A stretch of DNA of 59,060 nt from NCBI GenBank assembly GCA_016931325.1, contig JAFGFC010000119.1:1-59060 (forward strand). The letters run 5' to 3'. The translations under genes and the position numbers were made by a program. Position 1 is the first letter of the stretch; every line of letters begins with the position of its first letter. This document shows positions 1 through 59,060 of this stretch, one piece after another. Source of the DNA: Spirochaetota bacterium. GTDB taxonomy: Bacteria > Spirochaetota > JAHITG01 > JAFGFC01. The notes beneath the pieces were generated by a model. It was not told where the DNA came from. It was given only the letters and a program-made list of their open reading frames with translations, and made no database searches.

Positions 1-16
1 AACATCATTTGATTGA

Positions 17-907
17 TCAATATGTCTCTGATCCCGGATACAGAACCTGAAAAAAGTTGTACATCAGATACAGTTCGACAGCAAAAGCCGGGAAACCAAA
101 ATAACCCGGGATCGGCATTTCAAATATCTTGATATGAGAAAGGATAGGCACGGAATATTTCCATTTTGTAAGAGCCCAGTAGTTCCAGAATTCCCATAGA
201 AATCCACATACAAAACCCGAAAGGATCAAAGACAAAAGATTGCGCCCATCGCCTTTTTCCAGATCACCCAGGATAGAATACCTCTTCTTTAACAGATAAA
301 GCAGAGGATCCAATACAAAAATAAAACCCAGCCACACAAAAGCCGCCAGAAATTTTCTTGAAGAAAAGGGCAAAATCTTTGGCAGAAAGAAAAAAAGGTC
401 CTTATCAGCTGATCCATCAATAAATCGGCTTGAGAATGAGAGAAGGGGCATAAAAATAAATATTAGCCCGATCAGAAAAAGAATACCCAACGTGAATGAT
501 CGAACAGGAATCTTTGGCAACCTTTGTTTAAATAATCCAAGGTTCTTAAAGAGATCAGCAGTAAAGAGGACAGCCGGAAGGATAGTCCCAAAAGCCCAGA
601 AATAACCGAGATACTTCAACGATAAGGATTCTAACAGATTATAATATGTCCAGTTAGAAAGGAAGATGTTAAACCATTCAAAGATCCACCAGAATAAAAC
701 AGACAAGAAAAACATCCGGGCAAAGACTCCCGGCGTATGGAAGATAACAGATCGACCTTTTAATCTATAATTAATATAATCAACAAGCAGAATATACCCG
801 GTCCATGCCACGGGAGTGGCAAAAATTTGAAAGAACGAGATTTTCAGTATTAATCCCAGCTCAACAGCCATGATCAATAGAATTCCTATTAAGCCTTCTA
901 AAACCAT
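17..907 (-). CDS. Polytopic membrane protein of unknown function
   Basis: A 296-residue, very hydrophobic protein that I do not recognise. About eight membrane segments are likely, the first at residues 3-25. Two parts resemble each other: a Trp-rich stretch at residues 73-80 (WWIFEWFN) followed by GYF at 101-103, and a second at 238-242 (WEFWN) followed by GYFGF at 268-272, so the fold may be an internal duplication. No catalytic or metal motif is evident. The gene is divergent from the phosphate transport pair. The ATG has no Shine-Dalgarno sequence; a TATAAT box on the minus strand (918-923) ends 10 bases upstream of it, which would give an almost leaderless mRNA. The internal Met13 is an alternative start. 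That this is a real gene is fairly sure; its function is unknown. Confidence 0.7.
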   Translation of the reverse strand: MVLEGLIGILLIMAVELGLILKISFFQIFATPVAWTGYILLVDYINYRLKGRSVIFHTPGVFARMFFLSVLFWWIFEWFNIFLSNWTYYNLLESLSLKYLGYFWAFGTILPAVLFTADLFKNLGLFKQRLPKIPVRSFTLGILFLIGLIFIFMPLLSFSSRFIDGSADKDLFFFLPKILPFSSRKFLAAFVWLGFIFVLDPLLYLLKKRYSILGDLEKGDGRNLLSLILSGFVCGFLWEFWNYWALTKWKYSVPILSHIKIFEMPIPGYFGFPAFAVELYLMYNFFQVLYPGSETY

Positions 908-992
908 ATTTAATTATATTATACTTGGTTCTATTTTCAACAATTTTATTTTTTCCAGGGGAGCAGGGGACATACCATCACTCAGGTATTAT

Positions 993-1020
993 TTGACTTT
1001 CATCTAATGTTTGTTATATT
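993..1020 (+). promoter_or_regulatory. Sigma-70-type promoter of the DUF47-pit operon
   Basis: TTGACT (993-998) and TATATT (1015-1020) separated by 16 bases, 27 bases before the ATG at 1048. That ATG has a strong ribosome binding site (GGGGAGG, 6 bases upstream). Confidence 0.55.
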
Positions 1021-1047
1021 CATCTCAACTTTAAGGGGAGGATAGCC

Positions 1048-1698
1048 ATGAAACTTTTTTTTGGCAAAGGCAAACTCTTGGAAGAAAAGATCTTTCAATA
1101 TCTTAATTCGATCCTGGAGACCAGGAATCTGTTTAAAACAACGGTCATGCATTATTTTGAAGGAAAACTGTCCAATAAGTTCTGCGATGAAGTCCTTTCT
1201 GTCCATTTCAAAGAAGCGCGTGCCGATGATCTGAGACGTGATATAGAGCATCAGATGTACGGGAAAGCGCTTCTTCCTGAATTCAGAGGAAATATACTTT
1301 CCCTTTTAGAGGAGATCGACAAGCTGGCTAATAAATGTGAATCAATTCTTTTTATGATAAACCTTCAAAATCTCATTGTCCCTTCTTTTTTGAAGGAGAA
1401 TTTTATCAAGCTGATAGACATCAATATGCGTTCCATCGATGAATCCATTAAACTGGTAAAGACCCTGTTCCAGAACCCGAAAGGGGTAACAGAACTGGTA
1501 AAGGTCGTGGACAGAACAGAAAGCGAATCTGATCATGTGGAACGTGATATTATAAAAAAGTTGTTTGACTCGCGAAAGCCCGACAAAGCGGATAAGATCC
1601 TTTTAAAAGAACTGTTACTTGAAATAGGAAGCATATCTGACTTTGGAGAACGGATAGCGGATATGGTCAACATTATTAATATAAAGGTCAAGGTCTGA
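1048..1698 (+). CDS. DUF47 family protein, PhoU-like partner of Pit
   Basis: A 216-residue all-helical protein beginning MKLFFGKG, of the length and composition expected for the DUF47 (TIGR00153, PhoU-like) family. It has the conserved acidic pattern of metal-binding PhoU-type helices, for example ESESDHVERD near residue 157. Members of this family are usually encoded directly before a PiT phosphate transporter and are thought to modulate it in the cytoplasm. The same arrangement holds here: the stop codon lies 3 bases before the pit ATG, so the two are almost certainly co-transcribed and translationally coupled. The start is supported by GGGGAGG six bases upstream. The family and the Pit link are clear; the biochemical mode of action is inferred from family knowledge. 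Confidence 0.88.
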   Translation: MKLFFGKGKLLEEKIFQYLNSILETRNLFKTTVMHYFEGKLSNKFCDEVLSVHFKEARADDLRRDIEHQMYGKALLPEFRGNILSLLEEIDKLANKCESILFMINLQNLIVPSFLKENFIKLIDINMRSIDESIKLVKTLFQNPKGVTELVKVVDRTESESDHVERDIIKKLFDSRKPDKADKILLKELLLEIGSISDFGERIADMVNIINIKVKV

Positions 1699-1701
1699 TC
1701 C

Positions 1702-2640
1702 ATGACCCATTTTTATCTCTCTTCAGGAATATTTCTGGGATGGTCATTGGGCGCCAATGATGCGGCCAATGTCTTTGGAACGGCTGTCTCCTCAAGGATG
1801 ATCAGATATCGTTCGGCTGTCATTCTGACATCCATTTTCATTATCCTGGGAGCTGTCCTTGAAGGGACCAATGGTATAAAAACCCTGGGAGGATTGACCA
1901 ATCAGGATCTTCAATCAGCCTTCATATCAGCCCTGGCAGCGGCTCTCACAGTAACCTTTATGACCCTGTTAAAACTCCCGGTTTCCACATCTCAGGCGGC
2001 TGTCGGTGCCATTATGGGAATAGGGATCTTCCACTCTTATTTCAATTTTGCCTCTATGACAAAGGTCTTTATCTGCTGGATCGGCACCCCGATTGGAGCC
2101 ATGCTGATAGCTATCATTTTATATATGGTTTTGAGTAAGATCATTAATCATCTGAATCTCAATTTAATTCAACTGGATTATATCCTCCGTTTTGGCCTGA
2201 TACTGGGAGGAACATATGGGGCCTATGCTCTGGGAGCCAATAATGTTGCCAATGTAATAGGTGTTTTTTCTAAAATTTCCAGGTTCAGTCCGGGAATGCT
2301 TGCTTTAATAGGAGGGGTCAGTATCGCTTTTGGGGTCATTACATTTTCTAAAAATGTCATGCTGACCGTGGGGAAAAAGCTGGTTCCCATGGGAGCTTTT
2401 TCGGCTCTCATCGCTATTCTTGGTGAAGCCATTACAGTCCATATCTATGCCAAGATCGGCGTTCCAGTCTCCACGTCCCAGGCTATTATTGGAGCGGTTC
2501 TGGGTATTGGGATTATTAAAGGGATGCAAACGATCAACATGAAGACGCTTTATCGGATCCTTTTAGGATGGACCTTTACTCCTATTATGGCCGGGCTGAT
2601 GAGTTTAGGGCTGGTTTTCCTTATAAACAAAGGTCTTTAA
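1702..2640 (+). CDS. pit: PiT family low-affinity inorganic phosphate transporter
   Basis: A 312-residue integral membrane permease importing inorganic phosphate (or metal-phosphate) driven by cation symport. Both halves carry the inverted-repeat signature of the PiT family: [14 protein letters not shown] near residue 15 and [12 protein letters not shown] near residue 176. Each half also has a [11 protein letters not shown] / [11 protein letters not shown] segment. About ten membrane helices are expected, and the short length matches the compact bacterial PiT type without a large cytoplasmic loop. It is the second gene of an operon with the DUF47 protein. Its TAA stop overlaps the stop of tyrS on the other strand by four bases (2637-2640), leaving no room for a conventional terminator. 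The family call is secure; the co-transported ion is not determined by the sequence. Confidence 0.93.
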
Positions 2641-3878
2641 TGTCTGTGCCTGGCGATGATCTTTTTGCCTATCCGTATGATCATGCCATCTTTAATATCG
2701 CTTTTCTTGAATTTGACCCATTCATCTTTGACCTGTTCATTATCAAAGTCAACGCCACCCTGCTTTATCAGCCTTTTTATTTCGCTTTTAGACATATTTT
2801 TGCCAAGCAAAGTGGCTGAAGCGTAGGCAATGGCAGAAGCGGTATACTCTTGTCCCGCTTCATCCAGTTCTTTAAAAAGATCAATTTCAGGAATATCCTC
2901 GGGAATCTCCTTTTTTGAGAATAACAGATTAAAATTGGTCTCTTCTTTATCCGCTGTTTTATTATCATAATACCTGGCTACAATATCTTTGGCCAGAATA
3001 ACTTTTATCTCTTTTGGATTTCGCTTCTGCGCGATATCCTTTTTATATTGTTCGATCGTCTTCCTATCAATATCAGTTAATAGTTCTAAATATTTAAACA
3101 AGAGCGTGTCGGGTATGGACATGATCTTTCCAAACATATCCTTTGAATTTTCATTGATCCCGATATAGTTACCATAGCTTTTGCTCATCTTTTCTAACCC
3201 GTCAGTTCCTTCCAGCAAGGGCATCGTTAAAATGACCTGGGGCGGTTGATCGTACCTCTTCTGAATGGTCCGGCCAAGAAGAAGATTAAACTTCTGATCT
3301 GTGCCTCCCAGTTCAATATCAGCCTTTAATTGAACGGAATCATAAGCCTGAAGCAAAGGATAAAGGAACTCGAGCATGCTTATATCGTCCCCGTTCTTAT
3401 ACCTCTTGAAAAAATCATCTCGTTCCAAAAGCCGGGCCACCGTCTGTTTGGCTGACAATTCGATGATGTCCCTCAGATCCATTTTTTTTAACCAGGAACT
3501 GTTAAACACGATCTCCAGTTTATTGATATCCAGAATCCTTGAGATCTGCTGCCTGTATGTATCAGCATTTTTTTTCACTTCTCCTTCAGTCAGCTGATTC
3601 CTGGTCTTTGAACGTCCTGTGGGATCACCGATCATACCGGTATAATCGCCGATCAAAAATACGACTCTGTGCCCTAATTCTTGAAAATGGGCCATTTTCC
3701 TGAGTAAAACGGTATGGCCAAGATGAAGGTCAGGGGCTGTAGGGTCAAATCCGGCTTTTACAACCAGGGGTTTCTTCGTCTTTATGGAATTTTTTATCTT
3801 TTCAATCAGTTCTTCTTCAGAGATTATTTCTACCGTGCCGCGTTTGATAAGTTCCAGCTGTTCGTTCGCAGATAACAT
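2637..3878 (-). CDS. tyrS: Tyrosyl-tRNA synthetase
   Basis: A 413-residue class I aminoacyl-tRNA synthetase that charges tRNA-Tyr with tyrosine in the cytoplasm. The ATP-binding HIGH-type motif is HLGH at residues 52-55 and the KMSKS loop is exact at 230-234. The tyrosine pocket region contains [13 protein letters not shown] (about 78-90) and [10 protein letters not shown] (191-200). The C-terminal 65 residues form an S4 RNA-binding domain. Length and motifs fit the second (TyrZ-like) type of bacterial TyrRS. It is a single gene, divergent from ptsI and convergent with pit. A minus-strand promoter (TTGACA-17-TATATT) sits immediately upstream, so the transcript should start only a few bases before this ATG, and no Shine-Dalgarno or T-box element is seen. 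Confidence 0.96.
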
Positions 3879-3888
3879 GATGGGAAAT

Positions 3889-3917
3889 AATATATTGAAA
3901 TTATATTATATGTCAAC
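3889..3917 (-). promoter_or_regulatory. tyrS promoter, predicted near-leaderless
   Basis: On the minus strand, TTGACA (3917-3912), 17-base spacer and TATATT (3894-3889). Only 10 bases separate the -10 box from the tyrS ATG at 3878, so the 5' leader would be about 3-5 bases or absent. Confidence 0.6.
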
Positions 3918-3931
3918 ACTGAATTACATAT

Positions 3932-3996
3932 TCAAGGATCCAGGGGTCCAAGTGAAGACAATCTATCAAAGTAAATCTTCACTCGAATCCTTGAAC
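3932..3996. repeat. Two-step inverted repeat between tyrS and ptsI
   Basis: Outer arms TTCAAGGAT (3932-3940) and ATCCTTGAA (3988-3996) and inner arms AGTGAAGA (3952-3959) and TCTTCACT (3977-3984) are all perfect. They can form a long hairpin with an internal loop. It lies upstream of both divergent promoters, not inside either predicted transcript. It could be an operator-like site, a relic of a small mobile repeat, or a terminator for something no longer there. Confidence 0.55.
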
Positions 3997-4041
3997 CCCA
4001 TGGAATGATCTGCTATTAAAATCTTCTAATGCACAAATAGC

Positions 4042-4069
4042 TTGCATTCTGTCAATATAATATTATATT
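4042..4069 (+). promoter_or_regulatory. Possible ptsI promoter
   Basis: TTGCAT (4042-4047) and TATATT (4064-4069) with a 16-base spacer; the ptsI ATG at 4082 is 12 bases after the -10 box, again predicting a very short leader. The -35 match is moderate. Confidence 0.4.
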
Positions 4070-4081
4070 GAATTAACTATC

Positions 4082-5848
4082 ATGAGCCGGAAAATGGAAA
4101 AATTTAAAGGGGTAGGTGCCTCTCCTGGAATTTCCATAGGTCCTGTCCACATTTTTGACGAGGAAAAATATATCATTCCTGATTACGGTATTGATCCTAA
4201 GGATATTCCTTCAGAAGTAAAACGGTTCAAAGAATCTCTCTCTAAAACCAAAAATGAGCTGTTAATCCTTCAAAAAAAGTTTTTAAAAACCGTAAAAGAT
4301 AAAAAATTGGATTTCTTTAAAATGCATATCCTGGTTCTGGAGGATCCCTACCTCGAACAAAAAGTTGTTGAACAGATCGCAGAGAACAGGAAAAATGCTG
4401 AATCAGCTCTGTTTGAAGTGATGAGCCAGTATATTGAGAATCTGGAATCCATCCAGGATGAATACCTCAGCGAGAGAGTTGCGGATCTGTATGATATATC
4501 TAAAAGAATAATGAGAAATCTTGTTAAAAAACGAAGACAGACCTTGCCACGGATAGAAAAACCGGTCATCATCATCTCCAAAGAATTAACGCCCACCGAT
4601 ACGGCAGGCCTGAACCGGGACAAGATCATCGGATTTGCGACCGACCTGGGTGGTAGAACCTCTCATACAGCCATTGTAGCACGGGCCCTGGAAATACCCG
4701 CTGTTGTTGGGCTCCAGCACATTACGCGCAATATTAATGAAGGGGATATTCTTATCATTGACGGGAATGAGGGGCTGGTTATTGTTAATCCTGATGAGAA
4801 GGTCTTGAAAGAATACAGGACAGCAAAAGGAGTTTTTGAAAAATTCTCTGAAGAATTAAGGAAGATCCAGTATCTGCAGGCCATCACTGTTGATAAAAAA
4901 TATGTTAAAATAGCCGGTAATATTGAAATAAGAGAAGGGATTGATTCCGTTATCTCTCATGGCGGGGAAGGCATCGGCTTGTTTCGCACAGAATTCTTAT
5001 ATCTTGACAGGTCAGACCTGCCTACAGAAAAGGAACTATATGACGTATTTAAAGAAGCGGTCCAGAAAATAAAACCTTTTGATGTGATCTTCAGGACCCT
5101 TGATATTGGGGGAGACAAGCTGGGAGGTCAATTTACAGCCACTGATGAGATCAATCCCTTTTTAGGATACAGGGCTATCCGTTTCTGTCTGGAGAATATC
5201 GACATCTTTGAAACCCAGTTAAAAGCTATTTTAAGGGCGTCATATTATGGAGAAGGCAAAATCATGTTCCCCATGGTATCTTCCGTGGATGAGATCTTGA
5301 GGATCAAGGATCTGATAGAACAATTAAAACTTCAGTTAAAGAAAGAAGGGAAAAATTACAAGGAAAACATCAGCATAGGAGCCATGATCGAGATACCATC
5401 AGCGGCCCTCACGTCTGATATCATATCCAGAAATGTAGATTTTTTAAGTATCGGAACGAATGACCTGGTGCAGTATACCATGGCTGTCGACAGGAACAAT
5501 CCGAAAATATCCTATTTATACGATCCCTATCATCCCGCGATCATCCGTTTGCTCAATGAAATTGTACAGAACGCCCACAGGCATCATGTTAAAGTCCATG
5601 TCTGCGGAGAACTGGCGGCAGAACCCATGGCCGCTGTTCTTTTTATTGGATTAAAAGTTGATGAATTGAGTATGAGCGCTATCGCGATACCCGAGGTGAA
5701 AAAGATCATCCGTTCTGTCAAGTATGCCGATTGTCATGATATTCTGAATAAAGTGCTGAAATTTGAAACATCCCAGAAAGTGAAAGCCAGTCTGCATAAA
5801 TTCGTTCTGGAAAACATACCTGAATTTGCGTATAAATCGGCAGACTGA
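4082..5848 (+). CDS. ptsI: Phosphoenolpyruvate-protein phosphotransferase (PTS enzyme I)
   Basis: A 588-residue cytoplasmic enzyme that transfers phosphate from phosphoenolpyruvate to HPr, the first step of the sugar phosphotransferase system. Order of domains: N-terminal PEP-utilising/HPr-binding region (about 1-150); phosphohistidine domain with GGRTSHTAIVARALEIPA, active His195; and the C-terminal TIM-barrel PEP-binding domain with GEGIGLFRTEFLYL (near 300) and the catalytic cysteine segment VCGELAAEP (near 510). Full length for the family. A second in-frame ATG (Met5) is an alternative start; neither has a good Shine-Dalgarno sequence. No HPr, HPr kinase or EII gene is nearby, so partners must be encoded elsewhere, or the protein serves in regulation. 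The nearest sugar gene is the distant PfkB-type kinase at 26.4 kb. Confidence 0.94.
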   Translation: MSRKMEKFKGVGASPGISIGPVHIFDEEKYIIPDYGIDPKDIPSEVKRFKESLSKTKNELLILQKKFLKTVKDKKLDFFKMHILVLEDPYLEQKVVEQIAENRKNAESALFEVMSQYIENLESIQDEYLSERVADLYDISKRIMRNLVKKRRQTLPRIEKPVIIISKELTPTDTAGLNRDKIIGFATDLGGRTSHTAIVARALEIPAVVGLQHITRNINEGDILIIDGNEGLVIVNPDEKVLKEYRTAKGVFEKFSEELRKIQYLQAITVDKKYVKIAGNIEIREGIDSVISHGGEGIGLFRTEFLYLDRSDLPTEKELYDVFKEAVQKIKPFDVIFRTLDIGGDKLGGQFTATDEINPFLGYRAIRFCLENIDIFETQLKAILRASYYGEGKIMFPMVSSVDEILRIKDLIEQLKLQLKKEGKNYKENISIGAMIEIPSAALTSDIISRNVDFLSIGTNDLVQYTMAVDRNNPKISYLYDPYHPAIIRLLNEIVQNAHRHHVKVHVCGELAAEPMAAVLFIGLKVDELSMSAIAIPEVKKIIRSVKYADCHDILNKVLKFETSQKVKASLHKFVLENIPEFAYKSAD

Positions 5849-5952
5849 ATGAGCGGGTAATATTTGGATTTTAGTCTTGCAGGAAATTTTTATTGCTTTT
5901 TTAATATAATTGATAATATTAGATGTTTAAATTCCGAGATTCCGGAGGTATG

Positions 5953-6147
5953 ATGTATCAGGTTATATGGGAAAAAATTAAACAGATAAAAGGCTCTGCA
6001 TTCCTCAAAGCAGGGGTGGCCGTTTATTTTCTCGGTTTTCTTTTTCTGGGAATGATCGGCCAGAATTATACCGGATTCATGAGTTTTTTGGCTCCCTTCT
6101 CTATTATTTCAGGGATCATCCTTATTTCTGTCGGATTAATAAAATAA
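5953..6147 (+). CDS. Small two-helix membrane protein
   Basis: A 64-residue protein with two hydrophobic segments (roughly residues 22-40 and 45-62) after a short charged N-terminus, MYQVIWEKIKQIKG. The start at 5953 is chosen because GGAGG (5944-5948) lies four bases upstream; the ATG at 5950 is too close to that site, and a longer reading from 5923 lacks one. It stands alone between ptsI and uvrA. I do not recognise a family. The clear ribosome binding site argues that it is translated. Confidence 0.5.
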   Translation: MYQVIWEKIKQIKGSAFLKAGVAVYFLGFLFLGMIGQNYTGFMSFLAPFSIISGIILISVGLIK

Positions 6148-6227
6148 AATTCTGTCTTGAATTATTATCTTATTCAGCGATCTGCAATACCCCAAGGGCA
6201 CTGGGTCTGTAATCTGAAATAAATAAT

Positions 6228-9050
6228 ATGGCTTATAAGAATATTATTATAAAAGGCGCCAGAGAACATAACCTTAAAAATATTGATCTTATACTACCCA
6301 GAAACAAATTTATTGTCTTCACAGGTTTAAGCGGTTCAGGAAAATCCTCACTGGCTTTTGATACAATATATGCCGAAGGCCAGAGGCGATATGTTGAATC
6401 CCTGTCCACTTATGCCAGACAATTTCTGGGCCAGATGGAAAAACCTGATGTGGAATCGATCGAAGGATTGTCTCCGGCTATTTCAATCGAACAAAAGACC
6501 ACTCACCGCAATCCCCGATCCACTGTGGCTACGGTCACCGAAATATATGACCACCTCAGGCTGCTTTTTGCGCGAATTGGAAAACCATACTGCCCACAAT
6601 GCGCAAAACCCATCACCTCACAGACCTCTACTCAGATCATCGATGTTTTGTTGAAACTCCCGGAAGGCGCCAAACTGATGATCCTGGCCCCCCTGGTCCG
6701 TGGCCGGAAAGGAGAGTATAAACATCTGATCCATGAGATGGAAAAAGAAGGCTTTGCCAGGATACGGATCGATGGTCAAATATATAATTTTGCAACGGAC
6801 AGGATCCCGGATCTCGATAAGAATATTAAACATAAGATCGAAGTGGTGGTGGACCGCCTTATCGTTCGAGACCAGATCCGCTCCCGCCTGGCTGATTCAG
6901 TAGAAACAGCCCTGCGTGTCAGTGAAGGTCTTTTGATCGCCATGATTGGAACAGAGGGTAAAGAAAATATATTTTCCCAATCATTAGCCTGTCTTGAATG
7001 CGGGATCAGTATTCCTGAGATATCACCAAGGCTCTTCTCTTTTAACAGTCCTTATGGGGCCTGCAAAACATGCCATGGCCTGGGCAAGATCATAGAGATC
7101 GATCCCAAACTGGTCATTGTTGATCCCCATCTGTCTCTTATGGAAGGCGCTGTTGAACCTTTTAACATAGGGAGAGGCGGCTATTATTTTCAGACGTTTC
7201 AGGCTCTGGCTAAAAAATATAAATTCTCTCTGGATACACCGTATAACGATCTACCGGAAAAGATCAAAAATATTATCCTGTACGGGACCGAAGGGGAAAA
7301 GCTAATCTTTCAATATGAGAGCGAAAAATGGAAAGGGTCTTTCAATGCCCCTTTTGAAGGCGTTATTAACAATCTGCACAGGAGATACAAAGAAACGAGA
7401 TCAGAAGCCATGCACGATGAGATAGCCCGTTATATGAGTGACAGACCCTGTCACAGTTGCGATGGAAAACGTTTAAAACCGGAAGCTCTGTCCATAAAGA
7501 TAAACTCCCTATCCATTATTGATGTAACAAATTTTTCAGTATCACAGTGCATGGATTTCTTTGAAAATATTGATCTGGGAAAAACCGATGCCATTATTGC
7601 GAAAGATATTCTTAAGGAGATCAGGCAGCGGCTGAAATTCCTCAAAGATGTCGGATTGGATTATCTCACTCTGGACAGAGAATCAGGGACCCTGTCAGGA
7701 GGAGAGGCTCAACGCATTCGTCTGGCCACCCAGATCGGGTCAAGGCTGGTGGGGGTTGTTTATATTCTTGACGAACCCAGTATCGGCCTGCATCAGAGAG
7801 ATAATAAGAGGTTATTGGAAACACTGCGTTATTTAAATTTTATTGGTAACACGCTTATTGTTATAGAACATGATGAGGAAACCATAAGAAACGCTGATCA
7901 TATCGTTGATCTGGGTCCCGGAGCCGGAGACCATGGCGGTGAAGTTGTGGCTCAAGGAACGATAGAACAGATCATGAAGAGTAAAAGATCCATAACAGGG
8001 AAATATCTCAGAAAAGAAAAAGTGATCCCCACTCCCAAAGATCGAAGAAAGGGCAATTCGAAATATCTATCTATCCTGGGAGCCCGCATGCATAACCTGA
8101 AGGATATTGATGTAAAAATTCCTCTGGGAAAATTTGTCGCCATCACAGGAGTATCCGGTTCGGGTAAAAGCACGCTTTTAGGCGAAATTCTATATCCCGA
8201 GCTGGCCCGTACTGTCAATAAGGCCAGGGCATGGGGAGGAGAACACGATAAAATTCAAGGGATCGAGTATCTTGATAAAGTCATAAATATCGACCAGTCA
8301 CCGATAGGTCGCACTCCCCGCTCCAATCCAGCCACTTATACCGGCACCTTTACATTCATCAGGGACCTCTATTCCCGGTTGCCCGAATCCAAGATCAGAG
8401 GATATAAGCCGGGTCGGTTCAGCTTTAATGTGCGGGGAGGGCGATGTGAAGCCTGTGAAGGACAGGGGATATTGAAGATCGAAATGCATTTTCTCCCTGA
8501 TATCTACATAAAATGTGAAGAATGTCAGGGAAAAAGATTCAACAAAGAGACCCTGCATATCAAATACAAGGATAAAAATATTGCTGATGTATTGAATATG
8601 ACCGTTGAGGAATCCCTGGAATTCTTCAAGGCTATCCCTGCCGTAAAAAGAAAATTAAAGACCTTACAGGATGTGGGATTAGGTTATATTAAATTAGGTC
8701 AATCCGCCACAACTCTTTCCGGAGGAGAGGCACAGAGGATAAAACTGGCCAGCGAACTGGCTAAAAAAAGTACAGGTAAAACCTTCTATATCCTGGACGA
8801 ACCCACAACAGGACTGCATTTCCATGATATCAAAAAGCTGTTAGACGTTTTGAACAGGTTTGTTGACAGCGGCAACACGGTCGTGGTTATTGAACATAAC
8901 CTTGACGTGATAAAGATGGCTGATCACATCATAGACCTGGGTCCGGAAGGAGGCGATAAAGGAGGATACATCATCGCTGAAGGCAGTCCTGAAAAGATCA
9001 GCAAAATCAAAAAGTCTTATACCGGTAATTTTTTAAAAAAAATACTCTAA
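6228..9050 (+). CDS. uvrA: UvrA, excinuclease ABC subunit A
   Basis: A 940-residue ATPase that recognises bulky DNA lesions with UvrB in nucleotide excision repair. It has two ABC ATPase halves. The first has Walker [11 protein letters not shown] (33-42) and signature [12 protein letters not shown]; the second has Walker [11 protein letters not shown] (about 642) and signature [12 protein letters not shown]. Zinc-binding cysteine pairs are visible: CPQC in the UvrB-binding insertion near residue 124, CLEC...CKTC (about 258-282) and CEAC...CEEC (about 742-768). Length is normal for bacterial UvrA. uvrB and uvrC are not in the window. Its stop overlaps the stop of the convergent cupin gene by four bases (9047-9050). 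The start has no strong ribosome binding site but matches the usual N-terminus of the family. Confidence 0.97.
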
Positions 9051-9319
9051 CCGAATGTATAATGTTTTTTCACTTTTTTCAGTATATTCCACGTACACTT
9101 CATCCCCTGCGGGAAAGTGACAAGATCTCCTTTGCCTATTTCCACCTCTTCTCCTTCCTCGGGTTTAACCTTGACTTTGCCTTCCAGAAAATAACATGTT
9201 TCTTTATCAGAATATTCCCAGGGAAAGGTGCTCGCCTCTTTTTCCCATATGGGCCATGATCTGACATTCAAGTTTTTCAACCTGGATTCATCAGGTTTTT
9301 CTATTTTAATTTCCATCAT
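9047..9319 (-). CDS. Small cupin (DUF861 / EutQ-like) protein
   Basis: A 90-residue single-domain cupin. The strands carry the typical pattern: [13 protein letters not shown], then [12 protein letters not shown], then [17 protein letters not shown], which is the core of the cupin_3 (DUF861) family. Family members are small metal-binding or ligand-binding beta-barrels of mostly unknown role; the two-residue W-x-W-like N-terminal segment and the '[10 protein letters not shown]' loop are diagnostic. The start at 9319 is preferred over 9331 because GGAGG (9329-9325) precedes it by five bases; a third possible ATG follows at 9316. A good promoter lies just upstream. No histidine-rich canonical cupin metal site is evident, so catalysis is doubtful. 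Confidence 0.8.
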
Positions 9320-9336
9320 TATATCCTCCATTTATT

Positions 9337-9364
9337 AATGTATCAAATTAAAGTTTAATGTCAA
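9337..9364 (-). promoter_or_regulatory. Promoter of the cupin gene
   Basis: Minus strand: TTGACA (9364-9359), 16-base spacer, TACATT (9342-9337), 17 bases before the cupin ATG, with the Shine-Dalgarno sequence in between. Confidence 0.55.
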
Positions 9365-9382
9365 GATGACCTTTTATCGTTC

Positions 9383-9419
9383 TTAGTTCATGGTTCAAAA
9401 ACTATAAACCATGAACTAA
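9383..9419. repeat. 13-bp perfect inverted repeat between divergent promoters
   Basis: TTAGTTCATGGTT (9383-9395) and AACCATGAACTAA (9407-9419) are exact reverse complements with an 11-base loop. It lies between the cupin and PilZ promoters. It is built of short AGTTCATGGTT-like words, as are some other spacers in this window. Confidence 0.75.
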
Positions 9420-9448
9420 TTTCATCTGTGGTTATTTTTTAAAAATAT

Positions 9449-9476
9449 TTGACATATAGATTTGATTTAGTATTAT
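9449..9476 (+). promoter_or_regulatory. Promoter of the PilZ gene
   Basis: TTGACA (9449-9454), 16-base spacer, TATTAT (9471-9476). The ATG at 9499 follows with AGGAGG in the expected position. Confidence 0.65.
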
Positions 9477-9498
9477 TAGAGCCAGGAGGACAGGGGTT

Positions 9499-9792
9499 AT
9501 GGATGAAAGGCGAAAATATGAAAGACTCAACCTTTCAGGTAAAGTAAAGACCACGGACATCGATGTTACCAAAGGCATCAATGTGAGCGTCGGGGGGATA
9601 AGGATTATCCTGGACAAAGAGATGGCTCTGGGTGAAAAGATGGAGATCGAATTTCTGATACCCGGAAATCCCAACAAGTTCATTGCGAATGGGATAGTGG
9701 TATGGCAGAAACAGATCGACGAAGGTTATGACACAGGATTAGAGTTTCAGAACATAAAGGTCATAAGAAAAGACGATTTAAAAAAAGGATGA
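9499..9792 (+). CDS. PilZ domain protein, cyclic-di-GMP receptor
   Basis: A 97-residue single PilZ domain. The two c-di-GMP-binding motifs are present: RxxxR as R5-KYE-R9 and [DN]xSxxG as NVSVGG (28-33). The rest, with alternating hydrophobic strands, ends in VVWQKQIDEGYDTGLEF, typical of the domain's last strands. Such proteins bind c-di-GMP and relay it by protein contacts, often to motility, exopolysaccharide or adhesion machinery. It has its own promoter and AGGAGG ribosome binding site, and is followed 55 bases later by a DUF4234 gene. Three diguanylate cyclase proteins in the same window could supply the ligand. Its output partner is unknown. Confidence 0.88.
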   Translation: MDERRKYERLNLSGKVKTTDIDVTKGINVSVGGIRIILDKEMALGEKMEIEFLIPGNPNKFIANGIVVWQKQIDEGYDTGLEFQNIKVIRKDDLKKG

Positions 9793-9847
9793 TCCCCCTT
9801 AAGGGAATCGTTCCTTTTATATCTTTAAACCTCAGGAGGTGAATAGA

Positions 9848-10144
9848 ATGAAAAAACGAAGCCCATTTGCAGTATTCTTTCTGCCCATCATTACGCTGGG
9901 TATTTATGGCATCGTATGGCTGGTCAAAACAAAAGAAGAGATGAAATCCAAAGGCGCGGACATTCCTACAGCCTGGTTGCTGATCGTTCCCATTGCCAAT
10001 ATCGTCTGGTATGTGAAATATGCCAAAGGCGTTGAAAAAGTGACAAACGGGAAAACAACGACTGTGGCAGCATTTCTTCTTTTACTTTGTTTGAGCACCA
10101 TTGGTGCGGCAATCATTCAAAGTAAATTCAATGAAGTAGGTTGA
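9848..10144 (+). CDS. DUF4234 membrane protein (copy 1)
   Basis: A 98-residue protein of the DUF4234 family: KRSPFAVFFLPIITLGIYGI forms the first membrane helix with the family's typical 'LGIYGIVWL' motif, followed by a charged loop (KTKEEMKSKG), a second helix (LLIVPIANIVWYVKY) and a third (AAFLLLLCLSTIGAAIIQSKFN). Function is unknown across the family. The ATG at 9848 is chosen because AGGAGGT ends seven bases before it; an in-frame GTG at 9839 overlaps the ribosome binding site. A second, diverged member of the same family is encoded on the opposite strand 480 bases away (10624-10986), in an operon with a giant signalling kinase. Probably co-transcribed with the PilZ gene. Confidence 0.8.
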   Translation: MKKRSPFAVFFLPIITLGIYGIVWLVKTKEEMKSKGADIPTAWLLIVPIANIVWYVKYAKGVEKVTNGKTTTVAAFLLLLCLSTIGAAIIQSKFNEVG

Positions 10145-10169
10145 TTTTTTTTAAGAAAATTAGTGATGT

Positions 10170-10210
10170 AAAAAGGGACGGTACTGTCAAAAGCACTGCC
10201 GTCCCTTTTT
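10170..10210. terminator. Bidirectional terminator-like hairpin
   Basis: AAAAAGGGACGG (10170-10181) and CCGTCCCTTTTT (10199-10210) are exact reverse complements around a 17-base loop with partial pairing. A T-run follows on the plus strand and, because the arm starts with A-run, on the minus strand too. It sits between convergent genes and overlaps the stop of the DUF2752 gene by two bases. Confidence 0.8.
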
Positions 10211-10622
10211 ATTTTATCAGATCGTACAATCTATATAAAATGGATTGACGGGAATAATCCATGGGCCCGGTATCCGGGAACATCAGGAACATCCTTACTC
10301 CCCAGACCCCGATGATGATGATTAGAATCACGATCCAGAATAATTCACTTTTGTAGATCAAATGGATCGGCTTTTTTCTCCTGAAAAAGGTCACGGCCCC
10401 GACAAGAAAGGCTAAAGGGAACAGGGGATGATAAAAAAAAGCCCCTTTCAGATCCCCTCTGAAAAGATGGATGAAAGACCTGACCAGGCCGCAACCGGGA
10501 CAGGGCACTCCGTAGATCACTTTAAAAAAACAGGTGGTTTTACTTTCCGTAATAAACACAATAAAAGCCCAGACAACGCCAATAGCGATAAAACCGAACA
10601 GGTCTTCTTTTTTGATACGCAA
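10209..10622 (-). CDS. DUF2752 family membrane protein
   Basis: A 137-residue membrane protein carrying the DUF2752 hallmark GVPCPGCGLVRS, followed by a helix-rich region (SFIHLFRGDLKGAFFYHPLF) and further membrane segments. The family's function is not known; the paired cysteines suggest a metal or redox site. I place the start at the TTG at 10622, which follows the stop of the upstream DUF4234 gene by one base and has GGAG eight bases before it. A longer reading from 10679 would overlap that gene by 56 bases. Last gene of the kinase-DUF4234-DUF2752 operon. DUF2752 and DUF4234 genes are frequently neighbours in bacterial genomes, to my knowledge, which supports a shared but unknown role. Confidence 0.8.
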   Translation of the reverse strand: MRIKKEDLFGFIAIGVVWAFIVFITESKTTCFFKVIYGVPCPGCGLVRSFIHLFRGDLKGAFFYHPLFPLAFLVGAVTFFRRKKPIHLIYKSELFWIVILIIIIGVWGVRMFLMFPDTGPMDYSRQSILYRLYDLIK

Positions 10623-10623
10623 A

Positions 10624-10986
10624 CTAGGCGCTCCACACCTTATTAAGTGAAGATTGCATGATGGCCATATCAACAACAATAAATCCGAATATAGCCAGCA
10701 CTAAATAAAGGGTCGCATTGTCTTCCGGTTTCAACTTGACCTTTTCCAGGGCCTCATCGATCAGCTGGCCGTATTTATAGACCCAGTAGATCGCAAAAGG
10801 CGGACACACTATGCATAATAAAAGATCAAGACCGGGATTCAGATCTTCTTTATTTAAAAATAATTTTAATTCTTTCGCCACGTTATAGATCCATATCAGG
10901 TAGTATATACCGCAGGTTATGATCGCGAGAATAATCACAAAGGCGGGAGAACGCACTTTCCCTTTGGGATCTTTTTGTTCAGCCAT
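10624..10986 (-). CDS. DUF4234 membrane protein (copy 2)
   Basis: A 120-residue protein with the DUF4234 core: a hydrophobic helix ending in TCGIYYLIWIYNVAKEL, a central helix (LLLCIVCPPFAIYWVYKY) and a C-terminal helix with QSSLNKVWSA. It is homologous to the copy at 9848-10144 but clearly diverged. The ATG at 10986 is selected because GAGGAGG lies seven bases upstream; longer readings run into the end of the preceding kinase gene. It lies 49 bases after the kinase stop and one base before the DUF2752 start, so the three form a minus-strand operon. Function unknown; the position after a giant signalling protein hints at a membrane partner for it, which is inference. Confidence 0.8.
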   Translation of the reverse strand: MAEQKDPKGKVRSPAFVIILAIITCGIYYLIWIYNVAKELKLFLNKEDLNPGLDLLLCIVCPPFAIYWVYKYGQLIDEALEKVKLKPEDNATLYLVLAIFGFIVVDMAIMQSSLNKVWSA

Positions 10987-11035
10987 ATAAAAGCCTCCTC
11001 TTTTTAATATACTATCTTGTGAAATTTTATCCAAG

Positions 11036-14000
11036 TCAATGACTTGTTTTTTTTCGTCGAACCTGACGTTTTGGCTTTTTAATAGCGCACAGTCTAATAC
11101 AGTTTCTTCCTGTCTCTTTAGCTTTATATAAGGCCCTGTCGGCTTTTTCAATTAATTTTATCCTGTCTTCACCGGATTCTAATTGTGAAACACCTATACT
11201 CACGGTAACTTTTATTTTTTTGGCTTTATCTGAAGCGCATACGACATTTAATTCCTCTATCGCTTTTCTGATTTTTTCAGCGGCCTTTCGGGCGCCGATC
11301 ATATCAGTCTGAGGGAGAATGACAACGAATTCCTCACCACCGTATCGAGCCACAAGATCGGATTTTCTTATGCAGTTTCTGAAAACATCCGCCACTTCTT
11401 TTAAGACAAGATCACCCGCATGATGACCATAGGTATCATTACATATCTTAAAATGGTCGATATCTATCATTAATAAACTGAGGTCATTTTTAAACCGGCT
11501 GGCACTATCCACACATTTCATCAGATAGTTCTGAAAGAAATTATGATTATACAGCCCTGTCAGTCCATCGGTAATGGCCCTCCTGTAAAGGATGGCATTG
11601 GATATCGATATACCCGCCTGTTTGGCCAGAACTTCCAGAACTCGTAAATTTTCCTGATTGAAGAGGCCGCTCACAAGCCGGTTATCCAGATAGATCAGGC
11701 CTAAAAGATCGTCACGTAACATAATAGGAATACACAGCACTGATCGTAATCCATACTTCACCACACTGTCTTCTTCTTTTAACTTTTCATCCATAGTCGC
11801 ATCTTCCACAATGAGCGACCTCTTATCCATTTCCACTTTATTAATGATCCCGCGACTTGTATTGAAACCCTCATGTTCAAGTTCTGATTCTTTAACATTT
11901 CTAATAACCCTGACCTTTAATATCCTTTCTGCTTTTTCGTCTTCAGGATAGAGGAACAATATCCCTCTTTCAGCGCCGGAAAGCTGCATGGCTTTGTCGA
12001 TCACCTTTTCAAGAAGATTATCCAGATCAAGAATAGAACTGATAAACGTAATCGTATCAAGGACTGTGGTCATCTCGCGTTCCAGCTGCAGTCTTTCTCT
12101 GGGGGTCGCCTCATCCAGATCGGCTTTTTTCTCTTCAACACCAAGCACATCCCTGACTTTTTTCAGATCAGTCACATTGCCCATCCTTTCCAGGATCTCG
12201 CCAGCTTTGCATAATAACGACCTTCCTTTTTCAATATTAAATACCCGATTATATTCATTTTTAAACAAATATCTTCCCATCTCATAACAGACTAAAGCCA
12301 GATCATACAGATGTTTGTTCTTTTCCGCAAATCGTAAGGCCTGATTGAATGCCATTATCGATTTCCCTTTTTCCCCTTTCAGCCAGAGATATTTTCCTTT
12401 TAACCGGAAGGCGGCCCCGTAAAAGATCCTGTATTTCTTTCCCCAATGAAAAGCCAGATCGAGGAGAAATTCGATCCTTTTGAAATAATTTTCTTTCAAG
12501 GGCAAAGGAACATCTGTCATTTCGATCTTTCTCAGATAAGCCTCAGCAGTCCAGGTAAAGATATCAAAGGACCAGAATCCTTTGGCCTGTGAATTTAAAA
12601 ACACTCTGATGCCTTCCTCTCCTTCTTTAATGGCTTTATCATAAAATCCCTTTTGCAGATAAGCAAAAGATAAAGAGGTTTGCACCATAACGATATGTGG
12701 ATGCTGATTATGCTGCTTTTCATAGATCAAAGCTTCGTTGACAAGGTCAAATATCTCATTATCAACCTCTTTTTTAAGAAAAAGATTCCTTGCTTTTACA
12801 TTAATGGCCCATCCGGAGGTTACGGGTTCGTTCACCAGCCTGGCGAAGGCATAGAATTCATCCGATATTTTTATGGCTTCTTCCAGATCGCCTTTTTTAT
12901 GGAATGACCACCATATAAAGGAATAAGCCACAGCGATTTCCCATTTCTCACCCAACGGGAGAAGGGTGTTCAGCGCCTTGCGGCCATAATGAACAGATTC
13001 ATCCAGCCTGTTAGCCGCACAATACAGATAGCAGAAATACGTATAGGCAAATCCTTCCATTAATCGGTTCTTTATCTTGATGGATGCCTGTAACCCTTTT
13101 TTTAAATACTTCTCTCCAACCGGATAATTCGGGAAAGAAGCAAAAATGGGGGCCATTAAGATATTATAATGACAATTAATGACTGAATCTTTCATTTTGT
13201 CAACAATATTCAGACCCTTTATGGAGACAAGACCGCTCTTCACAATATCATTAAAATAATAACAATACCCGAGTCTGAGCAGAATTTTAACCTGTACCTG
13301 TCTTCGCTCGTCATATTTATATTTCTCATTGATCATAATTTTTTCAAAGATCATATGAATATTCTGAATGAGCATTTCCTTTACAAAGCTCATTTTAGCG
13401 CCCATCGGGGTCCTCGGAGTCTGTTTAAAATTTAAAAATTTCAAGGTGGATTCCAGCACCCTGATCGCTTCACTGACCTGCCCCATCTGGAACAGGGTCA
13501 CTCCCATTTTCTCATAGATCTTGGCCTTGTACAGCTTTTCCCTTGCCATTTGAATGGCGTGCTTGAAATTTTTCATCGCATCATCATAAAGGCCTTCCAG
13601 TCTCTGCACATCCCCTAACCCCTCCAGAACAATCGCCATCCTGGCCCCTTTTTCACTTTTTTCAAGAGTTCTTTTTACAAAACCGTAATACTTGATGGCT
13701 TCCCTGTTGGCGTACTTTTCCTGTGCTTTTTCCGCTGCCGGGAGGCTGTATTTTAATGCTTTCTCCTTATCCCTGCCTTCAATAAAATGATGCGCCAGGT
13801 CAAATATAACCAGTTCTGTTCGATCGCTATATTTCTCTTCAAACGCTCGCCCTACACTCAGATGATATTTTTTTCTCTCCCTTTCTCCCATTTTAGCATA
13901 AAAGGCTTCCTTGATCCTGTCATGGACAAAGACCACTTTTCCTTTCTGAAGGCTCTGTTCCAAGAGCTGTCTGTCAATGGCCTTGTCGATCAAATCGACA

Positions 14001-15928
14001 ACCTTATCTTCAGGTCTATCCATTAACTTGTATAAAAGGTCCATATCAAACTCTTTCCCGATAATAGAACCGATCCTGAGAAGGACATCCAGGTCTTCAG
14101 GTATTTCCCTGATCCGCTGAAGCAGCATATCAATAATATTGGCGGATACTTTTATTTTATTGATATGGTTCCAGTCCTCTTTCCAGAATCCGTCTCTCCA
14201 GACAAGGGCTTTTCTTTCCACCAGTTCCCGCAACAAAGTGATCGCAAAAAAAGTATTACCCATGGTCTTGTTCATAATGTATCGTGTCAATTTCGCGGCC
14301 TTTTCTTCGCTCTCCCCCAGCACCTCGGATACAAGATTTCTCATCCTTTCATAATTAAGAAGTTTCAGGTTTATCTCATGCAACGCATATTCTCTGCTTT
14401 CAGCCCCTTTCTTGATCCGGCTCAAACTGTGACCGGCATCGACTTCCGTATCCCTGTATGTCCCGAGTATCAGGACAGAGGAACGGTTTACAATTTTTAA
14501 TATTTCCTCAAGAAGATTCAGGCTTCCCTCATCGGCCCATTGCAGGTCATCAAGGAAAAGCACCATCGCTTCTTTCGATATTAAACTGAAAAATCTGGCG
14601 CAGGCCATTCTGAACCTTACATTCTCTTTTTCCGCCGTATCCAATCGTTCGAGAGAGGGGATATCCTTGAAAATTTCTGAAATATTATAATTCAGCTTGG
14701 CAATTTCACCCATCTGCTGACCCATGGCTGTCTTCAATCTCTGTGTCTCTTCTTCCCGTTCTGTTTTCGATAGATGTTTCATCCTTCTGATATATTGATC
14801 AAGAATGTCCTTGAACGGCTGATAGGGCATTTTGTTCTCCTGATCAAAGCATTTCCCGACAAAGAATAAGCCCTGATGTTCATAGGCATAAGTTCGCAGT
14901 TCTTCCACCAGACGGCTTTTGCCAATACCGGGCTCACCGCTAATAAGGCAAAGGCTTCCCTGTTGCTCCCTGGCTTTATTAAAAAGTGATGTTAGTTGAT
15001 CGTACTCTTTTTTTCTCCCCACAAGCCTGACCCGGTAGGTCAATTTGACTTTTTGATCATGAGTGCCGATCACAAAACCCCTGGCTCCTTTTTGAACCTT
15101 TTCCAGATCGTGGATCAACCCGGCTGTACTCTGGTAACGAAGATCAGGTTCTTTTTCCAGTAATTTCATAATGATATCATCCAATTCCTTGGGCAGATCT
15201 TTATTCACAACACCCGGTCTGTGCGGTATCATGGCCACCTGTTTGTGTAAAATCTCGCTTGTTTTTTTGCCTTTAAAAGGCAGTTCACCGGTTACCAATC
15301 GATAGAACATGATCCCCAGAGAATAAAGATCACTTCGTTCATCAAGGGGTTTATTCACGATCCCGGTCGCTTCAGGTGACATATAACCAAAGGTTCCCAG
15401 TATCTCTTCTTCATCCTTTATCTCGCTAAGCTCCATTATGAAGGCCAGTCCAAAATCTAATAGTTTTACTTCATTTCTCTTTCCAACCAGCATAATATTG
15501 GCCGGTTTCAAATCTCTATGAATAATGCCTCTCAAATGGACATACCGGAGGGCATCAACGACCTGGTTGATAATCTCGATACACTCTTTGATTTTAAACT
15601 TCTTCCCCCTTGCTATGATCTCCAGGAGGCTTTCACCCTGCAATAATTCCATCACAATATAAGGGATGCGATTATATTCCCCCATACTGTAGACCTTTAT
15701 AATATGGGGATGATTGAATTTGGATATGACTTCAACCTCTTTTTTAAACCGAATACGATCTTCTATATACGATGATGTAACACCGGGTTTAAGGAATTTC
15801 ATAGCGACATGGTCTTTCTTCACTTTATCTTTGGCCCGGTAGACAATACTCATCCCCCCTTCTCCAACGTTCTCTAATATCTGATACCGGTTCTCAATCA
15901 GCTGGCCTTTGTGAATTTCTTTATCCAA
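11036..15928 (-). CDS. Giant Ser/Thr kinase-AAA-TPR-GAF-GGDEF signalling protein
   Basis: A 1,630-residue cytoplasmic protein that joins two output chemistries. Residues 12-277 are a Hanks-type protein kinase: glycine loop GEGGMSIVY (22-30), Lys44, catalytic HRDLKPAN (137-144) and DFG (158-160). Residues about 300-650 are a STAND/AAA ATPase with Walker A GEPGIGKS (331-338) and Walker B LFLDDLQWAD. A TPR-rich region spans about 680-1230. A GAF domain (about 1300-1440) precedes a GGDEF diguanylate cyclase with intact active site RYGGEEF (near 1525) and an RxxD inhibitory site (RKSD) five residues before it. The TTG start has GGGAG six bases upstream. Kinase-AAA-TPR-GAF chains usually end in a histidine kinase or nothing; ending in a cyclase couples Ser/Thr phosphorylation to c-di-GMP. 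The stimulus is unknown. Confidence 0.9.
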   Translation of the reverse strand: MDKEIHKGQLIENRYQILENVGEGGMSIVYRAKDKVKKDHVAMKFLKPGVTSSYIEDRIRFKKEVEVISKFNHPHIIKVYSMGEYNRIPYIVMELLQGESLLEIIARGKKFKIKECIEIINQVVDALRYVHLRGIIHRDLKPANIMLVGKRNEVKLLDFGLAFIMELSEIKDEEEILGTFGYMSPEATGIVNKPLDERSDLYSLGIMFYRLVTGELPFKGKKTSEILHKQVAMIPHRPGVVNKDLPKELDDIIMKLLEKEPDLRYQSTAGLIHDLEKVQKGARGFVIGTHDQKVKLTYRVRLVGRKKEYDQLTSLFNKAREQQGSLCLISGEPGIGKSRLVEELRTYAYEHQGLFFVGKCFDQENKMPYQPFKDILDQYIRRMKHLSKTEREEETQRLKTAMGQQMGEIAKLNYNISEIFKDIPSLERLDTAEKENVRFRMACARFFSLISKEAMVLFLDDLQWADEGSLNLLEEILKIVNRSSVLILGTYRDTEVDAGHSLSRIKKGAESREYALHEINLKLLNYERMRNLVSEVLGESEEKAAKLTRYIMNKTMGNTFFAITLLRELVERKALVWRDGFWKEDWNHINKIKVSANIIDMLLQRIREIPEDLDVLLRIGSIIGKEFDMDLLYKLMDRPEDKVVDLIDKAIDRQLLEQSLQKGKVVFVHDRIKEAFYAKMGERERKKYHLSVGRAFEEKYSDRTELVIFDLAHHFIEGRDKEKALKYSLPAAEKAQEKYANREAIKYYGFVKRTLEKSEKGARMAIVLEGLGDVQRLEGLYDDAMKNFKHAIQMAREKLYKAKIYEKMGVTLFQMGQVSEAIRVLESTLKFLNFKQTPRTPMGAKMSFVKEMLIQNIHMIFEKIMINEKYKYDERRQVQVKILLRLGYCYYFNDIVKSGLVSIKGLNIVDKMKDSVINCHYNILMAPIFASFPNYPVGEKYLKKGLQASIKIKNRLMEGFAYTYFCYLYCAANRLDESVHYGRKALNTLLPLGEKWEIAVAYSFIWWSFHKKGDLEEAIKISDEFYAFARLVNEPVTSGWAINVKARNLFLKKEVDNEIFDLVNEALIYEKQHNQHPHIVMVQTSLSFAYLQKGFYDKAIKEGEEGIRVFLNSQAKGFWSFDIFTWTAEAYLRKIEMTDVPLPLKENYFKRIEFLLDLAFHWGKKYRIFYGAAFRLKGKYLWLKGEKGKSIMAFNQALRFAEKNKHLYDLALVCYEMGRYLFKNEYNRVFNIEKGRSLLCKAGEILERMGNVTDLKKVRDVLGVEEKKADLDEATPRERLQLEREMTTVLDTITFISSILDLDNLLEKVIDKAMQLSGAERGILFLYPEDEKAERILKVRVIRNVKESELEHEGFNTSRGIINKVEMDKRSLIVEDATMDEKLKEEDSVVKYGLRSVLCIPIMLRDDLLGLIYLDNRLVSGLFNQENLRVLEVLAKQAGISISNAILYRRAITDGLTGLYNHNFFQNYLMKCVDSASRFKNDLSLLMIDIDHFKICNDTYGHHAGDLVLKEVADVFRNCIRKSDLVARYGGEEFVVILPQTDMIGARKAAEKIRKAIEELNVVCASDKAKKIKVTVSIGVSQLESGEDRIKLIEKADRALYKAKETGRNCIRLCAIKKPKRQVRRKKTSH

Positions 15929-16058
15929 TATATTCTCCCTGCTGAGGCGGCTTTAGTAAGAATAATAATCCATCAGTAAAAAATACAATTAATAAATTAA
16001 CACAAACTCGAAATAAAGTAAAGATATTTATTGTCAGAAAAGCGGTTCTTGATCTTGT

Positions 16059-17558
16059 TTAAAATCTTGCATAAAGCCCGGTGCGAAAGATCTTTTCCGG
16101 CTCAGGGTAATTGGCTATCTCGACATAATGAGTATTTAGAATATTCTCGCCTTCTAATTTTATACCAAGATTATCAGTAATAAAATAGAGGGCTTCAAAG
16201 TTCAGAGCCGCGTAACTTTTTAACTTTTTCTTTTCACCGGTATGGTCAAGGTAATGCCTTATGTCTGAATATTCCAGGCTGGTATTCAATACCAGATCAA
16301 GGATATTGAACCCGATGGTGGATTCCAGACCATTCCTGGCCAGGTAAGGAACTGTTTTTTGTGCGGAAACAACAGAAGGGATATAACGGTATAATATTTT
16401 AAAAGAAAAGATCCTGGAAGAAAAATTTAACGATGTGGTCAGACGAACACTTTCGATTTCAACATTATCAATGAAAAAGAGCCTGTCCGTATCCTCATAC
16501 AGAACAGGAAAATTTTTAATATCATGATAAGAAGATCTGATATTAAAATACAGATTTTCGATCAACTGCAAATTAATGGACAGTGAATATGATGTATCAA
16601 CCTGAGGATCAAGATCCTGGTTTATTTTGACGTAATAATGGTCCATGATCATACGCTGGAAATATTCCATATCATATACTTTGCTGGCCTCCAGAGAAAT
16701 ATGCAAGGGGCGTAGAATAAATAACAGTTGTGCCAGGGGAGCCAGAACATGTTCGTAATTTTTATTGATATGGGAAGCCACACCCAGATTAACCACTATA
16801 TTTCGGCTAAACGCGAATTTATCTTCCAGTTTAAAGATCCCTATATTATTTAACCTTCTTTCATTGCTATGCTGAACACTGTTCTGAAACATGATAATCT
16901 GCCCGGACAGCGAATTAATCTCGGACCATACTTTTTTATATAAAAGGATAGATTTTAAACTGTTAATTTTTACAGGGTAGGAGAACGTGGAACTCTCAAT
17001 AGTTGAATTAGATTCATCATAATCAAAACTGGCTGACAGGATCGAATTCTCGGAAAAAAAATACTTGAATTCCGGCAGGATCAGAAATTGCCTTTTGTTC
17101 TGTATATCATAGACGGGATTGGAGGCCATCCCCTTGGAAAAATATTTATAAATAAAATTAAGATCCAGCTGAATATTCTCCTGAGGTGAAAAATTGATCC
17201 CGGTTTCAAGAGAATCGATCCCAAAAGAGGAATTATATATTGTTTTGTTGCCGACATTATAGCTTTCCATTTTCTCCCTCAGATAGGAGATAATATATCC
17301 TTTATTCTCACTTTCCCGGGCAATGGTTAAATTAGCTTTGAAATTCTCAAATGTGCCATATAATATCTCTGCATAGGACAGAGCCCTCTCTTCCTTCTGT
17401 TTCTGTGAGGCAAAATAAATATCCGGTTTTACGGTCTGCATGATCTTGATTTCATTGGTAAGTAAAACCGTTTCATCAACAGGCAATATGATCCAGTCCG
17501 GTATCTGAGCCTGTAAAGGTTGAGCACAGATTATTGTGATGATGATGAAAATTATCAT
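16059..17558 (-). CDS. Outer-membrane beta-barrel, TonB-receptor-like without visible plug
   Basis: A 499-residue protein with a signal peptide (residues 1-18, ending ICAQPLQAQ). Most of the rest is alternating-polarity strand sequence rich in Tyr, Ser and Asn. The end is typical of TonB-dependent receptors: LEGENILNTHYVEI followed by a final strand FRTGLYARF with the terminal Phe used for barrel assembly. I see no plug domain (about 130 residues) and no TonB box before the first strands, and the length equals a 22-strand barrel alone. It overlaps the preceding TPR gene by four bases (ATGA), so the two are translationally coupled. Its job may be passage of a substrate linked to the polyferredoxin/TPR operon; the substrate is unknown. 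An ordinary porin is an alternative. Confidence 0.7.
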   Translation of the reverse strand: MIIFIIITIICAQPLQAQIPDWIILPVDETVLLTNEIKIMQTVKPDIYFASQKQKEERALSYAEILYGTFENFKANLTIARESENKGYIISYLREKMESYNVGNKTIYNSSFGIDSLETGINFSPQENIQLDLNFIYKYFSKGMASNPVYDIQNKRQFLILPEFKYFFSENSILSASFDYDESNSTIESSTFSYPVKINSLKSILLYKKVWSEINSLSGQIIMFQNSVQHSNERRLNNIGIFKLEDKFAFSRNIVVNLGVASHINKNYEHVLAPLAQLLFILRPLHISLEASKVYDMEYFQRMIMDHYYVKINQDLDPQVDTSYSLSINLQLIENLYFNIRSSYHDIKNFPVLYEDTDRLFFIDNVEIESVRLTTSLNFSSRIFSFKILYRYIPSVVSAQKTVPYLARNGLESTIGFNILDLVLNTSLEYSDIRHYLDHTGEKKKLKSYAALNFEALYFITDNLGIKLEGENILNTHYVEIANYPEPEKIFRTGLYARF

Positions 17559-19333
17559 TTCCCATTTTCCCGCAGGATCTTCAGGGCCTTTTGTTTGTGT
17601 TCTTCGCTCAGTTTGTGATACTTTGTAATCGACTCGAGATTATCGAGGATAAACCTATATTCCTCTTCCCGGGCGGCCTCATCGATCAATTTCTCCATAG
17701 CCTGAAGCGCCTGATGCGATGAGGGATATTTTCTTATTAAAAGCCTGAGGATCTGGCTTGATTCTAACCGGTCTTCGAGATATAGCAGACATTGAGATTT
17801 GATCCAGAGCACCTCCGGAATATCCAGTTCCTCTTCTGTATCCTTAATCACATAGTCACAATATAAAAGAGATTGTTCATAATGTTTTTCTTTATAACTG
17901 ATCCTGGCCAGATAAAAATAGGCCTTGGTCCTTATCGCTTTATCTTTCTGGTTTTCCAGGATAAACGAAAATAATTCCCTGGCCCTCGAATAATCCTCCT
18001 GTTGAAAATAAATCTCACCCAGTTTGAAAGCGGCAAAAACAGCTATTTTCTCTTTGGAATGATCTTTATATACCCTTTCGTAATACTCGATAGCCCGGTC
18101 CATCTTTTCCTGACGCAAATAGATATTAGCCAGATTATAATAAGAGGAGGCTTTAAGACTCTCTGTGGGGCTTGTGGTATCTATGATCTTTAAAAGAGCC
18201 TCTTGAGCCTCACTGTAATAGGCCATTTTTATATAAATGTCCGATATGATCTTTAAGACCATGTCTTTACATGACATGGTTGAATCCAGGGCTTTATTAA
18301 AATATTCAAGGGCTTCCTGATATTCTTTCTTTTCATAAGAGATCTCGCCATATAAAAAATAGGCATTTCCCTGTAAAGGCGAGGAAGGGAAATCCTTAAT
18401 TAAAAGATCAAGGTACTTGACGGTCAGTGAATATTCTTTATTCTGATAAAAGATCTTGGCCAGATAGTAATAACAATCATCCAGCAACTCAAGATCCGAA
18501 GAATACTTTTCTAAAAATTCAAGAAATAATTTCTTGCTTTCTTCAAAATCATTCTTATTATAATACAGGATCGCTATATTAAAAAGGGCTGTCTTTTTCA
18601 AGGAGGGCCAGGACGTTCTGTCATAGATCAGACGATAGACATCCATGGCCTCTGATCCTTTTTTCAAATTCTTATAGCATTCAGCCATCCACATATTGAT
18701 CTCATCCTTTGTTCGATAAAAAGGGTACCTCTCCTTTATCCTCTGGAACTGGTCAAGGGATTTTTCATATTGTTTGTTAAAAAAATAGACTCTTCCCACT
18801 TCAAATTCGATCTCGGGTATCAGAGGATTCTCTTTATACTTCTGGATGATCTGGAGAAATTCTCGCAAAGCGCTATCCATGTAATCCATCGCAAAATAAG
18901 ATTTACCGATATAATAATGGCCTGTTATATTCAATTCAGAATCATCAAACTCTTTATTGAACTCCCGGAAATTCTGTATGGCCAGCACGTATTTTTTTCC
19001 ATGATAATAGGCAAGGGCAATATAGTATTTCGCTTTTTCTTTAAAATAGGAATCAGGGAAATTTAAAAGTAACCGGCGGAATTCAGCGATGGAGCGGCTG
19101 TAAAGTTTTAAATTGAATGATGACATGGCTGAATAGAAATAGCTCCTCTCTTTATCAGCATCAGGAGCAAAAGAAGTAAGGATCTCTTCAAATTTTCTAT
19201 GAGCCAGAAAATATAATTTATTTTGCCACAATTCAAATGCCGTCTCAAAATCAATGCCCTCTTTTGTAAAAAGCGAGGAAGGCATAATAAAAGACAGGCA
19301 AAAAAGCAGAATAATTATTTTTAAAAAGTCCAT
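17555..19333 (-). CDS. Periplasmic tetratricopeptide repeat protein
   Basis: A 592-residue protein with an N-terminal signal peptide (residues 1-24) followed by a continuous TPR solenoid from about residue 30 to 580. Repeats are easily read as A-x-x-x-x-Y-x-K-x-x-Y patterns, for example ALEYFNKALD, AIEYYERVYKD and ARELFSFILEN, roughly fifteen in all. The style resembles YbgF/BamD-type outer-membrane scaffolds. It lies 18 bases downstream of the polyferredoxin gene and overlaps the barrel gene by four bases, so it is the middle gene of a three-gene operon. The solenoid probably bridges the inner-membrane redox protein and the outer-membrane barrel; that is inferred from position only. No lipobox is seen. 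Confidence 0.85.
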   Translation of the reverse strand: MDFLKIIILLFCLSFIMPSSLFTKEGIDFETAFELWQNKLYFLAHRKFEEILTSFAPDADKERSYFYSAMSSFNLKLYSRSIAEFRRLLLNFPDSYFKEKAKYYIALAYYHGKKYVLAIQNFREFNKEFDDSELNITGHYYIGKSYFAMDYMDSALREFLQIIQKYKENPLIPEIEFEVGRVYFFNKQYEKSLDQFQRIKERYPFYRTKDEINMWMAECYKNLKKGSEAMDVYRLIYDRTSWPSLKKTALFNIAILYYNKNDFEESKKLFLEFLEKYSSDLELLDDCYYYLAKIFYQNKEYSLTVKYLDLLIKDFPSSPLQGNAYFLYGEISYEKKEYQEALEYFNKALDSTMSCKDMVLKIISDIYIKMAYYSEAQEALLKIIDTTSPTESLKASSYYNLANIYLRQEKMDRAIEYYERVYKDHSKEKIAVFAAFKLGEIYFQQEDYSRARELFSFILENQKDKAIRTKAYFYLARISYKEKHYEQSLLYCDYVIKDTEEELDIPEVLWIKSQCLLYLEDRLESSQILRLLIRKYPSSHQALQAMEKLIDEAAREEEYRFILDNLESITKYHKLSEEHKQKALKILRENGK

Positions 19334-19351
19334 GTGAAGGAATATAACTTT

Positions 19352-20776
19352 TTATTTATCTTTGTCAAGGGAATAGACTTTGATCGCCGCTCCCTTCGAG
19401 GACACTATCCTGGTTCCCTCAACCAGTATACTTTTGATCCCCCCCTGCGACGGGCATTTGCTCTGGCATATTCCGCAACCGATACAGAGATCTTGATCAA
19501 CAACAGGGGCCTGTAATTTCTTTCCGTTCTTTTCTATGATCTCTAGTTTAATGGCTTTCTCAGGTATGGGGCAATGTTCTTCGCATACCAGGCAGGGCAG
19601 TCCATTGTTCCAGACAATGCACAGGCTTCTGTCGACCCTGGCTGTGCCTATCTTCCATTGCTGTTTTTTTTCCAGGGATAATTCGCTCAGGGAATTGTTG
19701 GGACAGACCCTGCCGCATAAATTACATTCATAATCACAATAACTTATATCAGGTCTGAACTGCGGGGTAAAAAGATGCTTTAGCCCATGCTGAAATCCGG
19801 CAGGCTGGATCACACCGGTTGGACAGACCCTGGCGCATTCCATACATCTCATGCAATTCTCCAGGCTCTTCTCCGTAGCCCCGGGAGGTCTCAGAAGTTT
19901 CTTTTTCTCTTTCAGCACAGACATAAAATTTAAAAACACAAAGGAAGAAAGGAGGGTTTTCAGAAAATCTCTTCGTGATCGCGAAAAGAAATTTTTCTGC
20001 CACACAAAGTTTGTCTTACCGGGACAATAATCCCGACAACGAAAACAGAGGATACATAGCGTTTTATCATATTGAACAGGATCCTTTTCATCTATGGCAT
20101 CCATCGGACACATATTAAAACATACCTGGCAGGATGTACATTTTTCTACTTTCCGAACATATCGGGCAGGTATGGAAAAAAGCCTGTGGATAAATCCAAG
20201 GGGACAAACAAATTTACACCAGATCCTCTCCCCCATGAAACTGAAAAGTATAATAATAAGAAAAGCCAGGCTGATACTGGTAAAAAAAGGGGTTGGATTG
20301 AAATGGTACCGGAACACTGGTTTCAGGATGGGGATGAACATAAGAGTAAAAAAACGGCTGATAATGGCCAGGGGGCTGAAAAATCCAATAAGATTAATAT
20401 CAAATAATCTGAAAACAACAATAACAATGATGAGTAAAGCCGGGAAAAACGTGAGCCCTTTGATATACCTGATATTTTCCTTCCCTCTGAAGCCTTTAAA
20501 AAGCCAGTCGAAAAAGGTGATGGCATTGCCCATAGGGCATATAAAAGAACAAAACACCCTGCCAAAAAATAATTGGATCAGAAGGATAAAAAGCAGGATG
20601 ATAAATAAAAAATTCATTTTAAATGAGAACAGGTAGGACAGAACATCCAGTCTCATAAAGGAAATACCCGAAAGGTCTTCATTGATATAAGGAGTGATCA
20701 AAGATATCAGGAAACAGATAAAAAAGAATATCTGAAGGACAATAATAATTTTTGTTAATGTTTGCCGTTTTTTCAT
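19352..20776 (-). CDS. NapH-NapG-like membrane polyferredoxin fusion
   Basis: A 474-residue iron-sulphur protein. Residues 1-205 carry four to five membrane helices and the two CxxxCP motifs typical of NapH/NosR-type proteins (CSFICP, 76-81; CKFVCP, 187-192). Two [4Fe-4S] ferredoxin motifs follow at 213-223 and 241-251. Then comes an internal twin-arginine-like motif, SRRDFLK (267-273), directly before a hydrophobic helix (274-287), and after it four more cysteine clusters (308-318, 347-358, 395-402, 431-441). This is NapH joined to a NapG-like, Tat-type ferredoxin. Such proteins pass electrons from the quinol pool to periplasmic acceptors. No nap or nos catalytic gene is near; the next genes in the operon encode a TPR protein and a barrel. 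The electron acceptor is unknown. Confidence 0.88.
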   Translation of the reverse strand: MKKRQTLTKIIIVLQIFFFICFLISLITPYINEDLSGISFMRLDVLSYLFSFKMNFLFIILLFILLIQLFFGRVFCSFICPMGNAITFFDWLFKGFRGKENIRYIKGLTFFPALLIIVIVVFRLFDINLIGFFSPLAIISRFFTLMFIPILKPVFRYHFNPTPFFTSISLAFLIIILFSFMGERIWCKFVCPLGFIHRLFSIPARYVRKVEKCTSCQVCFNMCPMDAIDEKDPVQYDKTLCILCFRCRDYCPGKTNFVWQKNFFSRSRRDFLKTLLSSFVFLNFMSVLKEKKKLLRPPGATEKSLENCMRCMECARVCPTGVIQPAGFQHGLKHLFTPQFRPDISYCDYECNLCGRVCPNNSLSELSLEKKQQWKIGTARVDRSLCIVWNNGLPCLVCEEHCPIPEKAIKLEIIEKNGKKLQAPVVDQDLCIGCGICQSKCPSQGGIKSILVEGTRIVSSKGAAIKVYSLDKDK

Positions 20777-20787
20777 TTCGTTAATAA

Positions 20788-20815
20788 AAAATAGTATTTA
20801 TAGATAAAAAATCAA
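20788..20815 (-). promoter_or_regulatory. Possible promoter of the polyferredoxin operon
   Basis: Minus strand: TTGATT (20815-20810), 16-base spacer, TATTTT (20793-20788), 11 bases before the ATG at 20776. There is no Shine-Dalgarno sequence, so a near-leaderless message is predicted. Confidence 0.4.
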
Positions 20816-20827
20816 ACTATTTCGATG

Positions 20828-20998
20828 CGCAGGAAGCGCATCGGGTCAAATCCCCAAGGATGGGAGAGATTTGACCATGCAAATCGCAGGAAGCGCATCG
20901 GGTCAAATCCCCAAGGATGGGAGAGATTTGACCATGCAAATCGCAGGAAGCGGGGAGTGTCAAATCTGCAATGGATGGAAAAAGATTTGACCCCGACT
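20828..20998. repeat. 57-bp tandem repeat, each unit a hairpin
   Basis: Two identical 57-bp units (20828-20884 and 20885-20941) and a diverged third (from 20942). Each perfect unit contains GGTCAAATC and GATTTGACC, exact reverse complements around a 15-base loop; the third unit keeps TCAAATCT/AGATTTGA with a different loop and ends in GACCCC. Because 57 is a multiple of three the array is open in one frame, but it has no ribosome binding site and is not coding. A further small inverted repeat GACTTA/TAAGTC (20995-21013) follows. This fills most of the 301-base gap between the polyferredoxin and glycosyltransferase genes. The GGGTCAAATC word resembles REP/RAYT-type palindromes. Confidence 0.85.
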
Positions 20999-21077
20999 TA
21001 TCTCCTGTAAGTCGAAAATCATTTGACTTGTTAAAATTATTTATATACTTTATGCCTAAAGTTTGGCTGGAGTTTTT

Positions 21078-21773
21078 ATGGTATCCATCATACTCCCTGT
21101 TTTAAATGAAGGTGAAAATCTCAAAATACTCGTACCTGAAATATATAAAATCTTAAAAAAGGAAATTTTTGAGATCATTGTGATTGACGATGACAGTAAA
21201 GATAATACAGATCAAATATTGAAGGGTATGAAGCAAAAAGTGACTTATATTGCGAGAAAGGACAAAAAAGGGCTGAGCAGCGCGGTCATAAAAGGATTTG
21301 ACCTGGCCAGGGGAGATGTTTATCTGGTAATGGACTCGGACCTGTCCCATCCTGTGGATGTTATCCCGCGTCTTTTAAAGGAAATCAGGCAGGGGGCAGA
21401 TATAGCCATAGCCAGCCGTTATATTCAGGGAGGCGGAGTTACAAAGTGGCCATGGCCAAGAAAGCTTATTTCTGTTTTTGCCACGCTGTTGGCCAGACCG
21501 ATTGTCCCGGTAAAAGATCCACTGGCAGGATTTTTTTGTTTGAAAAAGAACGTTATAAAGAATGTGAGTCTGAACCCTATAGGGTTCAAGATCCTGTTAG
21601 AGATCATTGTAAAAGGCCATCATGATAAGATTATGGAAATCCCTTATATGTTCAGGGACCGGTTTGCCGGGGAAAGCAAGGCTGACATCAAGATCTATTT
21701 CCAATATAATCTGCACCTTGTAAAATTATATTTTTATAAATTTAAAAATCTTTTTCAAACGGTGTTAAAATGA
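21078..21773 (+). CDS. Family 2 glycosyltransferase, polyprenol-phosphate sugar synthase type
   Basis: A 231-residue GT-A fold glycosyltransferase resembling dolichol/polyprenol monophosphomannose synthase. Visible motifs: the N-terminal strand [13 protein letters not shown], the nucleotide-binding DDDSKDNT ([12 protein letters not shown]), and the metal-binding DxD as MDSDLSHP. The C-terminal part has no membrane-spanning GtrA extension, as in the short DPM1-like class. It should move a sugar from a nucleotide donor to a polyprenyl phosphate on the cytoplasmic face. The ATG at 21078 is chosen because GGAG precedes it by five bases. Its stop overlaps the ATG of the next gene by four bases; that gene makes or modifies a UDP-sugar, so the two may act on the same sugar. 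Donor and acceptor specificity is inferred. Confidence 0.85.
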
Positions 21774-22708
21774 GTAAAAAAATCCTGATCACCGGAGGAG
21801 CCGGATTCATCGGATCTCATCTGGCTGATTTTTTCATTAAAAAAGGGTTCAAAGTGTCTGTTCTGGATAATTTTCTTACGGGAAACATTAACAATATAAA
21901 ACATCTTTACAATGAAAAGAATTTCGAACTGGTAGAACATGACATTACAAAGCCCATTCGTTTCAAAGATAAGATCCATTACATTCTGCATTTCGCTTCC
22001 CCGGCCAGCCCTATTGACTATTTGAAATTGCCTATTCAAACATTAAAAGTGGGGGCCCTGGGTACCCATGTTTGTCTGGGTATCGCGTTAGCCCATAAAT
22101 CCCGGTTCCTTCTGGCTTCTACCTCCGAAGTGTACGGTGATCCCGAAGTCCATCCTCAACCTGAAAGTTACTGGGGTAATGTTAATCCGATCGGTCCCAG
22201 GGGCGTTTATGATGAAGCGAAACGTTATGCCGAAGCCATTACCATGGCCTATCACAGGACCCATAAGATCGAGACACGGATCGTGAGGATTTTCAATACG
22301 TATGGAGAAAGAATGCGATTAAATGATGGCCGTGTCGTCCCTAATTTTATCACCCAGGCCTTGAAAAGCAAACCCCTGACAGTCTATGGGGATGGTTCTC
22401 AGACACGAAGCTTTTGTTACATATCCGATCTCGTAGAGGGGATCTATCAATTGCTTTTTTCAAGGATCACATCGCCTGTTAATATGGGGAATCCCATTGA
22501 AACATCTATCCTTGAATTCGCGAATATCATCAAGAAACTGACAGGAAGCAAAAGTCGCATTGTTTTTAAAAAGTTGCCTCAGGATGATCCCAAAGTGAGG
22601 CAACCGGATATCTCAATGGCTAAAAAAGCCTTTCAATGGTATCCCGGGGTAAAACTTGATGATGGATTGAAAAAGACGATCGAATGGTTCCAACAAAATT
22701 TAAAATAA
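21770..22708 (+). CDS. UDP-glucuronate decarboxylase-like (UDP-xylose synthase) epimerase
   Basis: A 312-residue extended short-chain dehydrogenase. The Rossmann NAD-binding motif is [14 protein letters not shown] (9-22), the active-site segment is STSEVYGDP (117-125), and the catalytic pair is Tyr147 and Lys151 in GVYDEAKR. The whole '[17 protein letters not shown]' region and the later DGRVVPNFI and [10 protein letters not shown] blocks match UDP-xylose synthases (UXS) rather than GalE or RmlB. The enzyme would oxidise C4 of UDP-glucuronate, lose CO2 and reduce the product to UDP-xylose. It starts within the stop of the glycosyltransferase gene (ATGA overlap). UDP-glucose dehydrogenase, which makes the substrate, is not in the window. 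A related 4,6-dehydratase function cannot be excluded. Confidence 0.87.
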
Positions 22709-22713
22709 ATTTC

Positions 22714-23745
22714 ATGTTCCTGGCCTTGTTTGTCTTCCTTACCTGCTCTGTCAAGAACCAGACCATCAAGGAGGACAAGCCTGTACCGGACAACACGATA
22801 CAATCTATACCTCAGAAACAGGCGTTTTATTTTATTTCAGGGCAGCATTCTGAAGGTGATGTATGGTTGTATGATATTGTGGCGAATTCGTTCTGGCAGA
22901 TCACTTATTTAAACAATGCCAATATTGAGATCATCAATGTATCTCCGGACAGAGCGTATGTGATCATACAGGATGAAAATCATGATGCGTTTGTCATTCA
23001 TTCAGATGCACGCGAATATTTTCCGATCAAAAGATACCCTGATGAGAAAAAATTAAAATTAATCCGTAATATCTGCTGGATATCAAATCATGCCTTTTTA
23101 TGTGTCGCCTCTGATGAGGAAAAAGGGGATACGGTATTTAAAGTTAGTCTTTTGGATGACGAATGGTATTCTTACGAATTTGAACCCTTTGGTGTTTTGA
23201 ACATTTCGAAACCCGAATCCATGATACTTTCAGCTGACAGAAAATATCTGGGCTTTCTGGCAACGGATATTTCTCATAACAACATTCTATCGCTGTACAG
23301 GATGGATAAAAACGATATCAATCAATTAAGTTTCGTAAACGGCACCAATATTCATCTGATCTTTAATGAACAGAACAACGGTTTATTTTACAATGAAAAT
23401 AAGACCCTGTATAAAATAGATTTTAACAAATACACCAAAATACTTTTAATCGGACCGGAGACTATTGTAAATCTTTATCAAAACCCAAAATTTAAATATC
23501 TGATCTATTACACGATAAAAGGGGACAATAATTTTACTTTGCTTTACGAAAAAAACACCGACACGATCGGTCCCGGAACATATTTACATTCCTTTTCAGG
23601 CATCAGGGATATCTATTTTTTTGAGGATGGCAAAACCCTGTACTATGATACGTTTAAAAACGAATTGCACTCATTTGATTTGAAAACCCATGAAGATAGA
23701 CTTATATTCAATGACTGTGCCCTTTTCTCACTTTTTAAAAAATGA
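22714..23745 (+). CDS. Lipoprotein, probably beta-propeller (TolB-like blades)
   Basis: A 343-residue protein starting MFLALFVFLTCSV, a lipoprotein signal with the lipobox F-L-T-Cys. After the signal there are repeated strand patterns with S-x-D-x-x and W/Y motifs, such as VWLYDIVANSFWQITYL, MILSADRKYLGFLATD and GKTLYYDTFKNEL, suggesting a six- or seven-bladed TolB/WD-like beta-propeller, likely tethered to a membrane. I do not recognise a named family. The start could also be at 22684, overlapping the previous gene by 25 bases; 22714 puts the signal peptide first and fits better. Its stop overlaps the radical SAM start by four bases, so it belongs to the same operon. Confidence 0.65.
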   Translation: MFLALFVFLTCSVKNQTIKEDKPVPDNTIQSIPQKQAFYFISGQHSEGDVWLYDIVANSFWQITYLNNANIEIINVSPDRAYVIIQDENHDAFVIHSDAREYFPIKRYPDEKKLKLIRNICWISNHAFLCVASDEEKGDTVFKVSLLDDEWYSYEFEPFGVLNISKPESMILSADRKYLGFLATDISHNNILSLYRMDKNDINQLSFVNGTNIHLIFNEQNNGLFYNENKTLYKIDFNKYTKILLIGPETIVNLYQNPKFKYLIYYTIKGDNNFTLLYEKNTDTIGPGTYLHSFSGIRDIYFFEDGKTLYYDTFKNELHSFDLKTHEDRLIFNDCALFSLFKK

Positions 23746-25076
23746 AAAAACGACCTAATGTCCTTTTAATAAATCCGTGGGTCTACGATTTTGCTGCTTT
23801 TGATCTTTTCCTGAAACCCCTGGGCCTTTTATACCTTTCTTCTCATTTAAAAAAAACAGGGATCAAGGTTCATTTCCTTGACTGCATGGACCGGTATGAC
23901 ACGTATTTTATACAAAAAAATTGCATCATGGATAAAAAATCAGGCACAGGCAAATTTTATTCCGAACAGATCGAAAAACCAGGGCCGCTTAAATTTGTTC
24001 CACGCCACTATAAACGATATGGTCTTCCCTTTGATGAAGTTTATAGAAGGTTAAAAGAGATTGGCCGTGAAAAAATCTCTGCCGTGTGTATTACCGGGAT
24101 CATGACATACTGGTACCGGGGTGTCCGTGACATGATAAAACTGGTTAAATCTGTTCTCAAAGATGTTCCGGTCATACTGGGCGGTATCTATCCCACCATA
24201 ATGACCCACCACGCCAGAAACACATCAGGTGCTGATCTTGTAATACCCGGTTATAATATGAAAAATATACTGGAAAACATTTCAAAGATCATCCATTTCC
24301 TTCCTGAAAACGAGTCCGTCTCCGGGGAATATTTTACAGAATGGGGGGATCCGGATTACTCCCTTTATAAAAAGCTGTCCTACCTTGTCCTTTTAACCTC
24401 TATGGGCTGCCCGTTCAAATGTACTTACTGCTCGACCCCCCTGCTTCATCCGGAATTCTCTTTCAAACCTCCCGAATCTTCGTTTAGACTGATTGAAAAA
24501 TTCAAAATCAGGGACATTGCTTTTTATGATGATGCCTTGCTTTACCGTTTTCAAGAGAATTTACAACCGTTACTTCTGAAAGTCATTCGATCTAAAAATA
24601 AATATCATTTTCATGCTCCCAATGGCCTGCATATAAAATTTATAAATAAAGACGTAGCCCCGCTGTTATATAAATCCCGTTTTAAGACTCTGTATTTGAG
24701 TTTTGAAACCAGTGATCCCGTGAGACAGAAAATATCAGGTAACAAGACCACAACAGACGAATTCATTCAGGCGGTCAAATCACTCAAAAAGGCCGGATTT
24801 AAAACTGATGATATTAAAGTCTATTTACTGGTGGGATTCCCTGATCAGAAAAAACAAGAGGTACTTGACAGCATTAAAATGGTCAGGGATTCAGGGGCTT
24901 CACCCAAGGTAGTAGAGTATGCCCCCATACCGGGAAGTCGGGATTATAAAAAATATTTTTCAGACAGATTGATAGATCCCCTGCTCCACAATAATTCTAT
25001 CTTTTATGCAAAATACAGTCCCTTCACGTGGGATGACATGCATTATTTCAGGCAAAAGGCGAAAGAGAGCCTTTAG
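23742..25076 (+). CDS. B12-binding-domain radical SAM protein
   Basis: A 444-residue radical S-adenosylmethionine enzyme. The N-terminal 170 residues form a cobalamin-binding-type Rossmann domain (LKPLGLLYLSSHLKKTGIKV and PVILGGIYPTIM), although the DxHxxG cobalamin-ligand motif is not seen, as in many members. The [4Fe-4S]-binding CxxxCxxC motif is CPFKCTYC (about 224-231), followed by a strand DIAFYDDALL typical of the family. Enzymes of this class methylate or rearrange unactivated carbons of lipids, sugars or cofactors. It overlaps the lipoprotein gene by four bases and closes a glycosyltransferase-epimerase-lipoprotein-radical SAM cluster, which suggests modification of a cell-envelope lipid or polyprenyl product. 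Substrate is not predictable from sequence. Confidence 0.87.
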   Translation: MKKRPNVLLINPWVYDFAAFDLFLKPLGLLYLSSHLKKTGIKVHFLDCMDRYDTYFIQKNCIMDKKSGTGKFYSEQIEKPGPLKFVPRHYKRYGLPFDEVYRRLKEIGREKISAVCITGIMTYWYRGVRDMIKLVKSVLKDVPVILGGIYPTIMTHHARNTSGADLVIPGYNMKNILENISKIIHFLPENESVSGEYFTEWGDPDYSLYKKLSYLVLLTSMGCPFKCTYCSTPLLHPEFSFKPPESSFRLIEKFKIRDIAFYDDALLYRFQENLQPLLLKVIRSKNKYHFHAPNGLHIKFINKDVAPLLYKSRFKTLYLSFETSDPVRQKISGNKTTTDEFIQAVKSLKKAGFKTDDIKVYLLVGFPDQKKQEVLDSIKMVRDSGASPKVVEYAPIPGSRDYKKYFSDRLIDPLLHNNSIFYAKYSPFTWDDMHYFRQKAKESL

Positions 25077-25210
25077 TATCATCCGGGGATCCCCTGTTCC
25101 CGATTCTAATCTGATTTCCGCTTTGAATATTTTCCTTGCCATTTATATTATATGTATTATTATTATATAAAATATGTAATTCATGGCTTTGGGGTTATCA
25201 ATACAATAGT

Positions 25211-26284
25211 ATGACTCAAAATATTACTTCGAAAGAACTTTTAGCCATCAGAGAACATAGCTTGAATGCTTTAGAAGAGTATATCAAGCTTATTGATATT
25301 CTTGGGGGTGAGGATGAAACCCTTATTCAAACCATGTTCCTTGGATTCGCGGCGGAATCCATCTTCGCTGACCGTGTTACCTACTATTTCTTTGACGAAG
25401 GGAAGAAAAAACTATACCCCAATGTCCTGCGAATATACAAGGACAAGAAACTGGTACCTTATGACTACTATTCTGACCTGAAGGACATTTTTATTAAATC
25501 CGGAGAAGATACCTGTGGCGTGGTGGCTCAGACAAAAACGCCTCTTTTTATTGAAAATGTCGGTAAAGACAAACGATATTCAGGTATAGTGGATAAAAAA
25601 ATTAAATTAAATATACATTCCATAATCTGCTTCCCGCTGATCATTCATGAAAACCTCTACGGGGTCATTGAAGTGGCCACATTAAAGAACAACAGACCCC
25701 TGACCAATTCAGATTACTATGTTATTTCTATTATTGTCAAGATCACCATGACCATTATGGAAAAAATGAAACTTTATAAATGGTCAATAACAGATAATCT
25801 AACACAGGTCTATAACTATCAATTTCTGCAAATATCACTGGAAAAAGAGCTGGCCCGGGCCAAGAGATACCCCAATGATGTGGGTGTGATCATGATGGAC
25901 ATTGATAATTTTAAAGAATTAAATGACAAGTATGGACATGTCTTTGGCAACAGTATTCTTCAGGGTCTGGCTCGGATCATCAATAATTCCATCAGGAAAA
26001 ATATCGATCTGCCCATACGATATGGCGGGGATGAATTTTTGCTTCTTTTACCTGAAACCGATCTTGTCGGCGCGAAAAGTGTAGCCAAACGTCTTCTGGA
26101 GAGAGCCAGCGAAGAAAAATTCATAACCGACCAGCAGGAAGAAGTCCATGCCACTTTGAGTATTGGTGTTACAGCGGCCCATAAGGATCAGGTGATCAAT
26201 AAGGACAAGCTGATAAAAAAAGCCGATGATGCCATGTATAAAGCGAAGAGGCAGGGGAAGAATCGCATCTCTATCACTAATTAA
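25211..26284 (+). CDS. GAF-GGDEF diguanylate cyclase
   Basis: A 357-residue cytoplasmic protein. A GAF sensory domain occupies about residues 50-180 (SIICFPLIIHENLYGVIEVA is its typical later strand). A GGDEF domain occupies 190-355 with an intact catalytic loop RYGGDEFLLLLPE. It should make c-di-GMP from two GTP. The product-inhibition I-site five residues before the loop reads KNID rather than RxxD, so feedback control may be weak or lost. The start at 25211 (MTQNITSK) is chosen because readings upstream from 25136 begin with an unlikely hydrophobic run; the ribosome binding site is weak. It follows the radical SAM gene after 134 bases and precedes a convergent hairpin. Confidence 0.88.
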   Translation: MTQNITSKELLAIREHSLNALEEYIKLIDILGGEDETLIQTMFLGFAAESIFADRVTYYFFDEGKKKLYPNVLRIYKDKKLVPYDYYSDLKDIFIKSGEDTCGVVAQTKTPLFIENVGKDKRYSGIVDKKIKLNIHSIICFPLIIHENLYGVIEVATLKNNRPLTNSDYYVISIIVKITMTIMEKMKLYKWSITDNLTQVYNYQFLQISLEKELARAKRYPNDVGVIMMDIDNFKELNDKYGHVFGNSILQGLARIINNSIRKNIDLPIRYGGDEFLLLLPETDLVGAKSVAKRLLERASEEKFITDQQEEVHATLSIGVTAAHKDQVINKDKLIKKADDAMYKAKRQGKNRISITN

Positions 26285-26296
26285 TTTTTCTTCACA

Positions 26297-26319
26297 TTCG
26301 AAGGAACTTTTCCTTCGAA
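26297..26319. terminator. Hairpin between convergent genes
   Basis: TTCGAAGGAA and TTCCTTCGAA pair perfectly around a 3-base loop (10-bp stem). It lies between the ends of the GGDEF gene and the PfkB gene. T-runs are weak on both sides, so it may be a bidirectional terminator of modest strength or an RNA 3'-end stabiliser. Confidence 0.55.
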
Positions 26320-26358
26320 ATTAATTTAGTAAAACCCAAATGGGCTCGCGGTGGGAGA

Positions 26359-27285
26359 TCAAGTCCTTAATGCTCTTGATCTGACACGAGGCAGGAGAGC
26401 ACGGATGTCACTGACATCCAGATTGCCGGCGCCGATCTTCAGGGCATTGGCAGCTGCTACAGCCGTAGAAAAAACTAAACTCTGTTTGAAATCATATTTT
26501 TTAATAAAAGAAAAAATCAATCCGGCTGTAAAGGCATCTCCGGACCCCACGGTGCTGACCTTTTTGATCCCGGGCGCCATAACCCTGAGCCATTCCTTCC
26601 CGTCAAAGCCCAGGCATCCTTTTTTGCCCATGGTTAATATAATGAAACTTATCTTCTTTTTTAACAGGTCCTTCGTCTGTCTTTTAAAAGAGATCCTTTT
26701 TTGATCTATAAGGTATAAAAACTCATTCTTATTTGATTTAATAAGATCAGGACCGGAACAGATGCTTTTTCTTAAAGGGGGACCGCTTGTATCCAATATG
26801 GTAAAAACCTTATTTCTCTTTGATAGATAGATAAGTTGCCCGTAAAAATCCAAAGGCAGACCGGGGGGCTGACTTCCGCACAAAACAAGATAATGGGATC
26901 GTTTTATCAGAGAGGAAAATTTTTGCAGAAAGATCCTCTGTTCTTTCGTTGATATGGCAGGGCCCTGTTCATTGATGACAGTTTCACTGCGATGAACCGG
27001 GTCAACCACAATGGTGATATCACGGCTATTCCCCTTAATAGGAATAGAGATAAAGTTTATTTTTTCTTTTTTAAAATTTTCTTTAACTGATCGAGTGTTT
27101 ATCCCGCCCAAAAAACCTATTACGGTACAGGATATCTTTAGTTTATTCAGGACCCGGGCAACATTAATTCCTTTTCCTCCGCCCACTTTGATGGTTTCCT
27201 GTGGCCGGAAAACACCATTTAATTTATAGTGAGGCACGATATGGGTTTTATCGATGGTTGTATTGAGGTTAGTGATTAAAATCAT
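26359..27285 (-). CDS. PfkB-family 1-phosphofructokinase-like sugar kinase
   Basis: A 308-residue ribokinase-fold kinase. The N-terminus MILITNLNTTIDKTH and the substrate motif VGGGKGINVARVL are characteristic of the hexose-1-phosphate branch (FruK, LacC, PfkB), and the C-terminal GSGDAFTAGLIF holds the catalytic Asp and anion hole. The likely reaction is ATP-dependent phosphorylation of fructose-1-phosphate or tagatose-6-phosphate to a bisphosphate. The ATG at 27285 is preferred to an upstream TTG at 27306 because it aligns with the family's first strand; no clear ribosome binding site is seen. No fructose PTS genes are adjacent, so it is not a classical fru operon. FruK and LacC cannot be separated here. 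Confidence 0.87.
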   Translation of the reverse strand: MILITNLNTTIDKTHIVPHYKLNGVFRPQETIKVGGGKGINVARVLNKLKISCTVIGFLGGINTRSVKENFKKEKINFISIPIKGNSRDITIVVDPVHRSETVINEQGPAISTKEQRIFLQKFSSLIKRSHYLVLCGSQPPGLPLDFYGQLIYLSKRNKVFTILDTSGPPLRKSICSGPDLIKSNKNEFLYLIDQKRISFKRQTKDLLKKKISFIILTMGKKGCLGFDGKEWLRVMAPGIKKVSTVGSGDAFTAGLIFSFIKKYDFKQSLVFSTAVAAANALKIGAGNLDVSDIRALLPRVRSRALRT

Positions 27286-27340
27286 ATCTATATTATGAAA
27301 CGCCAATTACAGATTTTATCTTTGTAAAATATAAAAGCAG

Positions 27341-27407
27341 TTCATCGTTTTTCGTTCGTCGCTTAATAATATAAAAACGTTAAACGCAAAACAATAAACG
27401 AATAACT
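27341..27407. repeat. Word-repeat spacer (CGTTTTTCGTTCGTCG type)
   Basis: The spacer between the PfkB and queD genes is built from repeated short words: TCGTTTTTCGTTCGTCG near its left end and AAACGTTAAACGCAAAACAA near its right, the second partly complementary to the first. It is AT-rich with many ACG/CGT steps. No gene is present. It resembles other low-complexity spacers in this window. Confidence 0.45.
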
Positions 27408-27443
27408 ATCCTATATTTCACTTTCAAATACTATTTGAAAAAA

Positions 27444-27815
27444 TCACTCATAATACGATGCGGCGCTTTTATCAGATTCCCAGCACGTCACTTTTTTTAA
27501 TTTAACATGAGGCGAGGAACCCAGCTCCATGGACATCTTTTCATAAATATATCTTGCGATACATTCTGTCGAGGTGGCATTTTTTTTAAAATAGTCAATA
27601 TCGTTCAGATATTTATGATCCAGGGTATGTAAAATCTTATTCAGCCTCTTTTGCAGATCCCTGAAATCCACCGCCAGTCCTATTTCATTCAGCCTGTCAC
27701 TTTCGAACAGGATCTGTACTTTCCAGTTATGACCATGCAATTGTTCGCAATCCCCTTTGTAGTGATTTAACCTGTGTGCGGCAGAAAAATCATCCTCTAC
27801 GATCAATTCATACAT
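27444..27815 (-). CDS. queD: 6-carboxytetrahydropterin synthase (QueD family)
   Basis: A 123-residue T-fold enzyme of the 6-pyruvoyl-tetrahydropterin synthase family. Zinc ligands His14 (AAHRL), His27 and His29 (HGHNW) are all present, the catalytic Cys23 sits in CEQLHGH, and the later DHKYLND and CWESDK segments supply the His/Asp and Glu of the active site. QueD converts dihydroneopterin triphosphate to 6-carboxytetrahydropterin, an early step towards queuosine/7-deazaguanine. The Cys-x3-His-x-His pattern is that of QueD rather than animal PTPS. It starts one base after the stop of the DegT-family gene, so they are co-transcribed. Other que genes are not in the window. Confidence 0.9.
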   Translation of the reverse strand: MYELIVEDDFSAAHRLNHYKGDCEQLHGHNWKVQILFESDRLNEIGLAVDFRDLQKRLNKILHTLDHKYLNDIDYFKKNATSTECIARYIYEKMSMELGSSPHVKLKKVTCWESDKSAASYYE

Positions 27816-27816
27816 T

Positions 27817-28881
27817 CTATAACACCTTTAAAAGATTATGAGCGATGGTTTCGATCTCCTTTTTCTTTAAAGCCGGATAGATAGGTACCTGTATCAGTTT
27901 TCTGTAAAGATGTTCCGCATTCGTATATTGGTCAGGATCGGGAAAAGCCCTGTGAACAGAAAAAGCAATAGGCCGTTGCACGATCATCCTGTTGCGTCTG
28001 CAAAAATCAATAACACGCATGATATTGGATTCAATAAGAAGAGTATACTTTCCATATACGTTTTTCCGATTGGTGATCTCTCTGTATATTTTATATTTTG
28101 ATTTCATAAACTTATTATCATAAAAAAAAGCCAATTCCCGCCTTCTCTCAATAAACTTATTCAAAAGCTTCAGTTGATTCAATCCCAGCGCGGCGGAAAT
28201 ATCAGCCATTCGATAATCAAAGGCCAGATGATATTCTTCATGAAACATGCGAGGATTAAATTTCAATCCCTTTATCGTCTGAACCAGTTCTTTTGAATCT
28301 GTAAGGATCATCCCGCCATTCCCTGTTGTAATAATTCCATCTGTATCAAAAGAGAACAGAGAAACCAAACCGAAATTCCCCACATATTTTTTCTCATTTG
28401 TATTTTCCGAATGATATTCAGCTCCCAGCGCATAAGAGCAATCTTCGATAACAGGTATTTCTAATTCGAGGAATTTATCGATATCAGCCGGGATCCCAAA
28501 GTTATGAGAGAGGATTATGGCTTTTGTTTTTGGTGTGATCTTCTTTTTGACTTTTTTAAAATCCATATTATAAGAATCCATCTCAACGTCTATCAATATG
28601 GGGCTGGCTTTAATGTAATGTAAAGCATTTAAAATTGAAATATCAGAATAGGCCGGAATAAAGATCTCGTCACCTTTTTTTATTCTCAAGCCCAGAAGGG
28701 TCAAATGCAGGGCTGAGGTAAAAGAATTGACGGCTATTCCATGCCGCTTACCAATAAGGGCACATAACTTTTTCTCGAATTCATGGGCCAGTTCCCCTTC
28801 CTCAATTCGTTCTGTTATAAGACAGTTCAATACCTGTTCAAGATCTTTTCGCACTATCGTTGGTTTGTTAATCGGTATCAT
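27817..28881 (-). CDS. DegT/DnrJ/EryC1/StrS-family protein lacking the PLP lysine
   Basis: A 354-residue fold-type I aminotransferase-like protein of the DegT/DnrJ/EryC1/StrS (sugar aminotransferase) family. Family landmarks are present: PINKP at the N-terminus, the substrate/PLP-phosphate loop NSFTSALHL (52-60), PLP-ring Asp147 in VIEDCSYALGA, and TTGNGGMILT (185-194). The residue that should be the Schiff-base lysine, in the segment SFDTDGIITTG, is Gly182; family members normally read SF-x-x-x-K here. Codons for this segment read cleanly, so it is not an obvious frameshift. Without the lysine, ordinary transamination is not expected; the protein could be regulatory, use a different mechanism, or be decaying. 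The start at 28881 has GGAAG four bases upstream. Confidence 0.82.
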   Translation of the reverse strand: MIPINKPTIVRKDLEQVLNCLITERIEEGELAHEFEKKLCALIGKRHGIAVNSFTSALHLTLLGLRIKKGDEIFIPAYSDISILNALHYIKASPILIDVEMDSYNMDFKKVKKKITPKTKAIILSHNFGIPADIDKFLELEIPVIEDCSYALGAEYHSENTNEKKYVGNFGLVSLFSFDTDGIITTGNGGMILTDSKELVQTIKGLKFNPRMFHEEYHLAFDYRMADISAALGLNQLKLLNKFIERRRELAFFYDNKFMKSKYKIYREITNRKNVYGKYTLLIESNIMRVIDFCRRNRMIVQRPIAFSVHRAFPDPDQYTNAEHLYRKLIQVPIYPALKKKEIETIAHNLLKVL

Positions 28882-28945
28882 CAGTCTTCCTTTCTGGTTA
28901 AACACTCAATCCCCGCGACTCAAGAATTATTACTTCTAAATTTCT

Positions 28946-28971
28946 AACCTCGAACGGGGCAACGTCGAACC
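28946..28971. repeat. Word-repeat spacer (TCGAAC type)
   Basis: Between the DegT-family and GGDEF genes lies AACCTCGAACGGGG followed by CAACGTCGAACC, two copies of a TCGAAC word in a 150-base spacer that is otherwise AT-rich. No gene seen. It may belong to the class of short-word intergenic repeats noted elsewhere in the window. Confidence 0.35.
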
Positions 28972-29031
28972 ATTTTTATTGTATTAGACTATTAAATTTA
29001 AAATAGTTGTCAACAGAAATTTTAAGGCAGG

Positions 29032-30447
29032 CTAGATATTCATCGCAGGTGTCGTCATGTTCCGGCCTGATTTTTTGGATATATAAAGAGCCTGATCAGC
29101 CTGTCTGATCATCTCTTCATTATTATAGCCTTTTTTATATGTGGCTATTCCCAGACTTAACGTCATGTACATTTTTTTTAAATTCGTATCCTTGTGAACA
29201 TTGAATACCTCGACTGTTTTTCTCAATTTTTCAGCTACTTTCATAGCGGAGAGAAGATTGGTATGAGGCAGTATAATAGCGAATTCGTCCCCCCCGTAAC
29301 GGCAAAGAATATCAGAAACGCGGATGCAATCCTTTATCACTTCAGCTACAAGTTTAAGGGCCTGGTCCCCCATAATATGTCCAAAGCTGTCATTATATTC
29401 TTTAAACTGGTCAATATCGATCATGATCAATGACAGCGGGATAGAATGCCGAATGGCCCTGTTGATCTCCCGATCAAGATAGATCTTGAAATAGCGATGA
29501 TTCAAAACCCCTGTCACGGCGTCTGTAATGGCCTCATTGCTCAATTCTTCATACAACTTGACATTATTAATCACAGCGGCTCCATGATTAGCCAATAAAG
29601 AAGCATATTTGATGTCATTATCATTAAAGACACCCTGGTCAATTCTTTTATCAGTGAAATTCAATACCCCTATGATCTCTTTCTTGATCTTCATGGGAAG
29701 GCTCAGAAAAGATTTACTTTTATATTTCTCTTTTTTACGGGATTTAAAGCGTACATCCTGTTCGATATCTTTTACCAGCAAGGGCTGCCCGTATTGGGCT
29801 ACCCACCCGGAAATAGCCTCCCCCAGTTTAAGGCTTGTCTTTTCAGCCACATTTTTTTCGATCCCTTTACTGGCGGCGATTATCAGGTCATTATTGTACA
29901 CCAGCATGACCGAGGCTTTATCAGCCCTTAACAGTTCGCATCCTCTTTCAATGATATAACTGCATACCTTCTTGATACTTCTGAAAGAACTCATCTCTTT
30001 GGTCATTTTTAGTATACTGGTTAATTTATCTTTCTCAAGAGAGAGTTGACTTAATAACTTTATATTTTCTTTTTCCAGTTTTTTATTCTCCAGGCATTTT
30101 CTGATCCTGTTTTTGACCTGGTCCATATCAAAAGGCTTGGTAATATAATCATTGACTTCTTTTTTTACAGCATCAATAGCCGAATCCATCTCCGGATAGG
30201 CTGTTATGATAATGGAACAGACATCAGGTATTACTTTCTTTATTTTTTCTAAAAGTTTCAGGCCATCCATATCAGGAAGTTTCAGATCAAGGAGAACAAG
30301 GTCATAATCCCGCTTTTTCACCTCTCCCAATCCTTCCCGGGCCGTGGCTTTGGAGAAAACGGAATATTTCTCTTCTTTCAGGATCTTTGACAGCGTCGTA
30401 CGAATAGTATTATCATCATCAACGATCAATATCTTATCTTTTTTCAC
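29032..30447 (-). CDS. Response regulator with GAF and GGDEF output
   Basis: A 471-residue cytoplasmic protein. Residues 1-120 are a receiver domain with acidic pocket DDD (10-12), phospho-acceptor Asp54 (LVLLDLKLPDMDG) and the conserved Lys in TKPFD. A GAF domain follows (about 150-300) and then a GGDEF diguanylate cyclase with intact RYGGDEFAIILPH and RxxD I-site (RVSD). Phosphorylation is expected to regulate c-di-GMP synthesis, similar to WspR/PleD-type regulators but with a GAF in the middle. The GTG start (30447) has AAGGAG seven bases upstream and overlaps the end of the preceding receiver gene by 14 bases. Last gene of a four-gene signalling operon. Confidence 0.92.
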   Translation of the reverse strand: MKKDKILIVDDDNTIRTTLSKILKEEKYSVFSKATAREGLGEVKKRDYDLVLLDLKLPDMDGLKLLEKIKKVIPDVCSIIITAYPEMDSAIDAVKKEVNDYITKPFDMDQVKNRIRKCLENKKLEKENIKLLSQLSLEKDKLTSILKMTKEMSSFRSIKKVCSYIIERGCELLRADKASVMLVYNNDLIIAASKGIEKNVAEKTSLKLGEAISGWVAQYGQPLLVKDIEQDVRFKSRKKEKYKSKSFLSLPMKIKKEIIGVLNFTDKRIDQGVFNDNDIKYASLLANHGAAVINNVKLYEELSNEAITDAVTGVLNHRYFKIYLDREINRAIRHSIPLSLIMIDIDQFKEYNDSFGHIMGDQALKLVAEVIKDCIRVSDILCRYGGDEFAIILPHTNLLSAMKVAEKLRKTVEVFNVHKDTNLKKMYMTLSLGIATYKKGYNNEEMIRQADQALYISKKSGRNMTTPAMNI

Positions 30448-30832
30448 TCACAATCTCCTTGATCAACGAGATTAATTCATCTACATCAAATGGTTTATAA
30501 AGGCATGTGATAGCGCCGTAATCCAACGCTTTTTTGATGATCTTTTTTTCATAAAAAGCTGTGATCATAATACCCTTCATTTCAGGGTGAGCCTTTTGAA
30601 GGATCTTGTAAGTTTCAACTCCATTTATGCCGGGAAGTTTAACATCAATGATGGCGACATCAAGGTATTCCCCTTTAGCCTTTTTAATCCCTTCTTTTCC
30701 CTTGCCGGCTGTAATAACATTGAAATTTATTTCTTTCAATATGGCCCCCAGCATTTCACAGGTAACCTGTTCGTCATCAATGACAAGGACAGTTTTTTTC
30801 ATTGGAATCTTGTTTTTTTTGCTTTTTCCCAT
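30434..30832 (-). CDS. Stand-alone receiver domain protein
   Basis: A 132-residue CheY-like receiver with no output domain. Acidic pocket DDE (19-21), phospho-acceptor Asp63 (VAIIDVKLPG), and conserved Lys in YKPFD are intact. Such single-domain regulators relay phosphate or control partners by contact. The start at 30832 has AGAGGA four bases upstream; the internal Met11 lacks one. It lies 52 bases after the histidine kinase gene and overlaps the GGDEF response regulator gene by 14 bases. It probably takes phosphate from the upstream kinase, perhaps competing with, or passing to, the second receiver. Confidence 0.92.
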   Translation of the reverse strand: MGKSKKNKIPMKKTVLVIDDEQVTCEMLGAILKEINFNVITAGKGKEGIKKAKGEYLDVAIIDVKLPGINGVETYKILQKAHPEMKGIMITAFYEKKIIKKALDYGAITCLYKPFDVDELISLIKEIVSEKR

Positions 30833-30884
30833 AGAATCCTCTTTATATTATCGTATATTTTTGAATTGTCCACTATAAAATTAT

Positions 30885-32906
30885 TTAATCATTTAAAGGC
30901 AGCTGAATGAGGAACGTCGTTCCCTGGCCGACTTTGCTTTTCACTTTGACATGGCCTTTGTGTTTTCTGATGATCTCGTTCACAAGGGTAAGGCCAAGTC
31001 CTGTTCCTTTGACTTTATCCGAGAAAAACGGCTCAAATACCTTTTTCATTTTATCCGGGGAGATGCCCACACCCGTGTCAGTGACAGCTATTTCAACTTT
31101 GTTATTTTTCATCATGGTATGTATAGTCAGATGACCTCCTCCTGCCATGGCTTCCCGCGCATTCACGATCAGGTTGATGAATACCTGAGTTAATTTATCT
31201 TTATCCGCTCTCACTTTAGGCAGTTTGGATAATCTTAGTTTTATAGTAATATCAAAAAAATTCATTTTTTTCTTGATCGAGCTGAGGACCTCTTCGATCA
31301 GGCTGTTTACATCCACGGTGGATTTATTCAGCACGAATCCTCTGGATAATGTTAAAATATCACTAATGATATTCGATGAACGATCTATCTCTTTATTGAT
31401 ATTTCTCAATATTGTCTCCACCTTTCTATCCTTTCCTTTTAAAAGGTGCTTTAAATAATACGTGGAGATCTTCATGCCGGCTAAAGGATTTTTCAGTTCA
31501 TGAGAAACCATAGCCGCCATTCGCCCGATCACCGCCAATCTTTCGCTCTGTAAAAGCTTTTTCTGGGTTTTTTTCAATTTTTTATAGGCCTCTTTAATGT
31601 CCAATGCCATGCTCAGGGCGTTTAAACGAGCCTGATCCAGCTCCTTTGTCCTGTCCAATACCATCTTCTCCAGACCGACATTCACCTTCTTCAGGGTCTC
31701 GTATAACCTGGAATTCTCAACCGCTATGCCAATAGTATTTCCGACTGATTCCAGCATCTGACTTTCATTTGGATTCAATTCGTGATAGCTTTTGGAAGAC
31801 AAAGTGCCGATCCCCACTGTGCCTTTGTGAGATTTGATGGGGAAAAAAACAGTGGACTTTAATTTCAAAGACTTGATCTGTTCAAACAACGTAAAATTCG
31901 TTTTTAATTCTTTATAGCTATGGAGTAATTTAGGTTTTTTGATCTTGAGCATCTTTTTTAAAAAAGAGGTCCGCCCCTCCGCGAGATCCTTTTGCGCTAT
32001 CTTGATAATTTTACTTTCCCTGTCCAGACCTACCAGCGAGACCATGGTTAGATTGCGATTTTCATCGAGCAGAATAATGGAAGCAATATCTGTTCCGGTC
32101 AGTTCCAGGATCTTCTCTGCCACACTATGCAATATCTCGTTTAAATTGAATGAACGGCTGATGGCCACAGCGATCTCCAGAAGGATGGCCCGTTCCCGGG
32201 CAATGACCCTGTAACGTAATTCACTCTCTCTTAATTCCCGATGCGCCCGTTTCGATTCAGTAATATCCCGGTTAATACCCCTGTACCCCAGGTACTCACC
32301 CTGCTCGTCAAAAAATGGCTCAGCACCTGTCTCTAAAACCACAAGATGCCCGTCCTTATGTCTATTGAGATTCACCATACCCTTAAGGGGCTTTTTGGAT
32401 TGCATGGCGACTCTGATGATGGCCTCCACCCTTTCCGCTTCATCAGGGGGCATGAAATGAAACGGTTTCTTTCCCATTACCTCTTCAGGTTTATATCCGA
32501 GAAGTGATTGCACCTTGGGGCTGGAATAGCTGTATGAACCATTCTGATCCAGTTCCCAGACCCAGTCAGAACTTGTTTCAATGAGCAACCGGTACTTTTC
32601 TCTGCTTTCCCGTATTTCTCTGTCTGAGATCTCTCCCAGAAAAATATAGAAAAAAAATCCCCACAGGGTCGGGATCAGGATACCCAGAAAATCACCATAA
32701 ATATCGATTTCCCGGCTTAATTCCCGGTTCACAATGAACCACTCCAGGGTATTTAATAAATTATAGATAACAATAATAAAAATAAGAAAGATGAAAAAAT
32801 ATTTTACATCTTTCGGAAATCGGCTTTTCCTGTCCATGATAATGATCAGTATCGCCGCCAATGACATTAAAACACTCAAAGTGTCTAAAAGACTTATAAT
32901 GTTCAT
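30885..32906 (-). CDS. Membrane-bound PAS-GAF sensor histidine kinase
   Basis: A 673-residue histidine kinase. Three hydrophobic helices occur in residues 5-92, then a PAS domain (about 100-230; YRLLIETSSDWVWELDQNGS), a GAF domain (about 240-400), a coiled-coil linker, HisKA with the phosphoacceptor in SHELKNPLAGM, and HATPase_c with N box (FINLIVNAREAM), G1 (DTGVGI) and G2 (GTGLGL). All catalytic motifs are intact. The ATG at 32906 is preferred because AAGGA precedes it; longer readings would overlap the upstream membrane-protein gene. It likely phosphorylates the two receiver proteins encoded directly after it. The signal could be perceived by the membrane helices, the PAS or the GAF domain. 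Confidence 0.92.
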   Translation of the reverse strand: MNIISLLDTLSVLMSLAAILIIIMDRKSRFPKDVKYFFIFLIFIIVIYNLLNTLEWFIVNRELSREIDIYGDFLGILIPTLWGFFFYIFLGEISDREIRESREKYRLLIETSSDWVWELDQNGSYSYSSPKVQSLLGYKPEEVMGKKPFHFMPPDEAERVEAIIRVAMQSKKPLKGMVNLNRHKDGHLVVLETGAEPFFDEQGEYLGYRGINRDITESKRAHRELRESELRYRVIARERAILLEIAVAISRSFNLNEILHSVAEKILELTGTDIASIILLDENRNLTMVSLVGLDRESKIIKIAQKDLAEGRTSFLKKMLKIKKPKLLHSYKELKTNFTLFEQIKSLKLKSTVFFPIKSHKGTVGIGTLSSKSYHELNPNESQMLESVGNTIGIAVENSRLYETLKKVNVGLEKMVLDRTKELDQARLNALSMALDIKEAYKKLKKTQKKLLQSERLAVIGRMAAMVSHELKNPLAGMKISTYYLKHLLKGKDRKVETILRNINKEIDRSSNIISDILTLSRGFVLNKSTVDVNSLIEEVLSSIKKKMNFFDITIKLRLSKLPKVRADKDKLTQVFINLIVNAREAMAGGGHLTIHTMMKNNKVEIAVTDTGVGISPDKMKKVFEPFFSDKVKGTGLGLTLVNEIIRKHKGHVKVKSKVGQGTTFLIQLPLND

Positions 32907-32907
32907 T

Positions 32908-33177
32908 CTAAGGTTCCTTTTTTTGAAAAACACGTCTGGCCCAGATGACCAGAAAGACCGAACTGGCCAAATAAAAAATGTGTTCAAGTATATTCAATAA
33001 CTTATTCAGCAGTAAACCTTCCATTACAGTAAGGACCCATCCGGATAAAAGACAAAAAAACCCTGTTAAAAGAAGGCGATAATGAAGTATTTTTTGTATA
33101 CGTCTCAGATTGGCGAGAACAAAGATCAGAATTCCCAATCCGATAAAAAGCATAATAACTTCATTTTCTTCGTACAT
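32908..33177 (-). CDS. Small three-helix membrane protein of the signalling operon
   Basis: An 89-residue protein with three hydrophobic segments (about residues 8-22, 32-52 and 62-80), starting MYEENEVIML. Its stop is one base before the start of the histidine kinase gene, so the two are translationally coupled. No enzymatic motif is seen. The helix pattern resembles the kinase's own N-terminal membrane region (short helix, loop, two helices), so it may be a membrane partner or sensor subunit for the kinase; this is inference. Family not recognised. Confidence 0.65.
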   Translation of the reverse strand: MYEENEVIMLFIGLGILIFVLANLRRIQKILHYRLLLTGFFCLLSGWVLTVMEGLLLNKLLNILEHIFYLASSVFLVIWARRVFQKKEP

Positions 33178-33265
33178 TGGTTAAACCTGATACTCCCCTG
33201 GAATAATATTCCTTTTTCAATGTTAATATTTTATACTGATGAATTGATCTTTCCTGTCAACTTTT

Positions 33266-34054
33266 TTAAGAAAATCTTACAGCATTTTTAAATATTTCAA
33301 GGCCAAAAGGGTGAATTTTCATTTTATTCCATTTAAGGGATTGATAAAAAGGATGTTGCCCGGATAAAATAAATCGTTCGGGATGAGGCATCATACCCAG
33401 CACATTCCCCTTCGAGTTAATAATACCGGCAATATCTTTCTCTGCCCCATTCGGATTAAAAGGATACTGTCCCCGGCAGACGCTTCCGTCATCCATGCAG
33501 TAATATAATCCTACTCTGTTCTGGTCTTTTAAATTATGGATGTTTTCCTGCTGCCCTGCCACAAATTTTCCTTCGTTATGGGCCACAGGCAGATAGATCA
33601 CTTCCGGCAATTTCTTGAAAAAAAGAGACCCGGTATTAATTTTGAGATGCACCCAGCGGCACTCGAACCGGCGCGAATCATTCTCGATCAACGAAAAAGA
33701 TTGATCATACAGAGATTCATCAAGGGTCAGAAATCCGGTTTTCACGAGAATTTGAAATCCATTACAGATCCCGATAACGATCTTGCCTTCTCTGACAAAT
33801 TCCTTAAAAGAATCATACAGGATAAATTTTATTTCATTGGCCAGGATCTTTCCGGCTCCAACGTAATCCCCATAGGAAAAACCTCCCGGTATGACCATAA
33901 GATGATAATCTTTTAAAAGGGAGCTGTTCTTTTTTATAACATTGATGTGTATCTCGTCCACACGGGCCGCCCCGGCCATTTCCAGGGCTTTGACCGACTC
34001 TTTGTTACAATTCACACCTGCCGCTCTCAGTACCAACGCCTTTACTTTTTTCAT
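33266..34054 (-). CDS. purQ: PurQ, glutaminase subunit of FGAM synthase
   Basis: A 262-residue class I glutamine amidotransferase that supplies ammonia to PurL in the fourth step of purine synthesis. The nucleophile Cys97 is in GICNGFQIL, and the catalytic His/Glu pair is in the C-terminal GMMPHPERF. The N-terminus MKKVKALVLRAAGVN and PGGFSYGDYVGAG are typical of PurQ. It is longer than the 220-230-residue Bacillus type, fitting the form that partners with PurL or PurSL of the 800-950-residue class. The ATG at 34054 has AAGG eight bases upstream; an extended reading to 34093 adds an unlikely segment. It follows purL after 115 bases. Confidence 0.94.
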   Translation of the reverse strand: MKKVKALVLRAAGVNCNKESVKALEMAGAARVDEIHINVIKKNSSLLKDYHLMVIPGGFSYGDYVGAGKILANEIKFILYDSFKEFVREGKIVIGICNGFQILVKTGFLTLDESLYDQSFSLIENDSRRFECRWVHLKINTGSLFFKKLPEVIYLPVAHNEGKFVAGQQENIHNLKDQNRVGLYYCMDDGSVCRGQYPFNPNGAEKDIAGIINSKGNVLGMMPHPERFILSGQHPFYQSLKWNKMKIHPFGLEIFKNAVRFS

Positions 34055-34079
34055 TTTGATTACCTTTTTATTAAGAACG

Positions 34080-34161
34080 ACCACTGAATACACAGAAATA
34101 TTTTTTGAATTTTTTAGTTCCTTCTTTTTGAATTCTGTGATCTCTGTGAACTCTGTGGTTT
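34080..34161. repeat. Word-repeat spacer (CACAGAG type) between purL and purQ
   Basis: ACCACTGAATACACAGAA at the left (34080-34097) and TTCTGTGATCTCTGTGAAC plus TCTGTGGTTT at the right (34133-34161). The right part is three near-copies of a TCTGTG(N) word; the left part is its partial reverse complement, so the spacer can fold. No coding potential seen. Unusual inside an operon. Confidence 0.55.
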
Positions 34162-34169
34162 CTCTTTTC

Positions 34170-36569
34170 TTATAATTTCTTCATTCCCGGATTGCGCCAG
34201 TAATATAACAGATCCTTTACTTTGGTCTTTATACACGCGTCTCCCTTTTTATTCTTTAAAACAAATTCATCTGAATCATTGATGGTTCCAACAGGTCCAT
34301 TGGGGATATCCCGGAAAAAGCTCTCAAACTCCTTTTGTTTTTCAAATGGCACCTCGACAAGAAAACGGGTATTCGATTCAGAAAAAAGGATCTCGTGGTC
34401 TTTTTTAATACCCTGAACAGGCACATTCCCAAGAGACCCGTCAAATCCAAGACCCGAAGCCAGACTCATCTCAGCCAGAGCAACGGCCAGGCCACCGTCG
34501 GAAATATCGTGAGCTGATATGATCAAGCTTCTTGTAATCGCCTCATGTATCTTTTTGAATATGTTTCTGGCCATTTTAAAATTAATGTCAGGGATTCTGT
34601 TTGACACTTTATTCTTCAAAGCCAGAAAAGAACCTCCTCCCGGTTCATTTTTTGTTAACCCAATAATATAGATCAGACCTCCCGGCTTTTTACAATCCAT
34701 ACTGACAGTATATTTCATCTGGATCGTCCCAAAGACCGTGATAAGGAGGGTATAGGGAACAGACATAACTCTGTTCTTATGATCATCTTTAAAAGAAAAT
34801 TCATTATAAAAGCTGTCTTTGCCGGATACAAATGGTATTTTCCATTGCACCGAAGCATCATGGCAGGCCTGGGCAGCCAGTGCCAGAGCGGCCAGATGTC
34901 TTTTATTATCCGGATTTCCCCAACAGAAATTATCTAAAAGCGCGCAATCATCTATATCCGCGCCGACACAGACAGCATTCCTCAGGGCTTCATCTATCGA
35001 GGAACAGGCCATCCTGTACGGATCCGCATCCCCCTGCCGGATATTTATTCCATGAGCGATCACCATACCTTTTTCAGGTGTCGAAAGGTCAGGCACGATC
35101 ACCGTGGCATCTCCGGGACCCTGGTTTTTCCCCTGCAGCGGTTTGACAAACGTCCCCCCTTTGACTTCAAAATCATATTCCCTTATCACTGATTCCTTGC
35201 TGGAGATCTCATAACTGGATAATAATTGAAAAAGATCATCTGTATAATCTTTTTGATCCTTAAGAACAGATTCTTTTACCTTTTTCGTGGTCCAGACAGC
35301 CTGGCGTTTGCTCTGTGGTAACCCATCATGGAGAAAATGAAGATCAAGATCCCCGCAATTCTGATCATTAAAAAAAACTTTTAATCGGCCTGTTTTTGTA
35401 AACTTTCCAATGATCGTAGCCTCAACATCTTCCTCAGAGAACAGCCGTATCAGGGGCTTCACCTTATCCTCAGGTACGGCCAGGACCATCCTCTCCTGGG
35501 ATTCTGAAAGAAAGATCTCCCAGGGTCTCATATTTTGATGTTTCAGAGGCACACGTTCCAGATAAACTTCAGCCCCCAGGGACGAAGCCATTTCTCCAAC
35601 CGCGGAAGAGAATCCGCCTGCCCCGCAATCCGTGATATTATGATAAAGGTCCCTGTCCCTGGCCTTTATCAAAACATCCATGAACTTTTTCTCTGTAATG
35701 GGATCTCCTATCTGTACGGCTGCTGCGGATGTCTCTTCTGACTGAGAATCCAGATGGGCTGAAGAGAAAGTGGCCCCATGGATACCATCCCGGCCGGTCT
35801 TGCCTCCTATCACCACGATCAGATCTCCTGACCGGGCTTTCTTTTTATACTTGTCTGGGGGGATAATACCGGCTGTTCCTACAAAAACAAGCGGATTGCC
35901 GATATAACGGTTATCAAAATGGATGGAGCCATTCACAGTGGGAATACCGATCTTATTCCCGTAGTCCTTGATCCCCTGGATCACACCGCTGTACAATCTT
36001 TTCGGATGAAGAACCCCGGGTGGCAATTGCTCATATGGAAAATCGGGAAAACCGAAGCAAAGGACATCAAGGCTGGCTACAGGAAAAGCTCCCAAGCCTG
36101 TGCCCAGTATATCTCTTATAACACCGCCCACTCCTGTATTGGCCCCGCCAAAAGGGTCCAGAGCCGAGGGATGATTATGTGTTTCCACTTTAAAAGCAAG
36201 ATGATAATTCCTGTTAAATTTTATGATACCCGCATTGTCCTTGAAAACGGATACACATATATTATTCGAAGATTCCAGATACTTTTTTGTCGCCTTAACA
36301 ATAGTTTCTTTAAAAAGATTATTATATACTTTTCTGGTTTTATCTTTTCTTAATTCAATGTTGCTGTTGAAGACCTTGTGTTTACAATGTTCAGACCAGG
36401 TTTGAGCCAGTATTTCCAATTCCATGTCTGTCGGAGAACGTTTTTCCTGGTTATAATATTTCTTTATGGATTTCATTTCATCCAGATTAAGCGATAGCAC
36501 TCTGTCCCGGCTTAACTTGACGAGTTGGCTATCAGATAAATTATGGATATCGATGGTTTCGACTTTCAT
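34170..36569 (-). CDS. purL: PurL, synthetase subunit of FGAM synthase
   Basis: A 799-residue ATP-dependent enzyme that converts FGAR and ammonia to FGAM. Motifs: the linker/first block with AQTWSEHCKHKVF (about 51-63), THNHPSALDPFGGANTGVGG (about 130), DCGAGGFSSAVGEMA, and the second half's HGINIRQGDADPYRMA and SAHDISDGGLAVAL. The long N-terminal linker type is that normally found behind a PurS domain in PurSL fusions, yet no PurS domain is present here and no purS-like gene is seen next to it. Bacterial PurL of this size needs PurS, so it must be encoded elsewhere. purQ lies downstream. The start ATG has no obvious ribosome binding site but aligns with the family. Confidence 0.94.
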   Translation of the reverse strand: MKVETIDIHNLSDSQLVKLSRDRVLSLNLDEMKSIKKYYNQEKRSPTDMELEILAQTWSEHCKHKVFNSNIELRKDKTRKVYNNLFKETIVKATKKYLESSNNICVSVFKDNAGIIKFNRNYHLAFKVETHNHPSALDPFGGANTGVGGVIRDILGTGLGAFPVASLDVLCFGFPDFPYEQLPPGVLHPKRLYSGVIQGIKDYGNKIGIPTVNGSIHFDNRYIGNPLVFVGTAGIIPPDKYKKKARSGDLIVVIGGKTGRDGIHGATFSSAHLDSQSEETSAAAVQIGDPITEKKFMDVLIKARDRDLYHNITDCGAGGFSSAVGEMASSLGAEVYLERVPLKHQNMRPWEIFLSESQERMVLAVPEDKVKPLIRLFSEEDVEATIIGKFTKTGRLKVFFNDQNCGDLDLHFLHDGLPQSKRQAVWTTKKVKESVLKDQKDYTDDLFQLLSSYEISSKESVIREYDFEVKGGTFVKPLQGKNQGPGDATVIVPDLSTPEKGMVIAHGINIRQGDADPYRMACSSIDEALRNAVCVGADIDDCALLDNFCWGNPDNKRHLAALALAAQACHDASVQWKIPFVSGKDSFYNEFSFKDDHKNRVMSVPYTLLITVFGTIQMKYTVSMDCKKPGGLIYIIGLTKNEPGGGSFLALKNKVSNRIPDINFKMARNIFKKIHEAITRSLIISAHDISDGGLAVALAEMSLASGLGFDGSLGNVPVQGIKKDHEILFSESNTRFLVEVPFEKQKEFESFFRDIPNGPVGTINDSDEFVLKNKKGDACIKTKVKDLLYYWRNPGMKKL

Positions 36570-36594
36570 ATAATGTTATTCATTATGATCACCG

Positions 36595-36886
36595 AACCTT
36601 CAGGCTCGGTTATCATCGATTTTTACTTTTTTAATTACTTATACAGTAACCGAGATTGAAGGTTTCCCGAGGAATTTCTCTGAAATTCCCGCCCCGTGGA
36701 ATGCAGAGCATTCACGGGATTTTGCCCCTGGAATTGCCTTTCAATTCCTAGGGAGGATCCAATCTCCCCAGAAATCCTAAAGGGATTTCAGGGACTATAC
36801 CCCGGAAAATCTTCCCTGTAATCTAAAAGATTACGGGGACAAAATCCTGGGAATTCTAAGAATTCCTCAGGGCAAAGGACAATTTC
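36595..36886. repeat. Array of six to seven different hairpins in the purL-argC gap
   Basis: The 358 bases between purL and argC carry no gene but are filled with palindromes. An 18-base inverted repeat (36595-36612 with 36647-36664, 16 of 18 pairs) comes first. Then follow compact hairpins: GGAATTTC/GAAATTCC (36671-36689), CCCGTGGAATGC/GCATTCACGGG (36693-36718), GGAATTG/CAATTCC flanked by CCCT/AGGG (36726-36753), GAAATCC/GGATTTC (36771-36790), TGTAATCT/AGATTACG (about 36814-36838) and GGGAATTC/GAATTCCT (36848-36868). Loops are 3-5 bases; outer pairs are mostly G/C. CGCCCCGTG (36690-36698) and GGACAATTTC (36877-36886) bound the array and recur at 56.7 kb. Confidence 0.8.
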
Positions 36887-36927
36887 TAAGGACGACTACA
36901 AGACTCGGCTACTGGAATCACCTACAA

Positions 36928-37959
36928 TTAAATCAATCCGGTTTCTTCTGGGAAACCGAACATAAGATTCATATTCTGAACAGCCTGACCCGCGCCACCT
37001 TTTATTCTATTGTCGATCACGCTGAAGACAAGGAGGTGACCCGTTCTCTCATCCGCCTTTAAAGCGATCCGGCAAAAGTTGGTATTCACCACATCCTTGA
37101 CCTGAGGAATTCTATCCTTGTGTATCTCAATAAACTTGCACTTTGAATAGGACTTTTCATAAAAGTTGTAATAGTCATTTTCTGTCATGGTTTTTTGGGG
37201 TTTCACGATTATGGTATTAAAAATTCCGTTTTCAATAGATGTGATATGAGGGACGAAATTCAGGCTTATTTCTTTGCCTGCAAAATCACTCAAATAGGCT
37301 TCGATCTCAGGTGTATGCTGATGGTCAGTGACTTTATAGGCAATGATATTATTGAAAGCGTCCATAAAAAGATTTTTACCCGGAATGGGATTCCGGCCGG
37401 CTCCTGACACACCGGAATAAGAAACAATAAAGATATCCTGAAAATGGATCGCTTTGTTCTTTAACAACGGATACAGGGATAACAGAATTCCCGTGGGATA
37501 ACAACCCGGATTGGCCACCAGAAATGATCGTTTTATCTTTTCTGTATAGATCTCGCTTAATCCATAGACGGCTTTTGAGAGCAACATGGAGGCAATATGT
37601 TTTGCGCCATACCATTTTTCATATTCCTCTATATCTTTTAATCTGAAATCGCCCGATAGATCAATGATCTTTATTTTTTCATTATAAAGCTGTTTAACAT
37701 ATTTCATGGAATCCCTGTGTGGTTTGCATACAAAAACCACATCAAGATGTTTAAGAATAAAATCCGAAGAGAATTTTTCAAATTTTTTTGATTTATAAGC
37801 CATCTTGAGGAATTGATGTACCTGGCCGAGCGGTTTCCCGGAATGATGTTCTGATTCTATATATACCAGGTCAACAAGCGGATGTGTATCCAGCATTTCT
37901 ATCAAAAGGCCTGCGAGTAAAGATGAGCCTCCCACTATCCCTGCTTTGAGATTACTCAT
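36928..37959 (-). CDS. argC: N-acetyl-gamma-glutamyl-phosphate reductase
   Basis: A 343-residue NADPH-dependent dehydrogenase of arginine synthesis, reducing N-acetylglutamyl phosphate to the semialdehyde. The N-terminal dinucleotide motif is AGIVGGSSLLAG (6-17). The active-site cysteine is Cys153 in VANPGCYPTG, the family signature. The C-terminal GGAGQAVQNMNLMFG is also characteristic. Normal length. GAGGTGA lies just upstream of the ATG at 37959. It is 21 bases after a small lipoprotein gene, so the two may share a transcript, although no functional link is known. No other arg genes are present. Confidence 0.96.
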   Translation of the reverse strand: MSNLKAGIVGGSSLLAGLLIEMLDTHPLVDLVYIESEHHSGKPLGQVHQFLKMAYKSKKFEKFSSDFILKHLDVVFVCKPHRDSMKYVKQLYNEKIKIIDLSGDFRLKDIEEYEKWYGAKHIASMLLSKAVYGLSEIYTEKIKRSFLVANPGCYPTGILLSLYPLLKNKAIHFQDIFIVSYSGVSGAGRNPIPGKNLFMDAFNNIIAYKVTDHQHTPEIEAYLSDFAGKEISLNFVPHITSIENGIFNTIIVKPQKTMTENDYYNFYEKSYSKCKFIEIHKDRIPQVKDVVNTNFCRIALKADERTGHLLVFSVIDNRIKGGAGQAVQNMNLMFGFPEETGLI

Positions 37960-37980
37960 ATTAATTCACCTCTTTTGTCT

Positions 37981-38337
37981 TTAGTTCTCTATTTTTAAAT
38001 ATTTTCCCTGAATAAATATACCATCCCTGGTTTTTATTAACTTGCCTTCCGTAATAATCATATTGGACAACATGGTGGGCAGTGTAAGATCATTAAAATG
38101 AACGGATATAACAAAAATATTATCCTGAATATTGATCCAGACACCTCTTGAACTCTCCTCTACCACGACACCTTTCACTTTTATCAGCTTGTCCAGATAA
38201 TTATTGGGATACCGTTTTAAAAATTCTATTGGTGTAAACTGTTCGATCTTCAGGGATTGCCCGAACTCTTTTTTAGCGCACGTTGAAATAACCATCAGCA
38301 GCAACAGGAATGAACAGATCTGTATCTTTTTTATCAT
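37981..38337 (-). CDS. Small lipoprotein of unknown function
   Basis: A 118-residue protein with a lipoprotein signal: a basic start (MIKKIQI), a hydrophobic core, and the lipobox VIST-Cys20. The remaining ~95 residues contain short strands (LIKVKGVVVEE, GVWINIQDNIFVISVHFN, GKLIKTRDGIFIQGKYLKIE) reminiscent of a small OB-fold, as in some periplasmic nucleic-acid-binding-like lipoproteins, but I cannot assign a family. A textbook promoter (TTGACA-16-TATATT) lies 14 bases before its ATG and is back-to-back with the promoter of the giant gene. Start choice is firm because the signal peptide begins there. Confidence 0.75.
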   Translation of the reverse strand: MIKKIQICSFLLLLMVISTCAKKEFGQSLKIEQFTPIEFLKRYPNNYLDKLIKVKGVVVEESSRGVWINIQDNIFVISVHFNDLTLPTMLSNMIITEGKLIKTRDGIFIQGKYLKIEN

Positions 38338-38351
38338 AAGAATGAATTAAA

Positions 38352-38379
38352 AATATATTCAATTCCTTTCAATTGTCAA
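38352..38379 (-). promoter_or_regulatory. Promoter of the small lipoprotein (-argC)
   Basis: Minus strand: TTGACA (38379-38374), 16-base spacer, TATATT (38357-38352), both matching consensus closely. The ATG is 14 bases beyond the -10 box; leader of about 7 bases predicted. Confidence 0.7.
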
Positions 38380-38395
38380 ATAACTTGAAATATTT

Positions 38396-38424
38396 TTGAC
38401 ATTTTCCTGTTATTGTGGTATTTT
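38396..38424 (+). promoter_or_regulatory. Promoter of the giant surface-protein gene
   Basis: TTGACA (38396-38401), 17-base spacer, TATTTT (38419-38424). The -35 boxes of this and the divergent lipoprotein promoter are 16 bases apart, so both genes could share a regulator. Confidence 0.6.
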
Positions 38425-38555
38425 ATTCAAGAGATACAACGGCTTGAAAAATGGACTGGAAATACGGAAAAGCACAGACAATCGTTGGTATTGTTTTTGT
38501 CCTGTGGATTTTTCCGGTGAAGCGAAATAAAGGGAGAGAGGACTATCTTTATAAT

Positions 38556-41500
38556 ATGAGAAAGTATCTATTCCTTATCATTCTGTTACTATCAGCCCAT
38601 ACTCTCTTATCTACAACCTATTATGTAAAAACTAACGGGAATAACGGCGCGGCCGGCACATCATGGGCCACGGCATGGCAGACCATCCAGAAAGCCGCTG
38701 ACACAATGGGCTCGTCAGACCTATCCTATGTCAGTAACGGCCAGTATTGCGAAGAGATCAATGTCAACAGTAAAAGTTCAATAAGCTTTATCGGTTATGG
38801 TAATGCCGTTCTTATCAATGGCCGGCGAACCACCAATTACGCTTTCAGATTGGAAAATTGTGATAATGTTCTAATCCAGAATTTCGAGATCATTTCCAAT
38901 GATATCGCCATGATCTTTCTCACCAATTCTGATTACTGTATCATAGCCTACAATGATATCCATGATAATGATCAACCCACCGACCTGGGTTCAGGCATCA
39001 AACTGATCGATTCCTGTTATAATAATATCATCAACAATGAGATCTACTACATTGAAGCCCCCATTACAACGGGCCACTGCTATGGGATCTACTTGTATCA
39101 TTCCCATACTAACACGATAAAAAGTAATGTCATCAGAGAGTCAGGCAGCGGAGCCATATCCGGCGGCGTGGATATCTGGTGTCACGGCATTTATCTTCTG
39201 AACAGCGATAATAACCTGATCCGTTTCAATTATCTCCATGACATGGACCACTGGGGTGTGCATATCCAGGCTGATAATACCAGAGGCGCTCCTTATACCT
39301 TTCTGGATAACAGGATACTGGACAACAAATTCAAGGGCATGGACAGGGCCATCAGCACCCATGAAGTGCAGCCCAGTATCAGTGATTGTTTTAAAGGTCA
39401 GATCGTCGGCCGAAATGAGATCATCAACACAGCCAAGGGGATCGAGTGGGATGCGAATATTACCGGCAATGCCGGGGATGGAGGATGGTGTTACAAGAAC
39501 AGTTTTACGGCCAAACGCTCCAACTTCAATTATCTGGAAGGGGTCATGCTGGCCGATTGGCCCAAGATAAATTTTTTATATAATTCCATCCAGGGTTACT
39601 ATAATGGCCTGAACTTTCATAATTACGATTATAATTTATCTGATATTGCGTTTGGCAGCAATTACAGTAAGAACATCCTCAGATCAGCCGGAGCCGGCCC
39701 GGCGCAATCTATCAATTACAGTTGCACACAATCTGGAGGATTAGGCGCAGGTTTGTCCTCAGGCACCGGGAATACTCAGGGTCTGCCATTATTTTTTGAT
39801 ATGAGCAATACCCGGCTGGCCTGGAATTCACCCTGTATTGGCCGCGGCAAGCCCGGACCGGATGGGGCCAGAGGTTCTATCGGAGCCCACACCTCATGGC
39901 TGAGGGCTCGGAACAACGCAGCTAACAATATCTCGACCTATACGCTTGTGTTCGTGACCAGCCCTTATGACGGGTATATCCCGAATAACGCTAAAATAAA
40001 AGTGGATTTTCCCATCGGGTTCAGTTTTGTGTCACCGACCATCCTGACTCAGAATATGGGCGGTTCGATCTCCATCTCCTTTTCCGGACCCAGTATTACT
40101 TTTTCACGGACCAGCGGTGCAACTTTTCCCACCAACACGCCCATGATGATCGTCCTGACGGGCGTATATAACCCGGCTTACAATTCGACCAATTATTTCT
40201 GTACCATTACTATTACCAGTAACAATGGCACGTTAATAGAGTGGGAAGAATCCAATCATTTCAGGGTGATAAACGGTATCAACCGGTCTACTTCTCCTGA
40301 CCCCTGGCCGTTTTATATGAATAACAGAAGGCATACGGGTTCGACTAATAAATATATTATGGGGGTGCAGAGAAACCCTTTTGTTAAATGGTTCTTTAAC
40401 AACAGTTATAATTACAGTTCAGCCGTGGTGGGAGCGGACGGCACGGTTTATTTCGGAGACTATTATTATAAAGTATACGCCGTGACGAACGGGGTCCAGA
40501 AATGGATGTACACGGCAGACGAACGGATCTACGCCACACCGGCTCTCGGGTTTGACAATACGGTCTATGTGGCTGACAATGGGAATAAATTATACGCTAT
40601 CCGAAACGGGGTTCTCTTATGGTCTTTTCAGGCCACCAACAGTTTCTATTTTGCTTCCCCTGTCGTGGACCGTGATAATATAGTATATATAGGGGATCAG
40701 GGCGGGATCGTTTATGCCGTCTCGAACGGGCAACTGAAATGGTCTTATAAAACGAACGGTTCTATCGCCTACTGTTCCCCGGCTGTTGATACAAATGGTA
40801 CGGTCTATATCGGGAACAGCGGCGGAGATTTTTTAGCCATAACGAACGGCAAATTAAGATATTCGCTGGATCTGACCAATCAGGTACTCAATTCACCGAC
40901 TATCGGCCCGGACGGAACGATCTATGTTGCCACTTACAGCTGGAACAACAGCAAGATCTATGCGATCACCAACAATTCGACCAACGGCGGTGTCAGGTGG
41001 TTCCAGCAGGCCGGGCAGTATGTGTATGCTTCTCCGACCGTTGACGACAACAATATTGTCTATTTAGGCAACTGCAGCAATTATATCGCGGCTTATTCCA
41101 ACGGACAGATCAAATGGGTCTTTCAGACCAACGAGGATTTTATAGGATCGGCATCCATAGGAGCGGATGGAACGATCTATGTAGGGAATGAGAATGATTA
41201 TCTGTATGCCCTAACCAACGGCAAGATAAAATGGGCTTATTACACCGGGGACAATATCTATTATTCAACACCGGCCATTGGCCTGGATGGAACGATCTAT
41301 ATCGGCACCTGGGACGGGATGTACGCCATTACAGAAGAGAATCCGCCTGTTCTGGTCTGGAGCAGCAATACCGGGTATTCGAATGACGGCGTCGAACCGG
41401 ATGAAGGATATGACGGCCAGTATTTCCGGTTCGAGATCAAGTACAGGGACCAGGACAGAGACCCGCCTTCGACCAACCAGGTCTGGGTCGATCTGAATGA

Positions 41501-44500
41501 TAACGGGAATTATGAATCCAGCGAAAAATTCCCTGTTTTCCTCTGTTCCGGTTCGGATTATTCCAATGGTGTTATCTATACCAATGTTGTCCAGATCTTT
41601 CTGACAGGGGACGGGACCAATAATTACAAATTTCTCTTTGCTGATGAACACGGGATGCATCCTGTTACCAATGCCTGCATATCCAACCATATCGTGGTCA
41701 TCACGAATACCAATATCAATCATATTCTGGAAGTGGAAAAGAACACCAACCTGGATAAACTCTTCTTCTCCTATTCCAATGAATCAGTCCTGGCAGTGAG
41801 GATCTGGGACAACCGGGGAGACACATTAAAAGCGTTCAGTATGGGTAATTTAGGCACTATGACACAGGGTATTCATATAAGCGTTGTCAAGGTATACAGG
41901 GATGTGAACACCAATTACAGGTGGGACCTATCGGATTCTTATATCGCTCAGCTCTATTGGGACGGGACATCTCTGTGGACAAATAATAATATAAGTTCAG
42001 CGACTCCCCTTTCTTTTCCCAATTACCATTATATTGTTACAGTCGACCTGACAACCAATGTGAAAAAAGATGATTTTATCAAAGCCTATATTCCCTCTGG
42101 AGGTGTGAGATGCAGCGGCGGACAGACCGCCCCTCCCCTGGCCCTGACAAACCAGGGCAATGTGGTTGTCGGACAATATCTGTTCAAGCACCAGATTGGA
42201 ACAGGGGTCTATTACAGTTCCATTGTCCTGGGAGACATTGACGGAGACGAGGACCTTGATGTGATCGTATCAGGATATGATAATTCCAACCCTGTGCTGG
42301 CCAAATATGTGAATAATAATGGTTTTCTCACAGGGCCGACTCCTTTCGGCGACGGTGTCCGTTACTCGTCCATTGCCCTGGGAGACATTAACGCGGACAG
42401 TTCGCTCGACTTGATCGCAACAGGATACGATTCATCCTGGACACCCAGGCTCTGCAAATATATCAATGACGGTAACGGGAACTTTTCCGGGCCGACCAAT
42501 TTCGGAACTGGCCTGGGCTACGGTTCGATCGCGCTGGGTGACATCAATAATGACGGGTCACTGGACCTTGTCGTGTCCGGTAACGGCGTGGCCATTGACA
42601 AATATATCAATAATGGCACCGGCGGATTTTTCGGGCCCACGCTTATCGGGAGCAGTATGAGTTACTGCTCTATTTCCCTGGGTGATATTGATAATGATTC
42701 AGACCTTGATATTATCGCTGCCGGAAGCAGCCGGCTGGAAAAATATATCAATGATGGGAAGGGTAATTTCTCTTCAGCGATCTCATTCGGCGAAGGGCTT
42801 TACTACTGTTCCATTGCTCTGGGAGATATCAACGACGATGGCGTCCTTGACCTGGTGACCACGGGCTATGTTTCTGCCGGGCCTTATGTCCTCAACAGTT
42901 ATATTAATAACGGTCACGGAACGTTCTTGCCTCCTTCTTATTTCGGCACGGGAGCGCGTTATGGTTCACTGGCTCTGGGTGACATAAACAATGACGGGAA
43001 ACTGGATTTGATCACCTCCGGAGAGACCACTTCAGAAGGATACATTCTGAAAAGTTATATCAACAGCTTTGGAAATTTCATTGAGGAAACATCCTTTGGC
43101 AAAGGCGTTTACTATGGTTCTATTGCCCTGGGCGATCTCAACAATAACGGGAGCCTTGATCTGATCGTTTCAGGCAGGCAGTACGCAGGATCGATTAACA
43201 GGCTGGACCATTACAGGAATATGGAATACATGGATAACACCAGTCCCGGCATACCATCCAATCTGGCTTTGAAAACCAACAATGGATATTACAGGTTAGA
43301 ATGGGATGCTCCCCTGGATGATAATACATCCACCATCATGCTCCAGTATCATGTGGCCATCGGTGTGAACCAGTCCGAAGTCTATGATTATGTATCCACC
43401 AATATTGATTATCCCAGGGGCCAGGCTAATGTGGGGAATGCGGGAGCGGCTGTAAGCAATTTTTTCCAGACCACCCTCTCCACGCAGAGCAAAATATTCT
43501 GGAAGGTCTGCGCCATCGATACCTCTTTCAAGCATGGCCGTTTCAGCCCGGAGAGTTTTAACAGTAACGGCAATCACAGGTTGATCGTGACAAAGAATAC
43601 GGATTTCAGCACGAACTACCCGAATTTTTTCAGTAACACCATCATGAGTGTGAAAATTTCAGATACCTATCCCCATCAATTACGCAGTCTGAAATTCTAT
43701 AATAATTCCACCATGGTCCAGGGATCAGATATTGACAGGGTTTATTTATGGCTTGATGACAATAATAATAAAATATGGAATCTGGGTGATGTTCTGTTAG
43801 CCGAACTGATCTGGAACGGAACATACTGGTCCAATGGCAATATTAATTATAACCTTTCCTCTGACGGCAAGGATTTTGTGGTCACGGTCAATTTTGCCCG
43901 AAGTGTGAATCCATCCAATTTCATTCAGGCGGTGATCCCCAAAGGGGGTGTGACCTGCAGCGGCCTGACCAATGCGCCTGATGTGGCCCTCACGAATAAC
44001 GGGCTTGTGGGCATACAGGAAGGGTTTATCGGCCCTAATACAGGAATTCTACCTGGATGTAACGCGCCTTGTTTTGCTTTGGGTGATGTAGATAATGATG
44101 GTGATCTTGACCTGGTTGCCAATGGATTATTTTATACCTATAGCAAATCTGTCCTTAGGCATTTTAACCCTGGTGATGGTAATTTTAACACTCCTTCTTC
44201 GTTCGGGCAGGGTTGTGACAGAGGTTATCTTGCATTGGGAGACCTCAATAACGATGGATACCTGGACCTTGTTGTTACCGGCGCAGGTTCAGCAGCCAGC
44301 TATCATTATTTCGACAGATATCTGAATGATGGGGCTGGAAATTTTGCCAATAGAGTAAGTTTATATGGAACAGATACGGAAGGATTGTGTGAATCATCCA
44401 TTTCACTCGGAGACATGGACGGAGATGGGGACTTGGATATTATAGCAACAGGCAGCAGTACTATCGCTTTGCCGGATGCCCGGCTTGAATATTATACCAA

Positions 44501-47500
44501 TAAGGGCAATGGTAACTTTTCAACAAGACGGCAGTTCGGCACAGGTGTTTATAACGGCAGCAGTGCTATAGGTGATATTGATAATGATAATGATTTTGAT
44601 CTGATCGTTTCAGGTCAAGGCCGCCTGGATAGATACATTAATGATGGGAATGGTAATTTCACCAATACTATAACAGCTTTTGGTACAGGCATGTCCTATT
44701 GCTCCATCGCCATGGGAGATATTAATAATGACGGATGGGTTGACTTTGTCATTACGGGGAATAGTGGAGGGAATAAATTATATAAATATATTAATAATCA
44801 AGATGGCACGTTTACAGGAACACAGATAGGTACAACAGGATCATCCTATGGTGCTGTAAACCTGGGTGACATTGACCAGGATGGTGACCTTGATATTGTT
44901 ACTGTAGGAAGTTCCAGGCTGGATAAATATTATAATGATGGAACAGGCATTTTTAGTGGACCATATCCATTTGGCAGAGGATTAGGTACAAGCTGGGGAA
45001 GCAGTGCTGTCATGGGAGATATTGATAATGATGGTGATCTGGACCTCATTACAGGAGGTGATATCCCGGGAACCCTTTATGAAGACATTTATTTCAATAT
45101 CCATCACGAAGTCAATACTGCCCCTAATATGCCGCAGAATACAACATTCACCAGTATTAACGGTAAATGGCGCCTAAAATGGGATGCGCCGGTTGATGAC
45201 CATACCTCGGCTGCCATGTTACGCTATAAAATAGCCATTGGAACGAATACGCCGAATAATTATAATAACACATCAGACGCTGTGGATTATCCTTCGGGCC
45301 AGGCCAATATAGGTAATGTGACCGTTGTTACCGGCACTTATTATCAAACTCGGATCACTAACACAAGAAGAGCCTACTGGAAAGTTCTGGCCATTGATAC
45401 ATCCTATAAAATATCCTGGTATACACCGGAAGATGTGGCCGATTACTTTTTCGTCCACAACCTTACTTTGGGTTCTAATTATTCCACCATTACCAATGCC
45501 CTGTCCAATGCCAGGAACGGCGACCACATCCAGGTGGATCCCTATATTGTTTTCAGGGAACAGGTCAATATACGCAATTTTACAAACCTGATCATTGAAG
45601 CCACTTATTTTGCTTCCAATCACAGCATGACCAACACTTTTATCCATCCCCCGGCCAATTCAGCTTATGCGGCCAAGATCACGAACTGTTATAATGTCCT
45701 CTTTCAGGGCTTTACTCTTAAATACGCGACCAACGGCCTCATCATTAATAGCGGGGAGAGCAATACCATAAAGAACAACTCTGTTTTCTCCAACGATATC
45801 AATGGCCTCACCCTTTCCGGATCCCTGAACAACCTTATCCAGAGTAATATTGTTTATCATAATGATTATGGCCTCAACCTGGCAGGAAGCGACGCGGACA
45901 GGATATACAGAAACCTGATAAGGCATAATCAACTCAACAACCTGAACGTGAACGGCTCCTCTTCAGGCACCAGGGTCATAAACAATACGATCTTTAAAAG
46001 CGCCACAGAAGACGGGGTGATCTGGAACAACACATCAAGCGGGACCATGTTTAACAACATTATACTCTCCAACGGGAACGGCGCCGGAGATTACGGTGTG
46101 CAACGGTCAACTTCAGGATTGGTCTATCTTGATTATAATGATTTTAACGGGAACAGGGGCGGGCATACGAACGGCGGTTTCTCAGCCGGAGCGGATAATA
46201 CCACAAACAACCCCCTGCTGGAAACCATAAGCAGTTTCACCATATCCTCTATTTTATCACCGGCTATGGACACCGGCCTGGAGATACAGGGTATTTCTGA
46301 TGTTTATGTCGGGATCAAACCGGACATGGGCTGGAAAGAGTCCCTTTTTGTCTATCCAAACTCAGGTCCCTATTTTGTTGATGATGATATCGGGAGGGAC
46401 ACGTTCAACGGTTCATTTGAATATCCCTTCCAGACCATCCAGAGGGCTGCGCAAAGGATGATGCCGGCCGTGGATGTGACCGTGGCCAGCTGTTATGTCT
46501 ATCCAGGAGTATACCCGGGGAAAGTTGATATTACCTCCAACATGAATACCGGCTTGATGGTGATCACAAAGCTTTCCAATGTTGCTCCCGTTATGAATGG
46601 ATCTATGTTAACCAACCATGGGATCAAACTGACCAACACATCTCGAGTTCTCATCAGTGGACTGACCATCAAGAGATACAATCCTTACGGTATTCTTTTT
46701 CAATCCGGAGCCTTCAGTAATTTTATTATAAGAAATACTATTGTATCAAACGATGACCAGGGGATTTACTTTAACCATGGTACAGCGCGTGATAATTTCA
46801 TATTGACAAACCACATCTGGGGTTATGATCAGAACACAGGTATCTATTTTAACCGGGGACATCATATAACCATTCAATCCAATTATATTTTTAATAATAG
46901 CGGCGCCGGAATTTATTTTGGTACAGCATCTTCTAATAATTATGTCATTAAAAATAATATCTGGTCCAACTGGGGGCAGGGGATATACCTGGGTTCGGAT
47001 ACCGCGGATCGTAATACAATAATATCTAATGATATCTGGGGACGTAATCAGGATTACGGTATTTATATGTGGATGGCTGACCGTAATATCATACAATATA
47101 ACCAGATCCATAATAATCAATCCTATGGTGTCTATACGTCGTGGGATAATCAGACCAATATTTTTTCTCATAATAATTTTTATTCCAATGAATCATACGG
47201 TATTTACATATCTGATGATAACTCTGATAATAATTACTTTTTAACCAACACGTTCTGGGGACTGAACCAGGATTACGGCATATATATTAATAATGGTGAT
47301 AACAACAAGATTTACAGGAATCTGTTCCATGACAATGCCATATACGGGATCAGGCTCATCGGTTCGGCCCTGGACACGATAATCATCAATAACACGATAT
47401 TCGGTTCAGGAACAGGAGACGGTGTCATATGGGAGAACACCTCCAGCGGGACCATGTTCAACAACATCATCATCTCGAATGGCGACGGCGCCGGGGATTA

Positions 47501-50500
47501 TGGCGTGCAGCGCAGCACAAGCGGAATTGTCTATCTGGCATATAATGACTTTTTCGGGAACCGGGGAGGCCATACCAACGGTGGTGTCATCTGGGGTCCT
47601 GCCAACATCACAAATGATCCTATGATCGATATGGTTACATCATTCACCATTATCTCGCCTTCCTCCCCCTGCGTGGATACAGCCACGAACATTCCGGCTA
47701 TTACGACCAATTATCTCGGCCTGGGCCCTGACAGGGGCTGGAAAGAATCGCCTTTCTCCAAGCCTCATCCCGGACCCTACTACGTGGACAATGATATCGG
47801 GCTGGATTCGAACCCGGGAACATTCGTCATGCCTTTCCGCACGATCCAGAAAGCCGCCAATACCATATCAGCCGGACCTCCTTTGTGCACCATTGCTTCC
47901 TGTTATATCTATCCCGGGGCTTATTCCAATTCTGTTAACATCGCTTCTAATAAAAATAATGGCTATATGGTGATCACCAAACTCTCGAATGCAAGGCCCT
48001 TATTGACAGGATGGGGCAAATTCACTTTTGCTTTTAAATTAACCAATGCCGGATTAATTAAAATAAGCGGATTGGATATAAAACGATACACGGATGGGAT
48101 CGTGCTCAAAGGCTTTTCCACAAACACCGTTATCAGCAATAACGTGATCTATTCCAATATTGATAATGGAATTTTACTCTTCTCGGATTATGCCGACAGG
48201 GCCCTGATTATCTCCAATATTTTACGGGGAGGCCTGCAGGATACAGGGGTCTATATATACAATGCCGACCACTGCGATATCCGGTGCAACCAGATCTATG
48301 GTAATGATGACGGGGCCAGTTTAGACAGCTGCGGTATCTATCTTATCGGTACGGCCTGGAGTAATGTTATTGTAAAAAACCATATCTATAACAACCGGAA
48401 CGGGATCTTATTCAACTCGACCAACGCGGACTATAATTTTATCCTGACCAATTATATCTATAACTCCGGCGGTAACCAGAATTATGGCATTCAGCTGCAC
48501 TGGGGTGATTATAATACCATCCGTTCGAATTTTATGTATCTTAATACGGTTGTGGGCATGGAGCTGGGTTATTACGCTGAAACGAATTATATTATTCAGA
48601 ACAGTTTCTATAACAACAGCTGGTCAGGGATACGGACCGTATGGCATGGCGATAACAACATTATCCTGAGCAATAATATCAGCGGGCAGGTCTATGGCAT
48701 AAGGCTCAGAACAGAGAACAATCTGATACGCGACAACAAGATCCATGATCACAGTAACGCCGGCATCATGGCCGACCCGGGGTTTCAGGAACATACCAGA
48801 AATAATTATATCGCCCGCAACCAGATCTTTTCCAACCGTTTCTATGGCATCCGCTTTGAAGAGGAAGAGACGGATAACAACTTTATCTTGAGCAATTATA
48901 TACTTGGGCCGGAACAGTCCAGGGGTATTTATATTATCCAGGGGGATAATAATACCATGCGGTCCAATTACATTTTCCTGCATAAAACGAACGGCATCTA
49001 TATTGGGACCGATTCGTCGAATAATTACATGTCTTTCAATGACATTATTTCCAATGACCATTACGGGATCTGGATCAATCACGATAATGCTGATTACAAT
49101 CTTATCTTGACCAATCATATCTGGGGACAAAATCAGGATTATGGGATCTTACTTTCAGCCGGTGATAATAACACCATCAGTTCAAACCATATCTACCGCA
49201 ACGCCGACAGAGGGATCTTCCTTTCCGGCAGCGCCCAGAATAATTTCATTACGAAAAACCTGATCTTTTATAATGGAACGTATGGGATCCGGCTGTCTTC
49301 TTACACGGTAGCGAATAACTATATTTTATCGAACAATTTCTGGGGAGTCCAGGCTATCGGCATCTACCTGGAATTTGGGAAAAATAATGTTATTAATGAC
49401 AACAAGATCCACAATCAGTACCAGTCCGGGATCAGTTTGAGCGGGGGTTTTGGCATTGCCACGAACAACTATTTTGCCCGGAATTCGATCTATTCCAATG
49501 ATGATGTGGGGATAGGGATCGGACCCGGATCGATCAACAATTATATATATACCAATGCGCTCTGGGGAGAGAATCAGGACTGGGGTATTAATTTCTATGG
49601 TGGCAAATTCAACACTATCGAATCAAATCATATTTATAAAAACAACCTCAGTGGAATTAATTTCTGGGGCGGAGGTGTGGCTTCCACCAACACCATAATA
49701 AAAAATCTTATTTTTTCAAATAATAATTATGGTATATTTTTTAATGAGGAGAACGCGGATTATAATTATATCATTTCCAATATCTGTTTTTCTACGAATC
49801 AGGACTGCCAGATCAAGATCGACCAGGGTGACAATAATGAAATACTGTATAACATCATCAGGGAGGCTTCCTTTGCCGGCCTCATGCTCACCAATAACGC
49901 CACCAATACAAAAATATTCTATAACCGGATTGTTCACAACAATATCGGGATCAATATGAAAAATACCACCACCGCCAGCCTGTTCAGAAACGCCATCTTT
50001 GGCAACAGCCGCGAAGGTATCCTTCTGGAGAATGGCGATAATGTCGAGATCATCAATAATTCGCTCGGCAGTAACGGTTATGTGGCCACCCGTGACGGTT
50101 TAAAGGTGAATTCCAGCAGTGAGGACATTATTATTAAAAATAACATCATCATATTCTGTGAAGGATACGGCGTGAACGTTGATGCCGGAGGGAATGTGGA
50201 CCTTTTAGCTTATAATGATGTATTCAGTAATCTCGCCGGAAATTACAACGGCATCACACCGGGAGCGGGGACGATCACCAATCATCCGTTATGGTTATCC
50301 TATCAGGTGAATTCTTCCAACTTTCTCTACCTGTCCAATCAATCACCCTGTATTGACGCCGGTGACCCGGCTGACACGCCTCCTGTTGACGGAGGTTTAT
50401 ATATTGATATGGGATGGAAAGAATTCACCCGGCCTTTCGTGCGTGTGCTTTTATCAAAGAGCATTACCAATATTCAACTGGGCGGCCTGAACGAAGATGC

Positions 50501-50810
50501 TATCCCCGGCGCATCCATCGAATATAAATTAGGGTATCACATCATCAGCTATGGTAATGAGAACGTTGACAGGATGATCATTTATGACAGGGTCGATCCC
50601 AATACAACGTATTCAACAGGATATTTAGGGACGGCTACGGGACTCACTCAGGAATATTCCACCAATGATGATCCTGATCAGGGTTATAATTCTGCAAATT
50701 ACGACCGGTCCATGCCTGAAAAGAACAAGATCAAATGGGTCAGATGGAAAAAGATCTCTGAAGGCGGCGGCACACAGAAGACTATCTTTCTGAAGATAAC
50801 GATCAAATAG
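38556..50810 (+). CDS. 4,084-residue secreted beta-helix / beta-propeller protein
   Basis: A very large exported protein with a signal peptide (MRKYLFLIILLLSAHTLLST). Order of parts: a NosD-like parallel beta-helix (about 21-450); a cohesin/Ig-like strand domain; eight PQQ-type propeller repeats of the form DGTVY-G-YA-TNG-KW (about 605-925); a strand domain with CSGG; seven FG-GAP/VCBS calcium repeats (DINNDGSLDLV type, about 1212-1548); a fibronectin-III-like domain; a second copy of the strand domain; seven more FG-GAP repeats (about 1827-2178); another fibronectin-like domain; a very long right-handed beta-helix (about 2299-3955) in at least two modules, each opened by a YYVDNDIG-type leader; and a DUF11-like end. 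No sorting signal, anchor or barrel is seen at the C-terminus. The start at 38556 is chosen for the signal peptide; an ATG at 38451 would add 35 residues. Adhesin, polysaccharide-binding or surface-layer role is inferred. Confidence 0.85.
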   Translation: MRKYLFLIILLLSAHTLLSTTYYVKTNGNNGAAGTSWATAWQTIQKAADTMGSSDLSYVSNGQYCEEINVNSKSSISFIGYGNAVLINGRRTTNYAFRLENCDNVLIQNFEIISNDIAMIFLTNSDYCIIAYNDIHDNDQPTDLGSGIKLIDSCYNNIINNEIYYIEAPITTGHCYGIYLYHSHTNTIKSNVIRESGSGAISGGVDIWCHGIYLLNSDNNLIRFNYLHDMDHWGVHIQADNTRGAPYTFLDNRILDNKFKGMDRAISTHEVQPSISDCFKGQIVGRNEIINTAKGIEWDANITGNAGDGGWCYKNSFTAKRSNFNYLEGVMLADWPKINFLYNSIQGYYNGLNFHNYDYNLSDIAFGSNYSKNILRSAGAGPAQSINYSCTQSGGLGAGLSSGTGNTQGLPLFFDMSNTRLAWNSPCIGRGKPGPDGARGSIGAHTSWLRARNNAANNISTYTLVFVTSPYDGYIPNNAKIKVDFPIGFSFVSPTILTQNMGGSISISFSGPSITFSRTSGATFPTNTPMMIVLTGVYNPAYNSTNYFCTITITSNNGTLIEWEESNHFRVINGINRSTSPDPWPFYMNNRRHTGSTNKYIMGVQRNPFVKWFFNNSYNYSSAVVGADGTVYFGDYYYKVYAVTNGVQKWMYTADERIYATPALGFDNTVYVADNGNKLYAIRNGVLLWSFQATNSFYFASPVVDRDNIVYIGDQGGIVYAVSNGQLKWSYKTNGSIAYCSPAVDTNGTVYIGNSGGDFLAITNGKLRYSLDLTNQVLNSPTIGPDGTIYVATYSWNNSKIYAITNNSTNGGVRWFQQAGQYVYASPTVDDNNIVYLGNCSNYIAAYSNGQIKWVFQTNEDFIGSASIGADGTIYVGNENDYLYALTNGKIKWAYYTGDNIYYSTPAIGLDGTIYIGTWDGMYAITEENPPVLVWSSNTGYSNDGVEPDEGYDGQYFRFEIKYRDQDRDPPSTNQVWVDLNDNGNYESSEKFPVFLCSGSDYSNGVIYTNVVQIFLTGDGTNNYKFLFADEHGMHPVTNACISNHIVVITNTNINHILEVEKNTNLDKLFFSYSNESVLAVRIWDNRGDTLKAFSMGNLGTMTQGIHISVVKVYRDVNTNYRWDLSDSYIAQLYWDGTSLWTNNNISSATPLSFPNYHYIVTVDLTTNVKKDDFIKAYIPSGGVRCSGGQTAPPLALTNQGNVVVGQYLFKHQIGTGVYYSSIVLGDIDGDEDLDVIVSGYDNSNPVLAKYVNNNGFLTGPTPFGDGVRYSSIALGDINADSSLDLIATGYDSSWTPRLCKYINDGNGNFSGPTNFGTGLGYGSIALGDINNDGSLDLVVSGNGVAIDKYINNGTGGFFGPTLIGSSMSYCSISLGDIDNDSDLDIIAAGSSRLEKYINDGKGNFSSAISFGEGLYYCSIALGDINDDGVLDLVTTGYVSAGPYVLNSYINNGHGTFLPPSYFGTGARYGSLALGDINNDGKLDLITSGETTSEGYILKSYINSFGNFIEETSFGKGVYYGSIALGDLNNNGSLDLIVSGRQYAGSINRLDHYRNMEYMDNTSPGIPSNLALKTNNGYYRLEWDAPLDDNTSTIMLQYHVAIGVNQSEVYDYVSTNIDYPRGQANVGNAGAAVSNFFQTTLSTQSKIFWKVCAIDTSFKHGRFSPESFNSNGNHRLIVTKNTDFSTNYPNFFSNTIMSVKISDTYPHQLRSLKFYNNSTMVQGSDIDRVYLWLDDNNNKIWNLGDVLLAELIWNGTYWSNGNINYNLSSDGKDFVVTVNFARSVNPSNFIQAVIPKGGVTCSGLTNAPDVALTNNGLVGIQEGFIGPNTGILPGCNAPCFALGDVDNDGDLDLVANGLFYTYSKSVLRHFNPGDGNFNTPSSFGQGCDRGYLALGDLNNDGYLDLVVTGAGSAASYHYFDRYLNDGAGNFANRVSLYGTDTEGLCESSISLGDMDGDGDLDIIATGSSTIALPDARLEYYTNKGNGNFSTRRQFGTGVYNGSSAIGDIDNDNDFDLIVSGQGRLDRYINDGNGNFTNTITAFGTGMSYCSIAMGDINNDGWVDFVITGNSGGNKLYKYINNQDGTFTGTQIGTTGSSYGAVNLGDIDQDGDLDIVTVGSSRLDKYYNDGTGIFSGPYPFGRGLGTSWGSSAVMGDIDNDGDLDLITGGDIPGTLYEDIYFNIHHEVNTAPNMPQNTTFTSINGKWRLKWDAPVDDHTSAAMLRYKIAIGTNTPNNYNNTSDAVDYPSGQANIGNVTVVTGTYYQTRITNTRRAYWKVLAIDTSYKISWYTPEDVADYFFVHNLTLGSNYSTITNALSNARNGDHIQVDPYIVFREQVNIRNFTNLIIEATYFASNHSMTNTFIHPPANSAYAAKITNCYNVLFQGFTLKYATNGLIINSGESNTIKNNSVFSNDINGLTLSGSLNNLIQSNIVYHNDYGLNLAGSDADRIYRNLIRHNQLNNLNVNGSSSGTRVINNTIFKSATEDGVIWNNTSSGTMFNNIILSNGNGAGDYGVQRSTSGLVYLDYNDFNGNRGGHTNGGFSAGADNTTNNPLLETISSFTISSILSPAMDTGLEIQGISDVYVGIKPDMGWKESLFVYPNSGPYFVDDDIGRDTFNGSFEYPFQTIQRAAQRMMPAVDVTVASCYVYPGVYPGKVDITSNMNTGLMVITKLSNVAPVMNGSMLTNHGIKLTNTSRVLISGLTIKRYNPYGILFQSGAFSNFIIRNTIVSNDDQGIYFNHGTARDNFILTNHIWGYDQNTGIYFNRGHHITIQSNYIFNNSGAGIYFGTASSNNYVIKNNIWSNWGQGIYLGSDTADRNTIISNDIWGRNQDYGIYMWMADRNIIQYNQIHNNQSYGVYTSWDNQTNIFSHNNFYSNESYGIYISDDNSDNNYFLTNTFWGLNQDYGIYINNGDNNKIYRNLFHDNAIYGIRLIGSALDTIIINNTIFGSGTGDGVIWENTSSGTMFNNIIISNGDGAGDYGVQRSTSGIVYLAYNDFFGNRGGHTNGGVIWGPANITNDPMIDMVTSFTIISPSSPCVDTATNIPAITTNYLGLGPDRGWKESPFSKPHPGPYYVDNDIGLDSNPGTFVMPFRTIQKAANTISAGPPLCTIASCYIYPGAYSNSVNIASNKNNGYMVITKLSNARPLLTGWGKFTFAFKLTNAGLIKISGLDIKRYTDGIVLKGFSTNTVISNNVIYSNIDNGILLFSDYADRALIISNILRGGLQDTGVYIYNADHCDIRCNQIYGNDDGASLDSCGIYLIGTAWSNVIVKNHIYNNRNGILFNSTNADYNFILTNYIYNSGGNQNYGIQLHWGDYNTIRSNFMYLNTVVGMELGYYAETNYIIQNSFYNNSWSGIRTVWHGDNNIILSNNISGQVYGIRLRTENNLIRDNKIHDHSNAGIMADPGFQEHTRNNYIARNQIFSNRFYGIRFEEEETDNNFILSNYILGPEQSRGIYIIQGDNNTMRSNYIFLHKTNGIYIGTDSSNNYMSFNDIISNDHYGIWINHDNADYNLILTNHIWGQNQDYGILLSAGDNNTISSNHIYRNADRGIFLSGSAQNNFITKNLIFYNGTYGIRLSSYTVANNYILSNNFWGVQAIGIYLEFGKNNVINDNKIHNQYQSGISLSGGFGIATNNYFARNSIYSNDDVGIGIGPGSINNYIYTNALWGENQDWGINFYGGKFNTIESNHIYKNNLSGINFWGGGVASTNTIIKNLIFSNNNYGIFFNEENADYNYIISNICFSTNQDCQIKIDQGDNNEILYNIIREASFAGLMLTNNATNTKIFYNRIVHNNIGINMKNTTTASLFRNAIFGNSREGILLENGDNVEIINNSLGSNGYVATRDGLKVNSSSEDIIIKNNIIIFCEGYGVNVDAGGNVDLLAYNDVFSNLAGNYNGITPGAGTITNHPLWLSYQVNSSNFLYLSNQSPCIDAGDPADTPPVDGGLYIDMGWKEFTRPFVRVLLSKSITNIQLGGLNEDAIPGASIEYKLGYHIISYGNENVDRMIIYDRVDPNTTYSTGYLGTATGLTQEYSTNDDPDQGYNSANYDRSMPEKNKIKWVRWKKISEGGGTQKTIFLKITIK

Positions 50811-50829
50811 ATTATTATATTAATCTTAT

Positions 50830-51372
50830 TTAAAACAGCTTTTTATCCTTGCCATTTTTAATGATCACCGGAATAGATAAAACATTGGTGACACCGTTAA
50901 TCAGGGATTCAACACTAAACCTGTATTTCCCGTCATCCAGCAATCCGTTTTCGTTGTTCTTATATTCCGCATGGAATTTGATCATCTCATCTTTTTTCAG
51001 TACGATTCTGGATCTTTTTTGTTTGAACTCCTTTGACCTAATCAAATCCAGCGCTTTTTTTTGAGGATAGGTCCATTGATCCCATATCCTTTCCCCGGTT
51101 TCGGTCCTGAGCAAAAAATTGACCTGTCCTCTGTTCCCGATGATATACTGATTTGACCCTTTACTGATCAAACTCAGACTTAATAAATAACCGATATCTT
51201 CCGGAAGGCTGGAATATCTCAATTGCAGGGTATAATCTTTAGTCTCGATCTCTTTCTGGGATAATTTAGGATAGATGACAAACCCGATGATTAAAAAAAT
51301 AATGACGAAATCAATGACCGTAATAATAAATGTTCTTTTTCTTATTTTTCTGGTCCGGATGTCATCAGCCAT
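50830..51372 (-). CDS. Membrane-anchored protein, possible BsuPI-like domain
   Basis: A 180-residue protein with a basic N-terminus and one membrane helix (about residues 14-34), then an extracytoplasmic beta domain. The later region (NFLLRTETGERIWDQW, then LKKDEMIKFHAEY and DGKYRFSVES) resembles the BsuPI intracellular-proteinase-inhibitor fold, which has the same 'G-x-x-VW-W' and final strand pattern; this is a tentative resemblance. The ATG at 51372 has GGGGAGG seven bases upstream and lies inside the 3' end of the nnr gene (31-base overlap), so it is co-transcribed with it. It ends 20 bases from the end of the giant gene. Confidence 0.55.
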   Translation of the reverse strand: MADDIRTRKIRKRTFIITVIDFVIIFLIIGFVIYPKLSQKEIETKDYTLQLRYSSLPEDIGYLLSLSLISKGSNQYIIGNRGQVNFLLRTETGERIWDQWTYPQKKALDLIRSKEFKQKRSRIVLKKDEMIKFHAEYKNNENGLLDDGKYRFSVESLINGVTNVLSIPVIIKNGKDKKLF

Positions 51373-52901
51373 TTAAAAGCCTCCCCTACATTATCGATCA
51401 GGTCAGTCGCCACAAGAGAATAACTTGTTTTTTTATGACAGGCCACCTGCCCTGATAAAGCATGAAGATAACAGGCCAGCACGACGGAATGAAAAAGAGA
51501 TCGTCCCTGCTTTATATTCTGCGCCACGATACCCGCGATCAAACCGGTTAAAACATCACCGCTTCCGGCTGTGGCCATTCCCGCATTGCCGTTATTGCAG
51601 ATATATATTTCACCTCTGGCGGAAGCCACAATAGTCTCTGAAGATTTTAACGCCAGGGTGCAATTCTTTTGTTTGGCAAACTGTCTGGCGATGCCTATCC
51701 TGTCTTTGATAATATACTTGATATCCTTTTTTACAAGACGGCTCATCTCTCCCAGATGAGGTGTTAGAATGAAATGACTTGACCGGTTATTTAATAGGTT
51801 CGGGGATGACGCGATAATATTCAGGGCATCAGCGTCCAGCACAAATACTTTGCCTTTTGTTTTTAAAAGTTCTGATAAAAAAGCCTTTACCTTGTTCTCT
51901 GTTCCGATGCCGCAGCCGGTAGCGATCACATCCGCTTTCTTTAAAAGCGGGGCCACTTTTTTCAAGGCCCCTTTTGTACCATCAAGGTCAAGATCAACCG
52001 GCAGGGTCATGGGTTCAACAAGCGAACTTTCAAGGATCAAATTGATCTCCCGCGGACAGATCGTGGTGACCAGGCCGGCCCCCGCTTTAAGAGCCGCGCG
52101 TGAAGCCATAATAGCGGCTCCCGATTTACCCAAAGAACCACCATAGATCAATACATGTCCGAAATCTCCTTTATGAGCCTCCACTGGCCTTTGAGGGAGA
52201 TAGCAGGATAATTCACGGGTAGCCAGGTCCAGGTCAATCCCTTTTTTTAAAAGCTCGGCCGGGAAGCCAATATCGGCTACTTTCAGAGAGCCGGCATATT
52301 GCCTTGCCGGAGAGAGGATTTGAGAGATCTTGGGAAGACCGAAGGTGATCGTTCTTGTGGCCTTTATAACCGGTAAGGTAACCTGAGATGTATCTGAAAA
52401 AATACCCGTGGGAATATCAACAGACCAGACCGGTCTTTTTAATGAATTAATGTATTCAACAATCGTTTTCAGATTCCCCTTTAACGGTGAATTCAAACCC
52501 GTCCCCAGCATCGCGTCAATAAAAAGATCACAGGCCCTGAACCGGCTTTTATTCTTTTTAAAATTGGATTCTGCGTTAATATCAATGAATGGGATCTCTC
52601 GTTTCAAGCATAATTTAAAATTGATAGCGGCTGAAGGTGTTAATTTTTCCCTGTTCCCGGTGAAAAAGATCATGACAGCATAGTCATAAAGATGAAGGAT
52701 CCTGGCGCAGACAAAACCGTCACCGCCGTTATTACCATGACCGCATACGATCCCTATCGTAACATCCCGGCCCCAATCATTCATAATATCAAAAGCCACA
52801 CACCGGCCGGCATTTTCCATGAGATCGATCTCGGGGATGCCATAATCAGTGACAGCCTGTTTATCAATTTTTTGCATCTGATCGGCCTTGGCTATTTTCA
52901 T
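51342..52901 (-). CDS. nnr: Bifunctional NAD(P)H-hydrate repair enzyme (epimerase/dehydratase)
   Basis: A 519-residue fusion of the YjeF N-terminal epimerase (about 1-215) and the ribokinase-like ADP-dependent NAD(P)H-hydrate dehydratase (about 225-515). Visible motifs: GHGNNGGDGFVCAR near residue 55 for the epimerase, IYGGSLGKSGAAIMASRAAL for the dehydratase Rossmann segment, the LTPHLGEMSRL strand, and the nucleotide/anion-binding NGNAGMATAGSGDVLTG. It repairs hydrated, inactive NADH and NADPH in the cytoplasm. Normal full length. The ATG has GGGAG five bases upstream. It starts two bases after the stop of the propeller lipoprotein gene and overlaps the next gene, so it is the middle member of a three-gene operon. 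Confidence 0.94.
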   Translation of the reverse strand: MKIAKADQMQKIDKQAVTDYGIPEIDLMENAGRCVAFDIMNDWGRDVTIGIVCGHGNNGGDGFVCARILHLYDYAVMIFFTGNREKLTPSAAINFKLCLKREIPFIDINAESNFKKNKSRFRACDLFIDAMLGTGLNSPLKGNLKTIVEYINSLKRPVWSVDIPTGIFSDTSQVTLPVIKATRTITFGLPKISQILSPARQYAGSLKVADIGFPAELLKKGIDLDLATRELSCYLPQRPVEAHKGDFGHVLIYGGSLGKSGAAIMASRAALKAGAGLVTTICPREINLILESSLVEPMTLPVDLDLDGTKGALKKVAPLLKKADVIATGCGIGTENKVKAFLSELLKTKGKVFVLDADALNIIASSPNLLNNRSSHFILTPHLGEMSRLVKKDIKYIIKDRIGIARQFAKQKNCTLALKSSETIVASARGEIYICNNGNAGMATAGSGDVLTGLIAGIVAQNIKQGRSLFHSVVLACYLHALSGQVACHKKTSYSLVATDLIDNVGEAFKWLMTSGPEK

Positions 52902-52903
52902 TT

Positions 52904-53998
52904 CTACTCCCAGACCATAATATTGAATAGATTATTATTTAAATTAATACCGGAAATTTTATTATTTTTATGGATCCTGATATCAAACCATTTCCCTCTG
53001 TCTCTATCCATCGTGATCATTTTATTGATAATAATCCTTCCCTTCAAGCTGAACAACCTTAAAAGAATATAATCTTCTCTTGATCGCTCAACAGTCCTCC
53101 ACATATAAATAATATCAGAATGATCAAGAATGATAAAGCTGTATTCTTCATCTTTGACAGTAAACAGCCTGGTCAATTGACCCTCAAGGGATATCCTGTA
53201 AAATTCAGTACGCAGATATTCGAAATTTTCCCGATAAAAATTAATGGCCGCCACAAGGAAATCGCCGCTGTAGCTGTTATCGATCCCTTCTATTTTGACC
53301 TGTTCCTTTTCTTCAGACGGCACGTTCGTGATAAAACTTGATGAGGCCAGAAACGATTCTATCCTGTCCGGTTGTGAAAACTTGTATATCTTCCATTCAT
53401 ACTCGCTTTTTTCAAAAACAAACAAATGATCATTCCTGTCAAAAGCAAAGTGATCCAATTCCTGAAAAGGAAAGATATACCCCGAATTGATCTTTCTCCC
53501 GTAGACGAAAACAGGCGCCCCGGTTTTGTCATACTGCAATATCAGAGAATAGGCATTATACTCGTGTTCTTCAGTGGTAGAACTGAGAACATTTTCAACA
53601 AGAATATTATCTTTTGAATCAACCAGGATCTGATTGGGCTGTATGAACTTGAAAATATCATCATTTAATTTTAATCCGGAAAAATTCGAAGATTTGAGAA
53701 CATAATCATAAGAAACAGGATTCTTATTCTCTTCGCCAAAGCTTAATTGAATATCACCTTTTCGTTTGACTTTAATGATCCTGAAATTATACAGGTCCAC
53801 AAGATAAAGGAATCTGTCTTTTATAAAATACTGTGAGGGAATCTCGAAAAAATGGTCAGAGCTCTGTATGACCTTGACTCCATTTTTATCAAGAGGAAGC
53901 GAGAACTCAACATGAGAGGCTGTTTTCATGGTCCTGAACCTGGCGCAGGCTAACAATAAAATAGAGATGACAAGCAGAGATAATAAGATCTTTTTCAT
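52904..53998 (-). CDS. Lipoprotein with beta-propeller fold
   Basis: A 364-residue lipoprotein with lipobox LLLA-Cys18 at the end of a short signal. The mature part has repeated blade-like motifs: FLYLVDLYNFRIIKVKRKG, ILVDSKDNILVENVL, HFAFDRNDHLFVFEKSEYEWKIYKF, and SDIIYMWRTVERSRE, typical of six-bladed NHL/6-bladed-propeller lipoproteins. Their common role is binding or scaffolding; no catalytic residue is visible. It has its own promoter (54007-54033) with the -10 box only eight bases before the ATG. It precedes nnr with two bases between, which is unexpected for a cytoplasmic repair gene. Confidence 0.7.
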   Translation of the reverse strand: MKKILLSLLVISILLLACARFRTMKTASHVEFSLPLDKNGVKVIQSSDHFFEIPSQYFIKDRFLYLVDLYNFRIIKVKRKGDIQLSFGEENKNPVSYDYVLKSSNFSGLKLNDDIFKFIQPNQILVDSKDNILVENVLSSTTEEHEYNAYSLILQYDKTGAPVFVYGRKINSGYIFPFQELDHFAFDRNDHLFVFEKSEYEWKIYKFSQPDRIESFLASSSFITNVPSEEKEQVKIEGIDNSYSGDFLVAAINFYRENFEYLRTEFYRISLEGQLTRLFTVKDEEYSFIILDHSDIIYMWRTVERSREDYILLRLFSLKGRIIINKMITMDRDRGKWFDIRIHKNNKISGINLNNNLFNIMVWE

Positions 53999-54006
53999 TT
54001 ATTAAA

Positions 54007-54033
54007 AGTATAGGAAAGTAAGTATAAAGTCAA
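54007..54033 (-). promoter_or_regulatory. Possible promoter of the propeller lipoprotein operon
   Basis: Minus strand: TTGACT (54033-54028), 15-base spacer, TATACT (54012-54007). The ATG (53998) follows after eight bases; no Shine-Dalgarno. The spacer is short for a standard promoter. Confidence 0.4.
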
Positions 54034-54060
54034 GGTGTTCGAAAAATTATGTTTTTTCAT

Positions 54061-54090
54061 AAAGATCAGAAATTTAAATTTCTGATCTTT
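54061..54090. repeat. Perfect 30-bp palindrome
   Basis: AAAGATCAGAAATTT (54061-54075) followed directly by its exact reverse complement AAATTTCTGATCTTT (54076-54090), with no loop. It lies between the end of the GT4 gene and the promoter of the propeller lipoprotein operon. No T-run follows on the minus strand, so it is not an ordinary terminator for GT4; it could be a dimeric protein binding site. Confidence 0.9.
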
Positions 54091-54143
54091 TAGTATAGAA
54101 AAAAAACAAGTATCCTCACTACGAAAAGAAAAAGAAAAAAAGA

Positions 54144-55292
54144 TTATTGTCTGAGGATAGATTTGTAGAGGTCAGTTAATGTGGCTGTTGTGTGCTCAAT
54201 GCTGAAGGGCTGGATGTATTTTTTCAGGTTTGTTTTGAACAGGTTATGTTTCTTCCGGTAATTTTCAAGATAGTAAATGATCTCCCTGATCATCTCTTTT
54301 TTATTCGCATTCACAGGCGAGATGCCAGGAATTTTCTTTTCCGGAAGGATATATTTTGTTCCTCTAAAAGCGACAGCGCATACCGGCAGTCCGGCAGCCA
54401 TGGCCTCAAGGATCACCAGCCCCTGGGTCTCGGTCAGAGAAGAAAAGATAAAGATATTCCCGGTAGCATATATATCCTTCAGTTCATTCTGTTTTACAAA
54501 ACCGTTTAATTTAATTCTATCCATCTTGTTTTTTTCAATGTATTGCCTGACATCTTTCTTCAACGGCCCATCACCAAGCAGGAACAGGTATACCTGATTG
54601 TATTGTCCACAGACCTCCCTGAAACAATCCAGCAGAAAGAATATATTTTTTTCCCTGGCCAGTCTCCCCACATAGAGGAGCACGGGAGAAGAGAGTGGGA
54701 TCCCCATTTTTTTTCTCAACCTTCTTTTATCACCCTGTTGATATTTTTTAAAAGGAATACCTGTAGGGATCACGACGATATCTTTTTTTACTCCATACCC
54801 CCAAAGTACTTTTTTCATCATTTGAGTAGGCACAATGATCCTGTCACATTGATTACAGTAGAGCCGCGAAATCCATGAAACGATCTTCCGCCCTATTTTT
54901 TTAGATAGTTTAATATAATGAAGATACTCTTCAAAAAAAGTATGATACGTATGGACCAGAGGGATCTTGAATATCTTGGCAAAAACAAGCCCCATGATAC
55001 CCAGAGAAAAGAACGTATGAGTATGAATGATATCGATCCTGTTTTTTAAAAGCAGTACCAGCACTCTGAAAGAGAAGATGAAACTGATCCTGTATTCAGG
55101 GAAAAGCAGGAAGGGAATGGACAGAAGGCCCATTGTGAAATAAGGTTTTTTATATCTTACCCCTGTCACGGCTCTGGGAAAGATCACCCATATTCTGTGC
55201 CGTTGAGAAAGAGCCCGGGCCACTGTATCGATCGATGTCACCAGCCCATTAATCTGAGGAAAGTAACTGTCTGTAAAGAATAAAACCCGCAA
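54144..55292 (-). CDS. Family 4 glycosyltransferase
   Basis: A 382-residue GT-B glycosyltransferase of the GT4/GT1 group. N-terminal strand MRVLFFTDSYFPQINGLVTS with the GGI-like glycine loop, then the C-terminal domain with VGRLAREKNIFFLLD, LLGDGPLKKDV, and the donor-site E-x7-E region SSLTETQGLVILEAMAAGLP. The start motif 'DSY.P..NG' resembles glycosyltransferases that add glucose or mannose to lipids (diacylglycerol, phosphatidyl-inositol type). Acts at the inner face of the cytoplasmic membrane. The start is a TTG with AAGGGA five bases upstream. It follows the M16 peptidase gene by 14 bases, so they are co-transcribed. Donor sugar is not predictable. Confidence 0.87.
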   Translation of the reverse strand: MRVLFFTDSYFPQINGLVTSIDTVARALSQRHRIWVIFPRAVTGVRYKKPYFTMGLLSIPFLLFPEYRISFIFSFRVLVLLLKNRIDIIHTHTFFSLGIMGLVFAKIFKIPLVHTYHTFFEEYLHYIKLSKKIGRKIVSWISRLYCNQCDRIIVPTQMMKKVLWGYGVKKDIVVIPTGIPFKKYQQGDKRRLRKKMGIPLSSPVLLYVGRLAREKNIFFLLDCFREVCGQYNQVYLFLLGDGPLKKDVRQYIEKNKMDRIKLNGFVKQNELKDIYATGNIFIFSSLTETQGLVILEAMAAGLPVCAVAFRGTKYILPEKKIPGISPVNANKKEMIREIIYYLENYRKKHNLFKTNLKKYIQPFSIEHTTATLTDLYKSILRQ

Positions 55293-55306
55293 TATGATCC
55301 CTTTTT

Positions 55307-56578
55307 TTAAATTGAAAGAGGCAGAGCGGCAATGACTTTCTTATGATCCTCCGTGCCAATAGAAGAAATGATGATCTGATAATCATTCGGAAAAATACGC
55401 TCCAGAACATTCATAATGGAATCCTTATTTACTTCATCGATCATTTTCACTACCTCGTCATAAGGGAAATGTCTGCCAAAGATCATTTCCTGGCGTGCCA
55501 GCCGGTTCATTCTGATCTCATTATTTTCATAAGAGAGGGCAAGATGTCCTTTGATATGTTCTTTGGCATCCTGAATCTCGTTTTTCGTAAAACCCTTTTT
55601 TTTCAACTTTTTTATCTCATTGAGGATCTTCTGAATAGCCGCCCGCAATGATCTCATGCTGGTGCCGGCATAGAGGCCATAGATCCCTCTCTCTTTAAAA
55701 GAGGAGTAAAAAGAATAGATCGAATAACAAAGCCCCAGTTTCTCTCTGATATGCTGAAACAGCCGCGAACTCATACTGGATCCGAATATAGTGTTCATAA
55801 CATAAAGCGAATGCCTGTCCGGATCGTCCGCCGCCATACCCGGAAATCCCAGACAGAAATGGACCTGGGCCAGCGCCCGCTTTATTAAAAGATTTCTGGA
55901 TTCAACGGGTTCGATAACATGATTCTCCTCTCTTTTCTCAGACTGAAAGAATTGAAGAAAATTCTTTTTTTGTATATAATCCACAATATCCTGATGGTTC
56001 AGATTCCCGGCTGAAGCAATAATAAATCTGTCAGGACTGTAATGAGTTGTATAAAAACCATGGATCGAATCCCTGTTGATCTTTTTAATGGATTTGCGAT
56101 TGCCAAGGATAGGTCGCCCCAGAGGGTGTTTGCCAAGGAGAGCCTCATATAAATTATCATGGACCATCTCGTCCGGAGTATCTTCATACATCTTTATCTC
56201 TTCCAGAACAACATTGATCTCTTTTTTAATGTCCCTGGGAGAAAATACAGAATTCTCCATAATGTCAGTTAAAATGTCCAGGGCAAAATCCAGCTTTTCC
56301 TTGCGGATATTAATAAAGTATCCTGTAAACTCTTTAGTTGTGGTAGCATTTAAATAAGCCCCTACCCTGTCCACTTCCTTGGCAATATCCTTAGCGGTCC
56401 TTGTCGTTGTGCCCTTGAACAACATATGTTCCACAAAATGGGCATAACCGGCCTCGTTGTCCGTCTCGTGTCTTGATCCTACATTAACCCAGAACCCAAC
56501 AGATACAGAGGTCGAGGTAGGGATATTCTGGCTCAATATCTTGAGACCGCCTGGTAATATGGTCTTTTCCGCTGACAT
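55307..56578 (-). CDS. M16 family zinc peptidase (processing-protease type)
   Basis: A 423-residue zinc metallopeptidase of the M16B (mitochondrial-processing-peptidase/PqqL-like) family. The inverted zinc motif HxxEH is His47-xx-Glu50-His51 (HFVEH), with the distal Glu about 75 residues later in the conserved NVVLEEIKMYEDTPDE region. The C-terminal half is the inactive M16_C domain, containing R-x-x-Y-type LCYSIYSF. Cytoplasmic or periplasmic location is unclear because no signal peptide is visible, so it is probably cytoplasmic. Start: ATG at 56578 with AAGGA eight bases upstream. Transcribed with the GT4 gene downstream. A 367-base gene-free stretch with hairpins lies upstream. Confidence 0.93.
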   Translation of the reverse strand: MSAEKTILPGGLKILSQNIPTSTSVSVGFWVNVGSRHETDNEAGYAHFVEHMLFKGTTTRTAKDIAKEVDRVGAYLNATTTKEFTGYFINIRKEKLDFALDILTDIMENSVFSPRDIKKEINVVLEEIKMYEDTPDEMVHDNLYEALLGKHPLGRPILGNRKSIKKINRDSIHGFYTTHYSPDRFIIASAGNLNHQDIVDYIQKKNFLQFFQSEKREENHVIEPVESRNLLIKRALAQVHFCLGFPGMAADDPDRHSLYVMNTIFGSSMSSRLFQHIREKLGLCYSIYSFYSSFKERGIYGLYAGTSMRSLRAAIQKILNEIKKLKKKGFTKNEIQDAKEHIKGHLALSYENNEIRMNRLARQEMIFGRHFPYDEVVKMIDEVNKDSIMNVLERIFPNDYQIIISSIGTEDHKKVIAALPLSI

Positions 56579-56717
56579 TTAATCAATTTCCTTATTCTAT
56601 ATTCGGCTTTGAAGCATTAACAGTGTAATATTATAATAGATTTAGGGGGTAAAGTCAAGGGCTTCGGATAATTAACTTTATTATTCGGGCTCTGGTATTC
56701 TAATTTTTGCTCATTCT

Positions 56718-56796
56718 CGCCCCGTGAAAATCACCCTTAGGAATCGCTTTAGCGATTCCTAAGGGCAGATTGCAGGGGGGACAATTTCAAGGGAAA
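56718..56796. repeat. Hairpin element, same ends as the purL-argC array
   Basis: CGCCCCGTG (56718-56726) and GGACAATTTC (56779-56788) bracket a 14-bp perfect stem: CCCTTAGGAATCGC (56734-56747), loop TTTA, GCGATTCCTAAGGG (56752-56765). A short ATTTC/GAAAT hairpin follows (56784-56796). The end words are identical to those bounding the array at 36690-36886, and the stem resembles its GGAATTG hairpin. It lies in the 367-base spacer between dapF and the M16 gene, which holds nothing else but this and the repeat at 56857. Confidence 0.8.
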
Positions 56797-56856
56797 TCCG
56801 CAAAAATTAAAGACCTTCGCCCAGCAAATTAAAGAAATCTAAGTGTCCTTATTATG

Positions 56857-56918
56857 AGGAAAAAAGGGGACGATTCTTTAATTCCAGTATGCAGAGCAAA
56901 GAACCGTCTCTTTTTCCT
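56857..56918. repeat. REP-like inverted repeat upstream of M16 and after dapF
   Basis: AGGAAAAAAGGGGACGATTCTTT (56857-56879) pairs with AAAGAACCGTCTCTTTTTCCT (56898-56918) with a few mismatches around an 18-base loop. The GGGGACGATTCTTT word is of the type seen in REP/RAYT palindromes. It may also terminate dapF transcription on the minus strand. Next to it, AACTTTGAACTTGGAAC is a short-word repeat (56922-56938). Confidence 0.7.
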
Positions 56919-56945
56919 ATTAACTTTGAACTTGGAACATAGTAC

Positions 56946-57791
56946 TTATTTTAGTTTCTTCTTGAATTCCGGGGAGAAATCACCGCACGCGACGCTGGAA
57001 ACAGGACCGGCCATATGAACATGACCCTGACGGTCGATCTCAATATCAAGCACACCCCCCGGCATATGGACATTTAGCTGACTCTCAACAAGTCCCAGTT
57101 TAAAAACCGCGCTGGCTGCCGCGCAGCTGGAACTACCCGAAGCCAGGGTATAGCCGGCTCCTCTTTCCCATATCTCTATTTGAATATTATGCCTGTCTAC
57201 CACTTTGACCAGCTGCATATTGATACGGTTTGGAAAGAGGGGATGATTTTCCACCAGGGGACCTATTTTTTTAGCCAGAGAATCTGATATCTCATCCAGA
57301 ATAATGACACAATGAGGGTTCCCGATCGATAAACAGATAACTTTAAAAGCGTTATCACCCAGTTGCAGCATCTCATTGACAACCTCGCGGGATTCACCGG
57401 CAACAGGGATCTCTTTACTCTGAAACGTGACGGTTCCCATATCCACTTTGATCATATGAGATGTTCTATCCAGGATCTCGACTTTTACCTCCCCGCCTTT
57501 TGTATGGAGCAAAAAAAAGTTATTTTTTATATATCCGGCATCAAACAGGAATCTGGCAAATATCCTCAAGCCATTTCCGCTTTTCTCCGCTTCACTTCCA
57601 TCCGGATTAAATATCTTTAAACTGAGGTTCTTTCCTTTAAAAAGTGGGCCATAAAGGATGCCGTCCGAACCAACGCCAAAGTTCCTGTGGCAGATCAGTT
57701 TTATTTTCTCCCCATCAAGTTTGATCTTGTTCTCTTTGGGGTCAATAACGATATAATCATTACCCAGGGCATGATATTTGTAAAAATCCAC
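56946..57791 (-). CDS. Diaminopimelate epimerase homologue with serine at both catalytic cysteines
   Basis: A 281-residue two-lobed DapF-fold protein. Family landmarks: MDFYKYHALGNDYIVID (1-17), FNPDGSEAEKSGNGLR (61-76), IGNPHCVI (156-163) and ERGAGYTLASGSSSCA (209-224). Diaminopimelate epimerase uses two cysteines (Cys73 and Cys217 in Haemophilus) as acid/base pair, in MCGNG and ACGSG. Here the corresponding residues are Ser71 (KSGNG) and Ser218 (ASGSS). The pocket otherwise looks complete and there is no sign of gene decay. Either this belongs to a serine-type subgroup that still racemises meso/LL-DAP, or it acts on another substrate. The GTG start has AAAGGAG five bases upstream. It follows the CreD-like gene by 23 bases. 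Confidence 0.88.
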   Translation of the reverse strand: MDFYKYHALGNDYIVIDPKENKIKLDGEKIKLICHRNFGVGSDGILYGPLFKGKNLSLKIFNPDGSEAEKSGNGLRIFARFLFDAGYIKNNFFLLHTKGGEVKVEILDRTSHMIKVDMGTVTFQSKEIPVAGESREVVNEMLQLGDNAFKVICLSIGNPHCVIILDEISDSLAKKIGPLVENHPLFPNRINMQLVKVVDRHNIQIEIWERGAGYTLASGSSSCAAASAVFKLGLVESQLNVHMPGGVLDIEIDRQGHVHMAGPVSSVACGDFSPEFKKKLK

Positions 57792-57814
57792 ATCGTCTCC
57801 TTTGCGCCGTATAT

Positions 57815-59041
57815 CTATTTTTTAATAAACTGCTTGTCCCAATCGATCTTGGCCGTAAATTGCATAACCACGAACAGGGTCAGAATGCTCAAAATCGTAA
57901 TGGCCAGACCTGTATAACCTTCCAGGAAAAAGGCATAAGAAAAGAGGATAAGGTAGACAAACTGCGAAATGCCAGTTTCCTTTAATGCGAACTGCTCTCC
58001 CACCACAAGCCGCATATACGATATCACGAGGAATATGGAAACAATGGATGAGAGGATGAACGCAAAGTGTATGGCTATATGGTCAGCCAGATAGCACAAA
58101 AGCAGATGAAAACTGAAAAAAGCCGCGGCCAGAAAAAAATAGTTCATAGGGTGGATACGGATATTTTTAACCGTGGTGATGATGAACATGAGAAAGAAGA
58201 AAAAGAAAAGTGAGACCGGGGCAAAAAAACTCACCCGGCTGGCAAACGGACCCGGATTTATTTTTTTCGGCAGGTCCATTCCTATCTGTATGCCGGAGAT
58301 AAGGTTGGCGTATTTCCAGGTCAACCGCCAGCCCTTGCCTGTTCTCTCTTTTTTTGTCGGCGAGATGCCGTTCTCCGGAAAATCTATCTTTTTAAAATCG
58401 GTGTTCATCTCCAGTTTGAAATTTTTTATCTGAGATACATTATAACCGAACATGTACCACCACTGGTCCATCCCCTGTGAACGATAATGGATCTCCACTA
58501 TTCTGGTCTCTCCGGGCGCCATATCCATCGTCTGCCAGGCTCTTCCACCGGAAGGCTGGATCTCCTGCACTTTTTTTCCGTCAATAATGAATTTGAAATT
58601 ATCATAGACCCCTTCGACAGTGGGAAAGGTATAGTCAAAAAATACTTCCTTTCTTACACCCGTATTATTTTTTACCGTATATTTTCCTGAAAAGAACACT
58701 TTATAGGTGGAATACCATAAAAGCCCTTTTTTCCTGTACTCCAGATCAAGATCAACCGTTATATCGCTCCCTTCCAGGGTCATGGGGTGATCAACCGTCT
58801 CCACCTTGGTCTCAATAACCGTTTCATCATGGCCTTTGGTTTCCACCTTTCGTAATTCTTTTGTCTGATAGTAAATAGAGGGAGCCCTCTGTGCCTGCTG
58901 TGTCCCCCATAACCGTCCGACGGCGTATTTTAATAAATTGTCCTGTCTGTAGGTCCTGAAACTGGTCACACCGCCCAGGATAACCCAGGCCACGCTGGCG
59001 CAGAAAAAAATAAAGACCAAACCTCTGATACGCTTCCACAT
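57815..59041 (-). CDS. CreD-like inner membrane protein
   Basis: A 408-residue inner-membrane protein resembling CreD (PF06123). After one N-terminal membrane helix (residues 7-25) comes a large extracytoplasmic region of about 240 residues with strands, then five to six C-terminal helices. The C-terminal stretch with RIHPMNYFF, LADHIAIHFAF and TLFVVMQFTAKIDW follows the CreD pattern closely. CreD in enterobacteria is regulated by CreBC and affects envelope properties; its molecular activity is unknown. The ATG has AGGAGG six bases upstream (59041-59039 start). Upstream of the start only about 19 bases remain in the window, so promoter and earlier operon members are not visible. Downstream is the DapF homologue. 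Confidence 0.75.
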   Translation of the reverse strand: MWKRIRGLVFIFFCASVAWVILGGVTSFRTYRQDNLLKYAVGRLWGTQQAQRAPSIYYQTKELRKVETKGHDETVIETKVETVDHPMTLEGSDITVDLDLEYRKKGLLWYSTYKVFFSGKYTVKNNTGVRKEVFFDYTFPTVEGVYDNFKFIIDGKKVQEIQPSGGRAWQTMDMAPGETRIVEIHYRSQGMDQWWYMFGYNVSQIKNFKLEMNTDFKKIDFPENGISPTKKERTGKGWRLTWKYANLISGIQIGMDLPKKINPGPFASRVSFFAPVSLFFFFFLMFIITTVKNIRIHPMNYFFLAAAFFSFHLLLCYLADHIAIHFAFILSSIVSIFLVISYMRLVVGEQFALKETGISQFVYLILFSYAFFLEGYTGLAITILSILTLFVVMQFTAKIDWDKQFIKK

Positions 59042-59060
59042 GATCGTCCTCCTCTACTGG

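Follow-up and report, generated by a model that had tools for sequence, protein, structure and literature searches.

A giant mosaic protein of a Spirochaetota bacterium ends in a DUF11/CLIPPER-derived domain that may act as a T9SS-like sorting or anchoring signal

The last 122 residues of a 4,084-residue exported protein encoded in a Spirochaetota genome form a DUF11/CLIPPER-derived domain (CTD) that is always found at the C-terminus, joined to unrelated partners. From its distribution and from the company it keeps we infer for this CTD a T9SS-like role in sorting or anchoring, probably as an address label that takes the protein to the cell surface; no other part of the giant protein is as informative. 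The window analysed is a stretch of 59,060 nucleotides representing an entire contig (C140) of the source genome, a MAG of 2.88 Mb in 204 contigs (here G000).

By ORF inspection, the plus strand of the window is open through 4,084 codons without a stop at 38556-50810. An alternative start at the ATG at 38451, upstream, is possible and would lengthen the product by 35 residues; we take 38556 as the start because a typical signal peptide, MRKYLFLIILLLSAHTLLS, begins directly there. As read from the sequence, this is an N-terminal Sec signal peptide, a feature that type A substrates of the T9SS also have. The features of the gene and of its upstream region are as follows.

38379-38352, minus strand: divergent promoter-like TTGACA/TATATT (by consensus match)
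38396..38424, plus strand: promoter-like TTGACA-17-TATTTT, with TG before the second hexamer (by consensus match)
38556..50810, plus strand: single ORF, 4,084 aa plus stop (open frame; junctions supported by homologues; no shared or repeated 21-mers)
38556..38615, plus strand: Sec signal peptide, aa 1-20, without a lipobox Cys (read from the sequence)
38616..39875, plus strand: first right-handed beta-helix, NosD-like, aa ~21-440 (Pfam, NCBIfam)
39888..40280, plus strand: Ig-like linker domain, aa ~445-575 (comparison with paralogues and homologues; mostly without Pfam match)
40353..41360, plus strand: eight-bladed PQQ/BamB-type beta-propeller, aa ~600-935 (Pfam; model with pLDDT ~90; Cake8, TM 0.94 by target)
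41361..42170, plus strand: Ig-like domain and linker domain 'D', aa ~936-1205 (sequence and homologue comparison)
42183..43235, plus strand: FG-GAP set 1, seven repeats with calcium-type loops, aa ~1210-1560 (Pfam, loop count)
43248..44000, plus strand: FnIII-like domain and second linker domain 'D', aa ~1565-1815 (sequence; FnIII label by inspection)
44043..45095, plus strand: FG-GAP set 2, seven repeats with calcium-type loops, aa ~1830-2180 (Pfam, loop count)
45108..45392, plus strand: second FnIII-like domain, aa ~2185-2279 (weak DUF4959 match at 2186-2233)
45393..50420, plus strand: second beta-helix, ~1,680 aa in three tandem segments, aa ~2280-3955 (Pfam, NCBIfam)
50442..50807, plus strand: CTD, DUF11/CLIPPER-derived, aa 3963-4084, predicted seven-stranded beta-sandwich with a lineage-specific second half (homology, alignment, model with pLDDT 88)

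Five promoter-like sites were recognized by consensus match, against 1.4 ± 1.0 in shuffled sequences, and the divergent pair listed above is common to the giant and to the gene for a 118-aa lipoprotein located upstream (37981-38337, minus strand). From position 26,359 to the end of the window the giant is the only plausible plus-strand gene, all remaining genes being on the minus strand. These results bear out the initial annotation, which had described one exported protein of 4,084 residues, the only plus-strand gene in the last 33 kb, with its own promoter (here a candidate by consensus) back-to-back with a lipoprotein. Elsewhere in the window, a 1,630-aa protein (11036-15928, minus strand) combines a Ser/Thr kinase domain with a diguanylate cyclase at its C-terminus, and a TPR protein (17555-19333, minus strand), which adjoins a barrel-like protein at 16059-17558, matches PorW/SprE at 80.8 bits, below the cut-off of 250; we rejected it as a PorW/SprE candidate, as the match is sub-threshold and TPR matches are generic.

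The modules succeed each other in the order NosD/beta-helix, Ig-like, eight PQQ blades, Ig-like, twice a linker plus seven-repeat FG-GAP unit, the long beta-helix, and the CTD, with a linker domain 'D' before and an FnIII-like domain after each FG-GAP block. Pfam recovers Beta_helix (5e-92), NosD (1e-82) and FG-GAP_3 (2e-64) in addition to the PQQ/BamB-type propeller, and finds no match in aa ~1037-1198, which are part of the Ig-like/'D' region; a block boundary at aa ~575-583 is common to the giant and its paralogues. The score of the giant against the NosD maturation protein TIGR04247 is 76 bits (cut-off 300), which places it outside that family. Eight PQQ units can be counted in the sequence, and the AlphaFold2 model of residues ~607-928 (pLDDT ~90) predicts eight four-stranded blades in a ring closed by an N-terminal strand, with the eight-bladed ring Cake8 as a close fold match (TM 0.94 by target). 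The calcium loops of the FG-GAP sets number exactly 7 (aa 1227-1527) and 7 (aa 1844-2155). Thus the module content that had been read from the sequence beforehand (NosD-type helix, eight PQQ blades, 7 + 7 FG-GAP calcium repeats, second helix of over 1,600 residues) is confirmed by Pfam, NCBIfam, loop counts and modelling, and the expectation that each propeller block folds as a closed ring holds in the predicted PQQ model; for the FG-GAP sets the repeat counts are seven each, and the AlphaFold model of that part, from a three-row alignment, has a pLDDT too low to judge ring closure.

It had also been stated that no anchor or secretion signal is visible at the C-terminus: this view has to be abandoned, because aa 3963-4084 are a conserved domain that is terminal in every protein in which it was found. 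CTD copies were searched by domain and not by position in the protein, and 30 of the 30 located by homology (24 of cargo type, two fused to PorV-family barrels, and four in Brevinematales-type genomes) run to the stop codon. In the divergent copy on contig C181 of the source genome, one of the 24 of cargo type, the profile match falls nine residues short of the stop; one further copy is incomplete in the stretch examined, and its full version at another locus ends at the stop. Weak partial matches elsewhere (e.g. contig C194 of the sister genome G002) cover only the DUF11-like first half. A Lys, a Pro-Gly, a Thr and a W-x-R-W motif are invariant in the alignment, and the second half follows the pattern EYSTN..PDQ.Y.S..Y..IKWVRWKK..KVIIK-stop. 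PF01345 is matched by 12 and TIGR01451 by 15 of 21 CTD members; the DUF11 gathering score (24.6 bits) is exceeded by some relatives (27 bits) and missed by the giant itself, and in all cases the match is to the first half, spanning at most positions 9-79 of 114. DUF11 has recently been renamed CLIPPER (PMC12617251). The model of the CTD (pLDDT 88) is a sandwich of seven strands; type A CTDs are reported to have a beta-sandwich fold as well (PMC12618676). The best right-sized fold match, a weak one, is the CLIPPER structure 9IFR (TM 0.57, E 0.04), and the sequence search of the PDB likewise ranks 9IFR first (E 0.5); there is no T9SS CTD among the listed fold matches. Neither the giant nor the 21 CTD members match TIGR04183 (type A); TIGR04131 (type B) has no match in the giant and matches one of the 21 members at E 0.007.

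The CTD profile matched 12 of 393 genomes of the phylum, eight of them strongly, and a scan of ~85,000 species genomes for the strict pattern KW[VI]RWKK returned only Spirochaetota/Brevinematales-type records. Relatives carrying the CTD include Spirochaetes bacterium MM_PC_MetaG.mb.203, bacterium STB_17, a MAG labelled Brevinema andersonii (SulCav), and Brevinematales bacterium DeMMO3_10. No neighbour gene of the CTD genes is conserved across the whole set. In the Brevinematales-type genomes (L099-L102, L128) the next gene after the CTD gene has the same orientation, encodes ~490 aa and belongs to a single conserved family.

The passengers of the CTD are found with other ends as well. In the source genome, 13 complete paralogues of the FG-GAP or helix modules end not in the CTD but in FlgD/T9SS type A-like tails (C-termini inspected, with HMM support for most), and there are 43 type A-like tails at E <= 1e-3. 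The same genome encodes an SprA-like protein of 1,921 aa (contig C52, 6352-12114) that scores 105 bits over several matched stretches, against a cut-off of 200 for TIGR04189, and 56 PorV-family matches, many over cut-off, so that PorV-family shuttles are present. Among the 38 PorV matches listed, 12 follow a same-strand type A tail at a distance of 87-227 bases, where ~0.1 would be expected. Judged by gene order, these pairs look like a layout in which many cargos own a shuttle. Two PorV-family barrels (157 and 162 bits; cut-off 90) have the second half of the CTD as their own C-terminus. The loci concerned are the following.

G000, contigs C48, C74, C75, C99, C105, C106, C108, C123 (two), C182, C187 and C199: type A-tail gene then PorV-family gene, same strand, 12 pairs among the listed matches
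L166:3329-4612 (G000 C103) and L169:2267-3571 (G001 C44): CTD-fused PorV-family barrels (PorV profile plus CTD match)

The C103 barrel is 46% identical to the CTD of the giant over 52 aa, and the gene immediately upstream of each fused barrel encodes a ~415-aa protein that bears a FlgD/type A-like tail, a layout that is kept between the two families. In the flanking regions covered, no PorV gene was found next to a CTD gene, and there is no shuttle gene downstream of the giant. The PorU sortase (C25 peptidase) had no match in six genomes, and the control genomes were equally without match; PDB sequence searches with the SprA-like and PorV-family proteins also gave no match. Across the phylum, SprA-like proteins, mostly of ~1,900-2,000 aa and all under the curated cut-off, occur in 76 of 393 genomes; none was found in G002, which has the CTD and is 78% complete. 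SprA is present in 9 of 12 CTD genomes vs 67 of 381 others (Fisher P 3e-5; 393 genomes, phylogeny ignored), and type A tails are likewise associated with SprA (P 2e-15, phylogeny ignored); these associations support, but do not prove, a link to export.

We therefore read the CTD as a sorting signal because it is strictly terminal on very different passengers of several families, because it is swappable with type A-like tails (a 731-aa protein joins the first helix block straight to it), and because of the SprA-like protein, the PorV expansion, the fusion of CTD and PorV barrel, and the co-occurrence of CTD and SprA. The failure to find PorU, the sub-threshold scores of SprA and its absence from G002, the listed fold matches without a T9SS CTD and the lack of an adjacent PorV gene in the flanks examined weaken this reading. 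On balance, we give about an even chance to the giant being a Sec-exported adhesin or matrix mosaic whose CTD is recognized by a T9SS-type route to the cell surface or matrix. Along this route the protein would pass through Sec into the periplasm, the CTD would be recognized by a T9SS-type outer-membrane translocon composed of the SprA-like channel and PorV-family shuttles, and the protein would come to rest at the cell surface or within the matrix; there its helices and calcium-bound propellers may serve as adhesive or polysaccharide-binding surfaces. A wider proposal, which we advance tentatively and rate somewhat short of even, is that some Spirochaetota possess a T9SS-like export with dozens of PorV shuttles, many of them right behind their cargo, and a third, DUF11-derived class of sorting domain on giant mosaics including this one and, in part, on PorV-family barrels.

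DUF11 domains are widespread as stalk modules and frequent in large surface proteins, and thus a shared terminal CTD could reflect common descent rather than sorting: the giant would be an ordinary periplasmic or released mosaic, and its CTD an inherited family feature devoid of sorting function. This alternative, which is consistent with the many members that are paralogues generated by duplication and block loss and with the CTD genes having no adjacent shuttle gene in the flanks examined, is less likely; it is at odds with the strictness of the terminal placement across very different passengers in several families, with the second half of the CTD being the best conserved and recurring on PorV barrels, and with the paralogues in which the same passengers bear another end domain. 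We consider improbable a different role for the CTD, that of a covalent or donor-strand anchor, i.e. a CLIPPER-type isopeptide domain cut before the strand of the acceptor Asn, whose free Lys/Asp pair could accept a strand from a surface partner and so fix the protein there. In 9IFR the isopeptide bond connects Lys715 and Asn806, with Asp748 (PMC12617251). In the 21-row alignment of the CTD Lys6 is invariant and Asp49 nearly so, the DUF11 profile stops at position 79 at the latest, and the CTD ends, in a weak sequence register, at the strand before the VNN segment of 9IFR, all of which would suit an anchor; on the other hand, no partner strand was identified, the residue numbering of 9IFR is not exactly matched to the CTD alignment, the CTD as modelled may close without a further strand, and a clean isopeptide covariation is broken in the divergent copies, where Lys and Asp are not strictly co-conserved.

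NosD-Ig-PQQ is continuous in G002 (aa 15-995, 57% identity), PQQ-D-FG-GAP1-D-FG-GAP2 in G001 (aa 583-1979, 45% identity), FG-GAP2-helix in four loci and helix-CTD in three, so that each module junction of the giant recurs in other genomes; the gene has no near-identical internal repeats, no 21-mer repeated inside it, and none in common with 22 paralogue regions of its own genome. Since every junction recurs elsewhere and no 21-mer is shared with the paralogue regions examined, it is very improbable that assembly joined two or more family members into this frame, even in a fragmented, paralogue-rich MAG (204 contigs) in which several paralogues are cut by contig ends. Two or more separate genes were also considered and discarded, as the homologues in sister genomes keep the same neighbouring modules fused in the same order; the single gene of the initial annotation stands, with neither an assembly join nor separate-gene homologues being found. 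Its further claim, that no described protein has this exact order, is upheld insofar as no second protein was found with the whole order in one piece, but the order can be put together from overlapping fragments.

The giant is in fact one member of a family of reshuffling exported mosaics built from interchangeable blocks; it is not the only one of its kind, nor is any other member shorter by rule, as a longer one exists, and its size is not unique because related frames of 3,427, 3,515 and 5,627 aa exist in sister Spirochaetota MAGs. The longest of these, on contig C299 of G002, carries beta-helix repeats of the giant's family. Other permutations are NosD-Ig-CTD (the 731-aa sister protein), PQQ-D-FG-GAP-helix-tail (1,739 aa) and NosD-Ig-FG-GAP-helix. 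The giant exemplifies the construction, by block shuffling, of surface proteins that run to thousands of residues. Its CTD is apparently undescribed, lineage-specific and present on many different exported proteins, in genomes that encode SprA-like proteins, type A tails and a greatly expanded PorV family as well. The T9SS has been reported only in Bacteroidetes (PMC4793230) or placed in the FCB superphylum (PMC11205867), and we found no description of it in Spirochaetota in the open-licence literature; if the CTD sorts cargo, T9SS-type export would extend past the phyla in the literature found, with a new class of signal and many cargos having their own shuttle gene.

Compared with known systems, each passenger module of the giant clearly belongs to the NosD/right-handed beta-helix, PQQ-BamB or FG-GAP (integrin-alpha type) families, although the equivalog cut-offs are missed by far and the functions of NosD and BamB are not implied. 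With the CLIPPER domains of fibrillar adhesins (DUF11, PF01345; 9IFR) the CTD shares an alignable first half and most of the Lys/Asp of the isopeptide triad; however, those domains are usually tandem stalks in mid-protein, whereas the CTD is single and always terminal, has an unrelated second half and apparently misses the Asn strand. SprB-type adhesins with type B CTDs (TIGR04131) and PorP/SprF shuttles are likewise very large, repetitive, adhesin-like cargos whose sorting domain is distinct from type A, but the CTD of the giant is of another sequence family and no shuttle gene follows. PorV serves the type A tails of F. johnsoniae, in which type B cargo is often followed by the gene for its cognate PorP/SprF (PMC12618676); a similar pairing is seen in the source genome, but with type A-like tails and PorV-family genes. 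The type A system (TIGR04183) itself differs in that the C-terminus of the giant matches neither TIGR04183 nor TIGR04131, in that PorU was not detected here, and in the host phylum; the giant resembles its cargo in the Sec signal peptide, the terminal beta-sandwich and the large modular surface-protein architecture, and type A-like tails, the PorV family and an SprA-like protein are all encoded in the source genome.
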